A DNA stretch of 64,000 nt from Tachypleus tridentatus (lineage: Eukaryota > Arthropoda > Merostomata > Xiphosura > Limulidae). A model generated the notes under the pieces. The model was given only the letters and a program-made list of their open reading frames with translations. It was not told the origin of the DNA and did not search any database. The DNA lies in contig NC_134834.1 of NCBI RefSeq assembly GCF_004210375.1, positions 11,703,857 to 11,767,856 of the forward strand. Direction: 5' to 3'. Of this stretch, positions 1 through 64,000 are shown one piece after another (position 1 is the stretch's first letter; every line of letters starts with the position of its first letter). A program made the position numbers and the translations under genes.

Positions 1-1297
1 TAGACTGTAAAACATGAGTTATACATTCACTAAATCATATTCTAGACTGTGAAACATGAGTTATACATTCACTAAATCATATTCTAGACTATGAAACATG
101 AGTTATACATTCACTATATCATATTCTAGACTATGAAACATGAGTTATACATTCACTATATCATATTCTAGACTGTGAAACATGAGTTATACATTCACTA
201 AATCATATTCTAGACTGTGAAACATGAGTTATACATTCACTATATCATATTCTAGACTGTGAAACATGAGTTATACATTCACTAAATCATATTCTAGACT
301 GTGAAACATGAGTTATACATTCACTAAATCATATTCTAGACTGTGAAACATGAGTTATACATTCACTAAATCATATTCTAGACTGTGAAACATGAGTTGT
401 ACATTCACTATACCATATTCTAGACTGTGAAACATGAGTTGTACATTCACTATATCATATTCTAGACTGTGAAACATGAGTTATACATTCACTATATCAT
501 ATTCTAGACTGTGAAACATGAGTTATACATTCACTATATCATATTCTAGACTGTGAAACATGAGTTATACATTCACTATATCATATTCTAGACTGTGAAA
601 CATGAGTTATACATTCACTATATCATATTCTAGACTGTGAAACATGAGTTATACATTCACTATATCATATTCTAGACTGTGAAACATGAGTTATACATTC
701 ACTATATCATATTCTAGACTGTGAAACATGAGTTATACATTCACTATATCATATTCTAGACTGTGAAACATGAGTTATACATTCACTATATCATATTCTA
801 GACTGTGAAACATGAGTTATACATTCACTAAATCATATTCTAGACTATGAAGCATGAGTTATACATTCACTATATCATATTCTAGACTGTGAAACATAAG
901 TTATACATTCACTATATCATATTCTAGACTGTGAAACATGAGTTATACATTCACTATATCATATTCTAGACTGTGAAACATGAGTTGTACATTCACTATA
1001 CCATATTCTAGACTGTGAAACATGAGTTGTACATTCACTATACCATATTCTAGACTGTGAAACATGAGTTGTACATTCACTATACCATATTCTAGACTGT
1101 GAAACATGAGTTATATATTCAGTATACCATATTCTAGACTGTGAAACATGAGTTATACATTCATTATATCATATTCTAGACTGTGAAACATGAGTTATAC
1201 ATTCACTATATCATATTCTAGACTGTGAAACATGAGTTATACATTCACTATATCATATTCTAGACTGTGAAGCATGAGTTATACATTCACTAAATCA
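1..1297. repeat. 42-bp minisatellite, array A
   Basis: About 31 tandem units built on TAGACTGTGAAACATGAG plus a TTATACATTCACTATATCAT half. Units vary mainly at a few sites (ATATC/AAATC, GTAC/ATAC). The array runs off the left edge of the window. On the minus strand each unit carries TTTCACAG. Confidence 0.97.
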
Positions 1298-3040
1298 TAC
1301 TCTGCACTGTGAAATGAATTATACACTTATCAATGTCATACTCTGCACTGTGAAATGAATTATACACTTATCAATGTCATACTCTGCACTGTGAAATGAA
1401 TTATACACTTATCAATGTCATACTCTGCACTGTGAAATGAATTATACACTTATCAATGTCATACTCTGCACTGTGAAATGAATTATACACTTATCAATGT
1501 CATACTCTCTACTGTGAAATGAATTATACACTTATCAATGTCGTACTCTCTACTGTGAAATGAACTATACACTTATCAATGTCATACTCTGCACTGTGAA
1601 ATGAATTATACACTTATCAATGTCATACTCTGCACTGTGAAATGAATTATACACTTATCAATGTCATACTCTGCACTGTGAAATGAATTGTACACTTATC
1701 AATGTCATACTCTACACTGTGAAATGAATTGTACACTTATCAATGTCATACTCTACACTGTGAAATGAATTATACACTTATCAATGTCATACTCTGCACT
1801 GTGAAATGAATTGTACACTTATCAATGTCATACTCTACACTGTGAAATGAATTGTACACTTATCAATGTCATACTCTACACTGTGAAATGAATTGTACAC
1901 TTATCAATGTCATACTCTACACTGTGAAATGAATTATACACTTATCAATGTCATACTCTACACTGTGAAATGAATTATACACTTATCAATGTCATACTCT
2001 GCACTGTGAAATGAATTATACACTTATCAATGTCATACTCTACACTGTGAAATGAATTATACACTTATCAATGTCATACTCTGCACTGTGAAATGAATTA
2101 TACACTTATCAATGTCATACTCTACACTGTGAAATGAATTATACACTTATCAATGTCATACTCTGCACTGTGAAATGAATTATACACTTATCAATGTCAT
2201 ACTCTACACTGTGAAATGAATTATACACTTATCAATGTCATACTCTACACTGTGAAATGAATTGTACACTTATCAATGTCATACTCTACACTGTGAAATG
2301 AATTATACACTTATCAATGTCATACTCTACACTGTGAAATGAATTGTACACTTATCAATGTCATACTCTACACTGTGAAATGAATTGTACACTTATCAAT
2401 GTCATACTCTACACTGTGAAATGAATTATACACTTATCAATGTCATACTCTGCACTGTGAAATGAATTATACACTTATCAATGTCATACTCTGCACTGTG
2501 AAATGAATTATACACTTATCAATGTCATACTCTGCACTGTGAAATGAATTATACACTTATCAATGTCATACTCTGCACTGTGAAATGAATTATACACTTA
2601 TCAATGTCATACTCTACACTGTGAAATGAATTATGCACTTATCAATGTCATACTCTACACTGTGAAATGAATTATACACTTATCAATGTCATACTCTACA
2701 CTGTGAAATGAATTATACACTTATCAATGTCATACTCTACACTGTGAAATGAATTGTACACTTATCAATGTCATACTCTACACTGTGAAATGAATTATAC
2801 ACTTATCAATGTCATACTCTACACTGTGAAATGAATTGTACACTTATCAATGTCATACTCTGCACTGTGAAATGAATTATACACTTATCAATGTCATACT
2901 CTGCACTGTGAAATGAATTATACACTTATCAATGTCATACTCTACACTGTGAAATGAATTATACACTTATCAATGTCATACTCTACACTGTGAAATGAAT
3001 TGTACACTTATCAATGTCATACTCTACACTGTGAAATAAA
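1298..3040. repeat. 41-bp minisatellite, array B, related to array A
   Basis: About 42 units with CACTGTGAAATGAATTATAC and ACTTATCAATGTCATACTCT. It aligns with array A along its whole unit, so the two are diverged subfamilies that meet at a sharp border near 1297. Confidence 0.97.
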
Positions 3041-3210
3041 CTCCAAAATCACATACTGAAGTTCAAATTAAACACTCAGTTCAAATTATACAATGTGAAA
3101 CAAGTTAAAACCAAACATTCAAGTCAAATACTGCAATGTGAAACAGTTTAGAACACTCCTGTCACATTCTGTGAAACAGGGTACAATCTCCCAGTGATTA
3201 TACACTAATA
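3041..3210. repeat. Decayed edge of array B
   Basis: Degenerate fragments of the array unit (ATACAATGTGAAACAAG, CTGCAATGTGAAACAG, TTCTGTGAAACAGG) recur at irregular spacing, as expected of older units that no longer take part in homogenisation. Confidence 0.7.
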
Positions 3211-4296
3211 AATAGTCATATGCATACCGGGTCTAATTTGATGCAGAGAAAGAGAACAGTCTTTGATGTAATATTATTATAATTAATTCTAATAAACGAA
3301 CCTTTTGAAAATGAACAATTCTTACAGAGTCTTAAAGTAAAGAATTTGCTATCATTGTGATCAGATAATATTTTTAACTTAGTAAAAATGTCATGGAAGC
3401 AAAGTGAGCATTATTTACCTGTTTTATCAAGTCAATTTCTGTTCACATTTCCTCAAAAGTTACTATAAAATAACTGAATGTTTTAATGTTTATATTGTGT
3501 ACATATACATAATTATATGGAAGAGATAAAGAAAATATAAGCCTGTTCTTCTTCTATATGAAAAACTTTCAACAACTTTGTGCACTGAAGGTAAAGCTGT
3601 GGTCATCACTGGATGTTATCATGCCTAGCTTCCCACAACCATCATATCTGTGAAAAGGGTTAGTGAGTTATCCAGGGTATGTGAAAACAGGAACTGGTGA
3701 TCACTGTCCTTCCACCTTTTGTGAGACTTTTATACATTACTATGATGTATCCACAACTAAAACACAGTCAGAACTAGTTACAAAATATTACTGAAAAGTA
3801 CCTGCATTCTTCAAAGAAATATTAACAAACTTGACAATAATATATATAACTAAATTAAATAACTCTAAATCTTCAGTATACGCGAGATGTCACCTTATTA
3901 TACAACATTTATGTAACAAAACCTGATGAAAAACAAAATAAGAAACATATCTGGAATGGATACTACTACATTATGATGAATTGTACACATTTCATCCAAG
4001 TACACGATAGACAATGTGTGGTACTGTTCGATAAATGTGGAATATAAAAGATATTCAAATTAATGTTTAGTCACGTAAAAAATGGAAACTTGAGATTGAA
4101 AAGAAATGGGTTCCCCCCCCCCTAAGTCTAGTGATATGCATTTAGAATTTTAAGTAAAAGATACTGAGCTTGAAGGAAAAATGAGGTTTCTGATAACATA
4201 CATCCATAATATGAAAATCAAAGAATGATGTATACTCAGGTACACCAAGAGGGCAGCACCTTCTACTGAGCAAAACAATGGGCTACAGTACAGAAG
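3211..4296 (-). other. 3' flank and probable 3'UTR of betaglycan
   Basis: AT-rich sequence after the stop codon with no open frame of note. No clear AATAAA was found on the minus strand; an ATTAAA (plus 3482-3487 reads tttaat) is a weak candidate polyadenylation signal. A C-run lies at about 4113-4122. Confidence 0.35.
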
Positions 4297-4442
4297 TTAC
4301 GCACATGCATGCACGGTCATGGGTGCTTGGGAGCTTGGGGTCGAGCTTCCGCTGTGCCCCGACAGGTCACAGCCTGAGTGGTGGTGACGGTGACGATGGC
4401 GAACATCCCTCTGTTGCTGAGCTCGGGTTCTTTGAGATGGAT
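4297..4442 (-). CDS. TGFBR3: Betaglycan last exon, cytoplasmic tail and stop
   Basis: 146 nt of coding sequence, phase 1, ending at TAA (4297-4299). Acceptor is TCTTTTGTAG. The tail is polar: a basic RTRAQQQR stretch, an RHRHRHHH run, then SGHSGSSTPSSQAP, which resembles the Ser/Thr-rich vertebrate tail (GSTQSTPCSS). The C-terminus is H-A-C-A and not the vertebrate S-S-T-A, so the class I PDZ (GIPC-binding) motif is not conserved. This exon is much richer in G and C than its surroundings. Confidence 0.86.
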
Positions 4443-7400
4443 CTACAAAAGACACAAAGCATGAATCCCAAATACCCTTCTAATAGTAGTTTTATGTCTG
4501 CTTTTGATCATCGAGTTTATCAGCCCCAACTTTACTTCTCATGCACTTGTTTTACCACATTTAATAACAGGAGAAACAGTTTTCAGAATCACAGTTCATA
4601 TACCAAAAGCTGGGAAAATACTGGAATCCATTAGGCCTAATATTTGCAATAAAAATCACTTGAGACTTCAGTTGTTGTTTTTACTTGATTTATAATTTAT
4701 TTCATACTTCAAGCTGGAGGTAATCTAAAAACAGTATTTAAGGTTCATACAAGAAAGATTTTCATTCGATGTTAGAACTAACCAAGACATCTATTTTTAC
4801 ACACCAAAATGAACATATTAAAAATAATTTGAAAGAAAAAGGAACATTACGATTTATGTGATTTATGAATCAAAACTTTTAACTTATTATCAATGGCTGA
4901 ATAATTAACAACCTTAATTCAATTAGATTTGGTTTTTCTGCTAAAAATGTAATTATTACACAAGTCTGATTACCAAGTTTAATCATGTACCTAATCTTTC
5001 ATGTTGTTTTGGTTCATTGGAGAAGTGATTGGAATTTTCTTCATCATGACCACATTAGACATTCACTAATGTAAATGAAACATTTTGCAGAGTTCAATAG
5101 ACAACCACTCCTTTCAATGGTATGAATCAATTTTTGTTGATTGTACCAAAATATAAGAAATAAAAAATATTTACCAGTTTGAGATCAACCTCACTATTTA
5201 AAGAACTAGTAAAAAAAAGTGACCCATAAGTTATATGCTAAAATTAGCTAACCACAAAGGTCTTATGTCAAGGTTTGGCTAACCCTAAAGGTCTTAAACC
5301 AAGGTTTAGCTAACCATGAAGGTTTTATGCCAAGGTTCAGCTAACCCTGAAGGTTTTATGGCAATATAAATACAAAAAGAATTTTTGGTTTTTACTTACT
5401 AAACTTGCTTGTGGATTATATGATTCTTCAGCTTTTTTGTTCAAATCTAAATTTTATGAATTCTTTTCAATGTCTGACTTTTGTTTGAGTTCTATAACTA
5501 ATTTTATCTTAATATTTCAAAGGCTGAATAAAGTAATACATGGTAGTCTCTGAATGATCATGAGTCTTCGCTCCTACATGTTCAAATCTCAAATTGGTGG
5601 AGAAAATAAGAATCTGGTTAAATCAGTGGCATACTTAGGTTGGGCAAGAGGGTACTCAACCCCATGGTCTCACAAACATAAACCTTCACTAATAGAAGGT
5701 TCTTAACTATGTTAATGAAATGTTAACATTTCAGAGCCTTATTAATGTAATTTCTGAACATTTTCCCTTTTCCTTTCTGTTAAGAGGAACTTGAAACTTC
5801 TTCTAAGCTTGGTGACTTCACTCAATCTTCCATTTTTAAGAAACCCATTACTAGCATTTTATTTCAACTGGTCTAACTTTCTACGTCTTGTCATGAAAAC
5901 GAACTGGTTCCAAACTACTGATCCACACAGATTTTTATGTAAGCCTAATTTATACAAATTAGAAACAGTTGAAAGTGTTGTTTCATTCCTATATCTCTGC
6001 CAAATCCACAAACCACACAACTTTCACTTTAAAACTTTGAGAAGACACTACAGATCTAACGGTCAATAAGCTCATTTATACAAAGATTTTACCAGTCATA
6101 GGTGTGAAAAAATTTGAAACCACTGGCTTAGAAGTCGAAGATACCCAAAACCTGTAAATATGACATCAGAGAGTGATAATAATGAGAAATGTATTTATTT
6201 AGAATCAAACAGTACGTTAAATATAATATTAATAGCAATCTTATTAATAAAAGAATTAATAGTAGAACCTACACACAATCTAATTTGTACCTGTATGCAA
6301 GTGTATAAACCATAAAACAACCACCAGTCCAGCTCCAATAAGGAAAGAGGCAAAAGCAATTCCTACAACAGCAGCTGTTGACAGTTCCATCATCACGTGG
6401 CTCGAACAAGATCCTGCACTTATGTCAGATTTGACCACTGGCGATATCCTATCGAGATTTTTATCCATCACAGGAAGATAGTTAAACAGGAAAGGAGCTG
6501 GAGAGGTACACAGAACATCACTTCTCTTCAGCAAAAATGAATCATTTATATTTATAGGTCAAGCATTCTGCTGTAATCAAAATGTTTCTACAACGAGTAA
6601 CATATTTGAGTAAAACAATGAAATCTCATGACTTTAGTTATGTGTTTTTAAGTGGTTTATAATTCAAAATAATATTTCATAAGGTCCCTCTCCTCCTGAT
6701 GGAACTTTGCTTGTTATTCTGCTGTCCAGTTGATTTGGACACTGTAGCAATACTGACCTTTTTATGTCTTGAGCATTAAAAGTTGCTGTTTCAACACAAA
6801 GCTACAAGAATTACCTGCTAAAGCAAATCAATCCCTGAAATTTAGCATTTTAAGTCCAGAAACTCACTATTAACCTTCCAGAAGAAACAGCTCGTTGTTA
6901 TCATGTTACTCTTTCAGTCTGATAGAGTCCCTGAAGAGAATTGAAAACTACCTCCAACGAAAAATACAATATAACATTCTAGTAATTGTGGCTTTTCCTT
7001 ATTCCTCAATTGACAGACCCTTTTGTACACTGTTCAGAAACAGTGGGGGTTCACGTAATGCAATACATTGAATATGTTTTGCCTGTCATAAAATTCTGTG
7101 TTAAAGTTAAGAAAAATTATGTTCATTTTCTATTTACAATGCACAGAAAACCTCAAGACTGATTAGTGGAATTAATTGTACTGTTGATTGGTTTGTGTAC
7201 AATTCATATAGGGAATCCAAATGCTAATTAGGGTGGATAACAGTAGTTATTTTTTGTGTATATAAAGTAAATGTTACAAGGTGCCCTATAACCAACAAAA
7301 TTGTGTAAATAGTTTAGAAAAATGTAATAAAAATACCCATGTCTGAGAGTAACTGTAAATGGACTCCACTGGTGATTTTAGGGTTAACTATTCATTAATT

Positions 7401-10400
7401 TTTTATCTAAAAGCCTTTTCTTCAAATCTTTAAACAGCTTTACTCACCATTAGCGTCTTTCCCTCGAGTTTCCCGAGATGGTAGTACATATATTGGACCT
7501 TCGACTTGCACACTGAAGTGTTGCTCCGTCCGACTTCCCGAAACCTGCTCAGCATCATTTCCCACACAATAGTCCTTTGGGTCAATGCACTATTAAAATG
7601 AATATTTTGTTCCCGATTTCATTTACAATAACTTTAAAATATATCATTTGTGGCAGTTCTGTAAAGGAAACATCTTCAAAGGTTTTTGTTTTGTTTGTTA
7701 TCCAGCACATAAATGTATACAATGAGCTATATGTCCAGTGCCCACCATGAATGTTAAAACCAACATTACAGCATTATAAGCTTCTGAAATGAAGTCAAGA
7801 CAATAAAGAAAACGACGTACGTACGTGTCAAACAATGTTACAATACCACATATAAACATAATGGATAAAATATTGTTACTACAAGAATAGAGCACTGATG
7901 TTTGTTTTGTTGTTATGTACAAAGATACACCATTGGTATCAAAATTCTGTTTTTAGTGTCATAAGCCTTCAGACTTATCGTGAAGTTACCAGGGATGAAT
8001 CAAATATTAGATCATTATTATTATTATTGACAAATGTTTTATTATTATTTGTTTTTATCAGAATTTATATAGTTAATAACTTGAAATATAAGTGTCAATC
8101 TAGTTAATTTATATTCTATTACAAGTTCTTAAAAATGACGAATTAATTTTTTTATGACCTAACTTGACTTTACTTGTGAAATTACTGTTTGAGAAATTCC
8201 ATCAACTTCAAAATATTTTGCATTCCCATCATAAAAAATATACAATTGTGGCTCTATATTATACACACAATTAGTGGAATTAATCTCTCAACTTCCCACA
8301 CTTCTGAACCTCCATTTTTGACACGACCTAGTTAAAAAAAAATCAATTTTGTCTAACAAGAAATCAAACATGAGAAATGTGTTTGTAGCATTAAGAAAAA
8401 ACGTAAAACGTAACAACCTCCCCTTCATATAAACTAAAACATCTCACCTGTTTCACACCATCAAGTGGACTGTTGGGTTTGTCAGAACAGACAGCAAGAC
8501 GGCAGTGAAGAAAAACCTTGTGGCCAATCCACCTCTGGGTGAAGTGAAAGAAAAACCTCTGTTGGTAACTCAACTCCTCAGGACTGCGCGAGCCATGATG
8601 TTCAACACCCAACAGACCAACACTCAAATGTTTGGGGCAACTAAAATCAAGATAAAAATACAATACGGTACACATGAAGATAAAAATACAATACGGTACA
8701 CATGAAGATAAAAATACAATACAGTACATATCAAGATAAAAATACAATACAGTACATATCAAGGTTGTTAAACATTTGTTTATCTTCATGTGAATGATCA
8801 TCCAAGATAAACAATGTCCACGAAAGATGACTCCCCCATCACATACATATGTACAAGATAAACAATGCCCACGAAAGATGACTCCCCCATCACATAGATA
8901 TACAAGATAAACAATGTCCACGAAAGATGACTACCCATCACATACATATGTACAAGATAAACAATACCCACAAAAGATGACCCCCCATCACATACATATA
9001 TTATTTTCCTTAATCAGCATCACTTAATCAATTTAAAACATTGTATTCAGTATTTAAAAAAAAAATTCATTAAAGTTGCCACGTTATATTATAAATTGTT
9101 TTTACTTTCTACAAATGAAGCGCTAACTCTGTTATTCCAGTCACACATTTTACTTCAATAGAAGGATCATTCTGCCCACCATTCTTTTTTCCAGCCTACT
9201 TCTCCATATCATTCTAGCCTCTAATCCTCCCCCTCATATTTACCCACTTCTCCATATCATTCCGGTCTCCAATCCTCCCCGTAATATTTACCCACTTCTC
9301 CATGTCATTTTAGTCTCCAATCCTCCCTGTAATATTTACCCACTTCTCCATATTATTCTAGTCTCCAATCCTCCCCCTCATATTTACCCACTTCTCCATA
9401 TCATTCTAGTCTCTAATCCTCCCCCTCATATTTACCCACTTCTCCATATCATTCCAGTCTCCAATCCTCCCCCTCATATTTACCCACTTCTCCATATCAT
9501 TCTAGTCTCTAATCCTCCCCCTCATATTTACCCACTTTTTCATATCATTCTAGCCTCCAATCCTCCCCTTCTAAATATGATAATTTATGGGGTTGTTTAC
9601 CCCTTAGGCCACAACTGAAGTTAAACTAGTATACAAATTAAATACCTCATATAAAAATGAACAAAAAGCATTTCCTATTATACAAACTTTACTACTGACC
9701 TATTAGAGAAAAACAAAAATTTTAAGAAAGATGAACTTTTAATCAATTTAATTACAGGCTTCTCCATTAACATTCTGCATCTAGTAAAGATCATGTCAAG
9801 ATGATACAACCAGTTTGGCCTTGAAGATGATGAGTTGAAACCTTAGAGTTTGTACGACCATTCTGAAACTGTAGCCTCAATGAAATATTTTATTACTTTG
9901 TAACTCAACTTTAAACTTCATTCTGATGACTGGTCAACAGAAATGAATCCATTCCAACTAATATTCTTTTAACAGAAGAACTCTCAAAAAAACAAAAGGC
10001 AGCATTTTATATAAATATATCCATTACACATTTTATATAAATATATCCATTACACATTTTATATAAATATATCCATTACACATTTTATATAAATATATCC
10101 ATTACACATTTTTTACAACTGGAATTTCATGGTTAACAGTTACACATCCACTGGACTTAAAAACGTAGCAGCACTGATAAGAAACAAAGGCTAAAAGGAT
10201 TGCATTTACCAAAATCACTTTCAATTATTGAAAATTAATCTAGACTTGTGTTTATTACTACAACAGTGATTACAAACAACCTCTAAGTTATGAACGTATT
10301 TCAACATTTGTTTATAATCACAAACGACAGTTTTCCTGAAATATATCACTGAATATCCAATAACATTTCACTAAACGTTTGCTTTTTTACCTGTGTTGAA

Positions 10401-13400
10401 TCAATACTTCTCGATTTTCAGTAATTACAAGTGAATTATTTGTCAGAGATAACCAGCACTCATCAGTTACGACAAACAAGTCAGGACCTGAGGATAAATA
10501 ATTAACAATTTCACACAGCTTGTAAACATTGTACAAAAATAATTGACAATTTCGCACAGTCTGTGAACAATGTATACAAATAATTGACAATTTCACACAG
10601 TCTGTGAACAATGTCTACAAGTAATTGACAATTTCGCACAGTCTGTGAACAATGTCTACAAATAATTGACAATTTCGCACAGCCTGTGAACAATGTCTAG
10701 AAATAAGTAACAAGTTCCCACAGCCTGTGAACAATGTTTATAAATAAGTAACAAGTTCACACAGCCTGTGAACAATGTCTATAAATAAGTAACAAGTTCA
10801 CACAGCCTGTGAACAATGTCTATAAATAAGTAACAAGTTCACACAGCCTGTGAACAATGTATACAAATAAGTAACAATTTCACACAGCCTGTGAACAATG
10901 TATACAAATAAGTAACAAGTTCACACAGCCTGTGAACAATGTATACAAATAAGTAACAAGTTCACACAGCCTGTGAACAATGTATACAAATAAGTAACAA
11001 GTTCACACAGCCTGTGAACAATGTATACAAATAAGTACCAAGTTCACACAGCCTGTGAACAATGTATACAAATAAGTAACAAGTTCACACAGCCTGTGAA
11101 CAATGTCTATAAGTAAGTAACAAGTTCACACAGCCTGTGAACAATGTCTATAAGTAAGTAACAAGTTCACACAGCCTGTGAACAATGTCTATAAGTAAGT
11201 AACAAGTTCACACAGCCTGTGAACAATGTCTATAAGTAAGTAACAACTTCACACAGCCTGTGAACAATGTCTATAAGTAAGTAACAACTTCACACAGCCT
11301 GTGAACAATGTCTATAAATAAGTAACAACTTCACACAGCCTGTGAACAATGTCTATAAATAAGTAACAAGTTCACACAGCCTGTGAACAATGTCTATAAA
11401 TAATTAACAAGTTCACACAGCCTGTGAACAATGTATACAAATAAGTAACAAGTTCACACAGCCTGTGAACAATGTATACAAATAAGTAACAAGTTCACAC
11501 AGCCTGTGAACAATGTATACAAATAAGTAACAAGTTCACACAGCCTGTGAACAATGTATACAAATAAGTAACAAGTTCACACAGCCTGTGAACAATGTAT
11601 ACAAATAAGTAACAAGTTCACACAGCCTGTGAACAATGTCTATAAATAAGTAAGCAGTTCACACAGCCTGTGAACAATGTCTATAAATAATTAACAAGTT
11701 CACACAGCCTGTGAACAATGTCTATAAATAATTAACAAGTTCACACAGCCTGTGAACAATGTCTATAAATAATTAACAAGTTCACACAGCCTTAACAATG
11801 TCTACATTTTCAATATTATTTGTCACAATCATTAAATTTCATTGCTACCAATAAATAAATTAATATCAAACATCTACAATGGTTTTATTATATCAAAATT
11901 GCTATACATCACAGTAATTCCTGTATGGAAGTCCAACATTGATGTCCACTTTTCTCCATCATGTACCCCTCAATCAAGAATCATTTTTATTCAAATTAGA
12001 TCACAATTTGCTATGCTTAAAATGTTGACAACCACTCGCTACAGATTTCTTTAGACCAATCGTGAAATGCAAGTCTAACCGATCATTCTAGAACCCAAAC
12101 ATGTCAATACAAATTTCTGTTGTTGTAAATGAAATAACAATTTGATCTAAGAGTTTGTTTTAACTTGTAAACAAACCTTACATGACAGAAAAATATGAAT
12201 ATTGTTTTAGAAATCTGCATAACCAAATTTTGAGAAAACCGTTATTAGACTAAAATGACTTTTATGAAGTTCAGATTTACGGGTCTGTGTAATTGACCAC
12301 AAGTCATAAATAACCAATTTAAAACACACCTGCTTCTATAGCAGTCTTCACATACACATTGTCTTGAGACAATACTTCTAACAAACCATTCACTCGAAGT
12401 AGCTTTTTGTGAAAGTCTGAGTCTTTGTACAGGTGCATATGGAACACATGAGGGTGGTTCACCTAGGAATATAAACTAGTTACACCAACCACATCCATAA
12501 CTTACAACATTTAAAGCACAGTTGTTACACAGTTTGTATTCACTCATTAAAAGAAACTCTTAACTTTTGTGCATTCTAAAACTGAAGATTATTTTTAAAT
12601 AACTTTGTGGTAAACCAAATTAATATCCCTCACACTATTTTCATCACATAAGAAGTAACATTTAAGATTTCATTTGTGAGGGGTGGGGATGTTAGAGGTT
12701 CAGGGAAGTTAAGCCTCTGGAATGATTTGAGCTTTCTTAGGCCTATAATAAAAAAAAAAAAAAAACTGGTCTATTTTGGGGTTTAGGAGCATTTGCTCCA
12801 GTTATTTCCAATATTTCTTAAAAGCAATTCAAATTGCACAGAAATAGTTCAATGATCATAAAGATAATGTTGGTATTATATTATTTGGTACATTTTATAT
12901 AAGATTTATTGTATATTACATGTTCCTACTTCATTGTTTTAATTCACATATTAAAGATCAAACTTGAAACGTTAGAAAATATTTCTTATGTTATATGGAA
13001 CTCAAAAAATATTTAGCATTGTTTGCAGGTCCTTCACATCAGGGGTGTAGATTTTTTACACCCGATGGGGGGTGGATGATTTTTGCAACCACCTATGTGG
13101 ACTGTTCAATTTGTAAATTGGTAATCTCTGATTACATGAACCTGAAAGCTGTAAACATGCAGTCACAGAGTAATCTTGTTGCCACGATACTTGCATGTAT
13201 ACTTAGGCCTACTGACTGATACTTACGAACTATCGCTTAGATCAAAAAGCTTAGAAGCACGCCTATATTAAAGATGCACATTTCGGCTACTGAAAAAGCC
13301 TACATCTAGGCCTAATTATGCAATTCGATTGGTAAGAACACGAGAATCACAAGAACAAACATGCAATTTGTAGGCCTGTGATGCAATAAAACAATTCAAC

Positions 13401-16400
13401 AGACCAAACTGTAGGGGGAGATGATTGTATGCACCATAACCCCCACCTAAAATGAAGGGTGGATGTATACCATTCATTCCCCCCAGGATCTACGTCCCTG
13501 ATTCACACTGATTTTTTTGTTGGTCTGTTTATATATTTTAATAAAACCTTTACTATTATATTTAATATTTTCATTTAAACATACTCTTTCACAAACATAA
13601 ATATCACTATGATTTCTTTTTAAAAAAATAAAAAAAGACCTAACCTCTTTAGGTCTGCTTCTGCTACCAGTCATATTATAAACACATAGGATATTTTGGG
13701 TGAAAAGAAGTCTTGACTGGGTGATCCCTTGCTGATTTGCAAGGACTTGTTTAAGGTGGTGCCCCACTCCTGATCCATCGTCTGAACTAATCATATCTTC
13801 ATCATCAGCAAAGCTTTCATCAAATTCACTACTCAAATCTTTCTGATTACCCAAAATCCCTTTTGGTCTGACGGGTGCCCAAAATAATACCTGTAGAAAA
13901 TACATAGTGTTTTTTTTAAAATATATAATCACTGATTTTGCCAATAATTTTCTGTTTGGAACAAAACACGACCAACTATAAATGTAATAGTGGTATACAA
14001 ACCATGTCACATCTGGAAAAAGAAAAAAAATTGAATCACTAACAAATCATATTGAATATTACAACAAAATTATACTTGCTGAAGAAAAACATAAGGCTAA
14101 GGCCTTTTCAATATACAGGACTGTCTTCTCTTTATTTTTATTATCACATTATAACAAATTAAAAACAACTTTCATTCTGAGGGCTCGGAATGGCCAGGTG
14201 GGTTAAGGTGTTTGACTCATAATCTGAGGGTTGCAGATTTGAATCCCTATTACACCAAACATGCTCATCCTTTCAGCTGTGGGGGCATTATAATGTAACA
14301 GTCAATTCCACTATTTGTTGTTAAAATAGTAGCCCAAGAGTTGGCGGTGGGTGGTGATCACTAGCTGCCTTCACTCTAGTCTTACACTGCTAAATTAGGG
14401 ACAACTAGTGCAGATAGCCCTTTTGTAGCTTTGCCCAAAATTCAAAAGAAACAAAAACAAATTTGTTCCGAGTCTACTTTTTTTAACCCTACCGACATGG
14501 GTCATGACCCAAAGTTCATGTCATCGTGTCTGTTGACTTACATTTAACATATTACTGAGCCATGTCAATGAGTTTCTTATCAAATCAAAATTTTTGTATT
14601 ATACATTAGTTAAATGCTTAATTTAAAAGTAAATATAAATAAAATAATCTAAATATAGATTCTAGTGAAGGAGTTAAATCTTATTAAATGACACAACACA
14701 ACACCCTTGTCACCATACCTGGTTCTTGTAATAATACCTCCTCCCATCAGGAACCATGCTGGACCCACAGCTGTTTAGGTTGGTTTCCAGGATATAATGG
14801 GTTTTATTACTTCTTGCCTTACATTCTTGGTCCTTTAATGTAACTTCAAGCCAGCCAATGTTGGCTCCATTTAATTTAGTAGCAATTTTCATGCACGAAG
14901 ATTTGGGAAAGTTTACTTTTATCTCATTCTTTCTGCACTCCAGATTCGTCAAACTATCCAACTCCCAATGTAAGGTTTTCATCGACATTTCCCGTTTCTA
15001 TAAAATTCAAAACAAGATTCGTTGATAATTATGAAAGTTATACCAGTTTCATCATTACTCTCCATACACTATCAATCACAGATATCTTTACCCTTAAAAT
15101 CATACATAACTGCTTAACTAGGCTCCTCGTGCCTTGTAAACAAGGTATTAATTAAATCAGCCTATTACACAAAAGGGCCATTAATCATGTTAATAATACA
15201 ACCAATTGCAATACTAATGAAGTACATAGTCACAAATAGGCTTAAAGGTAACTCAAAACAAACCTAATATTATTTATACCCCTTTAGAACTTTAAAGAGG
15301 GATTTTTAACTAACAGCCCACAGGGCACTTCTGGGCCACAGAGATGACCAAATGGCCATGGCCAGTCAGCTACAGATTACAAAAAAATATCTAAAATAAA
15401 TATGAAAAACAAAATGAGTGACACTATAGATAAGTTTTTGTACATGTGACATCACCTTTTTCCTTTACTATCCACTAAAGTTGCTTAACTACTTACAAAG
15501 TAAAGAACTTCTGGCTTGCTTATTCCTAATTTTAGTCCCAATTATAATCACATGGAAGCCAGAAACATATGTATAGTACAATGTAGAACCCAGAACAAAC
15601 TTATTAGGAGGCCATTGAGAGGACTTAATATGGGCTCTAGTAACTCAAGCCAAAGTACTGTCCAGTTCACAGAAACAGTTGAAGAACCTTACCCTATGAT
15701 AGACACAAGTTCTAAAGTTTTTCTGGTTAAAGAGTTTTTCATTTATCACAACACTGTAGCTGATGTAGAAAAGATATCCATGATATGTAAACTTGCCAAG
15801 AGAGAGTTCACAGTCATGTTCATGTTTTCAGACACGAAGGACAAGGCTCCTTTCCAAATGCCTTTAAGTTTAACCCTTTCCAGATTAACTGACCATTTTG
15901 AGCAGTGAACACTTATAATGCCCACAGTATTTTCCTATTAATTCCCTCTAAATGTAATGTTGGTGATTTTTGTAACTAACTAATCGAAATTATGTACATG
16001 ATGGAATTATGTCTTTTTGTTTTTCCTGTTTCATTAATGAAAATATCATTCCATCATTAAATACGGCTAGCTCACCATTTCTGTTCCGTATTTTATGATT
16101 CCACGATGTAAAAGGATATGCAGTAGTGTTAAGTTTTGTCTGGTGAGATAGAACAGGCTGGGCTTTATCTTGGCCAACAGAGAATTTATTCCGAGATGAC
16201 CCACCATCACTCTGTACATTGTAGTGGTTAGAACCTAAAGAAAAGATATATCTGGTCAGGAAAACTAACATCTTCAATGGACTCTACACTGATCCTACTA
16301 AAAATACTGATCTAAGTAGTTATATGATGATTAAACCATCATGGGTAAATTAAGTTACTTCATGTTTCTCAGCTCCATATCTTACACTTGTGGTTTACAA

Positions 16401-19400
16401 GACACTACTGTTTTTTTACTACCACCACTAACAATATTAACAGTTATCAATGACTAACCAAGAATCTCTCCTACAACCATAATGTTGACTCTGTTGACTG
16501 TCCAAGATTCTATGACTGTCGAAATATTGCTGTCAATCACTTCTAATGTCAATTCTTCTAGGGTAAGAGGAAGACTTCGGACTTGAACTTGTAAAAGATG
16601 GAAGGCAGGCATTGATCCTGGAAACACCTGGTGTTCAGCCTAAAAGTAAGAAAGCAAAACCAATACAATAATACAAGTCAGAAGGTTCTTATTACACACT
16701 TAGCTTAGTTATCATTGTTTATTCATGTGAAGACACAGTCTACTGCAGCTAAAAAAAACAAGATAATATACATTGAATTAATAACGGAAGTAATAGATAC
16801 CAGAAACTATTTTAACAGATTCACATATATCAGTAACCAATTTAATTAGGAATCAGTTATATCAAAGTAACCAAACACAACTGCTTCAAATTCATTATCA
16901 CAACTTTAACAGTATTTATCCCAATACTTTCCCATCACAATATCTTACAACATGGATAACAATCACACAATATCTTATCATACAAAATAAATATTCATAG
17001 TAATATCCTATCGAAACTATTTACAACAATAATTTCCACAATGTTACAAATATTTACAATAATTGAAAGAATACCTTACTACAGTGGATAACAAACAAAA
17101 TAAACACTTATTACAGAAAACGGTAGTTACAAGAATCTATTTTCACATGAGCAGTACCCATCTGACTCTTATAACATTGTGTAAAGTATCTATAACTGTA
17201 CCTTGTATATCTATAAATATACAGATCTCTTACCACAGCTGGTAGTACCTATACAGATCTCTTACCACAGCTGGTAGTACCTATACAGATCTTTCACCAC
17301 AGCTGGTAGTACCTATACAGATCTTTCACCACAGCTGGTAGTACCTATACAGATCTCTTACCACAGCTGGTAGTACCTATACAGATCTCTTACCACAGCG
17401 GTAGTACCTATACAGATCTCTTACCACAGCTGGTAGTACCTATACAGATCTTTTACCACAGCTGGTAGTACCTATACAGATCTCTTACCACAGCTGGTAG
17501 AGCACCTATACAGATCTCTTACCACAGCTGGTAGAGCACCTATACAGATCTTTTACCACAGCTGGTAGTACCTATACAGATCTTTTACCACAGCTGGTAG
17601 AGTACCTATACAGATCTCTTACCACAGCTGGTATTATCTGTACATATCTCTTACCACAGCTGGTATTATCTATACAGATCTTACCACAGCTGATATTATC
17701 TACACAGATCTTACCACAGCTGGTATTATCTACACAGATCTTACCACAGCTGGTATTATCTCTTACCACAACATAGACAGTGCCCTGAATTCCCCAGCTA
17801 TCAATTCTCCACTTGACTGCTGAATCAGACTTCAGTATTAAAACTAAATCCTTAGCAACAACTATCTTGCTAGTCCTTGCCTCAGCTGCCCCTTTGGGAT
17901 GCAGATGAACAACGACTTCACTGAATTCTTCTGTTGACAGTAGTTTCACCACATGAACATCCCTAATTAATAATTTTGACATTAGTTTCACCACATAAAC
18001 ATCCCTAGTTAATAACTTTTACACTAGTTTCACCACATAAACATCCCTAATTGATAATTTGGACACTAGTTTCACCACATGAACAACCCTAATTAATAAC
18101 TTTGACACTAGTTTCACCACATGAACAACCCTAACTAATAACTTTGACACTAGTTTCACCACATGAACATTCCTAGTTAATAACTTTGACACTCGTTTCA
18201 CCACATGAACAACTCTAATTAATAACTTTGACACTAGTTTCACCACATGAACATTCCTAGTTAATAACTTTGACACTAGTTTCACCACATGAACATTCCT
18301 AGTTAATAACTTTGACACTAGTTTCACCACATGTACAGCCCTAATTAATAACTTTGACACTAGTTTCACCACATGAACATCCCTAGTTAATAACTTTGAC
18401 ACTAGTTTCACCACATGAACATCCCTAGTTAATAACTTTGACACTAGTTTCACCACATGAACATCCCTAGTTAATAACTTTTACACTAGTTTCACCACAT
18501 GAACATTCCTAGTTAATAACTTTGACACTAGTTTCACCACATGAACAACCCTAATTAATAACTTTGACACTAGTTTCACCACATGAACATCCCTAGTTAA
18601 TAACTTTGACACTAGTTTCACCACATGAACATCCCTAGTTAATAACTTTGACACTAGTTTCACCACATGAACATCCCTAGTTAATAGCTTTTACACTAGT
18701 TTCACCACATGAACAACCATAATTAATAACTTTGACACTAGTTTCACCACATGAACATTCCTAGTTAATAACTTTGACACTAGTTTCACCACATGAACAT
18801 TCATAGTTAATAACTTTGACACTAGTTTCACCACATGAACATCCCTAGTTAATAACTTTTACACTAGTTTCACCACATGAACATCCCTAATTGATAATTT
18901 TGACACTAGTTTCACCACATAAACATCCCTAATTGATAATTTGGACACTAGTTTCACCACATGAACAACCCTAACTAATAACTTTGACACTAGTTTCACC
19001 ACATGAACAACCCTAACTAATAACTTTGACACTAGTTTCACCACATGAACAACCATAATTAATAACTTTGACACTAGTTTCACCACATGAACATTCCTAG
19101 TTAATAACTTTGACACTAGTTTCACCACATGAACAGCCCTAATTAATAACTTTGACACTAGTTTCACCACATGAACATTCCTAGTTAATAACTTTGACAC
19201 TAGTTTCACCACATGAACAACCATAATTAATAACTTTGACACTAGTTTCACCACATGAACATTCCTAGTTAATAACTTTGACACTCGTTTCACCACATGA
19301 ACAACTCTAATTAATAACTTTGACACTAGTTTCACCACATGAACATTCCTAGTTAATAACTTTGACACTAGTTTCACCACATGAACAACCCTAATTAATA

Positions 19401-22400
19401 ACTTTGACACTAGTTTCACCACATGAACATTCCTAGTTAATAACTTTGACACTAGTTTCACCACATGAACAACCCTAATTAATAACTTTGACACTAGTTT
19501 CACCACATGAACATCCCTAGTTAATAACTTTTACACTAGTTTCACCACATGAACATCCCTAGTTAATAACTTTTACACTAGTTTCACCACATGAACATTC
19601 CTAGTTAATAACTTTGACACTAGTTTCACCACATGAACATCCCTAGTTAATAACTTTTACACTAGTTTCACAACATGAACATTCCTAGTTAATAACTTTG
19701 ACACTAGTTTCACCACATGAACATCCCTAATTGATAATTTTGACACTAGTTTCACCACATAAACATCCCTAATTGATAATTTTGACACTAGGTTCACCAC
19801 ATAAACATCCCTAATTGATAATTTTGACACTAGTTTCACCACATAAACATCCCTAATTGATAATTTTGACACTAGTTTCACCACATGAACAACCATAATT
19901 AATAACTTTGACACTAGTTTCACCACATGAACATCTCTAGTTAATAACTTTGACACTCGTTTCACCACATGAACAACCCTAATTAATAACTTTGACAATA
20001 GTTTCACCACATGAACATTCCTAGTTAATAACTTTGACACTAGTTTCACCACATGAACATTCATAGTTAATAACTTTGACACTAGTTTCACCACATGAAC
20101 ATCCCTAGTTAATAACTTTTACACTAGTTTCACCACATGAACATCCCTAGTTAATAACTTTTACACTAGTTTCACCACATGAACATCAGAAAGTTAAAGT
20201 GTCTTATAAAATAATTTCAACATAGTATTGAATAACCTGGATGTATCAAACATCATAAAAATAGCTTATGGCCCTCAAAAATATGTTCTTAAATACAGGT
20301 CCAGTTTACGTATGGAATAAAATCAGATGTGAGAACACTTCATCTGCTGCATACATAAACAGTTTATAATGTCTCTATACTAACTCTTTCACTTCCATGG
20401 GCACATACAAACACACGTTCCCTCTCTTGAGCGTTGTCATAAGGGTTCAGAAGTTTGTAACTCCGTGAAGAAAGGATGGTCCCCTTCCCTCGGTTTACCA
20501 GTTTCGATATATGGATGAATAATGAGAAACATTATTTTTTGTCTTTTATTGTGTATCTAAAAATAAACTTGTCACTTGGTGAGCTGTTTTTCTATAAAAG
20601 CGACAACAAGTTGAGTGTTTCAGCTAGTAAGTTGGACCAGAGATGAGCATCTGTTCATTGTTGACCATAAAGTTATACAAGAAATATGAAAACCTCATTT
20701 TTAGAACGCTATCAGTTCTTCAGGCTAACTGTTAATCAGTGTGGTTGGGTATAAAATACTGTTTAATTTCTATAGGCCTAACACGATATGGTTGGGTATA
20801 AAATACTGTTTAATTTCTATAGGCCTAACACGATGTGGTTGGGTATAAAATACTGTTTAATTTCTATAGGCCTAACACGATATGGTTGGGTATAAAATAC
20901 TGTTTAATTTCTATAGGCCTAACACGATATGGTTGGGTATAAAATACTGTTTAATTTCTATAGGCCTAACACGATGTGGTTGGGTATAAAATACTGTTTA
21001 ATTTCTATAGGCCTAACACGATGTGGTTGGGTATAAAATACTGTTTAATTTCTATAGGCCTAACACGATGTGGTTGGGTATAAAATACTGTTTAATTTCT
21101 ATAGGCCTAACACGATGTGGTTGGGTATAAAATACTGTTTAATTTCTATAGGCCTAACACGATGTGGTTGGGTATAAAATACTGTTTAATTTCTATAGGC
21201 CTAACACGATATGGTTGGGTATAAAATAATGTTTAATTTCTATAGGCCTAACACGAAGAAAACTTCCCAATGTTAACAAACCTTTTATAAAAATTATCCC
21301 AAGGTGGCAAATCACACTTCAGCTTCAAACGAGGCGTAGGTGACGAAACTTTAGGCTACACTCTCCTTTGTCAACAGTTCACGAGAAAGTAGTGTATGAG
21401 ACTATAATGACAAAACTATTTTAACAAAAAAGTGTCTTTTGAATTTTGAATCTTATAACTAACAAACGAGATAAAAAATAAATAAGTTTTAAGCAGCAAC
21501 AAGATGTAAGCAACAGAACTAAATGACAGAGGAAAGTATTTGGGAACAATGACAATAGATGGCGCTAGTTAAGGAAAGTATTTTTAAATGTTAACGTTTT
21601 ACAATGAAAAGTTTACTCAGGCCTCAGTGATTGTTCTTGGAACTGCGCCAACAAGCTAGGGTTGAAGTTGTAACTCCGCCCAGATAAACCTTAAGGATCC
21701 TCCTGAAACCTGCGAATATAGAACTTTCTTGAGGAGAACCACGTCACTTATTTATAATGAATATTTTACGTTACAACTGAAGAACATCGGTGCACTTTCT
21801 ACAACAACCAGTTTCGCGTCTTCAAATGCTGATGCATCTTTCGGAAACTCAATAGTCTCACGATGTTCCGAGAACCACCACCACCACCCACCACAGATTT
21901 TTAAATAATTCAACTGACAGCGAAAACAAGCGAGTCGACACTGAACATGCTCGCCCTTTTCAGCCGTGGGAGCGTTGTAATGGCACGATAAATTCCAGTA
22001 TTCATTGGTAAAAGAGTGGATCAAAAGTTAGTGAGGGGTGGTGATAACTAGCTGCCTTCCTTCTGATCTAAAACTGCTAAATAAGGGACGGCTGGCACAG
22101 ATTGCCCTCGTGCTCGAAATAGAAAGCAAATTACAGTATGCTGGAAAACAATAAGTCGAATAAAAGTCTCATAATAATGGCGTGGTTCCTCTTGACATTA
22201 AAATAAAACGAACTCAGAGTTTTTTCTGCTGTCATAAAGCTGTGTTTTTGACCTTTAACAACCTGTTACTGTCACAGAACACGATGTAAACAGATTTCTT
22301 TGATTTTCTCTTGTAAAAAACAATGTAATCGCTACTAGTATGAATCGTAGGGCAAGTAGTAATATAACAAAATCAACACGAGCCTATATCATTACGTGAT

Positions 22401-25400
22401 GATTAACGCGGGGATATGGAAATTTAAAGTTGCTCAACTGTCAGTGCGTTATAAGAATGACAGTCAACAGCAGCCACTACTGGCGGCAGATGGTTGTCGT
22501 CTCTCTCATTCAATGAGGCTCAGGAACTTATTTATCTGTTTGTTTAGCCTAGTTGGTTTAAGAAAACCCAACTATGGATATAGGTGCGTATAAATTATGT
22601 GAAAATAGAATATTAGAAAAAAAAATTGGTTACAGAATCTACCAAACAAACGTTTCTATCATAAAGTAACAATAAGATGGCGTGGTACAACAAAGTATGG
22701 TTACAATGATCGGATGGTACAATTAAGTATGATTACAATTATGAGGTAGTACAACAAAGGACATGGTTAGAAAGAAGAGACATCATTAACCAACGGTATA
22801 CATACCACTGGGTTAGACAACTGTGTGCAGAAGTTGTGTTGTCATGACAACAGGAATAAAGATTCCACCTTGATGATTTCTGTTTCCATGACAATATAAG
22901 ACATTGAAATTTTGCCTTGGTAAGATTCGAGTTTTCACGATAATATGAATCACTGAGATCTTTGATTACCATATAATCTCAGATTTCTAGATATTCGATA
23001 TTATTTTGACACTGTCACAGTTTAATTGTTTTCTTTATCCGATAAATGCAGCTTTAAAAATGGCAAACAAAAGCATTCTTACAACAGACTCTACAAATTT
23101 AGTAAAACATCAGTTATATGACCTTTTAAAATGGTGAGATCAGAGGTTACATCAATTGTCTGTCCTGTAACATGGTTGATCAAAGGTTACATCAATTGTC
23201 TGTCCTGTAACATGGTGAGATCAAAGGTTACATCAATTGTCTGTCCTGTAACATGGTGAGATCAAAGGTTACATCAATTGTCTGTCCTGTAACATGGTGA
23301 GATCAAAGGTTACATCAATTGTCTGTCCTGTAACATGGTGAGATCAAAGGTTACATCAATTGTCTGTCCTGTAACATGGTTGATCAAAGGTTACATCAAT
23401 TTCTGTCCTGTAACATGGTGAGATCAAAGGTTACATCAATTGTCTGTCCTGTAACATGGTGAGATCAAAGGTTACATCAATTGTCTGTCCTGTAACATGG
23501 TTGATCAAAGGTTACATCAATTGTCTGTCCTGTAACATGGTTGATCAAAGGTTACATCAATTGTCTGTCCTGTAACATGGTTGATCAAAGGTTACATCAA
23601 TTGTCTGTCCTGTCACATGGTGAGATCAAAGGTTATATCAGGTGTCTGTCCTGTCACATGGTGAGATCAAAGGTTATATCAGGTGTCTGTCCTGTCACAT
23701 GGTGAGATCAAAGGTTATATCAGGTGTCTATTTTCTGAAATCGTTGGTATTGATAAAGAAAAACGTTAAACTCACTTGCAATGGTAACTTGATCTGAATG
23801 TTAATTTATTTTAACTTTTGTATAATTAACAACTCCATTATCATCTCAGGTGTACGAGTCGTCCCTCTGAACCATAAAGATTCTGTGATAATGCTTCACA
23901 ATCAACAGGTACTGCCTACCCCCCGCAGAGCAGATTACATGTAAGCACAAGTACCATATCGCCTTCCTTTCCTCTCTGCTGGGAAGTGAAACTTGTTTAC
24001 ATACGAAGCTGACAGTTTGCCACATAGTACAATGAACTTGGTTTGGATATATGCTATCACAGCATACCGTTTAAAACGGCTGTGTTTAACTTAGCTCACA
24101 TCTAGGTGTCAAAATAAACGTAAACGTAATTGGACTTAACTGGTTCCAAACCAGTCGTGTTTATTCAGGTAATAAGAACTATGGAGTTGAGTTTCAAACA
24201 TTACGCTGAAGCTATAATCTGTTCAAGCCTGTATTTTGATCGAGTTTACACAAACTACCACGAAAAGCCGACAGAAATTTATAGACACGACGTATCCGGT
24301 GTGGAAGACACAAAAGATCCCAGTTTATACGAACCTTTTAGTAGGTCCAATGTTTTCTGACACCGTACAGCCTGCGGCAGGTTGCGGCTGTATAAAGAAA
24401 GCTTCCACATTGTGAACTGATTTCTCGCTGATACCTTCACAAGTTTCCGAATAATTGGCATCTATAAAAACAGAAAATTAAAAATATTAAACAGAAAAAC
24501 ATGTGGTTAGGTATAAGTTCATATAGATTAGAAGTTCTTATATCGTATACTTTGGTTCACTCAGTAACTTACAAAATGTACAAAGAAATAGAAACCCGAC
24601 ACACGAACATCTACTGAAGCTAAAAATAGATTGAATATATTTTATCTGACTTGCGGATGGATACACAAGTACATTAAGAGATACACCAACATACATGTAA
24701 CAACAAATAATTATTCATGAAAAATAGAGGTAAATATGGTAACATTAGCTTTGTTAGCTTAGAAGTAATTTTTTAATTATATGCTCATATAAATCTGCCA
24801 TAATTTTAAACAACCAGTCCTCGCTAATTGGTTACAAATCACACACACTCCACACACGCGCTAATTGAGCTAATCTTTATGTACCTATTGAACTAATCCG
24901 TCCACAGTTAATAGCAGTTTGGTTTGTTTTCTTTTGAGTTTCGCGCAAATCTACACGAGGGCTATCTACGCTAGCCATCCATAACTTGTACGTGTAAGAC
25001 TAGAGGAAAGGCAGCCAGTCATCACCACCCACCGTCAACTCTTGGGCTACACTTTTACCAACGAATAGTGGGATTGACCTTCACATATAACGTCCCTACA
25101 GCTGAAAAGGTGAGCATGTTTGGTGTGACGGGGATTCGAATCCGCGACCCTTGGATTAGGAGTTGAATGCCTTAACCACCAGGCCATGCCGTGCCCGTTA
25201 ATAGCGGAATTTCGCAAGTTTAATTTTCCAGTTTTTATTTGTCTTCCTGATCTCAGCGGTGACTTCTAAAGACATTTACTATATTCGTGTGTCATGATTT
25301 AAATATCACTTCGCATAAGAAGGCAGCTATTTTTTTCCTTCTGCTTTATGTTTGAATTGTATAGAAATGTTTGCATCAAAATGTGTTAGAAATATTCAAA

Positions 25401-28400
25401 ATAATTTGCTATTCGACAAACAAAGCACGTATGGACCTATGAGACAGTTACATTACAAAATTACAGGGTATACACTTATAAAACAAAAAAAAAAATGCGC
25501 TTTTTATTTGCAAGCAGCTACCCGAAGGAAAAATCGATTTCGTACTCTGAATACTCACACAGATAAGGTCAAATATCATTAGCCCAAGGGCGCGGGAACT
25601 GGGGATGAGACGCAACGCCCCTGTACTTCAAGGCAGGGGTTTTATCACGTTTTAACACAACAACCAAGTACGAAGCTTCCACACGGGTTTATAAATTTGT
25701 TACGCTTTCAGCGCCACCTCTGTAAAAATTAAAGACACATTAAACCTACCTATCCCGACCTTCAGAACAATGGTGTTTGCTATTCCGATTATGGACAATG
25801 ACGTCAGTGCTACAAAGCGACTTCTTGCCCACTTCACGATCTTGTCGAGGGGTGCTTTTTGTTTCTGTCGAACCATCAACGTTAAAGGAGCACTAGGAAC
25901 CACCTGGGACTCTTCGGTGACCTGTAACATCAAATTATTTATCTGTGTAAACCCAGTAAGCGGAGATAACAGGTTGTGTGTGTTCGTGTTTGGCATATCA
26001 AGTCAACTAAAAATAAACATAAAAAACACATTTTCTCACACCCTGCACTTATCTGTAGCACAAACGACCACCGTTCTTTAACAGCACACTTAAGTTAAAC
26101 AACTACTGCTTTGTTGAAACTACACAATAACCATATGTGCTGGGTACGTCGCGGAGAATCGAACCCCGAATTTTAACGTTCTAAATCCGTAAACTTACTG
26201 CTGATTCACTAGAAAAATTGATAAGGAGTGTTTATTTGTTGGATTACAGGATGCGCCACAGGAGCAGCAATCATCGTGCTTATTTGTTGGATTACAGGAT
26301 GCGCCACAGGAGCAGCAATCATCGTGCTTATTTGTTGGATTACAGGATGCGCCACAGGAGCAGCAATCATCGTGCTTATTTGTTGGATTACAGGATGCGC
26401 CACAGGAGCAGCAATCATCGTGCTTATTTGTTGGATTACAGGATGCGCCACAGGAGCAGCAATCATCGTGTTTATTTGTTGGATTACAGGATGCGCCACA
26501 GGAGCAGCAATCATCGTGTTTATTTGTTGGATTACAGGATGCGCCATAGGAGCAGCAATCTCCTACGATGTATGTCTACAGTTAAAAACAATGTAGAAGC
26601 TACGGTGAGGTAACTTAGAAACATACACACAGGAATTCAAATCTCAAGAAAAATTAAAAACAATTATCAATCGGAACTTATTACAAAGAACAACACAACT
26701 CACACACAAATGTCACTCATGCGCAATTCTGAGCGAATGTCAACTCACCTTTCATGTTAATTTGGCTTGCATCTAAAACTACAGCTATCTGCGTTAGCCG
26801 TCCCTAATATAGCAATGATAGATGAAAGGGAAAGCAGAAAGTCAACATTACCATCCGCCAACTGTTGGGCTACTTTTTTAACCAAGTAATAGGGGGCCTG
26901 AGCGTAAAATTAAAATTACTCTTCACAACTGAATGGTCAAGCATGATCAGTGATGGGGATTCGAATCCGCGACCCTCACACTGAGATTCGAGCGTCTTAA
27001 TCGCTATACCATGAAATGCACGCGGGTAACTGGATGGTTTTCTGCCACTCTTAATATTTGTTGCTTAGTTTAAGATTTGAAATGACTTTAACCAATTTAG
27101 TACGGTAAACAATACACAGATTTAATACAGAAATATTGTGTGATTCAGTAAACAATACACAGACTTAAGCCTAAAATACTGTTTGATTAATAGCCATTAG
27201 TTCAGTAAATTAATACAAAAAACTCAAGAGAAAAGTTAAACAATTGTACAGTGCGTTATAACACATATTTACTTTATTAAACACAGTACTGCGTACTTTA
27301 TATGCCTACCGTAACAACGGACGATTAGAAATGTTGTTCCACGTCCTGTATGTTCCCCCCCCCCCCCCAAAAAAAAAAAATCGCTAAGTTGTTTGGTTAC
27401 TGTTTGAATTTCTCAGTTCCCTTATAAAGTCGTACATAACGGTTGCGAATAGTTCAACGATGTTCTGTTTACTTTCGCTACATACCCATGATGAGTATCT
27501 TGTACCTAGCAGCAGTCAGGGTGCTATCAATTTTACCTAGGTGTCCAACCACATTCCACTGGCTAAGATGAAACGTTGAAAGTGGTAATACCGTAACAAC
27601 GAACATTTACGTACACATGAATAATGAAGTTTACATTGGGGACGAAACGGATACTTTAACATAGCGTTTTGCTTTTATAATAATTTTCATTGTTCTGTTT
27701 TTTTCAATAGAACTTAGATCTATCGCCGCCATATTGCTTTGGTTCAACATTACAACATCCCTACTGTTTATTGTAGTGCTTCGGACGAAACCTCTGTTCC
27801 TCACTGTTTATTATAGTGTTTCGAACAAAAACTCTGTTCCTCACTGTTTATTGTAGTGGACGGAAACTCTGTTCCGCTGCACACGTTTAGTCAACTGTTA
27901 ACAAATTTATCCATCCTAGTCGGAAACGGGAAATAAACTTATTTAACCTATGATGTCATTTAACCATTCACAAGAACCGCACTGAAGTGTTTTTTGTCGT
28001 GTTTTTTATACAAAACTAAATCTTCCAATATTACTTCAGAATTTTAAACGTCTAACATTTCAACTATGTTAACAAAATCAAAATTTTGAATTATCATCCA
28101 CTTCTGAGCTTCTAAACTGTGGATTCTGGATTTTGAAACTAGGACACGCAAACTGGATTCTGAAACTAGGACACGCAAACTGGATTCTGAAACTAGGACA
28201 CGCAAACCAATTTATTTTTGTTATCGTTTCCAAAGTCTCACACTTTAAACAAATAAGAAATAACTCTATGACTCAAAGGTTTAGATATTGTACGGACCTA
28301 TAAAATTGAAAGCAAAGAAGCGTTTGTTATTATATGTCACGTACATCTCCAATAATTCAATGCCGAAGAGGACCTTCGCGCAATACCAGAAGTCTTTAAT

Positions 28401-31400
28401 CCGACTGAGATAGAACACAACACAGAATAGGTCTTAGCACTTCACACACATGTACAGTACCATTACTTTTCATTGCTAATTACTTTTATGACGTGAAATA
28501 TATTAAACAAGTGGATTGCAGTCTGTCATTTTTTATTTGAGTCATTTATATACCAGACCTTTAGGTTAAATAATAATTAACACAGCATTATATAATTTAT
28601 TTATTGGACCAGTCATTTAACATTTTATTGTATATTTATTTTTACTAATTTTACTTTCGCTCGGTGTCGACAAAATAGTTCATTTTGTAAAAAGTGTTTC
28701 AATTAATTTAAAGTTACTTTAGTTACGCAATCCGCCGCTAGGTTCTGGGATCACGAACCGTTTTGCAAATCGTGAACACAAAACAAGTTACACGAATAAA
28801 TAAAAACATTAAATCACAACGAAAGTTTGTTTCTCTTTAATTAAGCACAGAGCTAAACAATGAGCTGTTTGTTCTCTGCCCATCATGGGTATCGAAACTC
28901 GGTTTCTAGCCCTGTAAGTGCGCAGACATACTGCTGTGTGTGTTTTCATATAGCAAAGCCACATCCGGCTATCTCCTGAGCCATACCGCCGTATCACTGG
29001 ATGGATACAATAAAATACTGTAAACTAATGCCATATAGAAATACAATCTAACCAAGTGAGGCACGTCAACACATAAATACTTCTAATCAAAGTTCATGAA
29101 ATATAAAGTTCGGAAGTACCCTAAATATAGAGGTTAGAGTACGTTGTTTAATAAGTCTGGTACACTTGCTGTTACAAGAATATTTGACCGTAAATATGAA
29201 CTATATACAACAGTGTTCAGACAACAACATTAACGAAGTGTTTAATACGATGTTACAAACGTATAGTGGTGTTAAAATATATTAACAATGTACACGTTAC
29301 AATTACATAATGTTGAAATACATTGTTACTTACGTATAACAACTTTCGTATACGTTTACAGACGTAAGTTACGTATGAAAGTATGTCAGTACAATGTTGA
29401 CATTTAAATACAACCATAACAATGTACAAACATGATGTTAGCATCGCCCAACAACACTCGTACGCCATGTTAGCGACGAAATACAATGTTAAACAGTGTT
29501 TTTACAAGTATATAATACCTCAGTGTAATGAATCTTTACTATAGAACAACCTCTAACAAGTAGGCTTAGATCAAATTTCACAGTAACATCTCGTGAAATA
29601 ATAAACAGTAAGTAATCAAAGATATATTTTCAAGAATAAACAAAGGTGTGTGTTTTCTTACAGCAAAGCCACATTGGGCTATCTGCCGAGCCCATCGAGG
29701 GGAATCGAACCCTTTATTTTAGCGTTGTAAATCCGTAGACTTACCGCTGTACCAGAGGGGGACATAAGCAACGAGGGGGGGTAAGATATTGTTACTTCAT
29801 GCTCTCTCCTTCCATCACGGATACACGACAAAAATTCACGTTCCGAACTTCAGACGTCAGTACTATAGGACGAAACATTCGTTCCGGATCAGTTTAATTT
29901 TGTTAAGACTTAAAGATACTCTGACAATCACGTTTCTTTCAAGGAGCTTCGATGTTTGTATTACAGAGAGAGAACGCAGAGCAGCCTGGTGTTAATGAGA
30001 ACTCGTAGAAACAAGTGTTAAAATAATAAATGAACAAGCTCATTACCTGCCCTGGAGTTGGTGTACATTGGTTTAGCTGTATTACACACGTGCGTTTCAA
30101 TAAAGCCGAAAGGGTTGTTCATACAATCCGTAACTCTAACCTGGATTTGCACGTGTTTGAAGCGACGCTGATTAAGTTCTATAATAAAACTGTAATTCTC
30201 TTCTCTCAGATACTCTAATAAATTATACCACAGAGCGTCAGAGTGTCAAAAAAGAAAACACAATAAGAAATATCATAAGCTTTTCTTTAAAACTCCACTG
30301 TATTCACTTGTTTAATGAATAAAACCAAATAATCTTTGGTAAAACTCGACGAATTGAGGAAGTTGTTAGTTTAATGTGACGTCAATTTAACACGTTTGTT
30401 GTTAAGAAAAAACGCGACAGTCACGTTACGTTAAACACAGCCAAATCATATGTCGTGTTAAACGTATTCAAGTCGTTTTTTTTGCCGCGGCAAAACGGCT
30501 CATAAAATGGCTCTGAGTTTTCCAAGCTCAATATTTTAGCTCATAGCTCCGTCATTTCTTGATCGATTTTAGATCGAATTACAGTTCTGGACTCAGTTTA
30601 GACCCTTTCAATTATCACTTGACCACACTCAAGGTTGCATATATTAATTTCCTCTAATACTGCCTAAAATAACTTCAGCTCAATGGTTGGCTGGTAAAGA
30701 TCCTCAGAGGATAATAAAGTCGAATCGGGTATACGCGCACACTACGCTTTACAATGCTGGCTCAAAAAACATGTATTTAAAAACGGCTGGTATGAGTAGA
30801 GAAAGCACAATGTAGAGGAGCGAACCTGATGATGATCGAAGAAAGTCGAAACGTTGTTCGCTCCTCTACACAATGCTTTCTCTACCCATACCAGCCGTTT
30901 TAAAATATATAATTTTCTCTGCAAGTGGGTTTTCTCGTCATCACGGATCACAAAAACATAGTTAATAAAGGGTGGGTAGGGAGGCCTCACGGATTAATTT
31001 ACCCTAATCCTGTCTAAAAGAATTTCAAGTTCTGCGGCTAATAGAGATTTCTTCTTGTATTTAGAAAAGAATGATGGTTTTCCTGTATAAAACACAACCA
31101 AGTGACGCTTTATAAAAACAAAAAAACATGGCGGTCATGAAAACCTAAATATGTCAGAATCAATCTATTGAATATATCACATATATTAAACAACAAACAC
31201 AACTATTAGGTGTACCTACCACATAAATTAAAATATATATATATATATATCTACTCGATATACCACATACATTAAACAACAAACACATCTACTGGGTATA
31301 CCACATACATTAAACAACAAACACATCTACTGGGTATACCACATACATTAAACAACAAACACATCTACTGGGTATACCACATACATTAAACAAAAAAAAC

Positions 31401-34400
31401 CATCTACTGGATATACCACATACATTAAACAACAAACACATCTACTGGATATACCAGATACATTAAACAACAAACACATCTACTGGGTATACCACATACA
31501 TTAAACAAAAAAAAAACATCTACTGGATATACCACATACATTAAACAACAAACACATCTACTGGGTATACCACATACATTAAACAACAAAAACATCTACT
31601 GGATATACCACATACATTAAACAACAAACACATCTACTGGATATACCACATACATTAAACAACAAACACATCTACTGGATATACCACATACATTAAACAA
31701 AAAAAAACCATCTACTGGGTATACCACATACATTAAACAACAAACACATCTACTGGATATACCACATACATTAAACAACAAACACATCTACTGGATATAC
31801 CACATACATTAAACAACAAACACATCTACTGGATATACCACATACATTAAACAACAAACACATCTACTGGATATACCACATACATTAAACAACAAACACA
31901 TCTACTGGGTATACCACATACATTAAACAACAAAAACATCTACTGGATATACCACATACATTAAACAACAAAAACATCTACTGGATATACCACATACATT
32001 AAACAACAAAAACATCTACTGGGTATACCACATACATTAAACAACAAACACATCTACTGGATATACCACATACATTAAACAACAAACACATCTACTGGAT
32101 ATACCACATACATTAAACAACAAACACATCTACTGGATATACCACATACATTGAACAACAAACACATCTACTGGATATACCCCATACATTAAACAAAAAA
32201 AAAACATCTACTGGATATACCAGATACATTAAACAACAAACACATCTACTGGATATGCCACATACATTAAACAGCAAACACATCTACTGGTTATACCACA
32301 TACATTAAACAACAAACACATCTACTGGATATACCACATACATTAAACAACAAACACATCTACTGGATATACCACATACATTAAACAACAAATACATCTA
32401 CTGGATATACCACATACATTAAACAAAAAAAAACATCTACTGGATATACCACATACATTAAACAACAAACACGTCTACTGGATATGCCACATACATTAAA
32501 CAACAAACACATCTACTGGATATACCACATACATTAAACAACAAACACATCTACTGGATATGCCACATACATTAAACAGCAAACACATCTACTAGTTATA
32601 CCACATACATTAAACAACAAACACATCTACTGGATATACCACATACATTAAACAACAAATACATCTACTGGATATACCACATACATTAAACAACAAACAC
32701 ATCTACTGGATATACCACATACATTAAACAACAAATACATCTACTGGATATACCACATACATTAAACAACAAACACATCTACTGGTTATACCACATACAT
32801 TAAACAAAAAAAAAACATCTACTGGATATACCACATACATTAAACAACAAACACATCTACTGGATATGCCACATACATTAAACAGCAAACACATCTACTG
32901 GATATACCACATACATTAAACAACAAACACATCTACTGGATATACCACATACATTAAACAACAAATACATCTACTGGATATACCACATACATTAAACAAC
33001 AAACACATCTACTGGATATACCACATACATTAAACAACAAATACATCTACTGGATATACCACATACATTAAACAACAAACACATCTACTGGTTATACCAC
33101 ATACATTAAACAAAAAAAAAACATCTACTGGATATACCACATACATTAAACAACAAACACATCTACTGGATATACCACATACATTGAACAACAAATACAT
33201 CTACTGGATATACCACATACATTAAACAAAAAAAAAACATCTACTGGATATACCACATACATTAAACAACAAACACATCTACTGGATATACCACATACAT
33301 TAAACAACAAATACATCTACTGGATATACCACATACATTAAACAAAAAAAAAAACATCTACTGGATATACCATATTAAACAACAAACACATCTACTGGAT
33401 ATACCACATACATTAAACAACAAATACATCTACTGGATATACCACATACATTAAACAACAAACACATCTACTGGATATACCACATACATTAAACAACAAA
33501 CACATCTACTGGATATACCACATACATTAAACAAAAAAAAAACATCTACTGGATATACCACATACATTAAACAACAAACACATCCACTGGATATACCACA
33601 TACATTAAACAACAAACACATCCACTGGATATACCACATACATTAAACAACAAAAACATCTACTGGATATACCACATACATTAAACAACAAACACATCTA
33701 CTGGATATACCACATACATTAAACAAAAAAAAAACATCTACTGGATATACCACATACATTAAACAACAAACACATCCACTGGATATACCACATACATTAA
33801 ACAACAAACACATCCACTGGATATACCACATACATTAAACAACAAAAACATCTACTGGATATACCACATACATTAAACAACAAACACATCTACTGGATAT
33901 ACCACATACATTAAACAACAAACACATCTTCTGGATATACCACATACATTAAACAAAAAAAAAACATCTACTGGACATACCACATACATTAAACAACAAA
34001 TACATCTACTGGATATACCACATACAATAAACAACAAACACATCTACTGGATATACCACATACATTAAACAACAAACACATCTACTGGATATACCCCATA
34101 CATTAAACAACAAACACATCTACTGGATATACCCCATACATTAAACAACAAACACATCTACTGGATATACCCCATACATTAAACAACAAACACATCTACT
34201 GGATATACCACATACATTAAACAACAAACACATCCACTGGATATACCACATACATTAAACAACAAACACATCTACTGGGTATACCACATACATTAAACAG
34301 CAAACACATCTACTGGATATACCACATACAATAAACAACAAAACACATCTACTGGGTATATCACATACATTAAACAAAAAAAAACACATCTACTGGATAT

Positions 34401-37400
34401 ACCACATACATTAAACAACAAACACATCTACTGGATATACCACATACATTAAACAATAAACACACTCAGAGAACTTAAAAATTTAAAGGGTTTTTAATTT
34501 GTTGTTGTTTCTTTCAGAAATAGAGAGAAAAATAAAGAAATACAAAACATGTTGATTTTAAATTTCTTTCCAATGAACGACTGACTTCTTGTCACACTAT
34601 TAGTTGACTACTGAACAGTAAAAATATAATTAAAATTACTCATTGTGAAGTTAACAGCACAAAACGATTAATCAACACAATTATAAACCAAGGACTGGAA
34701 CACGTTAAGACTATTACAGTAACAGGAAATGAAATCTAATAAAAACAATAACAACTGTTTTTTATCTCAGTACAAACTGCCCAAAATACAATTAAAAAAC
34801 TTACAAAGACGACAAACCGCGAGTTACTGGAAATCCGTTCCACCTCCAATTGCCACATGACTGGAGTCGCAGTGTTGAGAACAACCACCAGAGGGCCAAC
34901 GTGAAGACTGTTTTCCATGCGAGGTTTAACTTTTAGAGATACGCGAGGAAGAAAGCCTCGCAATGAGGTGGTGTTGAGACCAGCACTTTCCAAGCTCACC
35001 ACGTGAACTTCCTAAAATTAAAAAAGTTCCTAATTCAGCAGTTTCTGAGTGCCTTTAGTTTTACTCCCACATATTACTATATACTATAGTTGTGTATATT
35101 ATTTAAGGTGCATTTAGATCACTTATGTAAAATATTTTACAGAACCCTGTGAGTTAGTTTCAGTTTCGAACAAAGCGTGGCCTTTCAAATGTGAGGGCAT
35201 TATAATGTGACGATCAATTCCCACTATTCGTTGGTAAGAGTAGCCCGAGAGTTGGTGGTGGGCGGTGATGACTAAATGTCATACCTCTAGTCTTTCACTG
35301 CTAAATTAGGGACGGCTAGCGCGGATAGCGGTGACAGACTACAGGGAAGACATCACCACCAACCGCCAACTCTTGGGCTACTCTTACCAACGAATAGTGG
35401 GAATTGACCGTAACGTTATAATGCCCTCACAGTTGAAATGTCATGTTTAGTGGGACTAAGATTCGAACACGTCACCCGCGACTTGAACGCCCCTAACCAC
35501 CTGGTTAAACATACGTAGCAGCACCATACTAGATACTTTTAAAAATATATAAAAAGTACGAACACGTCACCCGCAGATTGCGACTTGAACGCCCCCTAAC
35601 CACCTGGTTAAACATACGTAGCAGCACCATACTAGATACTTTTAAAAATATATAAAAAGTAAAGTTAAAAACTTATAATAAAATGCTTCAAGAAAGCATA
35701 ACGCGGAGAAGCTGAAACGTGAAAACTAAAATGCTGAAAGCTCCCACGGTTAGAGCCCCCACGTTTCTTACCTTCGTACCTCTCCCCTACTGAAAAGCGA
35801 TATCTAACTTGTCACAAGTAAAGTAACCTATTACAGCTTTCTTTATTATAATCACACAACAGTTTTGTTTTGTGTTTTCAATTTACCTTCGAATTCCTGG
35901 AGATGTCTTGACTTGTGCACCCTGTCACGTGCGATATCCTCTCCAGCAGTGGAGTTACGTACTGTGACTGGAAGTGCTGTTTCACCGTACACGACAGTGG
36001 ACTGTCAGACACTGGAATAGAAACTGATTGTTTTAGTTATCGGAAACTGCCACTAGGGTTCTAGAGATATTAATTAACAAGGCAAAATAAATAAATAAAA
36101 TCATAACCTGTGTTTAAACCGTTGTAAAACTTTTCCTTAGCATAGGTTAAGTAGCTAAAAAGACCAACGTTGGTATATTGTTAACACTTTATTGAACAAA
36201 AGCTGCTATTTTTAAGTTAACGTTTCGCTCACAAAGATATTTAATTTTTCTTTTATAAATGACATCCAAGTAGTTTAAACCTTCAAATTGTCTTTCGTGG
36301 TCCGAGAGATAAAAAACAACAACAACATAAACTATGGTAATTTTTAAATAAATGACTACGTAGTTTGATTAGCGAGCGTCACAGTTGGCTAATATCATTA
36401 CACCACTAATAATTCTTAGCGAGAACCACGTGTTTTGATGTTGTTGTTGGTCAAACAGTTGAGGTTGTTGACTGACGATGTTGTTTTGCTCATAAGTACA
36501 CTAGACACAGTCACCGATATTTAAATCACGTGCTATAAGGACAAGACGACCGTGATAGCCTCTTACGATTGTTAATGGCATTTTAAAGCACGGTGTTAAA
36601 ACCGCCAGTGTCGTATACATTAAGTGCTACAAGTTTAGATATGTAATGAAACAATTGTTGGCAGATGGTGTGTGAGTGTCCGTTTATAACTGACGAACAC
36701 CTGGACTAATTACCAGCAATCCTGACATGCACCTTTAATCTCCTTAAGGAGTGTCACGGGAGAGTTGCTGTTCGGAACTGACCACCCTAATTCACTTCTC
36801 GAGGCTCCTGTGCCTTCTCTGCGAGTTGAACGAGTATATCAGCTAGTAATACGAAAATTACGGGGTGTGGTAGGACTCGTGGTGATTAGACAAGCTGCTG
36901 TTGGAAGCCGCACGAGATAGCAGAGTGCTTGCACGAGAAACGAAATGAATTATCGTGAGAGCTAAAGAACCACGAGCAATCAGAAAGATTACATAACCGC
37001 TGCACGTGGTTATACAGGATCACATTAAATTTCACATTCGAAAACTGAGAAAATCCTTCTCAGATCCAGAACGATCAACGATCCAGATCACGTTTTGTAG
37101 TATGATGAGGAACCTTAATTGTCCATGAAATTTGGTACAGATCTGATCATACTTTACAGGGTTATTAACCCCAAAGCGCCTTATCCCTCCCCCCCCCAAA
37201 AAAAAAGATACAAAATTATCCGGAATCTGGATACGGACCTGAACCAAATTTGGAAAGGATTGTCCCATACTGAATTTCCATCTTGTGTAAAATATCGGTC
37301 CATTAGGTTTCGAATCACTTGCGCGGAAACACAAACAGACAGACAGACACAATGCAACAGCCTCGTCCAGGGTAGTAAAATATTCAAGATGCGACTATCT

Positions 37401-40400
37401 ACAGAAGTCTTAAGATATCATATTCCGAACACGTAAAAAATACCAAGTTTGTATTGTCTACTGTTGCTATAGTAACCCTTCGGGGGTTGGGGGTATATTC
37501 TAGCTTTGATCACACACACACGCACAGTCGTTTGTCAAATAATACTTCATAAAATTAACACGTAAGTTGCGTGGCTGATTTCTACTAAGTTGTCCAAAAA
37601 AATGTCTGATAATGCAGAATTCGAACCCGAGCCGGGCACGTACGGAAAGTAAATATAACTCTACAGGCAGTATCTTAGCAAATAATAACCTCTTACAAAA
37701 ATGATGGGCGAAGAGTCACTTATATCTTACTTATTAGCAAGCTGAGGAAAATATGTTGGTAGTTTCTTGTAAATAGGGACAAGTGAAACTCTCAAAGCAC
37801 TCCACCACTCCCTTTCACAGTTTCACTTGTCCCACATAGTCTGTCCCACAGACGAAGCTAAATTTGCCATTTGATTTAATGTAAGTTGCATAAATGGTTG
37901 GTTGGCTGATTTAGTGTTTCATGGCACAAAGCAGCTGAAATTAGTAAACGGATTTTTATAATCGGAACAAATGAAAATCAATAAGATACAAGTTTTAATA
38001 TTCAAGGAAGTATTTATTAACCTCTTTCGCTTTACCTCTCCATCATTAGAGGTAACAGTAACTGGCAGGTTGTTTACTGTATGTTCACTATATGGTCAAG
38101 TTAAGCTCCTCTTGTTTCAAAACTCAGTTCTTCACTGGGGAACACAACGTTTCAGTTACATCAGTTTTACCTAGAAGATACTTCGCACACTTTGGTAGTA
38201 TACACAATCATCAGTTTATGGATGTCGCAATCCGGGTGATCAGTTTTTTACCTCCTTCGCTGAAAGCGGCTCGGGTTTACCCTGCCCCACAGATCCAAAA
38301 CAGTTTACTAACAGCACTGTTAGTGTTAACATAACAGAATACCCTCACGCATCACCCAGTTTCTTCTCAGTAGATATTTCTATTTGATTATACTGGACAT
38401 TAAATGAAAGAAAAACACTCCGAAGACGAAGAGGAAAACAAATTATATGAACAATTGGAAAAAGGTAATGTAAATAATATGCTGACAGACCATCTGTAGT
38501 GGACAGAAGATTTGAGTAATGCTGACCATCTGTAGTGGACAGAAAATTTGAGTAATGCTGACCTATCTGTAGTGGATAGAAGGTTTGAGTGATGCTGACC
38601 TATCTGTAGTGGACAAAGGATTGAGTGATACGGACCTATCTATAGTGGACAGAAGGATTGAGTGATACTGACCTATCTATAGTGGACAGAAGATTTGAGT
38701 GATACTAATCTATCTATAGTGGACAGAAGATTTGAGTAATGCTTATCTATCTATAGTGGTCAGAAGGTTTTTGTGATGCTGACCTATCTATAGTGGACAG
38801 AAAATTTGAGTGATGCTGACCTATCTATAGTGGACAGAAAATTTGAGTGATGCTGACCTATCTATAGTGAACAGAAAATTTGAGTGATGCTGACCTATCT
38901 CTGGTGGACAGAAGGTTTGAGTGATGCTGACCCATCTATAGTGGACAGAAGGATTGAGTGATGCTGATCTACTATCTATAGCAGACAGAAGGTTTCAGTG
39001 ATACTGACCTATCTATAGTGGACAGAAGGTTTGAGTGATGCTGATCTATCTATAGTGGACAGAAGGTTTGATTGATACTGACCTATCTATAGTGGACAGA
39101 AGGTTTGATTGATACTGACCTATCTATAGTGGACAGAAGGTTTGAGTAATACTGACCTATCTAAAGTGGACAGGTTTGAGTAATACTGACCTATCTAAAG
39201 TGGACAGGTTTGAGTAATACTGACCTATCTATAGTGGACAGAAGGTTTGAGTAATACTGACCTATCTAAAGTGGACAGGTTTGAGTAATGCTTATCTATC
39301 TGTAGTAGACAGAAGGTTTGAGTGATGTTGACCTATCTATAGTGGACAGAAGGTTTGAGTGATGCTGACCTATCTATAGTGGACAGAAGGTTTGAGTGAT
39401 ACTGACCTATGTATAGTGGACAGAAGGTTTGAGTGATACTGATCTATCCATAGTGGACAGAAAGTTCGAGTGATACTGTCCCTCTAGAAACTATCACTGA
39501 TAGTAATAAAAACAACAAAGGAACTTGTGAGTAAACACAGCTAAGGTTTGACAATCCTGCTCCAGTTGTTTAATAAGTCGTATTTTAACAACCACATTAC
39601 GATGTACACTTTAGTACGCATGTGACTTCAGATACGAACAAAATGCACCGGTTTCAGTGAAAATTACAAAGTTGTCATCCACAAATCTTTGAAATATGGG
39701 TTCACCATTTCTTTCACAGTAACACTTTCACTCTATAGATTTTTGCCTGTGTTCTCACTATGATTTTAAAACACAAGACGTAATGAATCACAAACGTTCT
39801 AATTAATGCTGCCTTGATCTGTTGAGTGTTTTTTTTATTAGGGATTATATAGCGGCAGTAAGATGTTGACCGAAAAAAAGTTATGACTTAGGCTATGTGA
39901 CTTCATTAAAATCGTATCAGACACACACGCGCGCGCACAACTCACGTTAAACGCTAGGGAGGAAAAAATATGTACGTCAACATATTTAACGAGCTCGTTA
40001 AATAACATACGACGTGTTTTTTTGTTGTTTTTTTTATTCTATCATGTTGAATATTCTACTGTTTAGTGACGTACTAAATTATCAATCAAGTGGTAATCCA
40101 GTCATCAATTTCCCCCTCGTTACAGAGATGAAATAGATTAAATCTTTATTCGTAATTTGTGTACTTCACTGCGGAGCGATTTATATCGGATAATTTGCGT
40201 GTCTCGTGCTGTGCGACTTGTACAAACAAACAGCTTTAAAATACGTCAGTGATTGGACGTGAAGGGAAAAAAATTGGGGGCTTTTTCTTTGTTTACTTTT
40301 TTTTATGCTGCACTCTTAATAAAAATTGTGTATGGCGTTTTAAATAATACTCTATTCACTACAGTTAATTTAAACACAAGTAGGTGGCAGCACTATATAT

Positions 40401-43400
40401 ATAGGATTGGGTCGTATCGTTCTTCGAAATAATTTTAATATCTCCTCAATAGGCTATCATAACTTTACAATACCATACAATGTTTCCTTTTATAACAATA
40501 TCTATGTAATGACTGAGTCATAAGTTCTAGAAATGTCTGTAAATTGTATGGAAAAAAGTTTGAATTTGTTTATCTTTCTTCATTTTTATTACACGATAAC
40601 TGAAAAACTAAAACAACGGTAAGAACAAATTATACTGAAGTGACATAGTCTTAAACTGAATATACGCTTTTATAAGTATTGTTAACACCTAGTTGTAACT
40701 TAAGAAATCATAATTATAGAGTAGGGGATGTTATCATTACCCCTTGAAGTTTGCTTTCTTACAGAAGTTTGGTGTTCATTTAAAAAGATTAAGTACAGGG
40801 TGAAATAGATTAGGAATGATCAATCAATAATCGATAAATAATGCCAGGATCTAACTATATTTATAACTTGGTTATAAATACAACTTTCTTAAGTCTATTG
40901 AAACACTGCATTAAACAAAAACAAAACAACACAAACAGGAAAAGGAAAACTGTTCAAAAAACGAAGTCAATGTTGGGCTGACATTTTGAAAAGATTTTCT
41001 TTACTTATTTCTACATGATTTATTATTCTAAACTCTCCAACAAACAAGCTAGGGTTTTCTTGAGAAGGAGAGATAACTGACAACGAAAGGAGTTCCTTCA
41101 AAAAGAAACAACTCACTGACAAATGGTCACATATCACGACATATCTACTAAGTCAGCAACATCCAAACGTAACCTCATGTCTGTTCTATAAACGTTAAAA
41201 TATTGTGTTCTCTAACGATATATCTACTGGGTCAGCAACATCCAAAGGTAACCTCATTCTGTTCTATAAACGTTAAAATACTGTGTTCTCTAACGACGTA
41301 TATACTGGGTCAGCAACATTCAAATATAACCTCATGTCTGTTTTATAAACGTTAAAATATTGTGTTCTCTAACGACATATCTACTGAGTCAGCAACATTC
41401 AAATATAACCTCATTTCGCTAGTAACACGTGTCCAATTATTCATTTTCTACAACATTTCGTCTTTTGATTGCCTGTTCCCATTTTAGTTACATTCAATCA
41501 TGTTTGTTTTGTTTGTTTGTTTTGAATTTCGCACAAAGCTACTCGAGGGCTATCTGCGCTAGCCGTCCCTAATTTAGCAGTGTAAGACTAGAGGGAAGGC
41601 AGCTAGTCATCACCACCTACCGCCAACTCTTGGGCTACTTTTTACCAATGAATAGTGGGACTGACCGTCATATTATAACGCTCCCACGGCTGCAAGGACG
41701 GGCATAGAACCCGCGACCCTCAGATTACGAGTCGCACGCCTCAACACGCTTGGCCATGCCGGGCCATTACATTCAATCAGTAACCTAGGCGTAACTTAGC
41801 ACCTAAATTTCGGTATTTTTTCGGCTGTATCAAAGCCTGTCAAGAATGGAGTTTTTATACCAAGGATTCACTTAGCATCAAGTGAACTTAATTCGTTGTT
41901 CGTTATAAAGAAAAGTTTTTAATGATCAAGTGTTTACAAGAAATATAGTTTCAAGAAAACTTGCAATAACGTGATTAAATGCGGTTAAAAAATAACTTAG
42001 AAGGTCCTTTGTTTTTCTTATATCTGTAATGTATGGTACAAACTTGCAAACGAATACTGGAAGACGACAATTTGTAGGCTTTGGTCTCCCGCCATTTTGG
42101 ATGGCCCTCTATTCTTGTCGTATAATGTGAAACAATAATATTATTGTTAGTAGTAGTAACGTTGCCACAGAGACATCCGTGTTTATCAACATAATAAACC
42201 AATTCACCAAAATTATTAAACTAATCTTAGATATATTGCAGAGAGGCTGGTTATTTTTTATTATTAACTGGAAGATTGGTTAAACATCACGAGGCAGATC
42301 TTTAATTTCAATGGAATTGCTGTGATAATGGACGTTTTATTTACTCTTTTGCTAACATTACATTATTTATTAACATATCGATTCGTGTATTTTACTTCCT
42401 TGTTCACTCAGTATTGTCAGTGAGCTCGTGACTTCTGCCAGACCTGAATCGTTCGTCGATTAACATTCCTCCTGCATTCTTCTAATTGGCTTAGCGTGCT
42501 CTTCAGAGCAACTCGGCCTGGCATGGCACTCGACTCGTAATCTGAGCGTTGCGGGTTCGAATCCCCGTCACACCAAACATGCTCACCGTGAGGGCGTTAA
42601 AATGTTACAATCAATGTCATTATTCGTTGGTGAAAGACTAGCCCCAGCCCTAAGAGTTGCCCGTGGGTGGTGATGACTAGCTGCCTTCCCTCTAGTCTTA
42701 CACTTCTAAATTAGAGACGGATAGCGTAGATAGCCTTCGTGTAGCTTTGAGTGAAATTCAAAACAAACCAAACAATTTGGAGCACCACACGGATAGAAAG
42801 GTAACAGTGTTTTTATACATAGATTGCCTCTACATAGATAGAGATATAATAAGAATAACAGACAGCAACACAAATAACCAGATATATAAATAAAACAGTT
42901 CATGGAGTAGTTAAACTTTCGTAACAAGATTTGTAAATAAATGTGTGTGTGCGATTGAATAAGCCAATCACTAAATCGAACGGCTTCTCCGAAAGGACAA
43001 ACTGATATATATAAACTAGATAATTAAACTGACCGAGTAGACGAGCAAAACGGTTAGGACGGACAGTTAAATAAAGTGAATGAACGAACGAACAAACAAA
43101 CAAACATAAATATGAAAAATCTGTTGGCTATTTGACTCGCGTGAGTTGAACATTGAAGGTTCATTCACTCAATTTTATGATCAATAAAACGCAGTGAGCA
43201 GAACGCATGCGCAGTGTGTCAGATCTGGCACGGTGCCAACTTTCCTTCCAAATCCTTCTTAAGATTGCCTCAATAGTGTGTGTACACAACCAAACTAGGT
43301 TAATTTAAACAGATCTTTATGTACGATAAAGAATTAGATAACACGACAGATAGACGACCGTACTAGGTAGAATTGTAATTAACAAAACCAAATACGTTGT

Positions 43401-46400
43401 TCTGATTGTGTACACTGTAAATGTATCGTTCGTTTTAATGTAAACAGCTATTCATTCAAAACAATAACACTGTTCACACTTTAAGTAAAACCCACAATAC
43501 TGAGGCTGGAACCCACCACGAACATTTCAAACTGATTTGGATGTATTATAAACAATCTATCAAAGAATCCACACTATCGTTCCAATCATCAAATACGGTT
43601 TTCCAACAATCACGACGTTGGTTAGAAATACAAAACTTGGTGTCAAAGGTCGTTTTCCAATACAAGTTAGAACTTCCTGCTTTCTGGTTAAACAGACTGT
43701 CCAATATTTTTCAATTAAAATATTGTAAATGTAAAAGTACTACAAAGATTTATTATGCAGGGTTTCTTTGTTTGTTGTAATCACAAGGCTACACAATAGG
43801 TTATCTGTGCTGCGCCCGCCATGGGTATTGAAACCCAGTTTTTAAAGTTAGAATTGAAGCCGAGTCATTGGAGACGGTTTCTTAAATACATTGCACACGA
43901 TTTTCCTACGTCTATAATTAAACTGTTTAAACATGCTCGCCCTCCCAGCCGTGGGGGCGTATAATGTCACGGTCAATCCCACTATTTGTTGGTACAAGAG
44001 TAGCCCAAGAGTTGGCGGTGGGTGGTGATGACTAGCTGCCTTCCCTCTAGTCTTACACTACTAAATTAGGGACAGCTAGCACAGATAGCCCTCGAGTAGC
44101 TTTGTGCAAAATTTCAAAAAAACAAACAATTAAACTGTTTGTTTCTATATGGGCACCTTAAGGAAGAGGTTGTGTTGGACAATAAGCCGTCATCGTTTAA
44201 ATTATAAGTTCACAAAACATTACCTTGGCCTGGACCAACAAAATGGTGTAATTCAAATAACGTTTACAAAATGTTACCGAAGCCTGGATCACCACACATT
44301 GTTCAGGTCACATGGTGTTAAACGCTGATTGTAGTTGTGGTGTGTAAGCCTTTTACAAGAAAGCGAAAAACGATCTTTTTACTTGTCATAACACGCCTAA
44401 GACGAATGTATTTTGGAGCCAGACGAATATACGAACCACGAAGCATCAGAATGTTGAAAAAAATCGTTGTAAATCAGATTATATATAATCTGTGATCTAA
44501 TAGAGTGAGAAAATATGAAAATACAAAACCTCACTGAGTAGCAGAAAATGAAAAAAAAAAACAACAACAACAGAAAAACACAGTTTCACATTGAAAATGA
44601 AACGGGAGGTATATGTATAATACACGCGGTATATTAAGTTTTCCAGCCATACGCGATCAAAGTAAAACGTGTTAGGGTATTTTTAGCACGCTGACACGCA
44701 GCTGTATCTAATCCTCTCTCTACTGCCATGAAAACAAAACAAAAAATGTGTGTATGTTGGAGGAAGGGGAGTTCACTGAAGTTATTCTGTATGAAAAAAT
44801 GAGATGAAAAGGAAAGGTACGGGTGTTCCTAGGGGTTCTCTGTGTTCATACACTTATACAAGAAACCGATGAGCCAGCCCGGAAGGAAGAAGAGTGAAAC
44901 ACGCGAGATTTCCTACGAGATCAGCTTGAGAAGAAATAAAGAGAGAAAGAAATGGTGTCGAAACAAGAGCTACTAAATGTCTATTCATTTTTATGATCTT
45001 CTCGATAGAAAGATAGTAGAAATCTTATCGTGTTTCAATCTGACAGTTACAAAAAAATAAAAGACACTTTCCCGGACTTAGAGAAATATTTTATTTTTAA
45101 AATTTTACAGAAACCTTAAAACAATACCAATGTTTGTTTGCTTTGAATTTCCAGCAAAGTTACATGAGAGCTATCTGCACTAGTCGTCCCTAATTTTGCA
45201 GTGTAAGACTAGAGGGAAGATAACTAGTCATCACCACCCATCGCCAACTCTTGAACTACTCTTTTACCAATGAATAGTGCAACTGACCATAACTTTATAA
45301 CACCCCCCCCCCCGGCTGAAAGGGCGTGAATGTTAAAATGTTTGGTGTGACAGAGATTCGAACCCGCAACCCTCAGATTACCAGTCGAGTGCCTTAACCA
45401 TGCCGGGCCCCTTAGACAATGACAAGAGGTGTTTATGATAATAAAAATAGCCTACAGCCTGTCACAACTTATGGGGCAAGATTATTTAAGATTAATATTG
45501 CATTTATAAATTTTATGCACGTGGTTCTAGACTAGGTGATCTCAACACAACGTATTTAATTTAGGCTTGTTGTTGTTTTTAAAATAAGCACAAAGCTACA
45601 CAATGGGCTATCTGTGCTCTGCCCATCACGGGTATCGAAACCCGGTTTTTAGCGTTGTAATTCCGCAGACGTACCGTTGAACCACTGGGGGACAATTTAG
45701 GTTTATTATACAAACACTCACTACACTTATAAGGTTTCACGACACACAAATCTCTCAAGGCTCCCTTTCACCCGGTCATTAAAATCGTAATGGGTAGATA
45801 GTAATTATCTGGATAAATTCATTTTGGCTTTTATGGTTCCTCTTATTTCGAGAAATCAAGTATGACATGACATGACATGACACACTGACTTTTACAACGG
45901 TTAGGCTGTTTTGTAACAGCAACTGTTGAAAAATTACGAGTTTATTTTTCAGATCAAAACTATGTCGATCCACTTTGAACGTTACAGGTTCCAAAGTTAA
46001 AAAAGTTAATTTATTAACAGTTCAAATCTACAAAAAATATAAAAAAAGCAAAAGATCTAATGTTAGCTGACGTGGTTACAAACTTTAGTTTAAACATTTG
46101 TTGTACAGTGGCGCTTCCATAAAGGAAGCATCCACAAGATTAATTTATATGTATCCACTTTTGTTGTTGTTCTACAAAAAACATGCTTTGCATTTATAAA
46201 CCAACTAACTCATACGGCAAACAAATCAAAGAAACCTAATCAGTGAAACATATCATTAAACATTTGTCAAGACACACATAACCTGATCCTTAGTCATGCA
46301 AAACTACGAGGGCTGTTCAAAAAATACGCGGACTGTTTGAATTGCGTGGCTCCAGTTGGTTCCAGTGGAATCCGCTTGGTGTCGCTAGGTTCGCACAAAT

Positions 46401-49400
46401 CAGCTGATTACGACGCCATTTCCCGATTGCAGATATCTTCATTTGTGTATTAGCTACGCGGTTTTAAGTGAAGTGCGATTTTTCGTTTGGCGGATTTCAG
46501 AATGAATGACCTGAAGGAGCAACGACTTGCTGTGAAATTTTGTGTTAAACTTGGAAAATCTGCGACTGAAACATTTGCTATGCTTAACACGGCTTACGGT
46601 GATGTTGCTATGAAGCGTACGGCATGTTTCAAGTGGCATGAACGTTTTAAGGATAGTCGACAGTCCATTGAAGATGATGAGTGTCCTGGACGTCCTTCCA
46701 CGTCAACTGACGACCCACACGTCGACAAAATCAACAACCTGGTGCGGGCAAATCGACGTCTGACTGTCAGGGAGCTTGCTGAAGAGTGTGGGATATCAGT
46801 TGGATCTTGTTACGAGATTTTGACCGAAAAAGTGAAGACGCACCGCGTTGTTGCGAAATTCAGCCCTCAGAACTTGTGAGTTTTTGGCCAAACACTCGAT
46901 CACTGTTCTTCCCCACCCCCCCTACTCACCTGACCTTGCTCCTTGCGATTTTTTCTTGTTCTCCAAACTCAAAAGACCCTTGAAAGGAAGAAGATTTGAG
47001 AGGATTCCCGAGATTAAGGCAAATGCGACAAAGAAGCTGGAGAACATTACAAAGAAGCGTACCAGGACTGTTTCAACAAGTGGAAACACCGTTGGGATAA
47101 GTGTGTGCGTTGGGGAGGAGAGTACTTTGAAGGGGTCCCAGACCTGTAACTTCTAAATAAAGTACATTTTGTTTTATGACGTCAGTCCGCGTATTTTTTT
47201 AACAGACCTCGTATTTGTATCATCACCTACATGAAATAGAATTTTAAACGCGTATTATAAATTTTGTTTGTTTGTTTGTTTGGGAATTTCGCACAAAGCT
47301 ACTCGAGGGCTATCTGTGCTAGCCGTCCCTAATTTAGCAGTGTAAGACTAGAGGGAAGGCAGCTAGTCATCACCACCCACCGCCAACTCTTGGGCTACTC
47401 TTTTACCAACGAATAGTGGGATTGACCGTAACATTATACGCCCCCCACGGCTGGGAGGGCGAGCATGTTTAGCGCGACGCGGGCGCGAACCCGCGACCCT
47501 CGGATTACGAGTCGCACGCCTTATGCGCTAGGCCATGCCGGGCCTTGCGTATTATAAAACTAATTGATTTTAAATTAATTTAGTTTGAAAATCATTTTTC
47601 ACTTTATGTTATCACAACTTCTAACAGGGCAGCAACATATTTTATGTCGTTAACTTCTTAAAGCATTATTAATAAAAAGTAGATGACAGGGGTGTAGATC
47701 CTGGGGGGATGGGGGAATTCACCCCCTTCATTTTAGGTGGGGGCATGGTGCATACAATCATCTTCCCCTACAGTTTGGTCTGTTGAATTGTTTTATTGCA
47801 TCACAGGCCTACAAATTGTGTGTTCGTTCTTGTGATTCTCGTGTTTTTACCAATCGAATTACATAATTAGGCCTAGATGTAGGCTTTTTCCGTAACCGAA
47901 ATGTACATCTTTAACATAGGCGTGCTTCTAAGCTTTTCGATCTAAGCGATAGTTCGTAAGTATCAGTCAGTAGGCCTAAGTATACATGCAAGTATCGTGG
48001 TAATAAGATTACTCTGTGACTGCATGTTTCCAGCTTTCAGGTTCACGTAATTAGAGATTAACAATTTGCAAATTGAAAAGTCCATATAAGTGGTTGGAAA
48101 AATCATCTCCCCCCATCGGGTGTAAAAAATCTACACCCGTGATAGATGGTATTGTTGAATCAAGCTCATAAATAGGGGTCGTAATCCGAATAATGGAAGG
48201 TCTGTTAGGAGTGTCCTTCTTTTACTAATGGTATAATTATGCATATTATTACTCTCGTCTATAGTATGTGTATTATTATTATTTTCACAACGTTTCGACC
48301 GGTGAACTCTCTGGCTGTTGTCAAATGTTCTAACAAACTTTTTTGTATGCATTACAATCAGAATGTTTGTTGTTTTAGTAGAATTACCAGGATTCGAACC
48401 CCACAACCTGTGATTCCTAATACAGTTACAGTGCCCAAATTCACGCTGCCAGAATGAACATCAAGAATGTTAAACATACAAAGAATGAACTTGGAGAACT
48501 TATACCAACAGAATGAACGTGAACAACCTCATCAGAATAAATTATCCAGTTGACTGTTTTCTCACTTATGCACTTCTAAAGACAATCATGATGGATGACC
48601 TTTGGCTTGGACTATCTGTATTTCTGGATACTATAAACCACATCAATGATTTTAAGTACAATATATGGCTCTTCACACGCACGCTTAACTTTGGAAATCT
48701 TCCTTTTTTATGACAGGAACATTTCAGCCATATCATGTTTTCTAGATGAAATCCACTCTTAACAGCAGTAACATCATAGTGACATTTTGTTTGGTTCTAC
48801 CATGCCTCTGTCACTAGACATCGATTTATTACTATTGACTTCTGAAGAGCTTGTTTGTTGTGTTTTTATTTTGCGCACAGCTACATGAGGGCTATCTGAG
48901 CTAGCCATCCCTAACTTAGTAGTGTAAGTCTAGAGGGAAGGCAGCTAGTCATCACCATCCACCACCAACTCTTCAGCTACTCATTTACCAACAAATAGTG
49001 GGATTGACCATCACATTATAGTGCCCCCACAGCTGAAAGGGCGAGCATGTTTGGTGCAACAGGGATTTGAAACCGTGACTCAGATTATGAGTCAAACACC
49101 TTAACCCACCTGGCCATGCCGGGCATCTCCTGAAGAGAGTTTTTCACTTCTGGATGGTAGAATAACCAGTGTACCTGATGTCACTGGATGTGCAACTATT
49201 GGTGTAGTAGCCATCATGCACTGTATAGTGGTCTCCTGGTCATATACCACTAAGCTAACCTGATCTTGCATTCATGCCTTCACATAAAGAATGTTCCCAA
49301 TACACACTTTCTTGATGTCACTTACTCTCACCATGAGTTACAGTGAAGTTCCCTACAGAAGGGTGATGTCCAGCTTCTCTTGTGCTGGACCATTACACTA

Positions 49401-51480
49401 AACTACTCATCACATCACTCATGTCTCTGGACCTTCCACCTTTCATCACCAAATTGGATCATACTACGGCAGCTTTTGAACCAGTATCAATCAACATTCT
49501 GCAAGGTTTTCCATTAATAAATCCACGAGCTCTCAGCTGATATTTCCTCAAATAATGAGCCTCTCTGCTCATCTGGGGCAAATGGAGTATTCTTATCTGA
49601 GTTCTTCCAGACTACCAGTAGTTGATGTTTTAATATTACAGGATCTGATGTTCTCATAACTGAAGAGATCTTTAGTTGTTTATTTGCAACTCTTATGTTT
49701 CAAGTTCCTTTGCCAACTGCAGAGCTTCCCTTAACCCTTTCAACTGCAAGAAGCGACTACAGTTGGCAGAAAATTAACATATATTGACAGTGGTTTTAAT
49801 GACACTTGGGAGCATGAGTGGGAAACACAAGTATGAACAAACTGGAGCAGCAGATGACTAATGCTACCATAACTTAGGTCAGTTATTGACACCATAATGT
49901 CATAAACATCAATGTCACAGTGTCTTATATATCATCATGTATAACATATACTGCTTCTGCTAACTTACAATGTTTTTGATAGAGAAAATGACACTGACTG
50001 GGCCTGTATATGAAATTAATTATGCAGCAAAAGGGTTAAAAATGTACTTTTACTTTGCTTCTATCTAATTCTCATATCCTTGTCTGTCGTGGCATCCATA
50101 AACAAGCCAAGTGCTACCGAATCCACCATTTCACCTAGAGCACGTAGTTAAGGTAACTGGTCAAGCCTTACCAAATGGCCAGGAAGTTTGGCTAAGGTCT
50201 CTTCTTTTTTCTGTACCCTGTCTGTGCTCTGGATATTTCCTTCTGGTGTGTCACTCCGAACCTGTTGGATAAGGTAGTTAGCAGTGCTGGTAGTTGTTAA
50301 GAGTCTCAACTGAAACATTTCTAAATGTAACGCTAACCTTTGTAACATTAGTAGCTTGTTATTCACTATTTCAACTGAGTCCTATATATCTCCCATGAGG
50401 CTTTTCTATCATAATCCATTGATTTCTAAAGTGATCAGTACTTGAGGTGCACGTGAAGATAAAACAGCTTGTTATATGTCATCCAAGATGTCGTAATAGA
50501 ATTGAAAGGCAAAGATTCTAAAATTGTTTTTATAATATTAAACAAAATACAGAAACACTGGTTTTATAATAACAACTTCTACAAAACTTCAAAAAACAAT
50601 ATTAACACATTGGCTGCCACATAATAAATTAACTATGGATAAAATTAAATGTTCAAAAGCTGCCAAGGAGTAACCACGGTGTCCCAAACTCACATATCAC
50701 AAGTAACGTTTGGCTTTGAAACATAATAGTCTGTGACCTCCCAGCGTTTTGTGGTGTCCATAACCAAAAGTCAGTGGTCACTCATTGCTGGAGTACATGG
50801 CAGCCAACATGTTAACTCATAAAGAGAAACCTCTATAAAAATATGACTACTAAAAGCCAGCCCTTAACCAGCTTGTAAACTAAAGATTTCATACAAATAA
50901 GACTTGTTTCAACAACTGAGGGAAAACTAGTTTTCCCTGTAACTTTCCTAGTTTTCCCTGTAAACATGAAAGAGAACATGTCTGCACATACTCTTCATAA
51001 TGCCCCCAAATTCAACATAAAGATGGTGGTAGGAAAGACATCCTGTCTCTGTTGTGTCGGACGACTGTGACTTTTACAAATCCCCCTTGGACACAAATGG
51101 TAAAATATACTTCATCACTAATATCCAATGTTAATTGGTACTGCTACCCTTTGAGATAAACATACTGAGTTTTATTTTTTCTGTTGTACACCTGATGAGA
51201 GTTCAAGCACATTTTCAAAAAACTATCATATGAAGTAACAAACATATGAAAGACAAAAAAATACACTTTCTTCACAATTTGGTGTTTGATACTTAAAGAA
51301 ATTCTGTATTTTTCTGGAGAAGCTGTACATTTGATGAATACAGGTAACTAGAAGTAATGTTTCACCTAGGATCGAACAAGTGGTCGGATAATACTCACCA
51401 GATTTTCCTTTTGTCATTACAATAAAGTGAATCCTTGCGACAGCAACCAGAAGAAAAATGTTCATTATGTGGAAATCCAT
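4297..51480 (-). CDS. TGFBR3: Betaglycan-like TGF-beta receptor type III, whole gene (17 coding exons)
   Basis: The gene is assembled from exons 51399-51480, 35887-36011, 34805-35011, 25750-25921, 24335-24461, 17767-17962, 16459-16639, 16076-16234, 15497-15525, 14719-14997, 13645-13890, 12330-12462, 10391-10487, 8448-8640, 7448-7589, 6291-6497 and 4297-4442. Every junction is GT-AG and phase-consistent; the sum is 2721 nt (906 aa plus stop; human betaglycan is about 850 aa). Predicted order: signal peptide 1-27; Cys35/Cys59 N-terminus; orphan domain 70-364; linker; ZP domain about 440-760, interrupted by an acidic linker with Ser559-Gly560; transmembrane helix about 831-853; 53-residue tail. 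The match to vertebrate betaglycan is recalled, not searched: VHVV-L starts of orphan segments, KWARSR and LKVG blocks, an N-x-T in ZP-N, and a GIAFA-F-IGA membrane block. Known role of the family: membrane proteoglycan that presents TGF-beta, BMP or inhibin ligands. Endoglin is the alternative family member, but the orphan-domain Cys pattern and tail favour betaglycan. Confidence 0.88.
4443..6290 (-). other. Intron 16 of betaglycan
   Basis: AT-rich intron. The only structure seen is a four-copy imperfect repeat of about 37 nt at roughly 5245-5365 (GCTAACC ... AAGGT ... CAAGGTT). No coding exon was found. Confidence 0.6.
5245..5365. repeat. Short imperfect tandem repeat (about 37 nt, 4 copies)
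   Basis: Four diverged copies of a GCTAACC-AAAGGTCTTATG-CAAGGTT unit. Confidence 0.7.
6291..6497 (-). CDS. TGFBR3: Betaglycan exon 16, transmembrane helix
   Basis: 207 nt, phase 1 to 1, residues 790-859. The acceptor GTACCTCTCCAG followed by CTCC was chosen because it is the only one with the right phase and a pyrimidine tract. The helix AAVVGIAFASFLIGAGLVVV-LWFIHLHT matches the vertebrate VMGIAFAAFVIGALLTG-LWYIYSHT block almost residue for residue. Donor CATACAG followed by GTACAA. Confidence 0.92.
7448..7589 (-). CDS. TGFBR3: Betaglycan exon 15, end of ZP domain and juxtamembrane
   Basis: 142 nt, phase 0 to 1, residues 743-790. It starts CIDPKDYC, the last ZP cysteines (vertebrate CVPPDEAC), then a polar stalk with QVEGPIYVLPSRETRGKDAN. 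The arginines at PSRETRGK are possible cleavage points for ectodomain release, as in many ZP proteins; that is inference. Donor AATG followed by GTGAGT. Confidence 0.87.
8448..8640 (-). CDS. TGFBR3: Betaglycan exon 14, ZP-C
   Basis: 193 nt, phase 2 to 0, residues 678-742. It begins S-CPKHLSV, the ZP C-P step, and carries QRFFFHFTQRWIGHKVFLHC and AVC, matching vertebrate KRFSFVFKPVFNTSLLFLQC and LC. Acceptor is TTGATTTTAG; ten bases upstream begins a 28-bp tandem repeat (four copies). Donor CAG followed by GTGAGA. Confidence 0.9.
8650..8761. repeat. 28-bp tandem repeat next to exon 14 acceptor
   Basis: Four units of exactly 28 nt (AAGATAAAAATACAATAC + GGTACACATG or AGTACATATC). It starts ten bases beyond the exon 14 splice acceptor, so the pyrimidine-rich part of the intron end (minus TATTTTTATCTT) is the repeated piece. 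Confidence 0.92.
8803..8998. repeat. About 50-bp tandem repeat, 4 copies
   Basis: Units start at 8803, 8854, 8903 and 8953 with CAAGATAAACAAT and include CACGAAAGATGACTCCCC. Lies in intron 13. Confidence 0.93.
9197..9572. repeat. 48-bp minisatellite, 8 copies
   Basis: Units at 48-nt steps from 9198 (ACTTCTCCATATCATTC, CAATCCTCCCCCTCATATTT). The plus strand is pyrimidine-rich, so the transcribed minus strand is purine-rich. Lies in intron 13. Confidence 0.95.
10003..10110. repeat. 26-bp tandem repeat, 4 copies
   Basis: Four near-perfect units of ATTTTATATAAATATATCC + ATTACAC. Confidence 0.95.
10391..10487 (-). CDS. TGFBR3: Betaglycan exon 13, ZP-C core
   Basis: 97 nt, phase 1 to 2, residues 646-678. 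PDLFVVTDECWLSL is the standard ZP-C strand with a conserved Cys-Trp/Phe pair, and the exon ends VLIQH-S just before the Cys-Pro of the next exon. The acceptor TTATTTATCCTCAG is only a few bases from the last unit of a 41-bp array that fills 1.3 kb of the upstream intron. Donor CACAG followed by GTAAAA. Confidence 0.88.
10496..11806. repeat. 41-bp minisatellite abutting exon 13 acceptor
   Basis: About 32 units (AAGTTCACACAGCCTGTG, AACAATGTCTATAAATAAGT). The unit nearest the exon is the most diverged. On the minus strand the last unit reads TTGTTAATTATTTAT and runs directly into the splice acceptor CCTCAG of exon 13, so the array forms the end of the intron. Minus-strand units also contain TTTATAG and TTCACAG, acceptor-like trinucleotide ends. 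Confidence 0.95.
12330..12462 (-). CDS. TGFBR3: Betaglycan exon 12, ZP-C
   Basis: 133 nt, phase 0 to 1, residues 602-646. VFHMHLYKDSDFHKKL matches the vertebrate ITFNMELYNTDLF block, followed by DNVYVKTAIEAG, which matches GHVYVEVSVTKAE. Acceptor is TATTCCTAG and donor GCAG followed by GTGTGT. Confidence 0.88.
13040..13500 (+). mobile_element. hAT-type MITE copy 1
   Basis: 461-bp element with terminal CAGGGGTGTAGAT and an inverted, slightly diverged end (ATCTACGTCCCTG). Flanks CTTCACAT (13032-13039) and ATTCACAC (13501-13508) look like a decayed 8-bp target duplication, as in hAT elements. No transposase frame. A reverse-complement copy lies at 47687-48141. It sits in intron 11. Confidence 0.82.
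13645..13890 (-). CDS. TGFBR3: Betaglycan exon 11, acidic linker with Ser-Gly attachment site
   Basis: 246 nt, phase 0 to 0, residues 520-601. An acidic stretch (SSEFDESFADDEDMISSDD) leads to Ser559-Gly560, a typical glycosaminoglycan attachment context and the same place as the vertebrate E-D-L-E-S-G-D site between ZP-N and ZP-C. It continues into LLFTQNILCVYNMTG, matching the start of the ZP-C strand region (LFTRPE-IVVFNC). Acceptor is ATTTTCTACAG; donor GAG followed by GTTAGG. Confidence 0.87.
14182..14470 (+). mobile_element. tRNA-headed SINE (family A)
   Basis: The 5' head is tRNA-like (GGCCAGGTGGGTTAAGG ... box-B-like GATTTGAATCCC), followed by the family core (AGTAGCCCAAGAGTTGGCGG, TAGCTGCCTTC, AGATAGCCC) and an A-rich tail with AAAGAAACAAAAAC. 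Full-length but diverged. Lies in intron 10, antisense to the gene. Confidence 0.88.
14719..14997 (-). CDS. TGFBR3: Betaglycan exon 10, ZP-N half
   Basis: 279 nt, phase 0 to 0, residues 427-519. It shows the ZP-N layout: LECRKNEIKVNFPKSSC, then NGANIGWLEVTLKDQEC, an NKTHYILET sequon and NSCGSS, then a YYYKNQ strand. Cysteines are 447, 461, 485 and 503. The N-x-T-H-(Y/F) glycosylation site and CKA spacing match vertebrate betaglycan. Acceptor is TTTTATAG; donor CAG followed by GTATGG. ZP modules mediate polymer-like or ligand interactions; in betaglycan this one binds TGF-beta and inhibin. Confidence 0.9.
15497..15525 (-). CDS. TGFBR3: Betaglycan exon 9, candidate 29-nt microexon
   Basis: This exon is proposed to repair the phase between exons 8 and 10. 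A strong donor (CTTT followed by GTAAGTAG) lies at 15496, and the only in-frame acceptor between it and an upstream stop is AAATTAG at 15526-15527. The 29 nt (3n+2) convert phase 1 to phase 0 and encode about 10 residues (G-ISKPEVLYF). The acceptor has a weak pyrimidine tract. Transcript evidence is needed; the alternative is the later donor of exon 8. Confidence 0.5.
16076..16234 (-). CDS. TGFBR3: Betaglycan exon 8, Ser/Asn-rich linker
   Basis: 159 nt, phase 1 to 1, residues 364-417, polar and low in hydrophobics (QSDGGSSRNK, SVGQDKAQ, an N-T-T sequon). It corresponds to the variable linker between orphan and ZP domains in vertebrates, so homology is not visible. Acceptor TTTAG is adequate; donor AAATG followed by GTGAGC is strong. 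Ending in phase 1, it cannot join directly to the ZP exon (phase 0), which is why the 29-nt exon at 15497-15525 is proposed. An alternative phase-0 donor exists at GCC followed by GTATTT (exon end 16065). Confidence 0.7.
16459..16639 (-). CDS. TGFBR3: Betaglycan exon 7, possible third orphan-like segment
   Basis: 181 nt, phase 0 to 1, residues 304-364. Acceptor is ACTTTTAG; donor is CTTG followed by GTTAGT. The segment FHLLQVQVRSLPLTLEEL ... STVIESWTVNRVNIMVV resembles the hydrophobic pattern of exon 6 (WRIDSW-GTVYVV), so it may be a third copy of the same fold or the counterpart of the C-terminal half of the vertebrate orphan domain. The exon itself is well supported by phase and borders; the domain assignment is less certain. 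Confidence 0.8.
17216..17766. repeat. 32-bp minisatellite made of exon 6 donor copies
   Basis: About 17 units (plus ACAGATCTCTTACCACAGCT + GGTAGTACCTAT; some 28-32 nt). On the transcribed minus strand each unit contains GCTGTGGTAAGAGATC, nearly identical to the exon 6 border GTTGTG/GTAAGAGATA. The first unit starts at the donor itself. Units therefore look like serial copies of the donor plus about 20 nt of intron. Confidence 0.95.
17767..17962 (-). CDS. TGFBR3: Betaglycan exon 6, second orphan-domain segment, flanked by two minisatellites
   Basis: 196 nt, phase 2 to 0, residues 238-303. It starts R-DVHVVKLLS and continues through VVVHLHPK, LVLILKSDSAVKWRIDSW and GTVYVV, matching vertebrate EVHIIEL ... 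LILILKCKKSVNWVIKSF ... GSLKII. The acceptor is ATTAG followed by GGATGTT, with no real polypyrimidine tract because the intron end is the 42-bp array. The donor is TTGTG followed by GTAAGAG, and the next intron bases are already the 32-bp donor array. The reading frame stays open back through one upstream array unit. Confidence 0.88.
17963..20188. repeat. 42-bp minisatellite made of exon 6 acceptor copies
   Basis: About 53 units. On the minus strand each unit is AAGTTATTAACTAG followed by GGATGTTCATGTGGTGAAAC and TAGTGTC, which is the exon 6 acceptor plus the first ~25 exon bases. The unit length is a multiple of 3 and keeps the exon's frame (VHVVKLVSKLLTRD per unit). Some units carry TCA to TAA changes, which give stops and break the frame into blocks. 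Each unit also has a branch-point-like TATTAAC. Confidence 0.96.
20741..21256. repeat. 47-bp minisatellite, 11 copies
   Basis: Units at 47-nt steps from 20743 (GGTTGGGTATAAAATACTG, TTTAATTTCTATAGGCCTAA). Very homogeneous; the only regular variant is CGATAT/CGATGT. Lies in intron 5. Confidence 0.96.
21950..22132 (+). mobile_element. SINE family A, 5'-truncated
   Basis: Starts in the core (CATGCTCGCCC-TTTCAGCCGTGG) and runs through GGGTGGTGATAACTAGC to GGGACGGCTGGCACAGATTG; the tRNA head is missing or too diverged to see. Confidence 0.8.
23128..23727. repeat. 40-41-bp minisatellite, about 15 copies
   Basis: Unit: ATGGTGAGATCAAAGGTTAC + ATCAATTGTCTGTCCTGTAAC, with TGAGATC/TTGATC length variants and a TTATATCAGGTG subtype in the last three copies. 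Lies in intron 5. Confidence 0.95.
24335..24461 (-). CDS. TGFBR3: Betaglycan exon 5, orphan domain with Cys pair
   Basis: 127 nt, phase 1 to 2, residues 196-238. It holds Cys203 and Cys227, the second in QPQPAAGC, equivalent to the vertebrate QPKAAEGC block. The acceptor (CTGTTTTTATAG) is good. The donor AAAAG followed by GTTCGT is weak by consensus, but its phase 2 is exactly what exon 6 requires. Confidence 0.85.
24918..25198 (-). mobile_element. SINE family A
   Basis: Reverse orientation: tail at 24918 (GTTTGTTTTCTTTTGAGTTT), core, then tRNA head ending GGCCATGCCGTGCCCG. Lies in intron 4, close to exon 5. Confidence 0.9.
25750..25921 (-). CDS. TGFBR3: Betaglycan exon 4, orphan domain
   Basis: 172 nt, phase 0 to 1, residues 139-196. 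It contains IVKWARSRFVALTSL and ANTIVLKVG, which match the vertebrate NWARKEYGAVTSF and RNIYIKVG blocks closely. Acceptor is GATGTTACAG; donor is ATAG followed by GTAGGT. A 48-bp minisatellite lies about 300 nt upstream in the preceding intron. Confidence 0.9.
26137..26215 (-). mobile_element. SINE family B fragment
   Basis: GCGGAGAATCGAACCCCGAA with TTCTAAATCCGTAAACTTAC matches the tRNA-like part of the second SINE family seen better at 45572-45692. Confidence 0.6.
26225..26563. repeat. 48-bp minisatellite open in several frames, 7 copies
   Basis: Near-identical units (TTATTTGTTGGATTACAGGA, TGCGCCACAGGAGCAGCAATC). The unit is a multiple of 3, so two plus frames and one minus frame stay open. 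GC content is higher than in the surrounding intron. Located about 300 nt upstream of exon 4. Confidence 0.95.
26770..27022 (-). mobile_element. SINE family A
   Basis: Diverged reverse copy with CAGCTATCTGCGTTAGCCGT at one end and the tRNA-like GGGGATTCGAATCCGCGACC near the other. Confidence 0.85.
27765..27860. repeat. Short tandem repeat, about 3 copies
   Basis: TACTGTTTATTGTAGTG-TTCGGACGAAACCTCTGTTCC occurs three times with indels. Confidence 0.75.
28118..28207. repeat. 27-bp tandem repeat, 3 copies
   Basis: GGATTCTGAAACTAGGACAC + GCAAACT repeated three times. Confidence 0.85.
28825..28995 (-). mobile_element. SINE family B, one diverged copy and a second fragment
   Basis: AAGCACAGAGCTAAACAATG, CATCATGGGTATCGAAACTC and TAGCCCTGTAAG form one copy; a second start (TATAGCAAAGCCACATCCGG) follows in the same orientation. 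Probably a nested or tandem insertion. Confidence 0.65.
29648..29763 (-). mobile_element. SINE family B
   Basis: TTACAGCAAAGCCACATTGG, then GGGGAATCGAACCC and AGCGTTGTAAATCCGTAGAC with TACCGCTGTACCAGAGGG: the tRNA-like head read in reverse. Confidence 0.75.
30776..30904 (+). mobile_element. Foldback element carrying a hammerhead core
   Basis: Two arms of about 49 nt (30776-30825 and 30856-30904) are reverse complements with few mismatches; the last 14 bp of the stem (30812-30825 with 30856-30869) are perfect. The 30-nt centre is a hammerhead ribozyme core. The arrangement resembles terminal regions of Penelope-like retroelements, which carry hammerheads; no reverse transcriptase is present here. 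Confidence 0.75.
30812..30869 (+). ncRNA. Hammerhead ribozyme, type I, very short stem III
   Basis: Stem I is 30812-30825 paired with 30856-30869 (14 of 14). CTGATGA is at 30826-30832, a stem II hairpin closed by GAT/GTC follows, then GAAA at 30848-30851. Stem III would be AC/GT at 30851-30854, with cleavage expected after T30855. All core nucleotides expected for a hammerhead are present. With only two base pairs and no loop in stem III, a monomer is unlikely to fold well, so dimer activity is the known precedent for such forms. Confidence 0.7.
31190..34462. repeat. 38-bp minisatellite, about 85 copies
   Basis: Unit: CATCTACTGGATATACCAC + ATACATTAAACAACAAACA. Variants include CAACAAA replaced by A-runs of 8-11, GGGTATACC, and CATCCACTGG. 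A block at about 33430-33640 recurs 192 nt later (33640-33830), including the same variants. A TA dinucleotide run at 31231-31247 marks the left side. Fills most of intron 3. Confidence 0.97.
34805..35011 (-). CDS. TGFBR3: Betaglycan exon 3, first orphan-domain segment
   Basis: 207 nt, phase 0 to 0, residues 70-138. It begins EVHVVSLESAG and includes VVVLNTATPVMWQLEVER, which follows the vertebrate pattern of a beta-rich segment ending in hWHLKTER. Acceptor is TTAATTTTAG and donor TTT followed by GTAAGT. The VHVV-L opening is shared with exon 6, so the two exons probably encode repeated folds. In the family this region takes part in TGF-beta binding. Confidence 0.9.
35160..35328 (+). mobile_element. 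SINE family A, head-truncated, forward half of an inverted pair
   Basis: GAGGGCATTATAATGTGACG through GGGCGGTGATGACTAAATG to GGGACGGCTAGCGCGGATAG. It stops where the reverse copy begins. Confidence 0.8.
35329..35515 (-). mobile_element. SINE family A, reverse half of an inverted pair
   Basis: GACATCACCACCAACCGCC, CGAATAGTGGGAATTGACCG and the tRNA-like end up to CTAACCACCTGG. Facing the forward copy tail to tail, it could form a hairpin in intron 2 RNA. Confidence 0.8.
35461..35664. repeat. Two-copy direct duplication, about 100 bp
   Basis: GAACACGTCACCCGC through CTAACCACCTGGTTAAACAT to ACTTTTAAAAATATATAAAA occurs twice. The second copy has a small insertion (AGATTGC). The first copy includes the head of the reverse SINE, so the duplication is younger than that insertion. 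Confidence 0.85.
35887..36011 (-). CDS. TGFBR3: Betaglycan exon 2, mature N-terminus
   Basis: 125 nt, phase 1 to 0, encoding residues 28-69. Acceptor is TTCTATTCCAG and donor is AAG followed by GTAAAT. It carries Cys35 and Cys59 in an L-S-C ... V-T-G-C-T-S pattern that lines up with the two cysteines just after the signal peptide of vertebrate betaglycan. It runs directly into the orphan-domain exon that starts with EVHVV. Confidence 0.85.
37100..37370 (+). mobile_element. Unclassified dispersed-repeat fragment
   Basis: GTCCATGAAATTTGGTACAG ... GTTATTAACCCC ... CCATTAGGTTTCGAATCAC then CAGACAGACAGACAC. This kind of ending (GACA run after a degenerate open frame) is common in invertebrate repeat families. 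Open frames on both strands here are not recognisable proteins. Confidence 0.35.
38488..39482. repeat. About 37-bp minisatellite, about 26 copies, diverged
   Basis: Unit: CTGACCTATCTATAGTGGAC + AGAAGGTTTGAGTGATA. Copies differ more than in other arrays and several are 29 nt (AAAGTGGACAGGTTTG). Confidence 0.93.
41138..41420. repeat. About 79-bp tandem repeat, 3.5 copies
   Basis: Units begin at 41138, 41216, 41294 and 41373 (CGACATATCTACTGAGTCAG; GTTCTATAAACGTTAAAATA). Confidence 0.9.
41503..41767 (-). mobile_element. SINE family A, full length
   Basis: GTTTGTTTTGAATTTCGCAC tail, GCTATCTGCGCTAGCCGTCC core, then GAACCCGCGACCCTCAGATT and GGCCATGCCGGGCC. A well-preserved copy. Confidence 0.92.
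42512..42770 (+). mobile_element. SINE family A, full length
   Basis: Head GGCCTGGCATGGCACTCGAC with GCGGGTTCGAATCCCCGTCA, core GGGTGGTGATGACTAGCTGC, end TAGCCTTCGTGTAGCTTTGA and AAAACAAACC tail. Confidence 0.92.
43776..43866 (-). mobile_element. SINE family B fragment
   Basis: CACAAGGCTACACAATAGG, TATCTGTGCTGCGCC, CATGGGTATTGAAACCCAG. Confidence 0.65.
43930..44130 (+). mobile_element. SINE family A, head-truncated
   Basis: Starts at AACATGCTCGCCCTCCCAGC, runs through GTAGCCCAAGAGTTGGCGG to CCCTCGAGTAGCTTTGTGC and an AAAAAACAAAC tail. Confidence 0.88.
45128..45412 (-). mobile_element. SINE family A, full length with C-run
   Basis: Reverse copy from the TTTGTTTGCTTTGAATTTCC tail to GCCATGCCGGGCCCC; an expanded C-run (about 45302-45313) interrupts the CGCCCCCACGGC part. 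Confidence 0.9.
45572..45692 (-). mobile_element. SINE family B, best-preserved copy
   Basis: TAAGCACAAAGCTACACAAT, GGGCTATCTGTGCTCTGCCC, ATCACGGGTATCGAAACCCG, then AGCGTTGTAATTCCGCAGAC and ACCACTGGGGGAC. The CGGGTATCGAAACCCG part is a box-B-like tRNA segment in reverse. Confidence 0.8.
46502..46879 (+). pseudogene. Mariner transposase, N-terminal DNA-binding half
   Basis: From ATG at 46502 about 125 residues: LKEQRLAVKFCVKLGKSATE (first helix-turn-helix), FKWHERFKDSRQSIEDDECP, GRPSTSTDD, then a second helix-turn-helix (LTVRELAEECGISVGS). This matches the Mos1/Hsmar-type transposase N-terminus. A stop follows at 46877-46879, close to the deletion junction. It cannot transpose but could still bind the inverted repeats. 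Confidence 0.9.
46880..47153 (+). pseudogene. Mariner transposase, C-terminal remnant
   Basis: A different frame resumes with FLAKHSITVLPHPPYSPDLA then PCDFFLFSKLKRP, which includes the third catalytic Asp region of the DD34D triad (SPDLAPCD). The first two catalytic Asp regions are deleted. The last part is frameshifted relative to the family. Confidence 0.88.
47262..47546 (-). mobile_element. SINE family A, full length
   Basis: GTTTGTTTGTTTGGGAATTT tail, core GGCTATCTGTGCTAGCCGTC, head GAACCCGCGACCCTCGGATT and GCCATGCCGGGCC. It lies only 50 bp beyond the mariner end. Confidence 0.93.
47687..48141 (-). mobile_element. hAT-type MITE copy 2 (inverted relative to copy 1)
   Basis: 455 bp, ends CAGGGGTGTAGAT and ATCTACACCCGTG, flanks GTAGATGA (47679-47686) and ATAGATGG (48142-48149) as an approximate 8-bp duplication. 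The internal sequence is the reverse complement of 13040-13500 at high identity over the whole length. Confidence 0.85.
48285..48325 (-). ncRNA. Degenerate hammerhead-like motif
   Basis: On the minus strand TTGACAACAGCC ... ACCGGTCGAAACGTTGTG has the same 3' half as the intact motif (GTCGAAACGTTGT) but TTGACAA replaces CTGATGA. Probably a decayed Penelope-like terminal repeat; not expected to be active. Confidence 0.35.
48855..49126 (-). mobile_element. SINE family A
   Basis: TTTGCGCACAGCTACATGAG, GGCTATCTGAGCTAGCCATC, and head ending CCTGGCCATGCCGGGC. Confidence 0.9.
49150..50160 (-). mobile_element. LTR-retrotransposon relic (gag-protease region)
   Basis: On the minus strand at about 49430-49550 one frame reads RGFINGKPCRMLIDTGSKAA, the aspartic protease active-site motif (DTGS) with the usual G-ING-PC-MLI lead. 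Upstream, near 49590-49620, a decayed zinc-knuckle-like stretch (W-x-SGRTQIRIL) is seen, and downstream HPVTSGTLVILPSRSE resembles the pro-RT spacer of Ty3/gypsy elements. Stops break every frame. No LTRs were identified. Confidence 0.6.
50160..51398. other. Upstream end of intron 1, nothing recognised
   Basis: AT-rich sequence without repeats or convincing coding frames. The short minus-strand frame at 50148-50366 may belong to the retroelement relic. Confidence 0.4.
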
Positions 51481-51613
51481 TCTGCTGGATTCAAAATAAA
51501 GATTTTCTCAACTGACCACTTGCAGTGGCTCTTCCAACCTTCAGTGACAGATGATGTTTCTTGTTACGTTGACAGATTGTGTTATTTTATGCTAGTAAAT
51601 CAACTTTAGGGCC
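51399..51613 (-). CDS. TGFBR3: Betaglycan exon with start codon and signal peptide (CDS 51399-51480)
   Basis: The coding part is 51399-51480: an ATG at 51478-51480, a second in-frame ATG five codons later, and a hydrophobic core (NIFLLVAVARIHFIVM) typical of a secretory signal. It ends in a strong donor (TCTG followed by GTGAGT) at phase 1, which is what exon 35887-36011 needs. The 133 nt before the ATG would be 5'UTR; a good acceptor (a run of T then TAG) ends at 51614. There is no homology in signal peptides, so this assignment rests on position, hydrophobicity and phase. The next exon is 15.4 kb away, so an unseen alternative first exon remains possible. Confidence 0.68.
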
Positions 51614-52009
51614 CTAAAAAAATATATATACAATAAGTGTTTATATCTGGACCAAATATAAAAACTACCATGAATACTAGTACCTGGCAATAATTATTTC
51701 CTAAGTAAACAGTAATTTTACATGTATCAAATTTTAAAGCAATTGTAAAATTACAAATTCCACTATCTGGTAATGTGGGTGTATCTGAAATCAATATTTA
51801 GTATTTACATATCTCATAAACATAAAAAACAGACCATGAATATCTGCTGTGTGTGTGTATCTCAAACCATTATTTAGTATTTATTTATATATGATCAAAT
51901 TTTTGCAACAAAAACCAAATATACCATATATACCACTATGTGATAAACCAACATTTAGCATTTAGATATATATAGACAAATTTTTGTAACAAACATAAAA
52001 AAATATACC

Positions 52010-55000
52010 ATGGATAATAGTAACTGCTAGTCAACATATCATACTATTCAGTACATACCTAAATATACCATGGATAATAGTAACTGGTGGTCAACATATC
52101 ATACTATTCAGTACATACCTAAATATACCATGGATAACAGCAACTGGTAGTCAACATATCATACTATTCAGTACATACCTAAATATACCATGGATAACAG
52201 TAACTGGTGGTCAACATATCATACTATTCAGTACATACCTAAATATACCATGGATAATAGTAACTGGTGGTCAACATATCATATTATTCAGTACATACCT
52301 AAATATACCATGAATAACAGCAACTGGTAGTCAACATATCATACTATTCAGTACATACCTAAATATACCATGGATAACAGGAACTGGTGGTCAACATATC
52401 ATACTATTCAGTACATACCTAAATATACCATGGATAATAGTAACTGGTGGTCAACATATCATACTATTCAGTACATACCTAAATATATCATGGATAACAG
52501 TAACTGGTAGTCAACATATCATACTATTCAGTACATACCTAAATATACCATGAATAACAGTAACTGGTGGTCAACATATCATACTATTCAGTACATACCT
52601 AAATATACCATGGATAACAGTAACTGGTAGTCAGCATATCATACTATTCAGTACATACCTAAATATACAATGGATAATAGTAACTGGTGGTCAACATATC
52701 ATACTATTCAGTACATACCTAAATATACCATGGATAATAGTAACTGGTGGTCAACATATCATACTATTCAGTACATACCTAAATATACCATGGATAATAG
52801 TAACTGGTGGTCAACATATCATACTATTCAGTACATACCTAAATATACCATGGATAACAGTAACTGGTAGTCAGCATATCATACTATTCAGTACATACCT
52901 AAATATACAATGGATAATAGTAACTGGTGGTCAACATATCATACTATTCAGTACATACCTAAATATACCATGGATAATAGTAACTGGTGGTCAACATATC
53001 ATACTATTCAGTACATACCTAAATATACCATGGATAATAGTAACTGGTGGTCAACATATCACACTATACAGTACATACCTAAATATACCATGGATAACAG
53101 TAACTGGTGGTTAACATATCATACTATTCAGTACATACCTAAATATACCATGATAATAGTAACTGGTAGTCAACATATCATACTATTCAGTACATACGTA
53201 AATATACCATGGATAATAGTAACTGGTAGTCAACATATCATACTATTCAGTACATACCTAAATATACCATGGATAATAGTAACTGGTAGTCAACATATCA
53301 TACTATTCAGTACATACCTAAATATACCATGGATAACAGTAACTGGTGGTCAAAATATCATACTATTTAGTACATACCTAAATATACCATGGATAATAGT
53401 AACTGGTGGCCAACATATCATACTATTCAGTACATACCTAAATATACCATGGATAACAGCAACTGGTAGTCAACATATCATACTATTCAGTACATACCTA
53501 AATATACCATGGATAACAGAAACTGGTAGTCAACATATCATACTATTCAGTACATACCTAAATATACCATGGATAACAGAAACTGGTAGTCAACATATCA
53601 TACTATTCAGTACATACCTAAATATACCATGGATAATAGTAACTGGTGGTCAACATATCATACTATTCAGTACATACCTAAATACACCATGGATAATAGA
53701 AACTGGTGGTCAACATATCATACTATTCAGTACATACCTAAATATATCATGGATAACAGTAACTGGTAGTCAACATATCATACTATTCAGTACATACCTA
53801 AATATACCATGGATAATAGTAACTGGTGGTCAACATATCATACTATTCAGTACATACCTAAATATACCATGGATAACAGTAACTGGTGGTCAACATATCA
53901 TACTATTCAGTACATACCTAAATATACCATGGATAACAGTAACTGGTAGTCAACATATCGTACTATTCAGTACATACCTAAATATACCATGGATAACAGT
54001 AACTGGTGGTCAATATATCATACTATTCGGTACATACCTAAATATACCATGGATAACAGTAACTGGTGGTCAACATATCATACTATTCAGTACATACCTA
54101 AATATACCATGGATAACAGTAACTGGTAGTCAACATATCATACTATTCAGTACATACCTAAATATACAATGGATAACAGTAACTGGTGGTCAACATATCA
54201 TACTATTCAGTACATACCTAAATATACCATGGATAATAGTAACTGGTGGTCAACATATCATACTATTCAGTACATACCTAAATATACCATGAATAACAGC
54301 AACTGGTAGTCAACACATCATACTATTCAGTACATACCTAAATATACCATGGATAACAGCAACTGGTAGTCAACATATCATACTATTCAGTACATACCTA
54401 AATATACCATGGATAACAGAAACTGGTAGTCAGCATATCATACTATTCAGTACGTACCTAAATATACCATGGATAACAGTAACTGGTGGTCAGCATATCA
54501 TACTATTCAGTACATACCTAAATATACCATGGATAATAGTAACTGGTGGTCAACATATCATACTATTCAGTACATACCTAAATATACCATGGATAATAGT
54601 AACTGGTGATCAACATATCATACTATTCAGTACATACCTAAATATACCATGGATAATAGTAACTGGTGGTCAACATATCATACTATTCAGTACATACGTA
54701 AATATACCATGGATAATAGTAACTGGTAGTCAACATATCATACTATTCAGTACATACCTAAATATACCATGGATAATAGTAACTGGTAGTCAACATATCA
54801 TACTATTCAGTACATACCTAAATATATCATGGATAACAGTAACTGGTAGTCAACATATCATACTATTCAGTACATACCTAAATATACCATGGATAACAGC
54901 AACTGGTAGTCAACATATCATACTATTCAGTACATACCTAAATATACCATGGATAACAGTAACTGGTGGTCAGCATATCATACTATTCAGTACATACCTA

Positions 55001-58000
55001 AATATACCATGGATAACAGTAACTGGTGGTCAGCATATCATACTATTCAGTACATACCTAAATATACCATGGATAATAGTAACTGGTGGTCAACATATCA
55101 TACTATTCAGTACATACCTAAATATACCATGGATTATCGTAACTGGTGGTCAACATATCATACTATTCAGTACATACCTAAATATACCATGGATAATAGT
55201 AACTGGTGGTCAACATATCATACTATTCAGTACATACCTAAATATACCATGGATAATAGTAACTGGTGGTCAACATATCATACTATACAGTACATACCTA
55301 AATATACCATGGATAACAGTAACTGGTGGTCAACATATCATACTATTCAGTACATACCTAAATATACCATGATAATAGTAACTGGTAGTCAACATATCAT
55401 ACTATTCAGTACATACGTAAATATACCATGGATAATAGTAACTGGTAGTCAACGTATCATACTATTCAGTACATACCTAAATATACCATGGATAATAGTA
55501 ACTGGTGGTCAACATATCATACTATTCAGTACATACGTAAATATACCATGGATAACAGTAACTGGTAGTCAACATATCATACTATTCAGTACATACCTAA
55601 ATATACAATGGATAACAGTAACTGGTGGTCAACATATCATACTATTCAGTACATACCTAAATATACCATGGATAATAGTAACTGGTGGTCAACATATCAT
55701 ACTATTCAGTACATACCTAAATATACCATGAATAACAGCAACTGGTAGTCAACACATCATACTATTCAGTACATACCTAAATATACCATGGATAACAGCA
55801 ACTGGTAGTCAACATATCATACTATTCAGTACATACCTAAATATACCATGGATAACAGAAACTGGTAGTCAGCATATCATACTATTCAGTGCGTACCTAA
55901 ATATACCATGGATAACAGTAACTGGTGGTCAGCATATCATACTATTCAGTACATACCTAAATATACCATGGATAATAGTAACTGGTGGTCAACATATCAT
56001 ACTATTCAGTACATACCTAAATATACCATGGATAATAGTAACTGGTGATCAACATATCATACTATTCAGTACATACCTAAATATACCATGGATAATAGTA
56101 ACTGGTGGTCAACATATCATACTATTCAGTACATAATGTAAATATACCATGGATAATAGTAACTGGTAGTCAACATATCATACTATTCAGTACATACCTA
56201 AATATACCATGGATAATAGTAACTGGTAGTCAACATATCATACTATTCAGTACATACCTAAATATATCATGGATAACAGTAACTGGTAGTCAACATATCA
56301 TACTATTCAGTACATACCTAAATATACCATGGATAACAGCAACTGGTAGTCAACATATCATACTATTCAGTACATACCTAAATATACCATGGATAACAGT
56401 AACTGGTGGTCAGCATATCATACTATTCAGTACATACCTAAATATACCATGGATAACAGTAACTGGTGGTCAGCATATCATACTATTCAGTACATACCTA
56501 AATATACCATGGATAATAGTAACTGGTGGTCAACATATCATACTATTCAGTACATACCTAAATATACCATGGATTATCGTAACTGGTGGTCAACATATCA
56601 TACTATTCAGTACATACCTAAATATACCATGGATAATAGTAACTGGTGGTCAACATATCATACTATTCAGTACATACCTAAATATACCATGGATAATAGT
56701 AACTGGTGGTCAACATATCATACTATACAGTACATACCTAAATATACCATGGATAACAGTAACTGGTGGTCAACATATCATACTATTCAGTACATACCTA
56801 AATATACCATGATAATAGTAACTGGTAGTCAACATATCATACTATTCAGTACATACGTAAATATACCATGGATAATAGTAACTGGTAGTCAACATATCAT
56901 ACTATTCAGTACATACCTAAATATACCATGGATAATAGTAACTGGTGGTCAACATATCATACTATTCAGTACATACCTAAATATACCATGGATAACAGAA
57001 ACTGGTAGTCAACATATCATACTATTCAGTACATACCTAAATATACCATGGATAACAGAAACTGGTAGTCAACATATCATACTATTCAGTACATACCTAA
57101 ATATACCATGGATAATAGTAACTGGTGGTCAACATATCATACTATTCAGTACATACCTAAATATACCATGGATAACAGTAACTGGTGGTCAACATATCAT
57201 ACTATTCAGTACATACCTAAATATACCATGGATAATAGTAACTGGTGGTCAACATATCATACTATTCAGTACATACCTAAATATACCATGGATAACAGTA
57301 ACTGGTAGTCAACATATCATACTATTCAGTACATACCTAAATATACCATGGATAACAGTAACTGGTAGTCAACATATCATACTATTCAGTACATACCTAA
57401 ATATACCATGGATAACAGTAACTGGTAGTCAACATATCATACTATTCAGTACATACCTAAATATACCATGGATAACAGTAACTGGTAGTCAACATATCAT
57501 ACTATTCAGTACATACCTAAATATACCATGGATAATAGTAACTGGTGGTCAACATATCATACTATTCAGTACATACCTAAATATACCATGGATAACAGTA
57601 ACTGGTGGTCAACATATCATACTATTCAGTACATACCTAAATATACCATGGATAACAGCAACTGGTAGTAAACATATCATACTATTCAGTACATACCTAA
57701 ATATACCATGGATAATAGTAACTGGTGGTCAACATATACTATTCAGTACATAACTAAATATACCATGGATAACAGTAACTGGTGGTCAACATATCATACT
57801 ATTCAGTACATACCTAAATATACCATGGATAACAGAAACTGGTAGTCAACATATCATACTATTCAGTACATACCTAAATATACCATGGATAATAGTAACT
57901 GGTGGTCAACATATCATACTATTCAGTACATACCTAAATATACCATGGATAACAGTAACTGGTGGTCAACATATCATACTATTCAGTACATACCTAAATA

Positions 58001-58473
58001 TACCATGGATAATAGTAACTGGTGGTCAACATATCATACTATTCAGTACATACCTAAATATACCATGGATAACAGCAACTGGTAGTCAACATATCATACT
58101 ATTCAGTACATACCTAAATATACCATGGATAACAGAAACTGGTGGTCAACATATCATACTATTCAGTACATACCTAAATATACCATGGATAACAGGAACT
58201 GGTAGTCAACATATCATACTATTCAGTACATACCTAAATATACCATGGATAATAGTAACTGGTGGTCAACATATCATACTATTCAGTACATACCTAAATA
58301 TACCATAGATAACAGTAACTGGTAGTCAACATATCATACTATTCAGTACATACCTAAATATACCATGGATAATAGTAACTGGAGGTCAACATATCATACT
58401 ATTCAGTACATATCTAAATATACCATGGATAACAGCAACTGGTAGTCAACATATCATACTATTCAGTACATAC
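52010..58473. repeat. 60-bp minisatellite, about 108 copies, with higher-order structure
   Basis: Unit: AAATATACCATGGATAATAG, TAACTGGTGGTCAACATATC, ATACTATTCAGTACATACCT. Because 60 is a multiple of 3, long open frames appear; they are not genes. A 24-unit (1440 bp) block is duplicated: markers at 54289 and 55729 (ATGAATAACAGC, AACACATC) and a 1-nt deletion at 55368 and 56808 recur at exactly 1440 bp. On the gene's strand each unit contains AGGTATGTAC, a donor-like sequence. Confidence 0.97.
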
Positions 58474-58535
58474 TGAAGCTGGCAGCTGTTTCTAAACATG
58501 ACAGTGAAAACTAAACAAGCTCCTTCATTGAATCA
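58474..58535 (-). other. Candidate 5'UTR exon end of betaglycan
   Basis: On the minus strand, unique sequence GCTGCCAGCTTCA is followed at 58473 by GTATGTACTGAATAG, a good splice donor that is also the first base of the 60-bp array. Together with the acceptor at 51614 this would place the whole array inside a 5'UTR intron of about 6.9 kb. The start of this exon (promoter or acceptor) cannot be fixed. Confidence 0.35.
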
Positions 58536-58797
58536 TATTAAAAAGTAGATAAAATATTTACCTATGCTCATAAAAAATGTGTATATTACAGCTGTTTTAT
58601 AACATTAAACCTTCACCACAAATGTTATATCATTTTCTGGACATGCAAATTAAGAAGTCGCTTTTATCACTGAAAGTACAGATTTGTACGGTTAGTTTGA
58701 TCAAACCACAATCTTCTAAAAGCAAAAACCTACATTTACTACATTTAATGACAAACACATTTAAGCCTAACAAATATCTAATACACACTACTCTTTA

Positions 58798-59636
58798 ATG
58801 AAGCCTAAAAGTTACCCTAAACACCTCAACATGTTAAGTGAAGCCCAAAAGTTATCCTAAACCTACATCTTAACATCTTAGTAAAGCCTAAAAGTTATCC
58901 TGAACATACATCATTTTAATGAAGCCCAAAAGCTATCCTGAACATACATCATTTTAATGAAGCCCAAAAGTTATCCTGAACATACATCATTTTAATGAAG
59001 CCCAAAAGCTATCCTGAACATACATCATTTTAATGAAGCCCAAAGCTATCCTGAACATACATCATTTTAATGAAGCCCAAAAGTTATCCTGAACATACAT
59101 CATTTTAATGAAGCCCAAAGTTATCCTGAACATACATCATTTTAATGAAGCCCAAAAGTTATCCTGAACATACATCATTTTAATGAAGCCCAAAAGCTAT
59201 CCTGAACATACATCATTTTAATGAAGCCCAAAAGCTATCCTGAACATACATCATTTTAATGAAGCCCAAAAGTTATCCTGAACATACATCATTTTAATGA
59301 AGCCCAAAAGCTATCCTGAACATACATCATTTTAATGAAGCCCAAAAGCTATCCTGAACATACATCATTTTAAAGAAGCCCAAAAGTTATCCTGAACATA
59401 CATCATTTTAATGAAGCCCAAAAGTTATCCTGAACATACATCATTTTAATGAAGCCCAAAAGTTATCCTGAACATACATCATTTTAATGAAGCCCAAAAG
59501 TTATCCTGAACATACATCATTTTAATGAAGCCCAAAAGTTATCCTGAACATACATCATTTTAATGAAGCCCAAAAGCTATCCTGAACATACATCATTTTA
59601 ATGAAGCCCAAAAGCTATCCTGAACATACATCAGAA
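58798..59636. repeat. 38-bp minisatellite, about 22 copies
   Basis: Unit: GAAGCCCAAAAGTTATCCTG + AACATACATCATTTTAAT; only GTTATCC/GCTATCC and single-A changes vary. The left edge (58798-58900) is diverged. Confidence 0.96.
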
Positions 59637-59639
59637 TTC

Positions 59640-60480
59640 TAAATAAAGTCCAAAAGTAAAACAACGTGCATAATTTTAATATTTAAGTGATGAAGTGAAA
59701 TATTTGTAGGTATTATAACTACAAGTGGTTTCATAACAAGAATGAACCACTTTAGTCCTTCATAGCTACCCTTGTAATCCATCCTCAGGAGAACATATAA
59801 TGTAAACCAAGCATCAATTTTCCTCTTCAATGCTTTTTAAGTAACAGCTTCTACAACTTACAACAACACCTTTTGTCTGTAAAACAATCACCCTGTTAGA
59901 AAACAAAAATTACAATAGCTACATTGTGCCTAACCCATCTTCTCAAAGTCCAAAAGTAATAATAAAACATGATTACATCTGTACCTGAAGCTGTTAAAAC
60001 ACAAGCAGTGAAGACTAATTTGGGTTTTTATATCCTTCTGATACGGACACTGTACCATCTTTAATCTGAGAGTCAATCGTAACGTACAGAAATGCTGCAC
60101 GTGTGTCTAAAGTAAGCATTAAAAGAATGCATTCCTAGAAACTTTGAAATTGTGACTGGTTTCACCTTCTTTCATCCTATTTCTGTCACTAAATGCATTT
60201 TCCGGTTTCCAAATCCACCCACCACCACATACTCCAAACTTGGTTAAAAGTGAGAAAGTGACAAGCAAACGAGATGAAACATTTTTTTGGCTGAAAATAA
60301 CATTCAGGATGTATGGTACATGTCCCTTCTGTACCCCTGTCCATGACTACCACAGTAGTATGTTTTATTCTTATTACAGAAGATATTTCTGATGTATAAA
60401 TAAATTTACTAAATTATATGGTTAAAAAAGCAATATTACCTGTGATGGAAACTGTGGACTTATCCCAAAATCATTTCAAA
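59640..60480. other. Unassigned sequence between arrays
   Basis: AT-rich, no repeat family or gene recognised. Confidence 0.4.
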
Positions 60481-60482
60481 CA

Positions 60483-61095
60483 ATGTTAGCTGAAAATCTG
60501 ATAACAGCAAATACAGTGTCACAGATGAAAAATCTGATAACAACAAATACAGTGTCACAAATGAAAAATCTGATAACAGCAAATACAGTGTCACAGATGA
60601 AAAATCTGATAACAACAAATACAGTGTCACAGATGAAAAATCTGATAACAACAAATACAGTGTCACAAATTAAAAATCTGATAACAGCAAATACAGTGTC
60701 ACAGAAGAAAAATCTGATAACAGCAAATACAGTGTCGCAGATGAAACATCTGATACCAATGAATACAGTGTCACAGATGAAAAATCTGATAACAACAAAT
60801 AGAGTGTCACAGATGAAAAATCTGATAACAAATAGTGTCACAAATGAAAAATCTGATAACAGCAAATACAGTGTCACAGATGAAAAATCTGATAACAACA
60901 AATACAGTGTCACAGATGAAAAATCTGATAACAACAAATACAGTGTCACAAATGAAAAATCTGATAACAGCAAATACAGTGTCACAGAAGAAAAATCTGA
61001 TAACAGCAAATACAGTGTCGCAGATGAAACATCTGATACCAATGAATACAGTGTCACAGATGAAAAATCTGATAACAACAAATACAGTGTCTTCA
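60483..61095. repeat. 36-bp minisatellite, 17 copies, with a block duplication
   Basis: Unit: AAATACAGTGTCACAGATG + AAAAATCTGATAACAAC. The unit is a multiple of 3, so both strands are open (TVSQMKNLITAN / SSVTLYLLLSDF). The series AGAAG, TCGCAGATG, ATACCAATG at 60700-60770 recurs at 60985-61055, so a block of about 8 units was duplicated. Confidence 0.95.
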
Positions 61096-61451
61096 TGCCT
61101 TAGAACAAATATAAATTATTAATACCAATTAAAAATTAAATATTTTCCTGAAAATCATAATTTTCATTTCTTGTTTTGTAAACAACTTTACTATTAGTCT
61201 GCAAGTTCACTGAAGCATTAGACCAAGTAACAAAAATGACTGGATTTACTCTGAAACTTTTTTATAATGGAGGATAATGGTACTCAGTAGGAGATAATGG
61301 TACTCAGTAGGAGACACTCTTTATAAAATCCTACCTTTTATTACTTAGCAATGCTAAGCAAGAAATATGTCTATTTCAATCTGCCAATATTTTTATTCTA
61401 AAATGATAAGATAAACTGTATTACAGAATTCCAGGTCACCTGTTAGAAACT

Positions 61452-61560
61452 TTGTTAGTAAGCACAAAGGGCTATCTTTGTTATTCTCACTATGGGTATT
61501 GAAACCCAGTTTCTAACAGTGTGAGTCCACAAACATTGCACTGTGCCACTGGAGGTGCAA
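61452..61560 (-). mobile_element. SINE family B
   Basis: AGTAAGCACAAAGGGCTATC, CACTATGGGTATTGAAACCC, GTGCCACTGGAGG. Confidence 0.7.
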
Positions 61561-61619
61561 CTTGATTTGTTCATTGGTTGTAGTGTTGCACTGTCAATCA
61601 CTGATTGACTGTCAAACAA

Positions 61620-62424
61620 TAGTTCCAGTGAATTATGTAGCTCTGATAAACTGCCACACAGAAGATTAGCTGTAAAAATCACACTGGTATAGGTTAGAGA
61701 AAGACTATTTAATTGGATAATAGGATAGTTCCAGTGAATTATGTAGCTCTGATAAACTACCACACAGAAGATTAGCTGTAAAACTCACACTGGTATAGGT
61801 TAGAGAAAGACTATTTAATTGGATAATAGGATAGTTCCAGTGAATTATGTAGCTCTGATAAACTACCACACAGAAGATTAGCTGTAAAAATCACACTGGT
61901 ATAGGTTAGAGAAAGACTATTTAATTGGATAATAGGATAGTTCCAGTGAATTATGTAGCTCTGATAAACTACCACAGAAGATTAGCTGTAAAAAATCACA
62001 CTGGTATAGGTTAGAGAAAGACTATTTAATTGGATAATAGGATAGTTCCAGTGAATTATGTAGCTCTGATAAACTGCCACACAGAAGATTAGCTGTAAAA
62101 ATCACACTGGTATAGGTTAGAGAAAGACTATTTAATTGGATAATAGGATAGTTCCAGTGAATTATGTAGCTCTGATAAACTACCACACAGAAGATTAGCT
62201 GTAAAAATCACACTGGTATAGGTTAGAGAAAGACTATTTAATTGGATAATAGGATAGTTCCAGTGAATTATGTAGCTCTGATAAACTACCACACAGAAGA
62301 TTAGCTGTAAAACTCACACTGGTATAGGTTAGAGAAAGACTATTTAATTGGATAATAGGATAGTTCCAGTGAATTATGTAGCTCTGATAAACTGCCACAC
62401 AGAAGATTAGCTGTAAAAATCACT
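61620..62424. repeat. 106-bp tandem repeat, about 8 copies
   Basis: Unit: TAGTTCCAGTGAATTATGTA, CTCTGATAAACTACCACACA, CACTGGTATAGGTTAGAG, TTAATTGGATAATAGGA. Nearly identical copies; CTACC/CTGCC and AAAAAT/AAACT mark subtypes. Confidence 0.95.
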
Positions 62425-62522
62425 GAGATCTCACAAACTGACTTGGAGCCATTTGTTAGCTGGCCAGATAATACTGAGATCTTACAAACTGTCTTGGAGC
62501 CATTTGTAAGCTGGCCAGATAT
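62420..62522. repeat. Two-copy tandem repeat, about 50 bp
   Basis: ACTGAGATCTCACAAACTG and GGAGCCATTTGTTAGCTGGC occur twice in a row. Confidence 0.85.
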
Positions 62523-62699
62523 TTGGCAAATTATTTTTCTTTATAATAAATGGAGGATAGTGCACTTAAGTTGTTAAAATGAGGATTCTCTTTATTATAT
62601 ATGGAAACTTAGTTAACAGTAAGGCTGGAGAGAGAACCAGTAATGCTGTTGTTAGAATTTCAGGATGTATTTATAAGCATACGGACTACAAGTGAAAAA

Positions 62700-63130
62700 C
62701 AAGTAATCATGAAAATCACCTATTATGAATCACTTAGAATGCTGTGTACTGGTTTGTTCTCCTTAGAGTAAGAAATAATACAGACTTATTGGAAAGAGTT
62801 CAAAAAAGGACAATTTTGAGAATTGAAGGGTTATCTCACAAGACAGGTTATGATTTAATATGTTCTCCTAGGAGAAGATGGGTAAGAGATGATCTTATTC
62901 AAGTTTACAAGACTATCTCGACAACTAATAAAATAAAAAATCTCAGATTTATTTTTGTAATATTCTGATAACAATAATGACCACAGGACAGAAGTTTCAG
63001 ATTTGGAAAAAAAAAAGACATGCAAGCTAAATTAATTAATCAAATGAGTTACCACAGGTAGTAGTAAAGGCTAGCACTTTAAGGGATTTTAAAACGAAAA
63101 TTATCTATTTTAAACATTTACCTTCCATAT
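62700..63130 (+). mobile_element. Non-LTR retrotransposon, 3' end of reverse transcriptase frame
   Basis: The frame 62744-62968 reads NNTDLLERVQKRTILRIEGL then RRRWVRDDLIQVYKTIS, the thumb/C-terminal pattern (LE-VQ-RA---, RR-RGDLI-VYK) of CR1/jockey-type ORF2 proteins. Further on, NELPQVVVKASTLRDFKTKI matches the W-N-LP-EVV-A-S---FK end of these proteins. It is broken by stops and 5'-truncated. Confidence 0.78.
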
Positions 63131-63276
63131 GGGTGTGAAAGGACAGCCGTAAAGGGCCTATATGGTCCCTTAAATGAAACCAATTTACTTATGGTTTACT
63201 CAGGGTCAGATTTTAGGGCAAAGGTCAAGTGGATATAGTTGCTCTGCACTCTCCCAAGTGAAAGAAAAAATTACAC

Positions 63277-63460
63277 AATGTAACACAAATAACACTATGT
63301 AACACAAGTAACACTATGAAACACAAATAACACTATGAAACAAATTACACAATGTAACACAAATAACACTATGTAACACAAATTACACAATGTAACACAA
63401 ATAACACTATGTAACACAAATAACACTATGTAACACAAATAACACTATGTAACACAAATT
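63277..63460. repeat. 19-bp tandem repeat, about 10 copies
   Basis: AACACTATGTAACACAAAT with TTACACAATG variants. Confidence 0.9.
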
Positions 63461-64000
63461 TTGTTCCTGGATAGTATGTGTTATTTGCTTATGTTGTAAA
63501 AGTACAGAAAATGGCCATTATTCCCTTCAAACTTTGGTTTTGTGACCTGGATAATGAAATTTAGAAATTAACCTATTTTCTAGGTAAAAAGGGACAAATT
63601 TGTACATTTTCATTTACATAAGGTCTGAATAAAACAACATATGGATCAAGATTTACATGTATTTATATTAAAGTTGTACAAAAATGTTTAGAAGTGAGTA
63701 GTCTTTCGAAATTAGCGACTGTAATGTAAACACTTTCACGTATCAGCCCCCAAATATAATCTCCCATCATGTTTTCGTTATACGTTCCCAGGTCACAAAA
63801 GCAAAGTTTGAAGAGAAAAATAGGTCTTTCCATTTACTTTAGGCTTAAGTAATTGGTAAATAACACTTTCTGTCCAGGAACAAGAAACAGTAAACATTTT
63901 GTTACATTGCGTAATCAAAGCTGGATGATCCATTGAAAATACATGTATATTTACAACTGTGTCTCAATGACAACAGTGATTTTTAATTTCATTTAAACTT
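63461..64000. other. Right end of window, nothing recognised
   Basis: AT-rich sequence without repeats or gene signals. Confidence 0.4.

Follow-up and report, generated by a model that had tools for sequence, protein, structure and literature searches.

Two mirage-like minisatellites on the borders of one betaglycan exon in the horseshoe crab Tachypleus tridentatus

Introduction

Tandem repeats that lie across exon–intron borders, 5′ as well as 3′, are known in amphioxus as mirages (PMC3087553, PMC3902484). The available text of these papers describes them in Adh3 and in the globins BflGb6 and BflGb9 (PMC3087553), as well as in TnC and PGBD5 (PMC3902484). They are described there as holding many copies of the splice signals and as varying in unit number between haplotypes, while splicing is reported to be undisturbed (PMC3087553, PMC3902484). 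For the mirage in Adh3, somatic instability has been reported as well, according to the available text.

Two other systems are related. Human variable internal tandem repeats include border minisatellites with units of about 30 bp that change the length of an exon or intron, as far as the available text goes (PMC2812944). The Rogers model, as outlined in the accessible text, derives new introns from tandem duplication of a segment bearing AG and GT, that is, from a short duplication that contains splice signals (PMC3087553; see also PMC4974935).

Here we describe two arrays that flank exon 6 of a TGFBR3/betaglycan homologue in the horseshoe crab T. tridentatus, a genome for which 32.99% repeats, mainly DNA elements and without mention of minisatellites, are given in the text available to us (PMC7815833). 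In a literature search whose reach excluded most subscription journals, no published report of a horseshoe-crab mirage was found.

The locus and its second copy

The window, i.e. the whole stretch of 64,000 nt that was analysed, corresponds to C10:11703857-11767856 of the 2.17-Gb genome of T. tridentatus, and positions are given in window coordinates. The 16 exons of the homologue were placed by tblastn with the proteins P0002, P0003 and P0006. P0002 is the NCBI record "transforming growth factor beta receptor type 3-like" of T. tridentatus, which the exons in the window match at up to 100% (tblastn). Pfam assigns a ZP-N domain (PF23344) to exon 9, and the gene matches human TGFBR3 in the PDB (chain 7lbg_D); both agree with the betaglycan identity. 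A human TGFBR3 sequence was also tried as the tblastn guide; it found most exons only weakly, so the NCBI proteins were used instead. The features around exon 6 are as follows, with the slash marking the splice border:

4290..51480, minus strand: TGFBR3/betaglycan homologue, 16 exons, first and last ends approximate
24335..24461, minus strand: exon 5, upstream neighbour of exon 6 (tblastn with P0002), ending in phase 2 at ACTAAAAG/gttcgt
17767..17962, minus strand: exon 6, 196 nt, peptide DVHVVKLLS...GTVYVV (codon phase 2 to 0 with exons 5 and 7; P0002)
17761..17769, minus strand: true donor at the exon 6 border, positions -3 to +6, GTG/GTAAGA
16459..16639, minus strand: exon 7, downstream neighbour of exon 6 (tblastn with P0002), starting in phase 0 at cttttag/GCTGAA

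Since exon 5 ends in phase 2 and exon 7 begins in phase 0, the borders of exon 6 lie at 17962 and 17767. With these phases the exon starts as TTAATTAG/G GAT GTT CAT and ends as TAT GTT GTG/GTAAGA, and the junctions of P0002 match this placement (GPTK-R-DVHVVKLLS...GTVYVV-AEHQ). The donor, TATGTTGTG/GTAAGAGAT at 17767/17766 on the minus strand, is directly followed by an array. An acceptor at CTGTCAACAG/AAGAATTC was ruled out, because codon phase and P0002 put the acceptor 32 nt upstream.

A second copy of the region lies inverted at a distance of about 0.86 Mb on the same contig (C10:10.79-10.91 Mb; L009-L016 and L023-L026). It is about 98% identical to the window outside the arrays, its exon 6 is identical at 196/196 positions, and the border arrays are common to both copies at other lengths. 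It may have arisen by recent duplication, or it may be the second haplotype, assembled next to the first. Close pairs are also found among the betaglycan loci on C2 and the dynein loci on C8, C9 and C10, which suggests that duplications were recent or that the assembly contains unmerged haplotypes. At about 14943, an extra base in exon 9 of the window copy, compared with the second copy, breaks the reading frame; P0002 ends within an alternative exon at 15287-15369. In two paralogous loci on C2 (L113 and L124) the borders of exon 6 are found at matching protein positions, and neither locus has an array at an exon 6 border. The intron is therefore older than the array.

The acceptor-side array

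Upstream of exon 6, TRF detects an array of 42-bp units with 53.7 copies and a score of 3745:

17934..20187, minus strand: acceptor array, 53 intronic 42-bp units of the form TTATTAACTAG/GGATGTTCATGTGGTGAAACTAGTGTCAA..., with the exon head (17934-17962) as the last copy

With the exon start at 17962, fixed by codon phase and P0002, the array overlaps exon 6 by 29 nt. The unit corresponds to the acceptor region including its AG plus the first 29 coding nt of the exon, and the exon head is identical to the unit at 28/29 positions. There are 53 intronic units in the window and 56 in the second copy, and in the window 47 of the 53 end with AG. The exon head encodes the conserved DVHVVKL-S, with counterparts in P0001, P0003, P0004, P0005, P0007 and P0009. 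Since the units hold conserved coding sequence, the exon edge is older than the array and is its source; read from the sequence, copying would have run from the exon edge into the array. Read in frame, the 42-nt unit gives DVHVVKLVSKLLTR. An in-frame stop is present in 9/53 units of the window and in 7/56 of the second copy, in both cases including unit 2. Thus the array is not coding.

The donor-side array

The donor side carries a shorter array:

17218..17770, minus strand: donor array made up of 18 units of 22-34 bp that each bear a donor (TRF and unit splitting); the true donor together with the final 4 exon nt is its first unit

TRF reports 17218-17755 with period 32, 16.8 copies, 93% matches and a score of 819, while splitting at the donor motif yields 18 units in the window, of which the last is partial, against 20 in the second copy. 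The array extends 4 nt (TGTG, by eye) into exon 6. The border-spanning property is thus weaker here than for the acceptor array, and so short a stretch shared with exon 6 gives a weak indication of the direction of copying. Thirteen of the 18 units are unchanged relative to the true donor over positions -3 to +6, therefore a nine-base model cannot separate them from it. The array is polar. The exon-side units are degenerate, with identities to the far-end consensus of 0.53, 0.81, 0.78, 0.84 and 0.88, and the far-end units are nearly uniform (0.91-1.0).

These data bear on an earlier note on this DNA, made from the letters alone. Its central observation, a minisatellite of donor copies directly after the exon 6 donor, is confirmed, and so are the acceptor copies on the other side of the exon, built from a unit unrelated to that of the donor array. 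Against its estimate of about 17 units of 28-32 bp, the motif count is 18 and the unit lengths are 22-34 bp. The statement that each unit contains CTGTGGTAAGAGATC was too strong; this 15-mer is exact in 8/18 units and only the shorter GTG/GTAAGA is kept in 13/18. The data support the suggestion that sequence was copied locally at each border of the exon; the acceptor, with its conserved coding sequence within the units, is the clearer case.

Comparison with described systems and proposed origin

The note knew of no named phenomenon of this kind, which is wrong in view of the amphioxus mirages at 5′ and 3′ borders (PMC3087553, PMC3902484; available text). Judged by sequence, exon 6 has the anatomy of a mirage on both sides. 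Minisatellite arrays sit on its borders (TRF scores 819 at the donor and 3745 at the acceptor) and the unit spans the border, firmly for the acceptor (AG and 29 exon nt) and more weakly for the donor (4 exon nt). Splice signals are kept in most units of both arrays (13/18 donor and 47/53 acceptor units). In addition, unit numbers differ between the two loci, 18 against 20 and 53 against 56, whether these are haplotypes or a recent duplication. In contrast to amphioxus, the host is a chelicerate, and one exon is flanked by two mirages of unrelated unit. The acceptor mirage also has more units, 53 intronic ones compared with 6 and 3 given for amphioxus BflGb6 in the available text. The novelty lies in the host group, in the presence of two mirages at a single exon and in the copy number. 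The mirages found in our literature search were from amphioxus, and this case takes them to a chelicerate; a single 196-nt exon has up to 54 near-identical acceptors on one side and 18 donors on the other.

The other two systems are less similar. The human border repeats, according to the available text, were found through transcripts and often represent novel introns (PMC2812944), whereas here the intron predates the arrays. Unlike in the Rogers model of intron gain, no new intron is created, as matching exon 6 borders are found in the array-less paralogues.

We consider it most probable, with a probability of roughly 0.8, that the exon 6 arrays are two independent mirages, a by-product of a minisatellite-prone genome. 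A segment over the donor, comprising about 4 exon nt and about 18-28 intron nt, would have been duplicated in tandem, and a separate tandem duplication would have covered the acceptor with about 13 intron nt and 29 exon nt. Both would have been tolerated, as they left the outermost borders of the exon whole and all extra copies were intronic. Slippage or unequal exchange would later have lengthened the arrays at their intron-side ends, and the units near the exon would have aged; such far-end growth would explain the identity gradient of the donor array. The spliceosome would join the innermost acceptor and the innermost donor, the pair that gives the shortest exon. P0002, an NCBI protein record, has this innermost pair.

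Arrays and splice borders

The recurrence of a 13-nt match in the abutting array is not a matter of chance, but it is a consequence of the donor itself being the first unit of the array. The question that matters is whether arrays lie on borders more often than expected. In the window, 24 arrays with a TRF score of at least 100 cover 23,369 of 64,000 bp, more than a third, therefore border-straddling arrays are to be expected. Their units are mostly about 20-60 bp long and differ between arrays. Under a neutral founder model, in which each array is one founding unit dropped at random, 0.56 border-straddling arrays are expected in the gene and two are seen (P=0.11).

A different origin would be that minisatellites arise preferentially at splice borders, for example by breaks or slippage tied to transcription and splicing. 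We regard this as unlikely. Evidence for it comes in part from the gene itself, where two further arrays lie close to acceptors:

10494..11804, minus strand: 41-bp array of 32 copies (TRF), stopping 6 nt short of the acceptor of exon 12 (10391-10487)
8646..8763, minus strand: 28-bp array of 4.2 copies of a polypyrimidine tract (TRF), stopping 5 nt short of the exon 13 acceptor (8448-8640); the second copy has 3 units

In the gene, the arrays closest to a border lie at -29, 5, 6 and 11 nt from it, and the next at 278 nt. Arrays at or within 11 nt are found at 4/30 internal borders, compared with a mean of 0.25 under random placement within each intron (P about 5e-5). When both introns adjacent to exon 6 are left out, two arrays within 6 nt remain against 0.11 expected (P=0.004). 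In the gene as a whole, four arrays straddle a border or lie within 7 nt of one, against 0.66 expected (P=0.005). This excess hints at a bias beyond plain neutral birth. However, the gene was picked on account of exon 6.

The earlier note had proposed a check of array–border coincidence, which was run here on a sample of exons. Outside the window, exons with 180-220 nt of flank were taken from 81/86 myosin-head places (80 regions) and 12/91 dynein places, together with 26 exons from two of the three C2 betaglycan loci. Exon ends in this sample are the ends of profile or tblastn matches, with correction by eye for L038, L069, L076 and L111 only. Eight arrays with a score of at least 100 were found near these exons, at about 7, 13, 28, 32, 58, 62, 73 and 111 nt:

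L038, C9:5680532-5681151: myosin exon, 21-bp array stopping 7 nt before the acceptor
L076: myosin exon, 62-bp array 13 nt after the donor
L111, L126 and L069: arrays at 28 nt, 32 nt (66 nt on the other side) and 58 nt
L130, L124 and L101: arrays at about 62 nt, 73 nt and about 111 nt

The first two cases speak for border-biased birth. Two of eight arrays within 13 nt of a border are, however, no clear excess (P=0.14, computed with L130 at 63 nt, which is 62 by recount). The array at L079 (29 bp, 1.9 copies), about 21 nt before an acceptor, is outside the count, as its score of 94 is below the cut of 100.

Two further comparisons were made, both excluding L099, which has two exons. When borders were compared with their own flanks, 8/266 scores were above every cross-locus score, with about one expected, and two of these eight belong to exon 6. 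When border windows were compared with intron windows (234 each) at scores of 14, 16, 18 and 20, self-duplication was found in 10, 5, 4 and 3 border windows and in 32, 13, 8 and 8 intron windows, a comparison tilted somewhat towards introns, as border windows are two-thirds exon and intron windows are richer in A+T. A border excess is therefore not claimed as a general rule: it is strong in the gene and unconfirmed outside, and the intron-window control shows local duplication to be no rarer away from borders. That minisatellite birth in horseshoe crabs favours splice borders, with a sizeable share of exons carrying arrays of their own splice sites, seems to us rather unlikely. If border-biased birth were true, it would be new, and the genome would be a natural experiment in which the spliceosome chooses among dozens of identical neighbours.

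Three single cases were noted besides. Downstream of the myosin exon L096 (C13:187368569-187369107), its donor occurs a second time together with 4 exon nt, a young, two-copy case. At L042 a degenerate second copy of the exon head is found upstream, which may be left over from an alternative exon. The NCBI model P0006, from Limulus polyphemus, opens (residues 1-43) with a 17-residue repeat in duplicate, immediately followed by AEHQ, with which exon 7 starts; judging from this protein, the repeat may reflect a different array, Limulus's own, abutting exon 7.

Splicing and the remaining readings

The earlier note also proposed that the copies buffer or scatter splice choice. In such a reading they would be spare or alternative sites under selection, in line with the intact motifs counted above in 13/18 donor and 47/53 acceptor units. 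Moreover, the 42-nt unit equals 14 codons, so use of acceptor unit 1 would extend the exon in frame by 14 open codons, and the donor at +144 nt is in frame and open. However, the spare donors at +22, +52, +82 and +112 nt shift the frame, and the one at +144 is the only one of the 17 downstream donors of the window copy that is both in frame and open. On the acceptor side, the stop in unit 2 is shared by both locus copies. Splice buffering is unlikely, given these four frame shifts and the stop that every acceptor past the first spare one runs into. Furthermore, P0002 has the innermost pair, and exon 6 of the two paralogues does without arrays. We thus find the proposal unsupported and a functional buffer quite improbable. 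If transcripts take the innermost pair only, exon 6 would be a clean test, provided by nature, of exon definition and of site choice among equal sites.

A coding role of the acceptor array, as a 14-residue protein repeat or an alternative exon, could be suggested by the long open frames across it (148, 153, 223 and 153 aa). However, in-frame stops interrupt 9/53 units, among them the second unit from the exon, and a second DVHVVKL beside the first is absent from P0002 and the other NCBI proteins compared (by eye), which makes this reading very improbable. An assembly artefact, which the double occurrence of the region might suggest, since like other genes it may represent unmerged haplotypes, is the least probable of all, because a false array is not expected twice with the same internal variants, and in both copies the two arrays occupy the same borders, differ in unit number between the copies and have exon-side units in common.

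Among other elements at this locus, a broken mariner/Mos1-type transposase with an HTH_48 domain is found at 46472-47156 in two overlapping frames, and a relative is located beyond the window at about window coordinate 84475.
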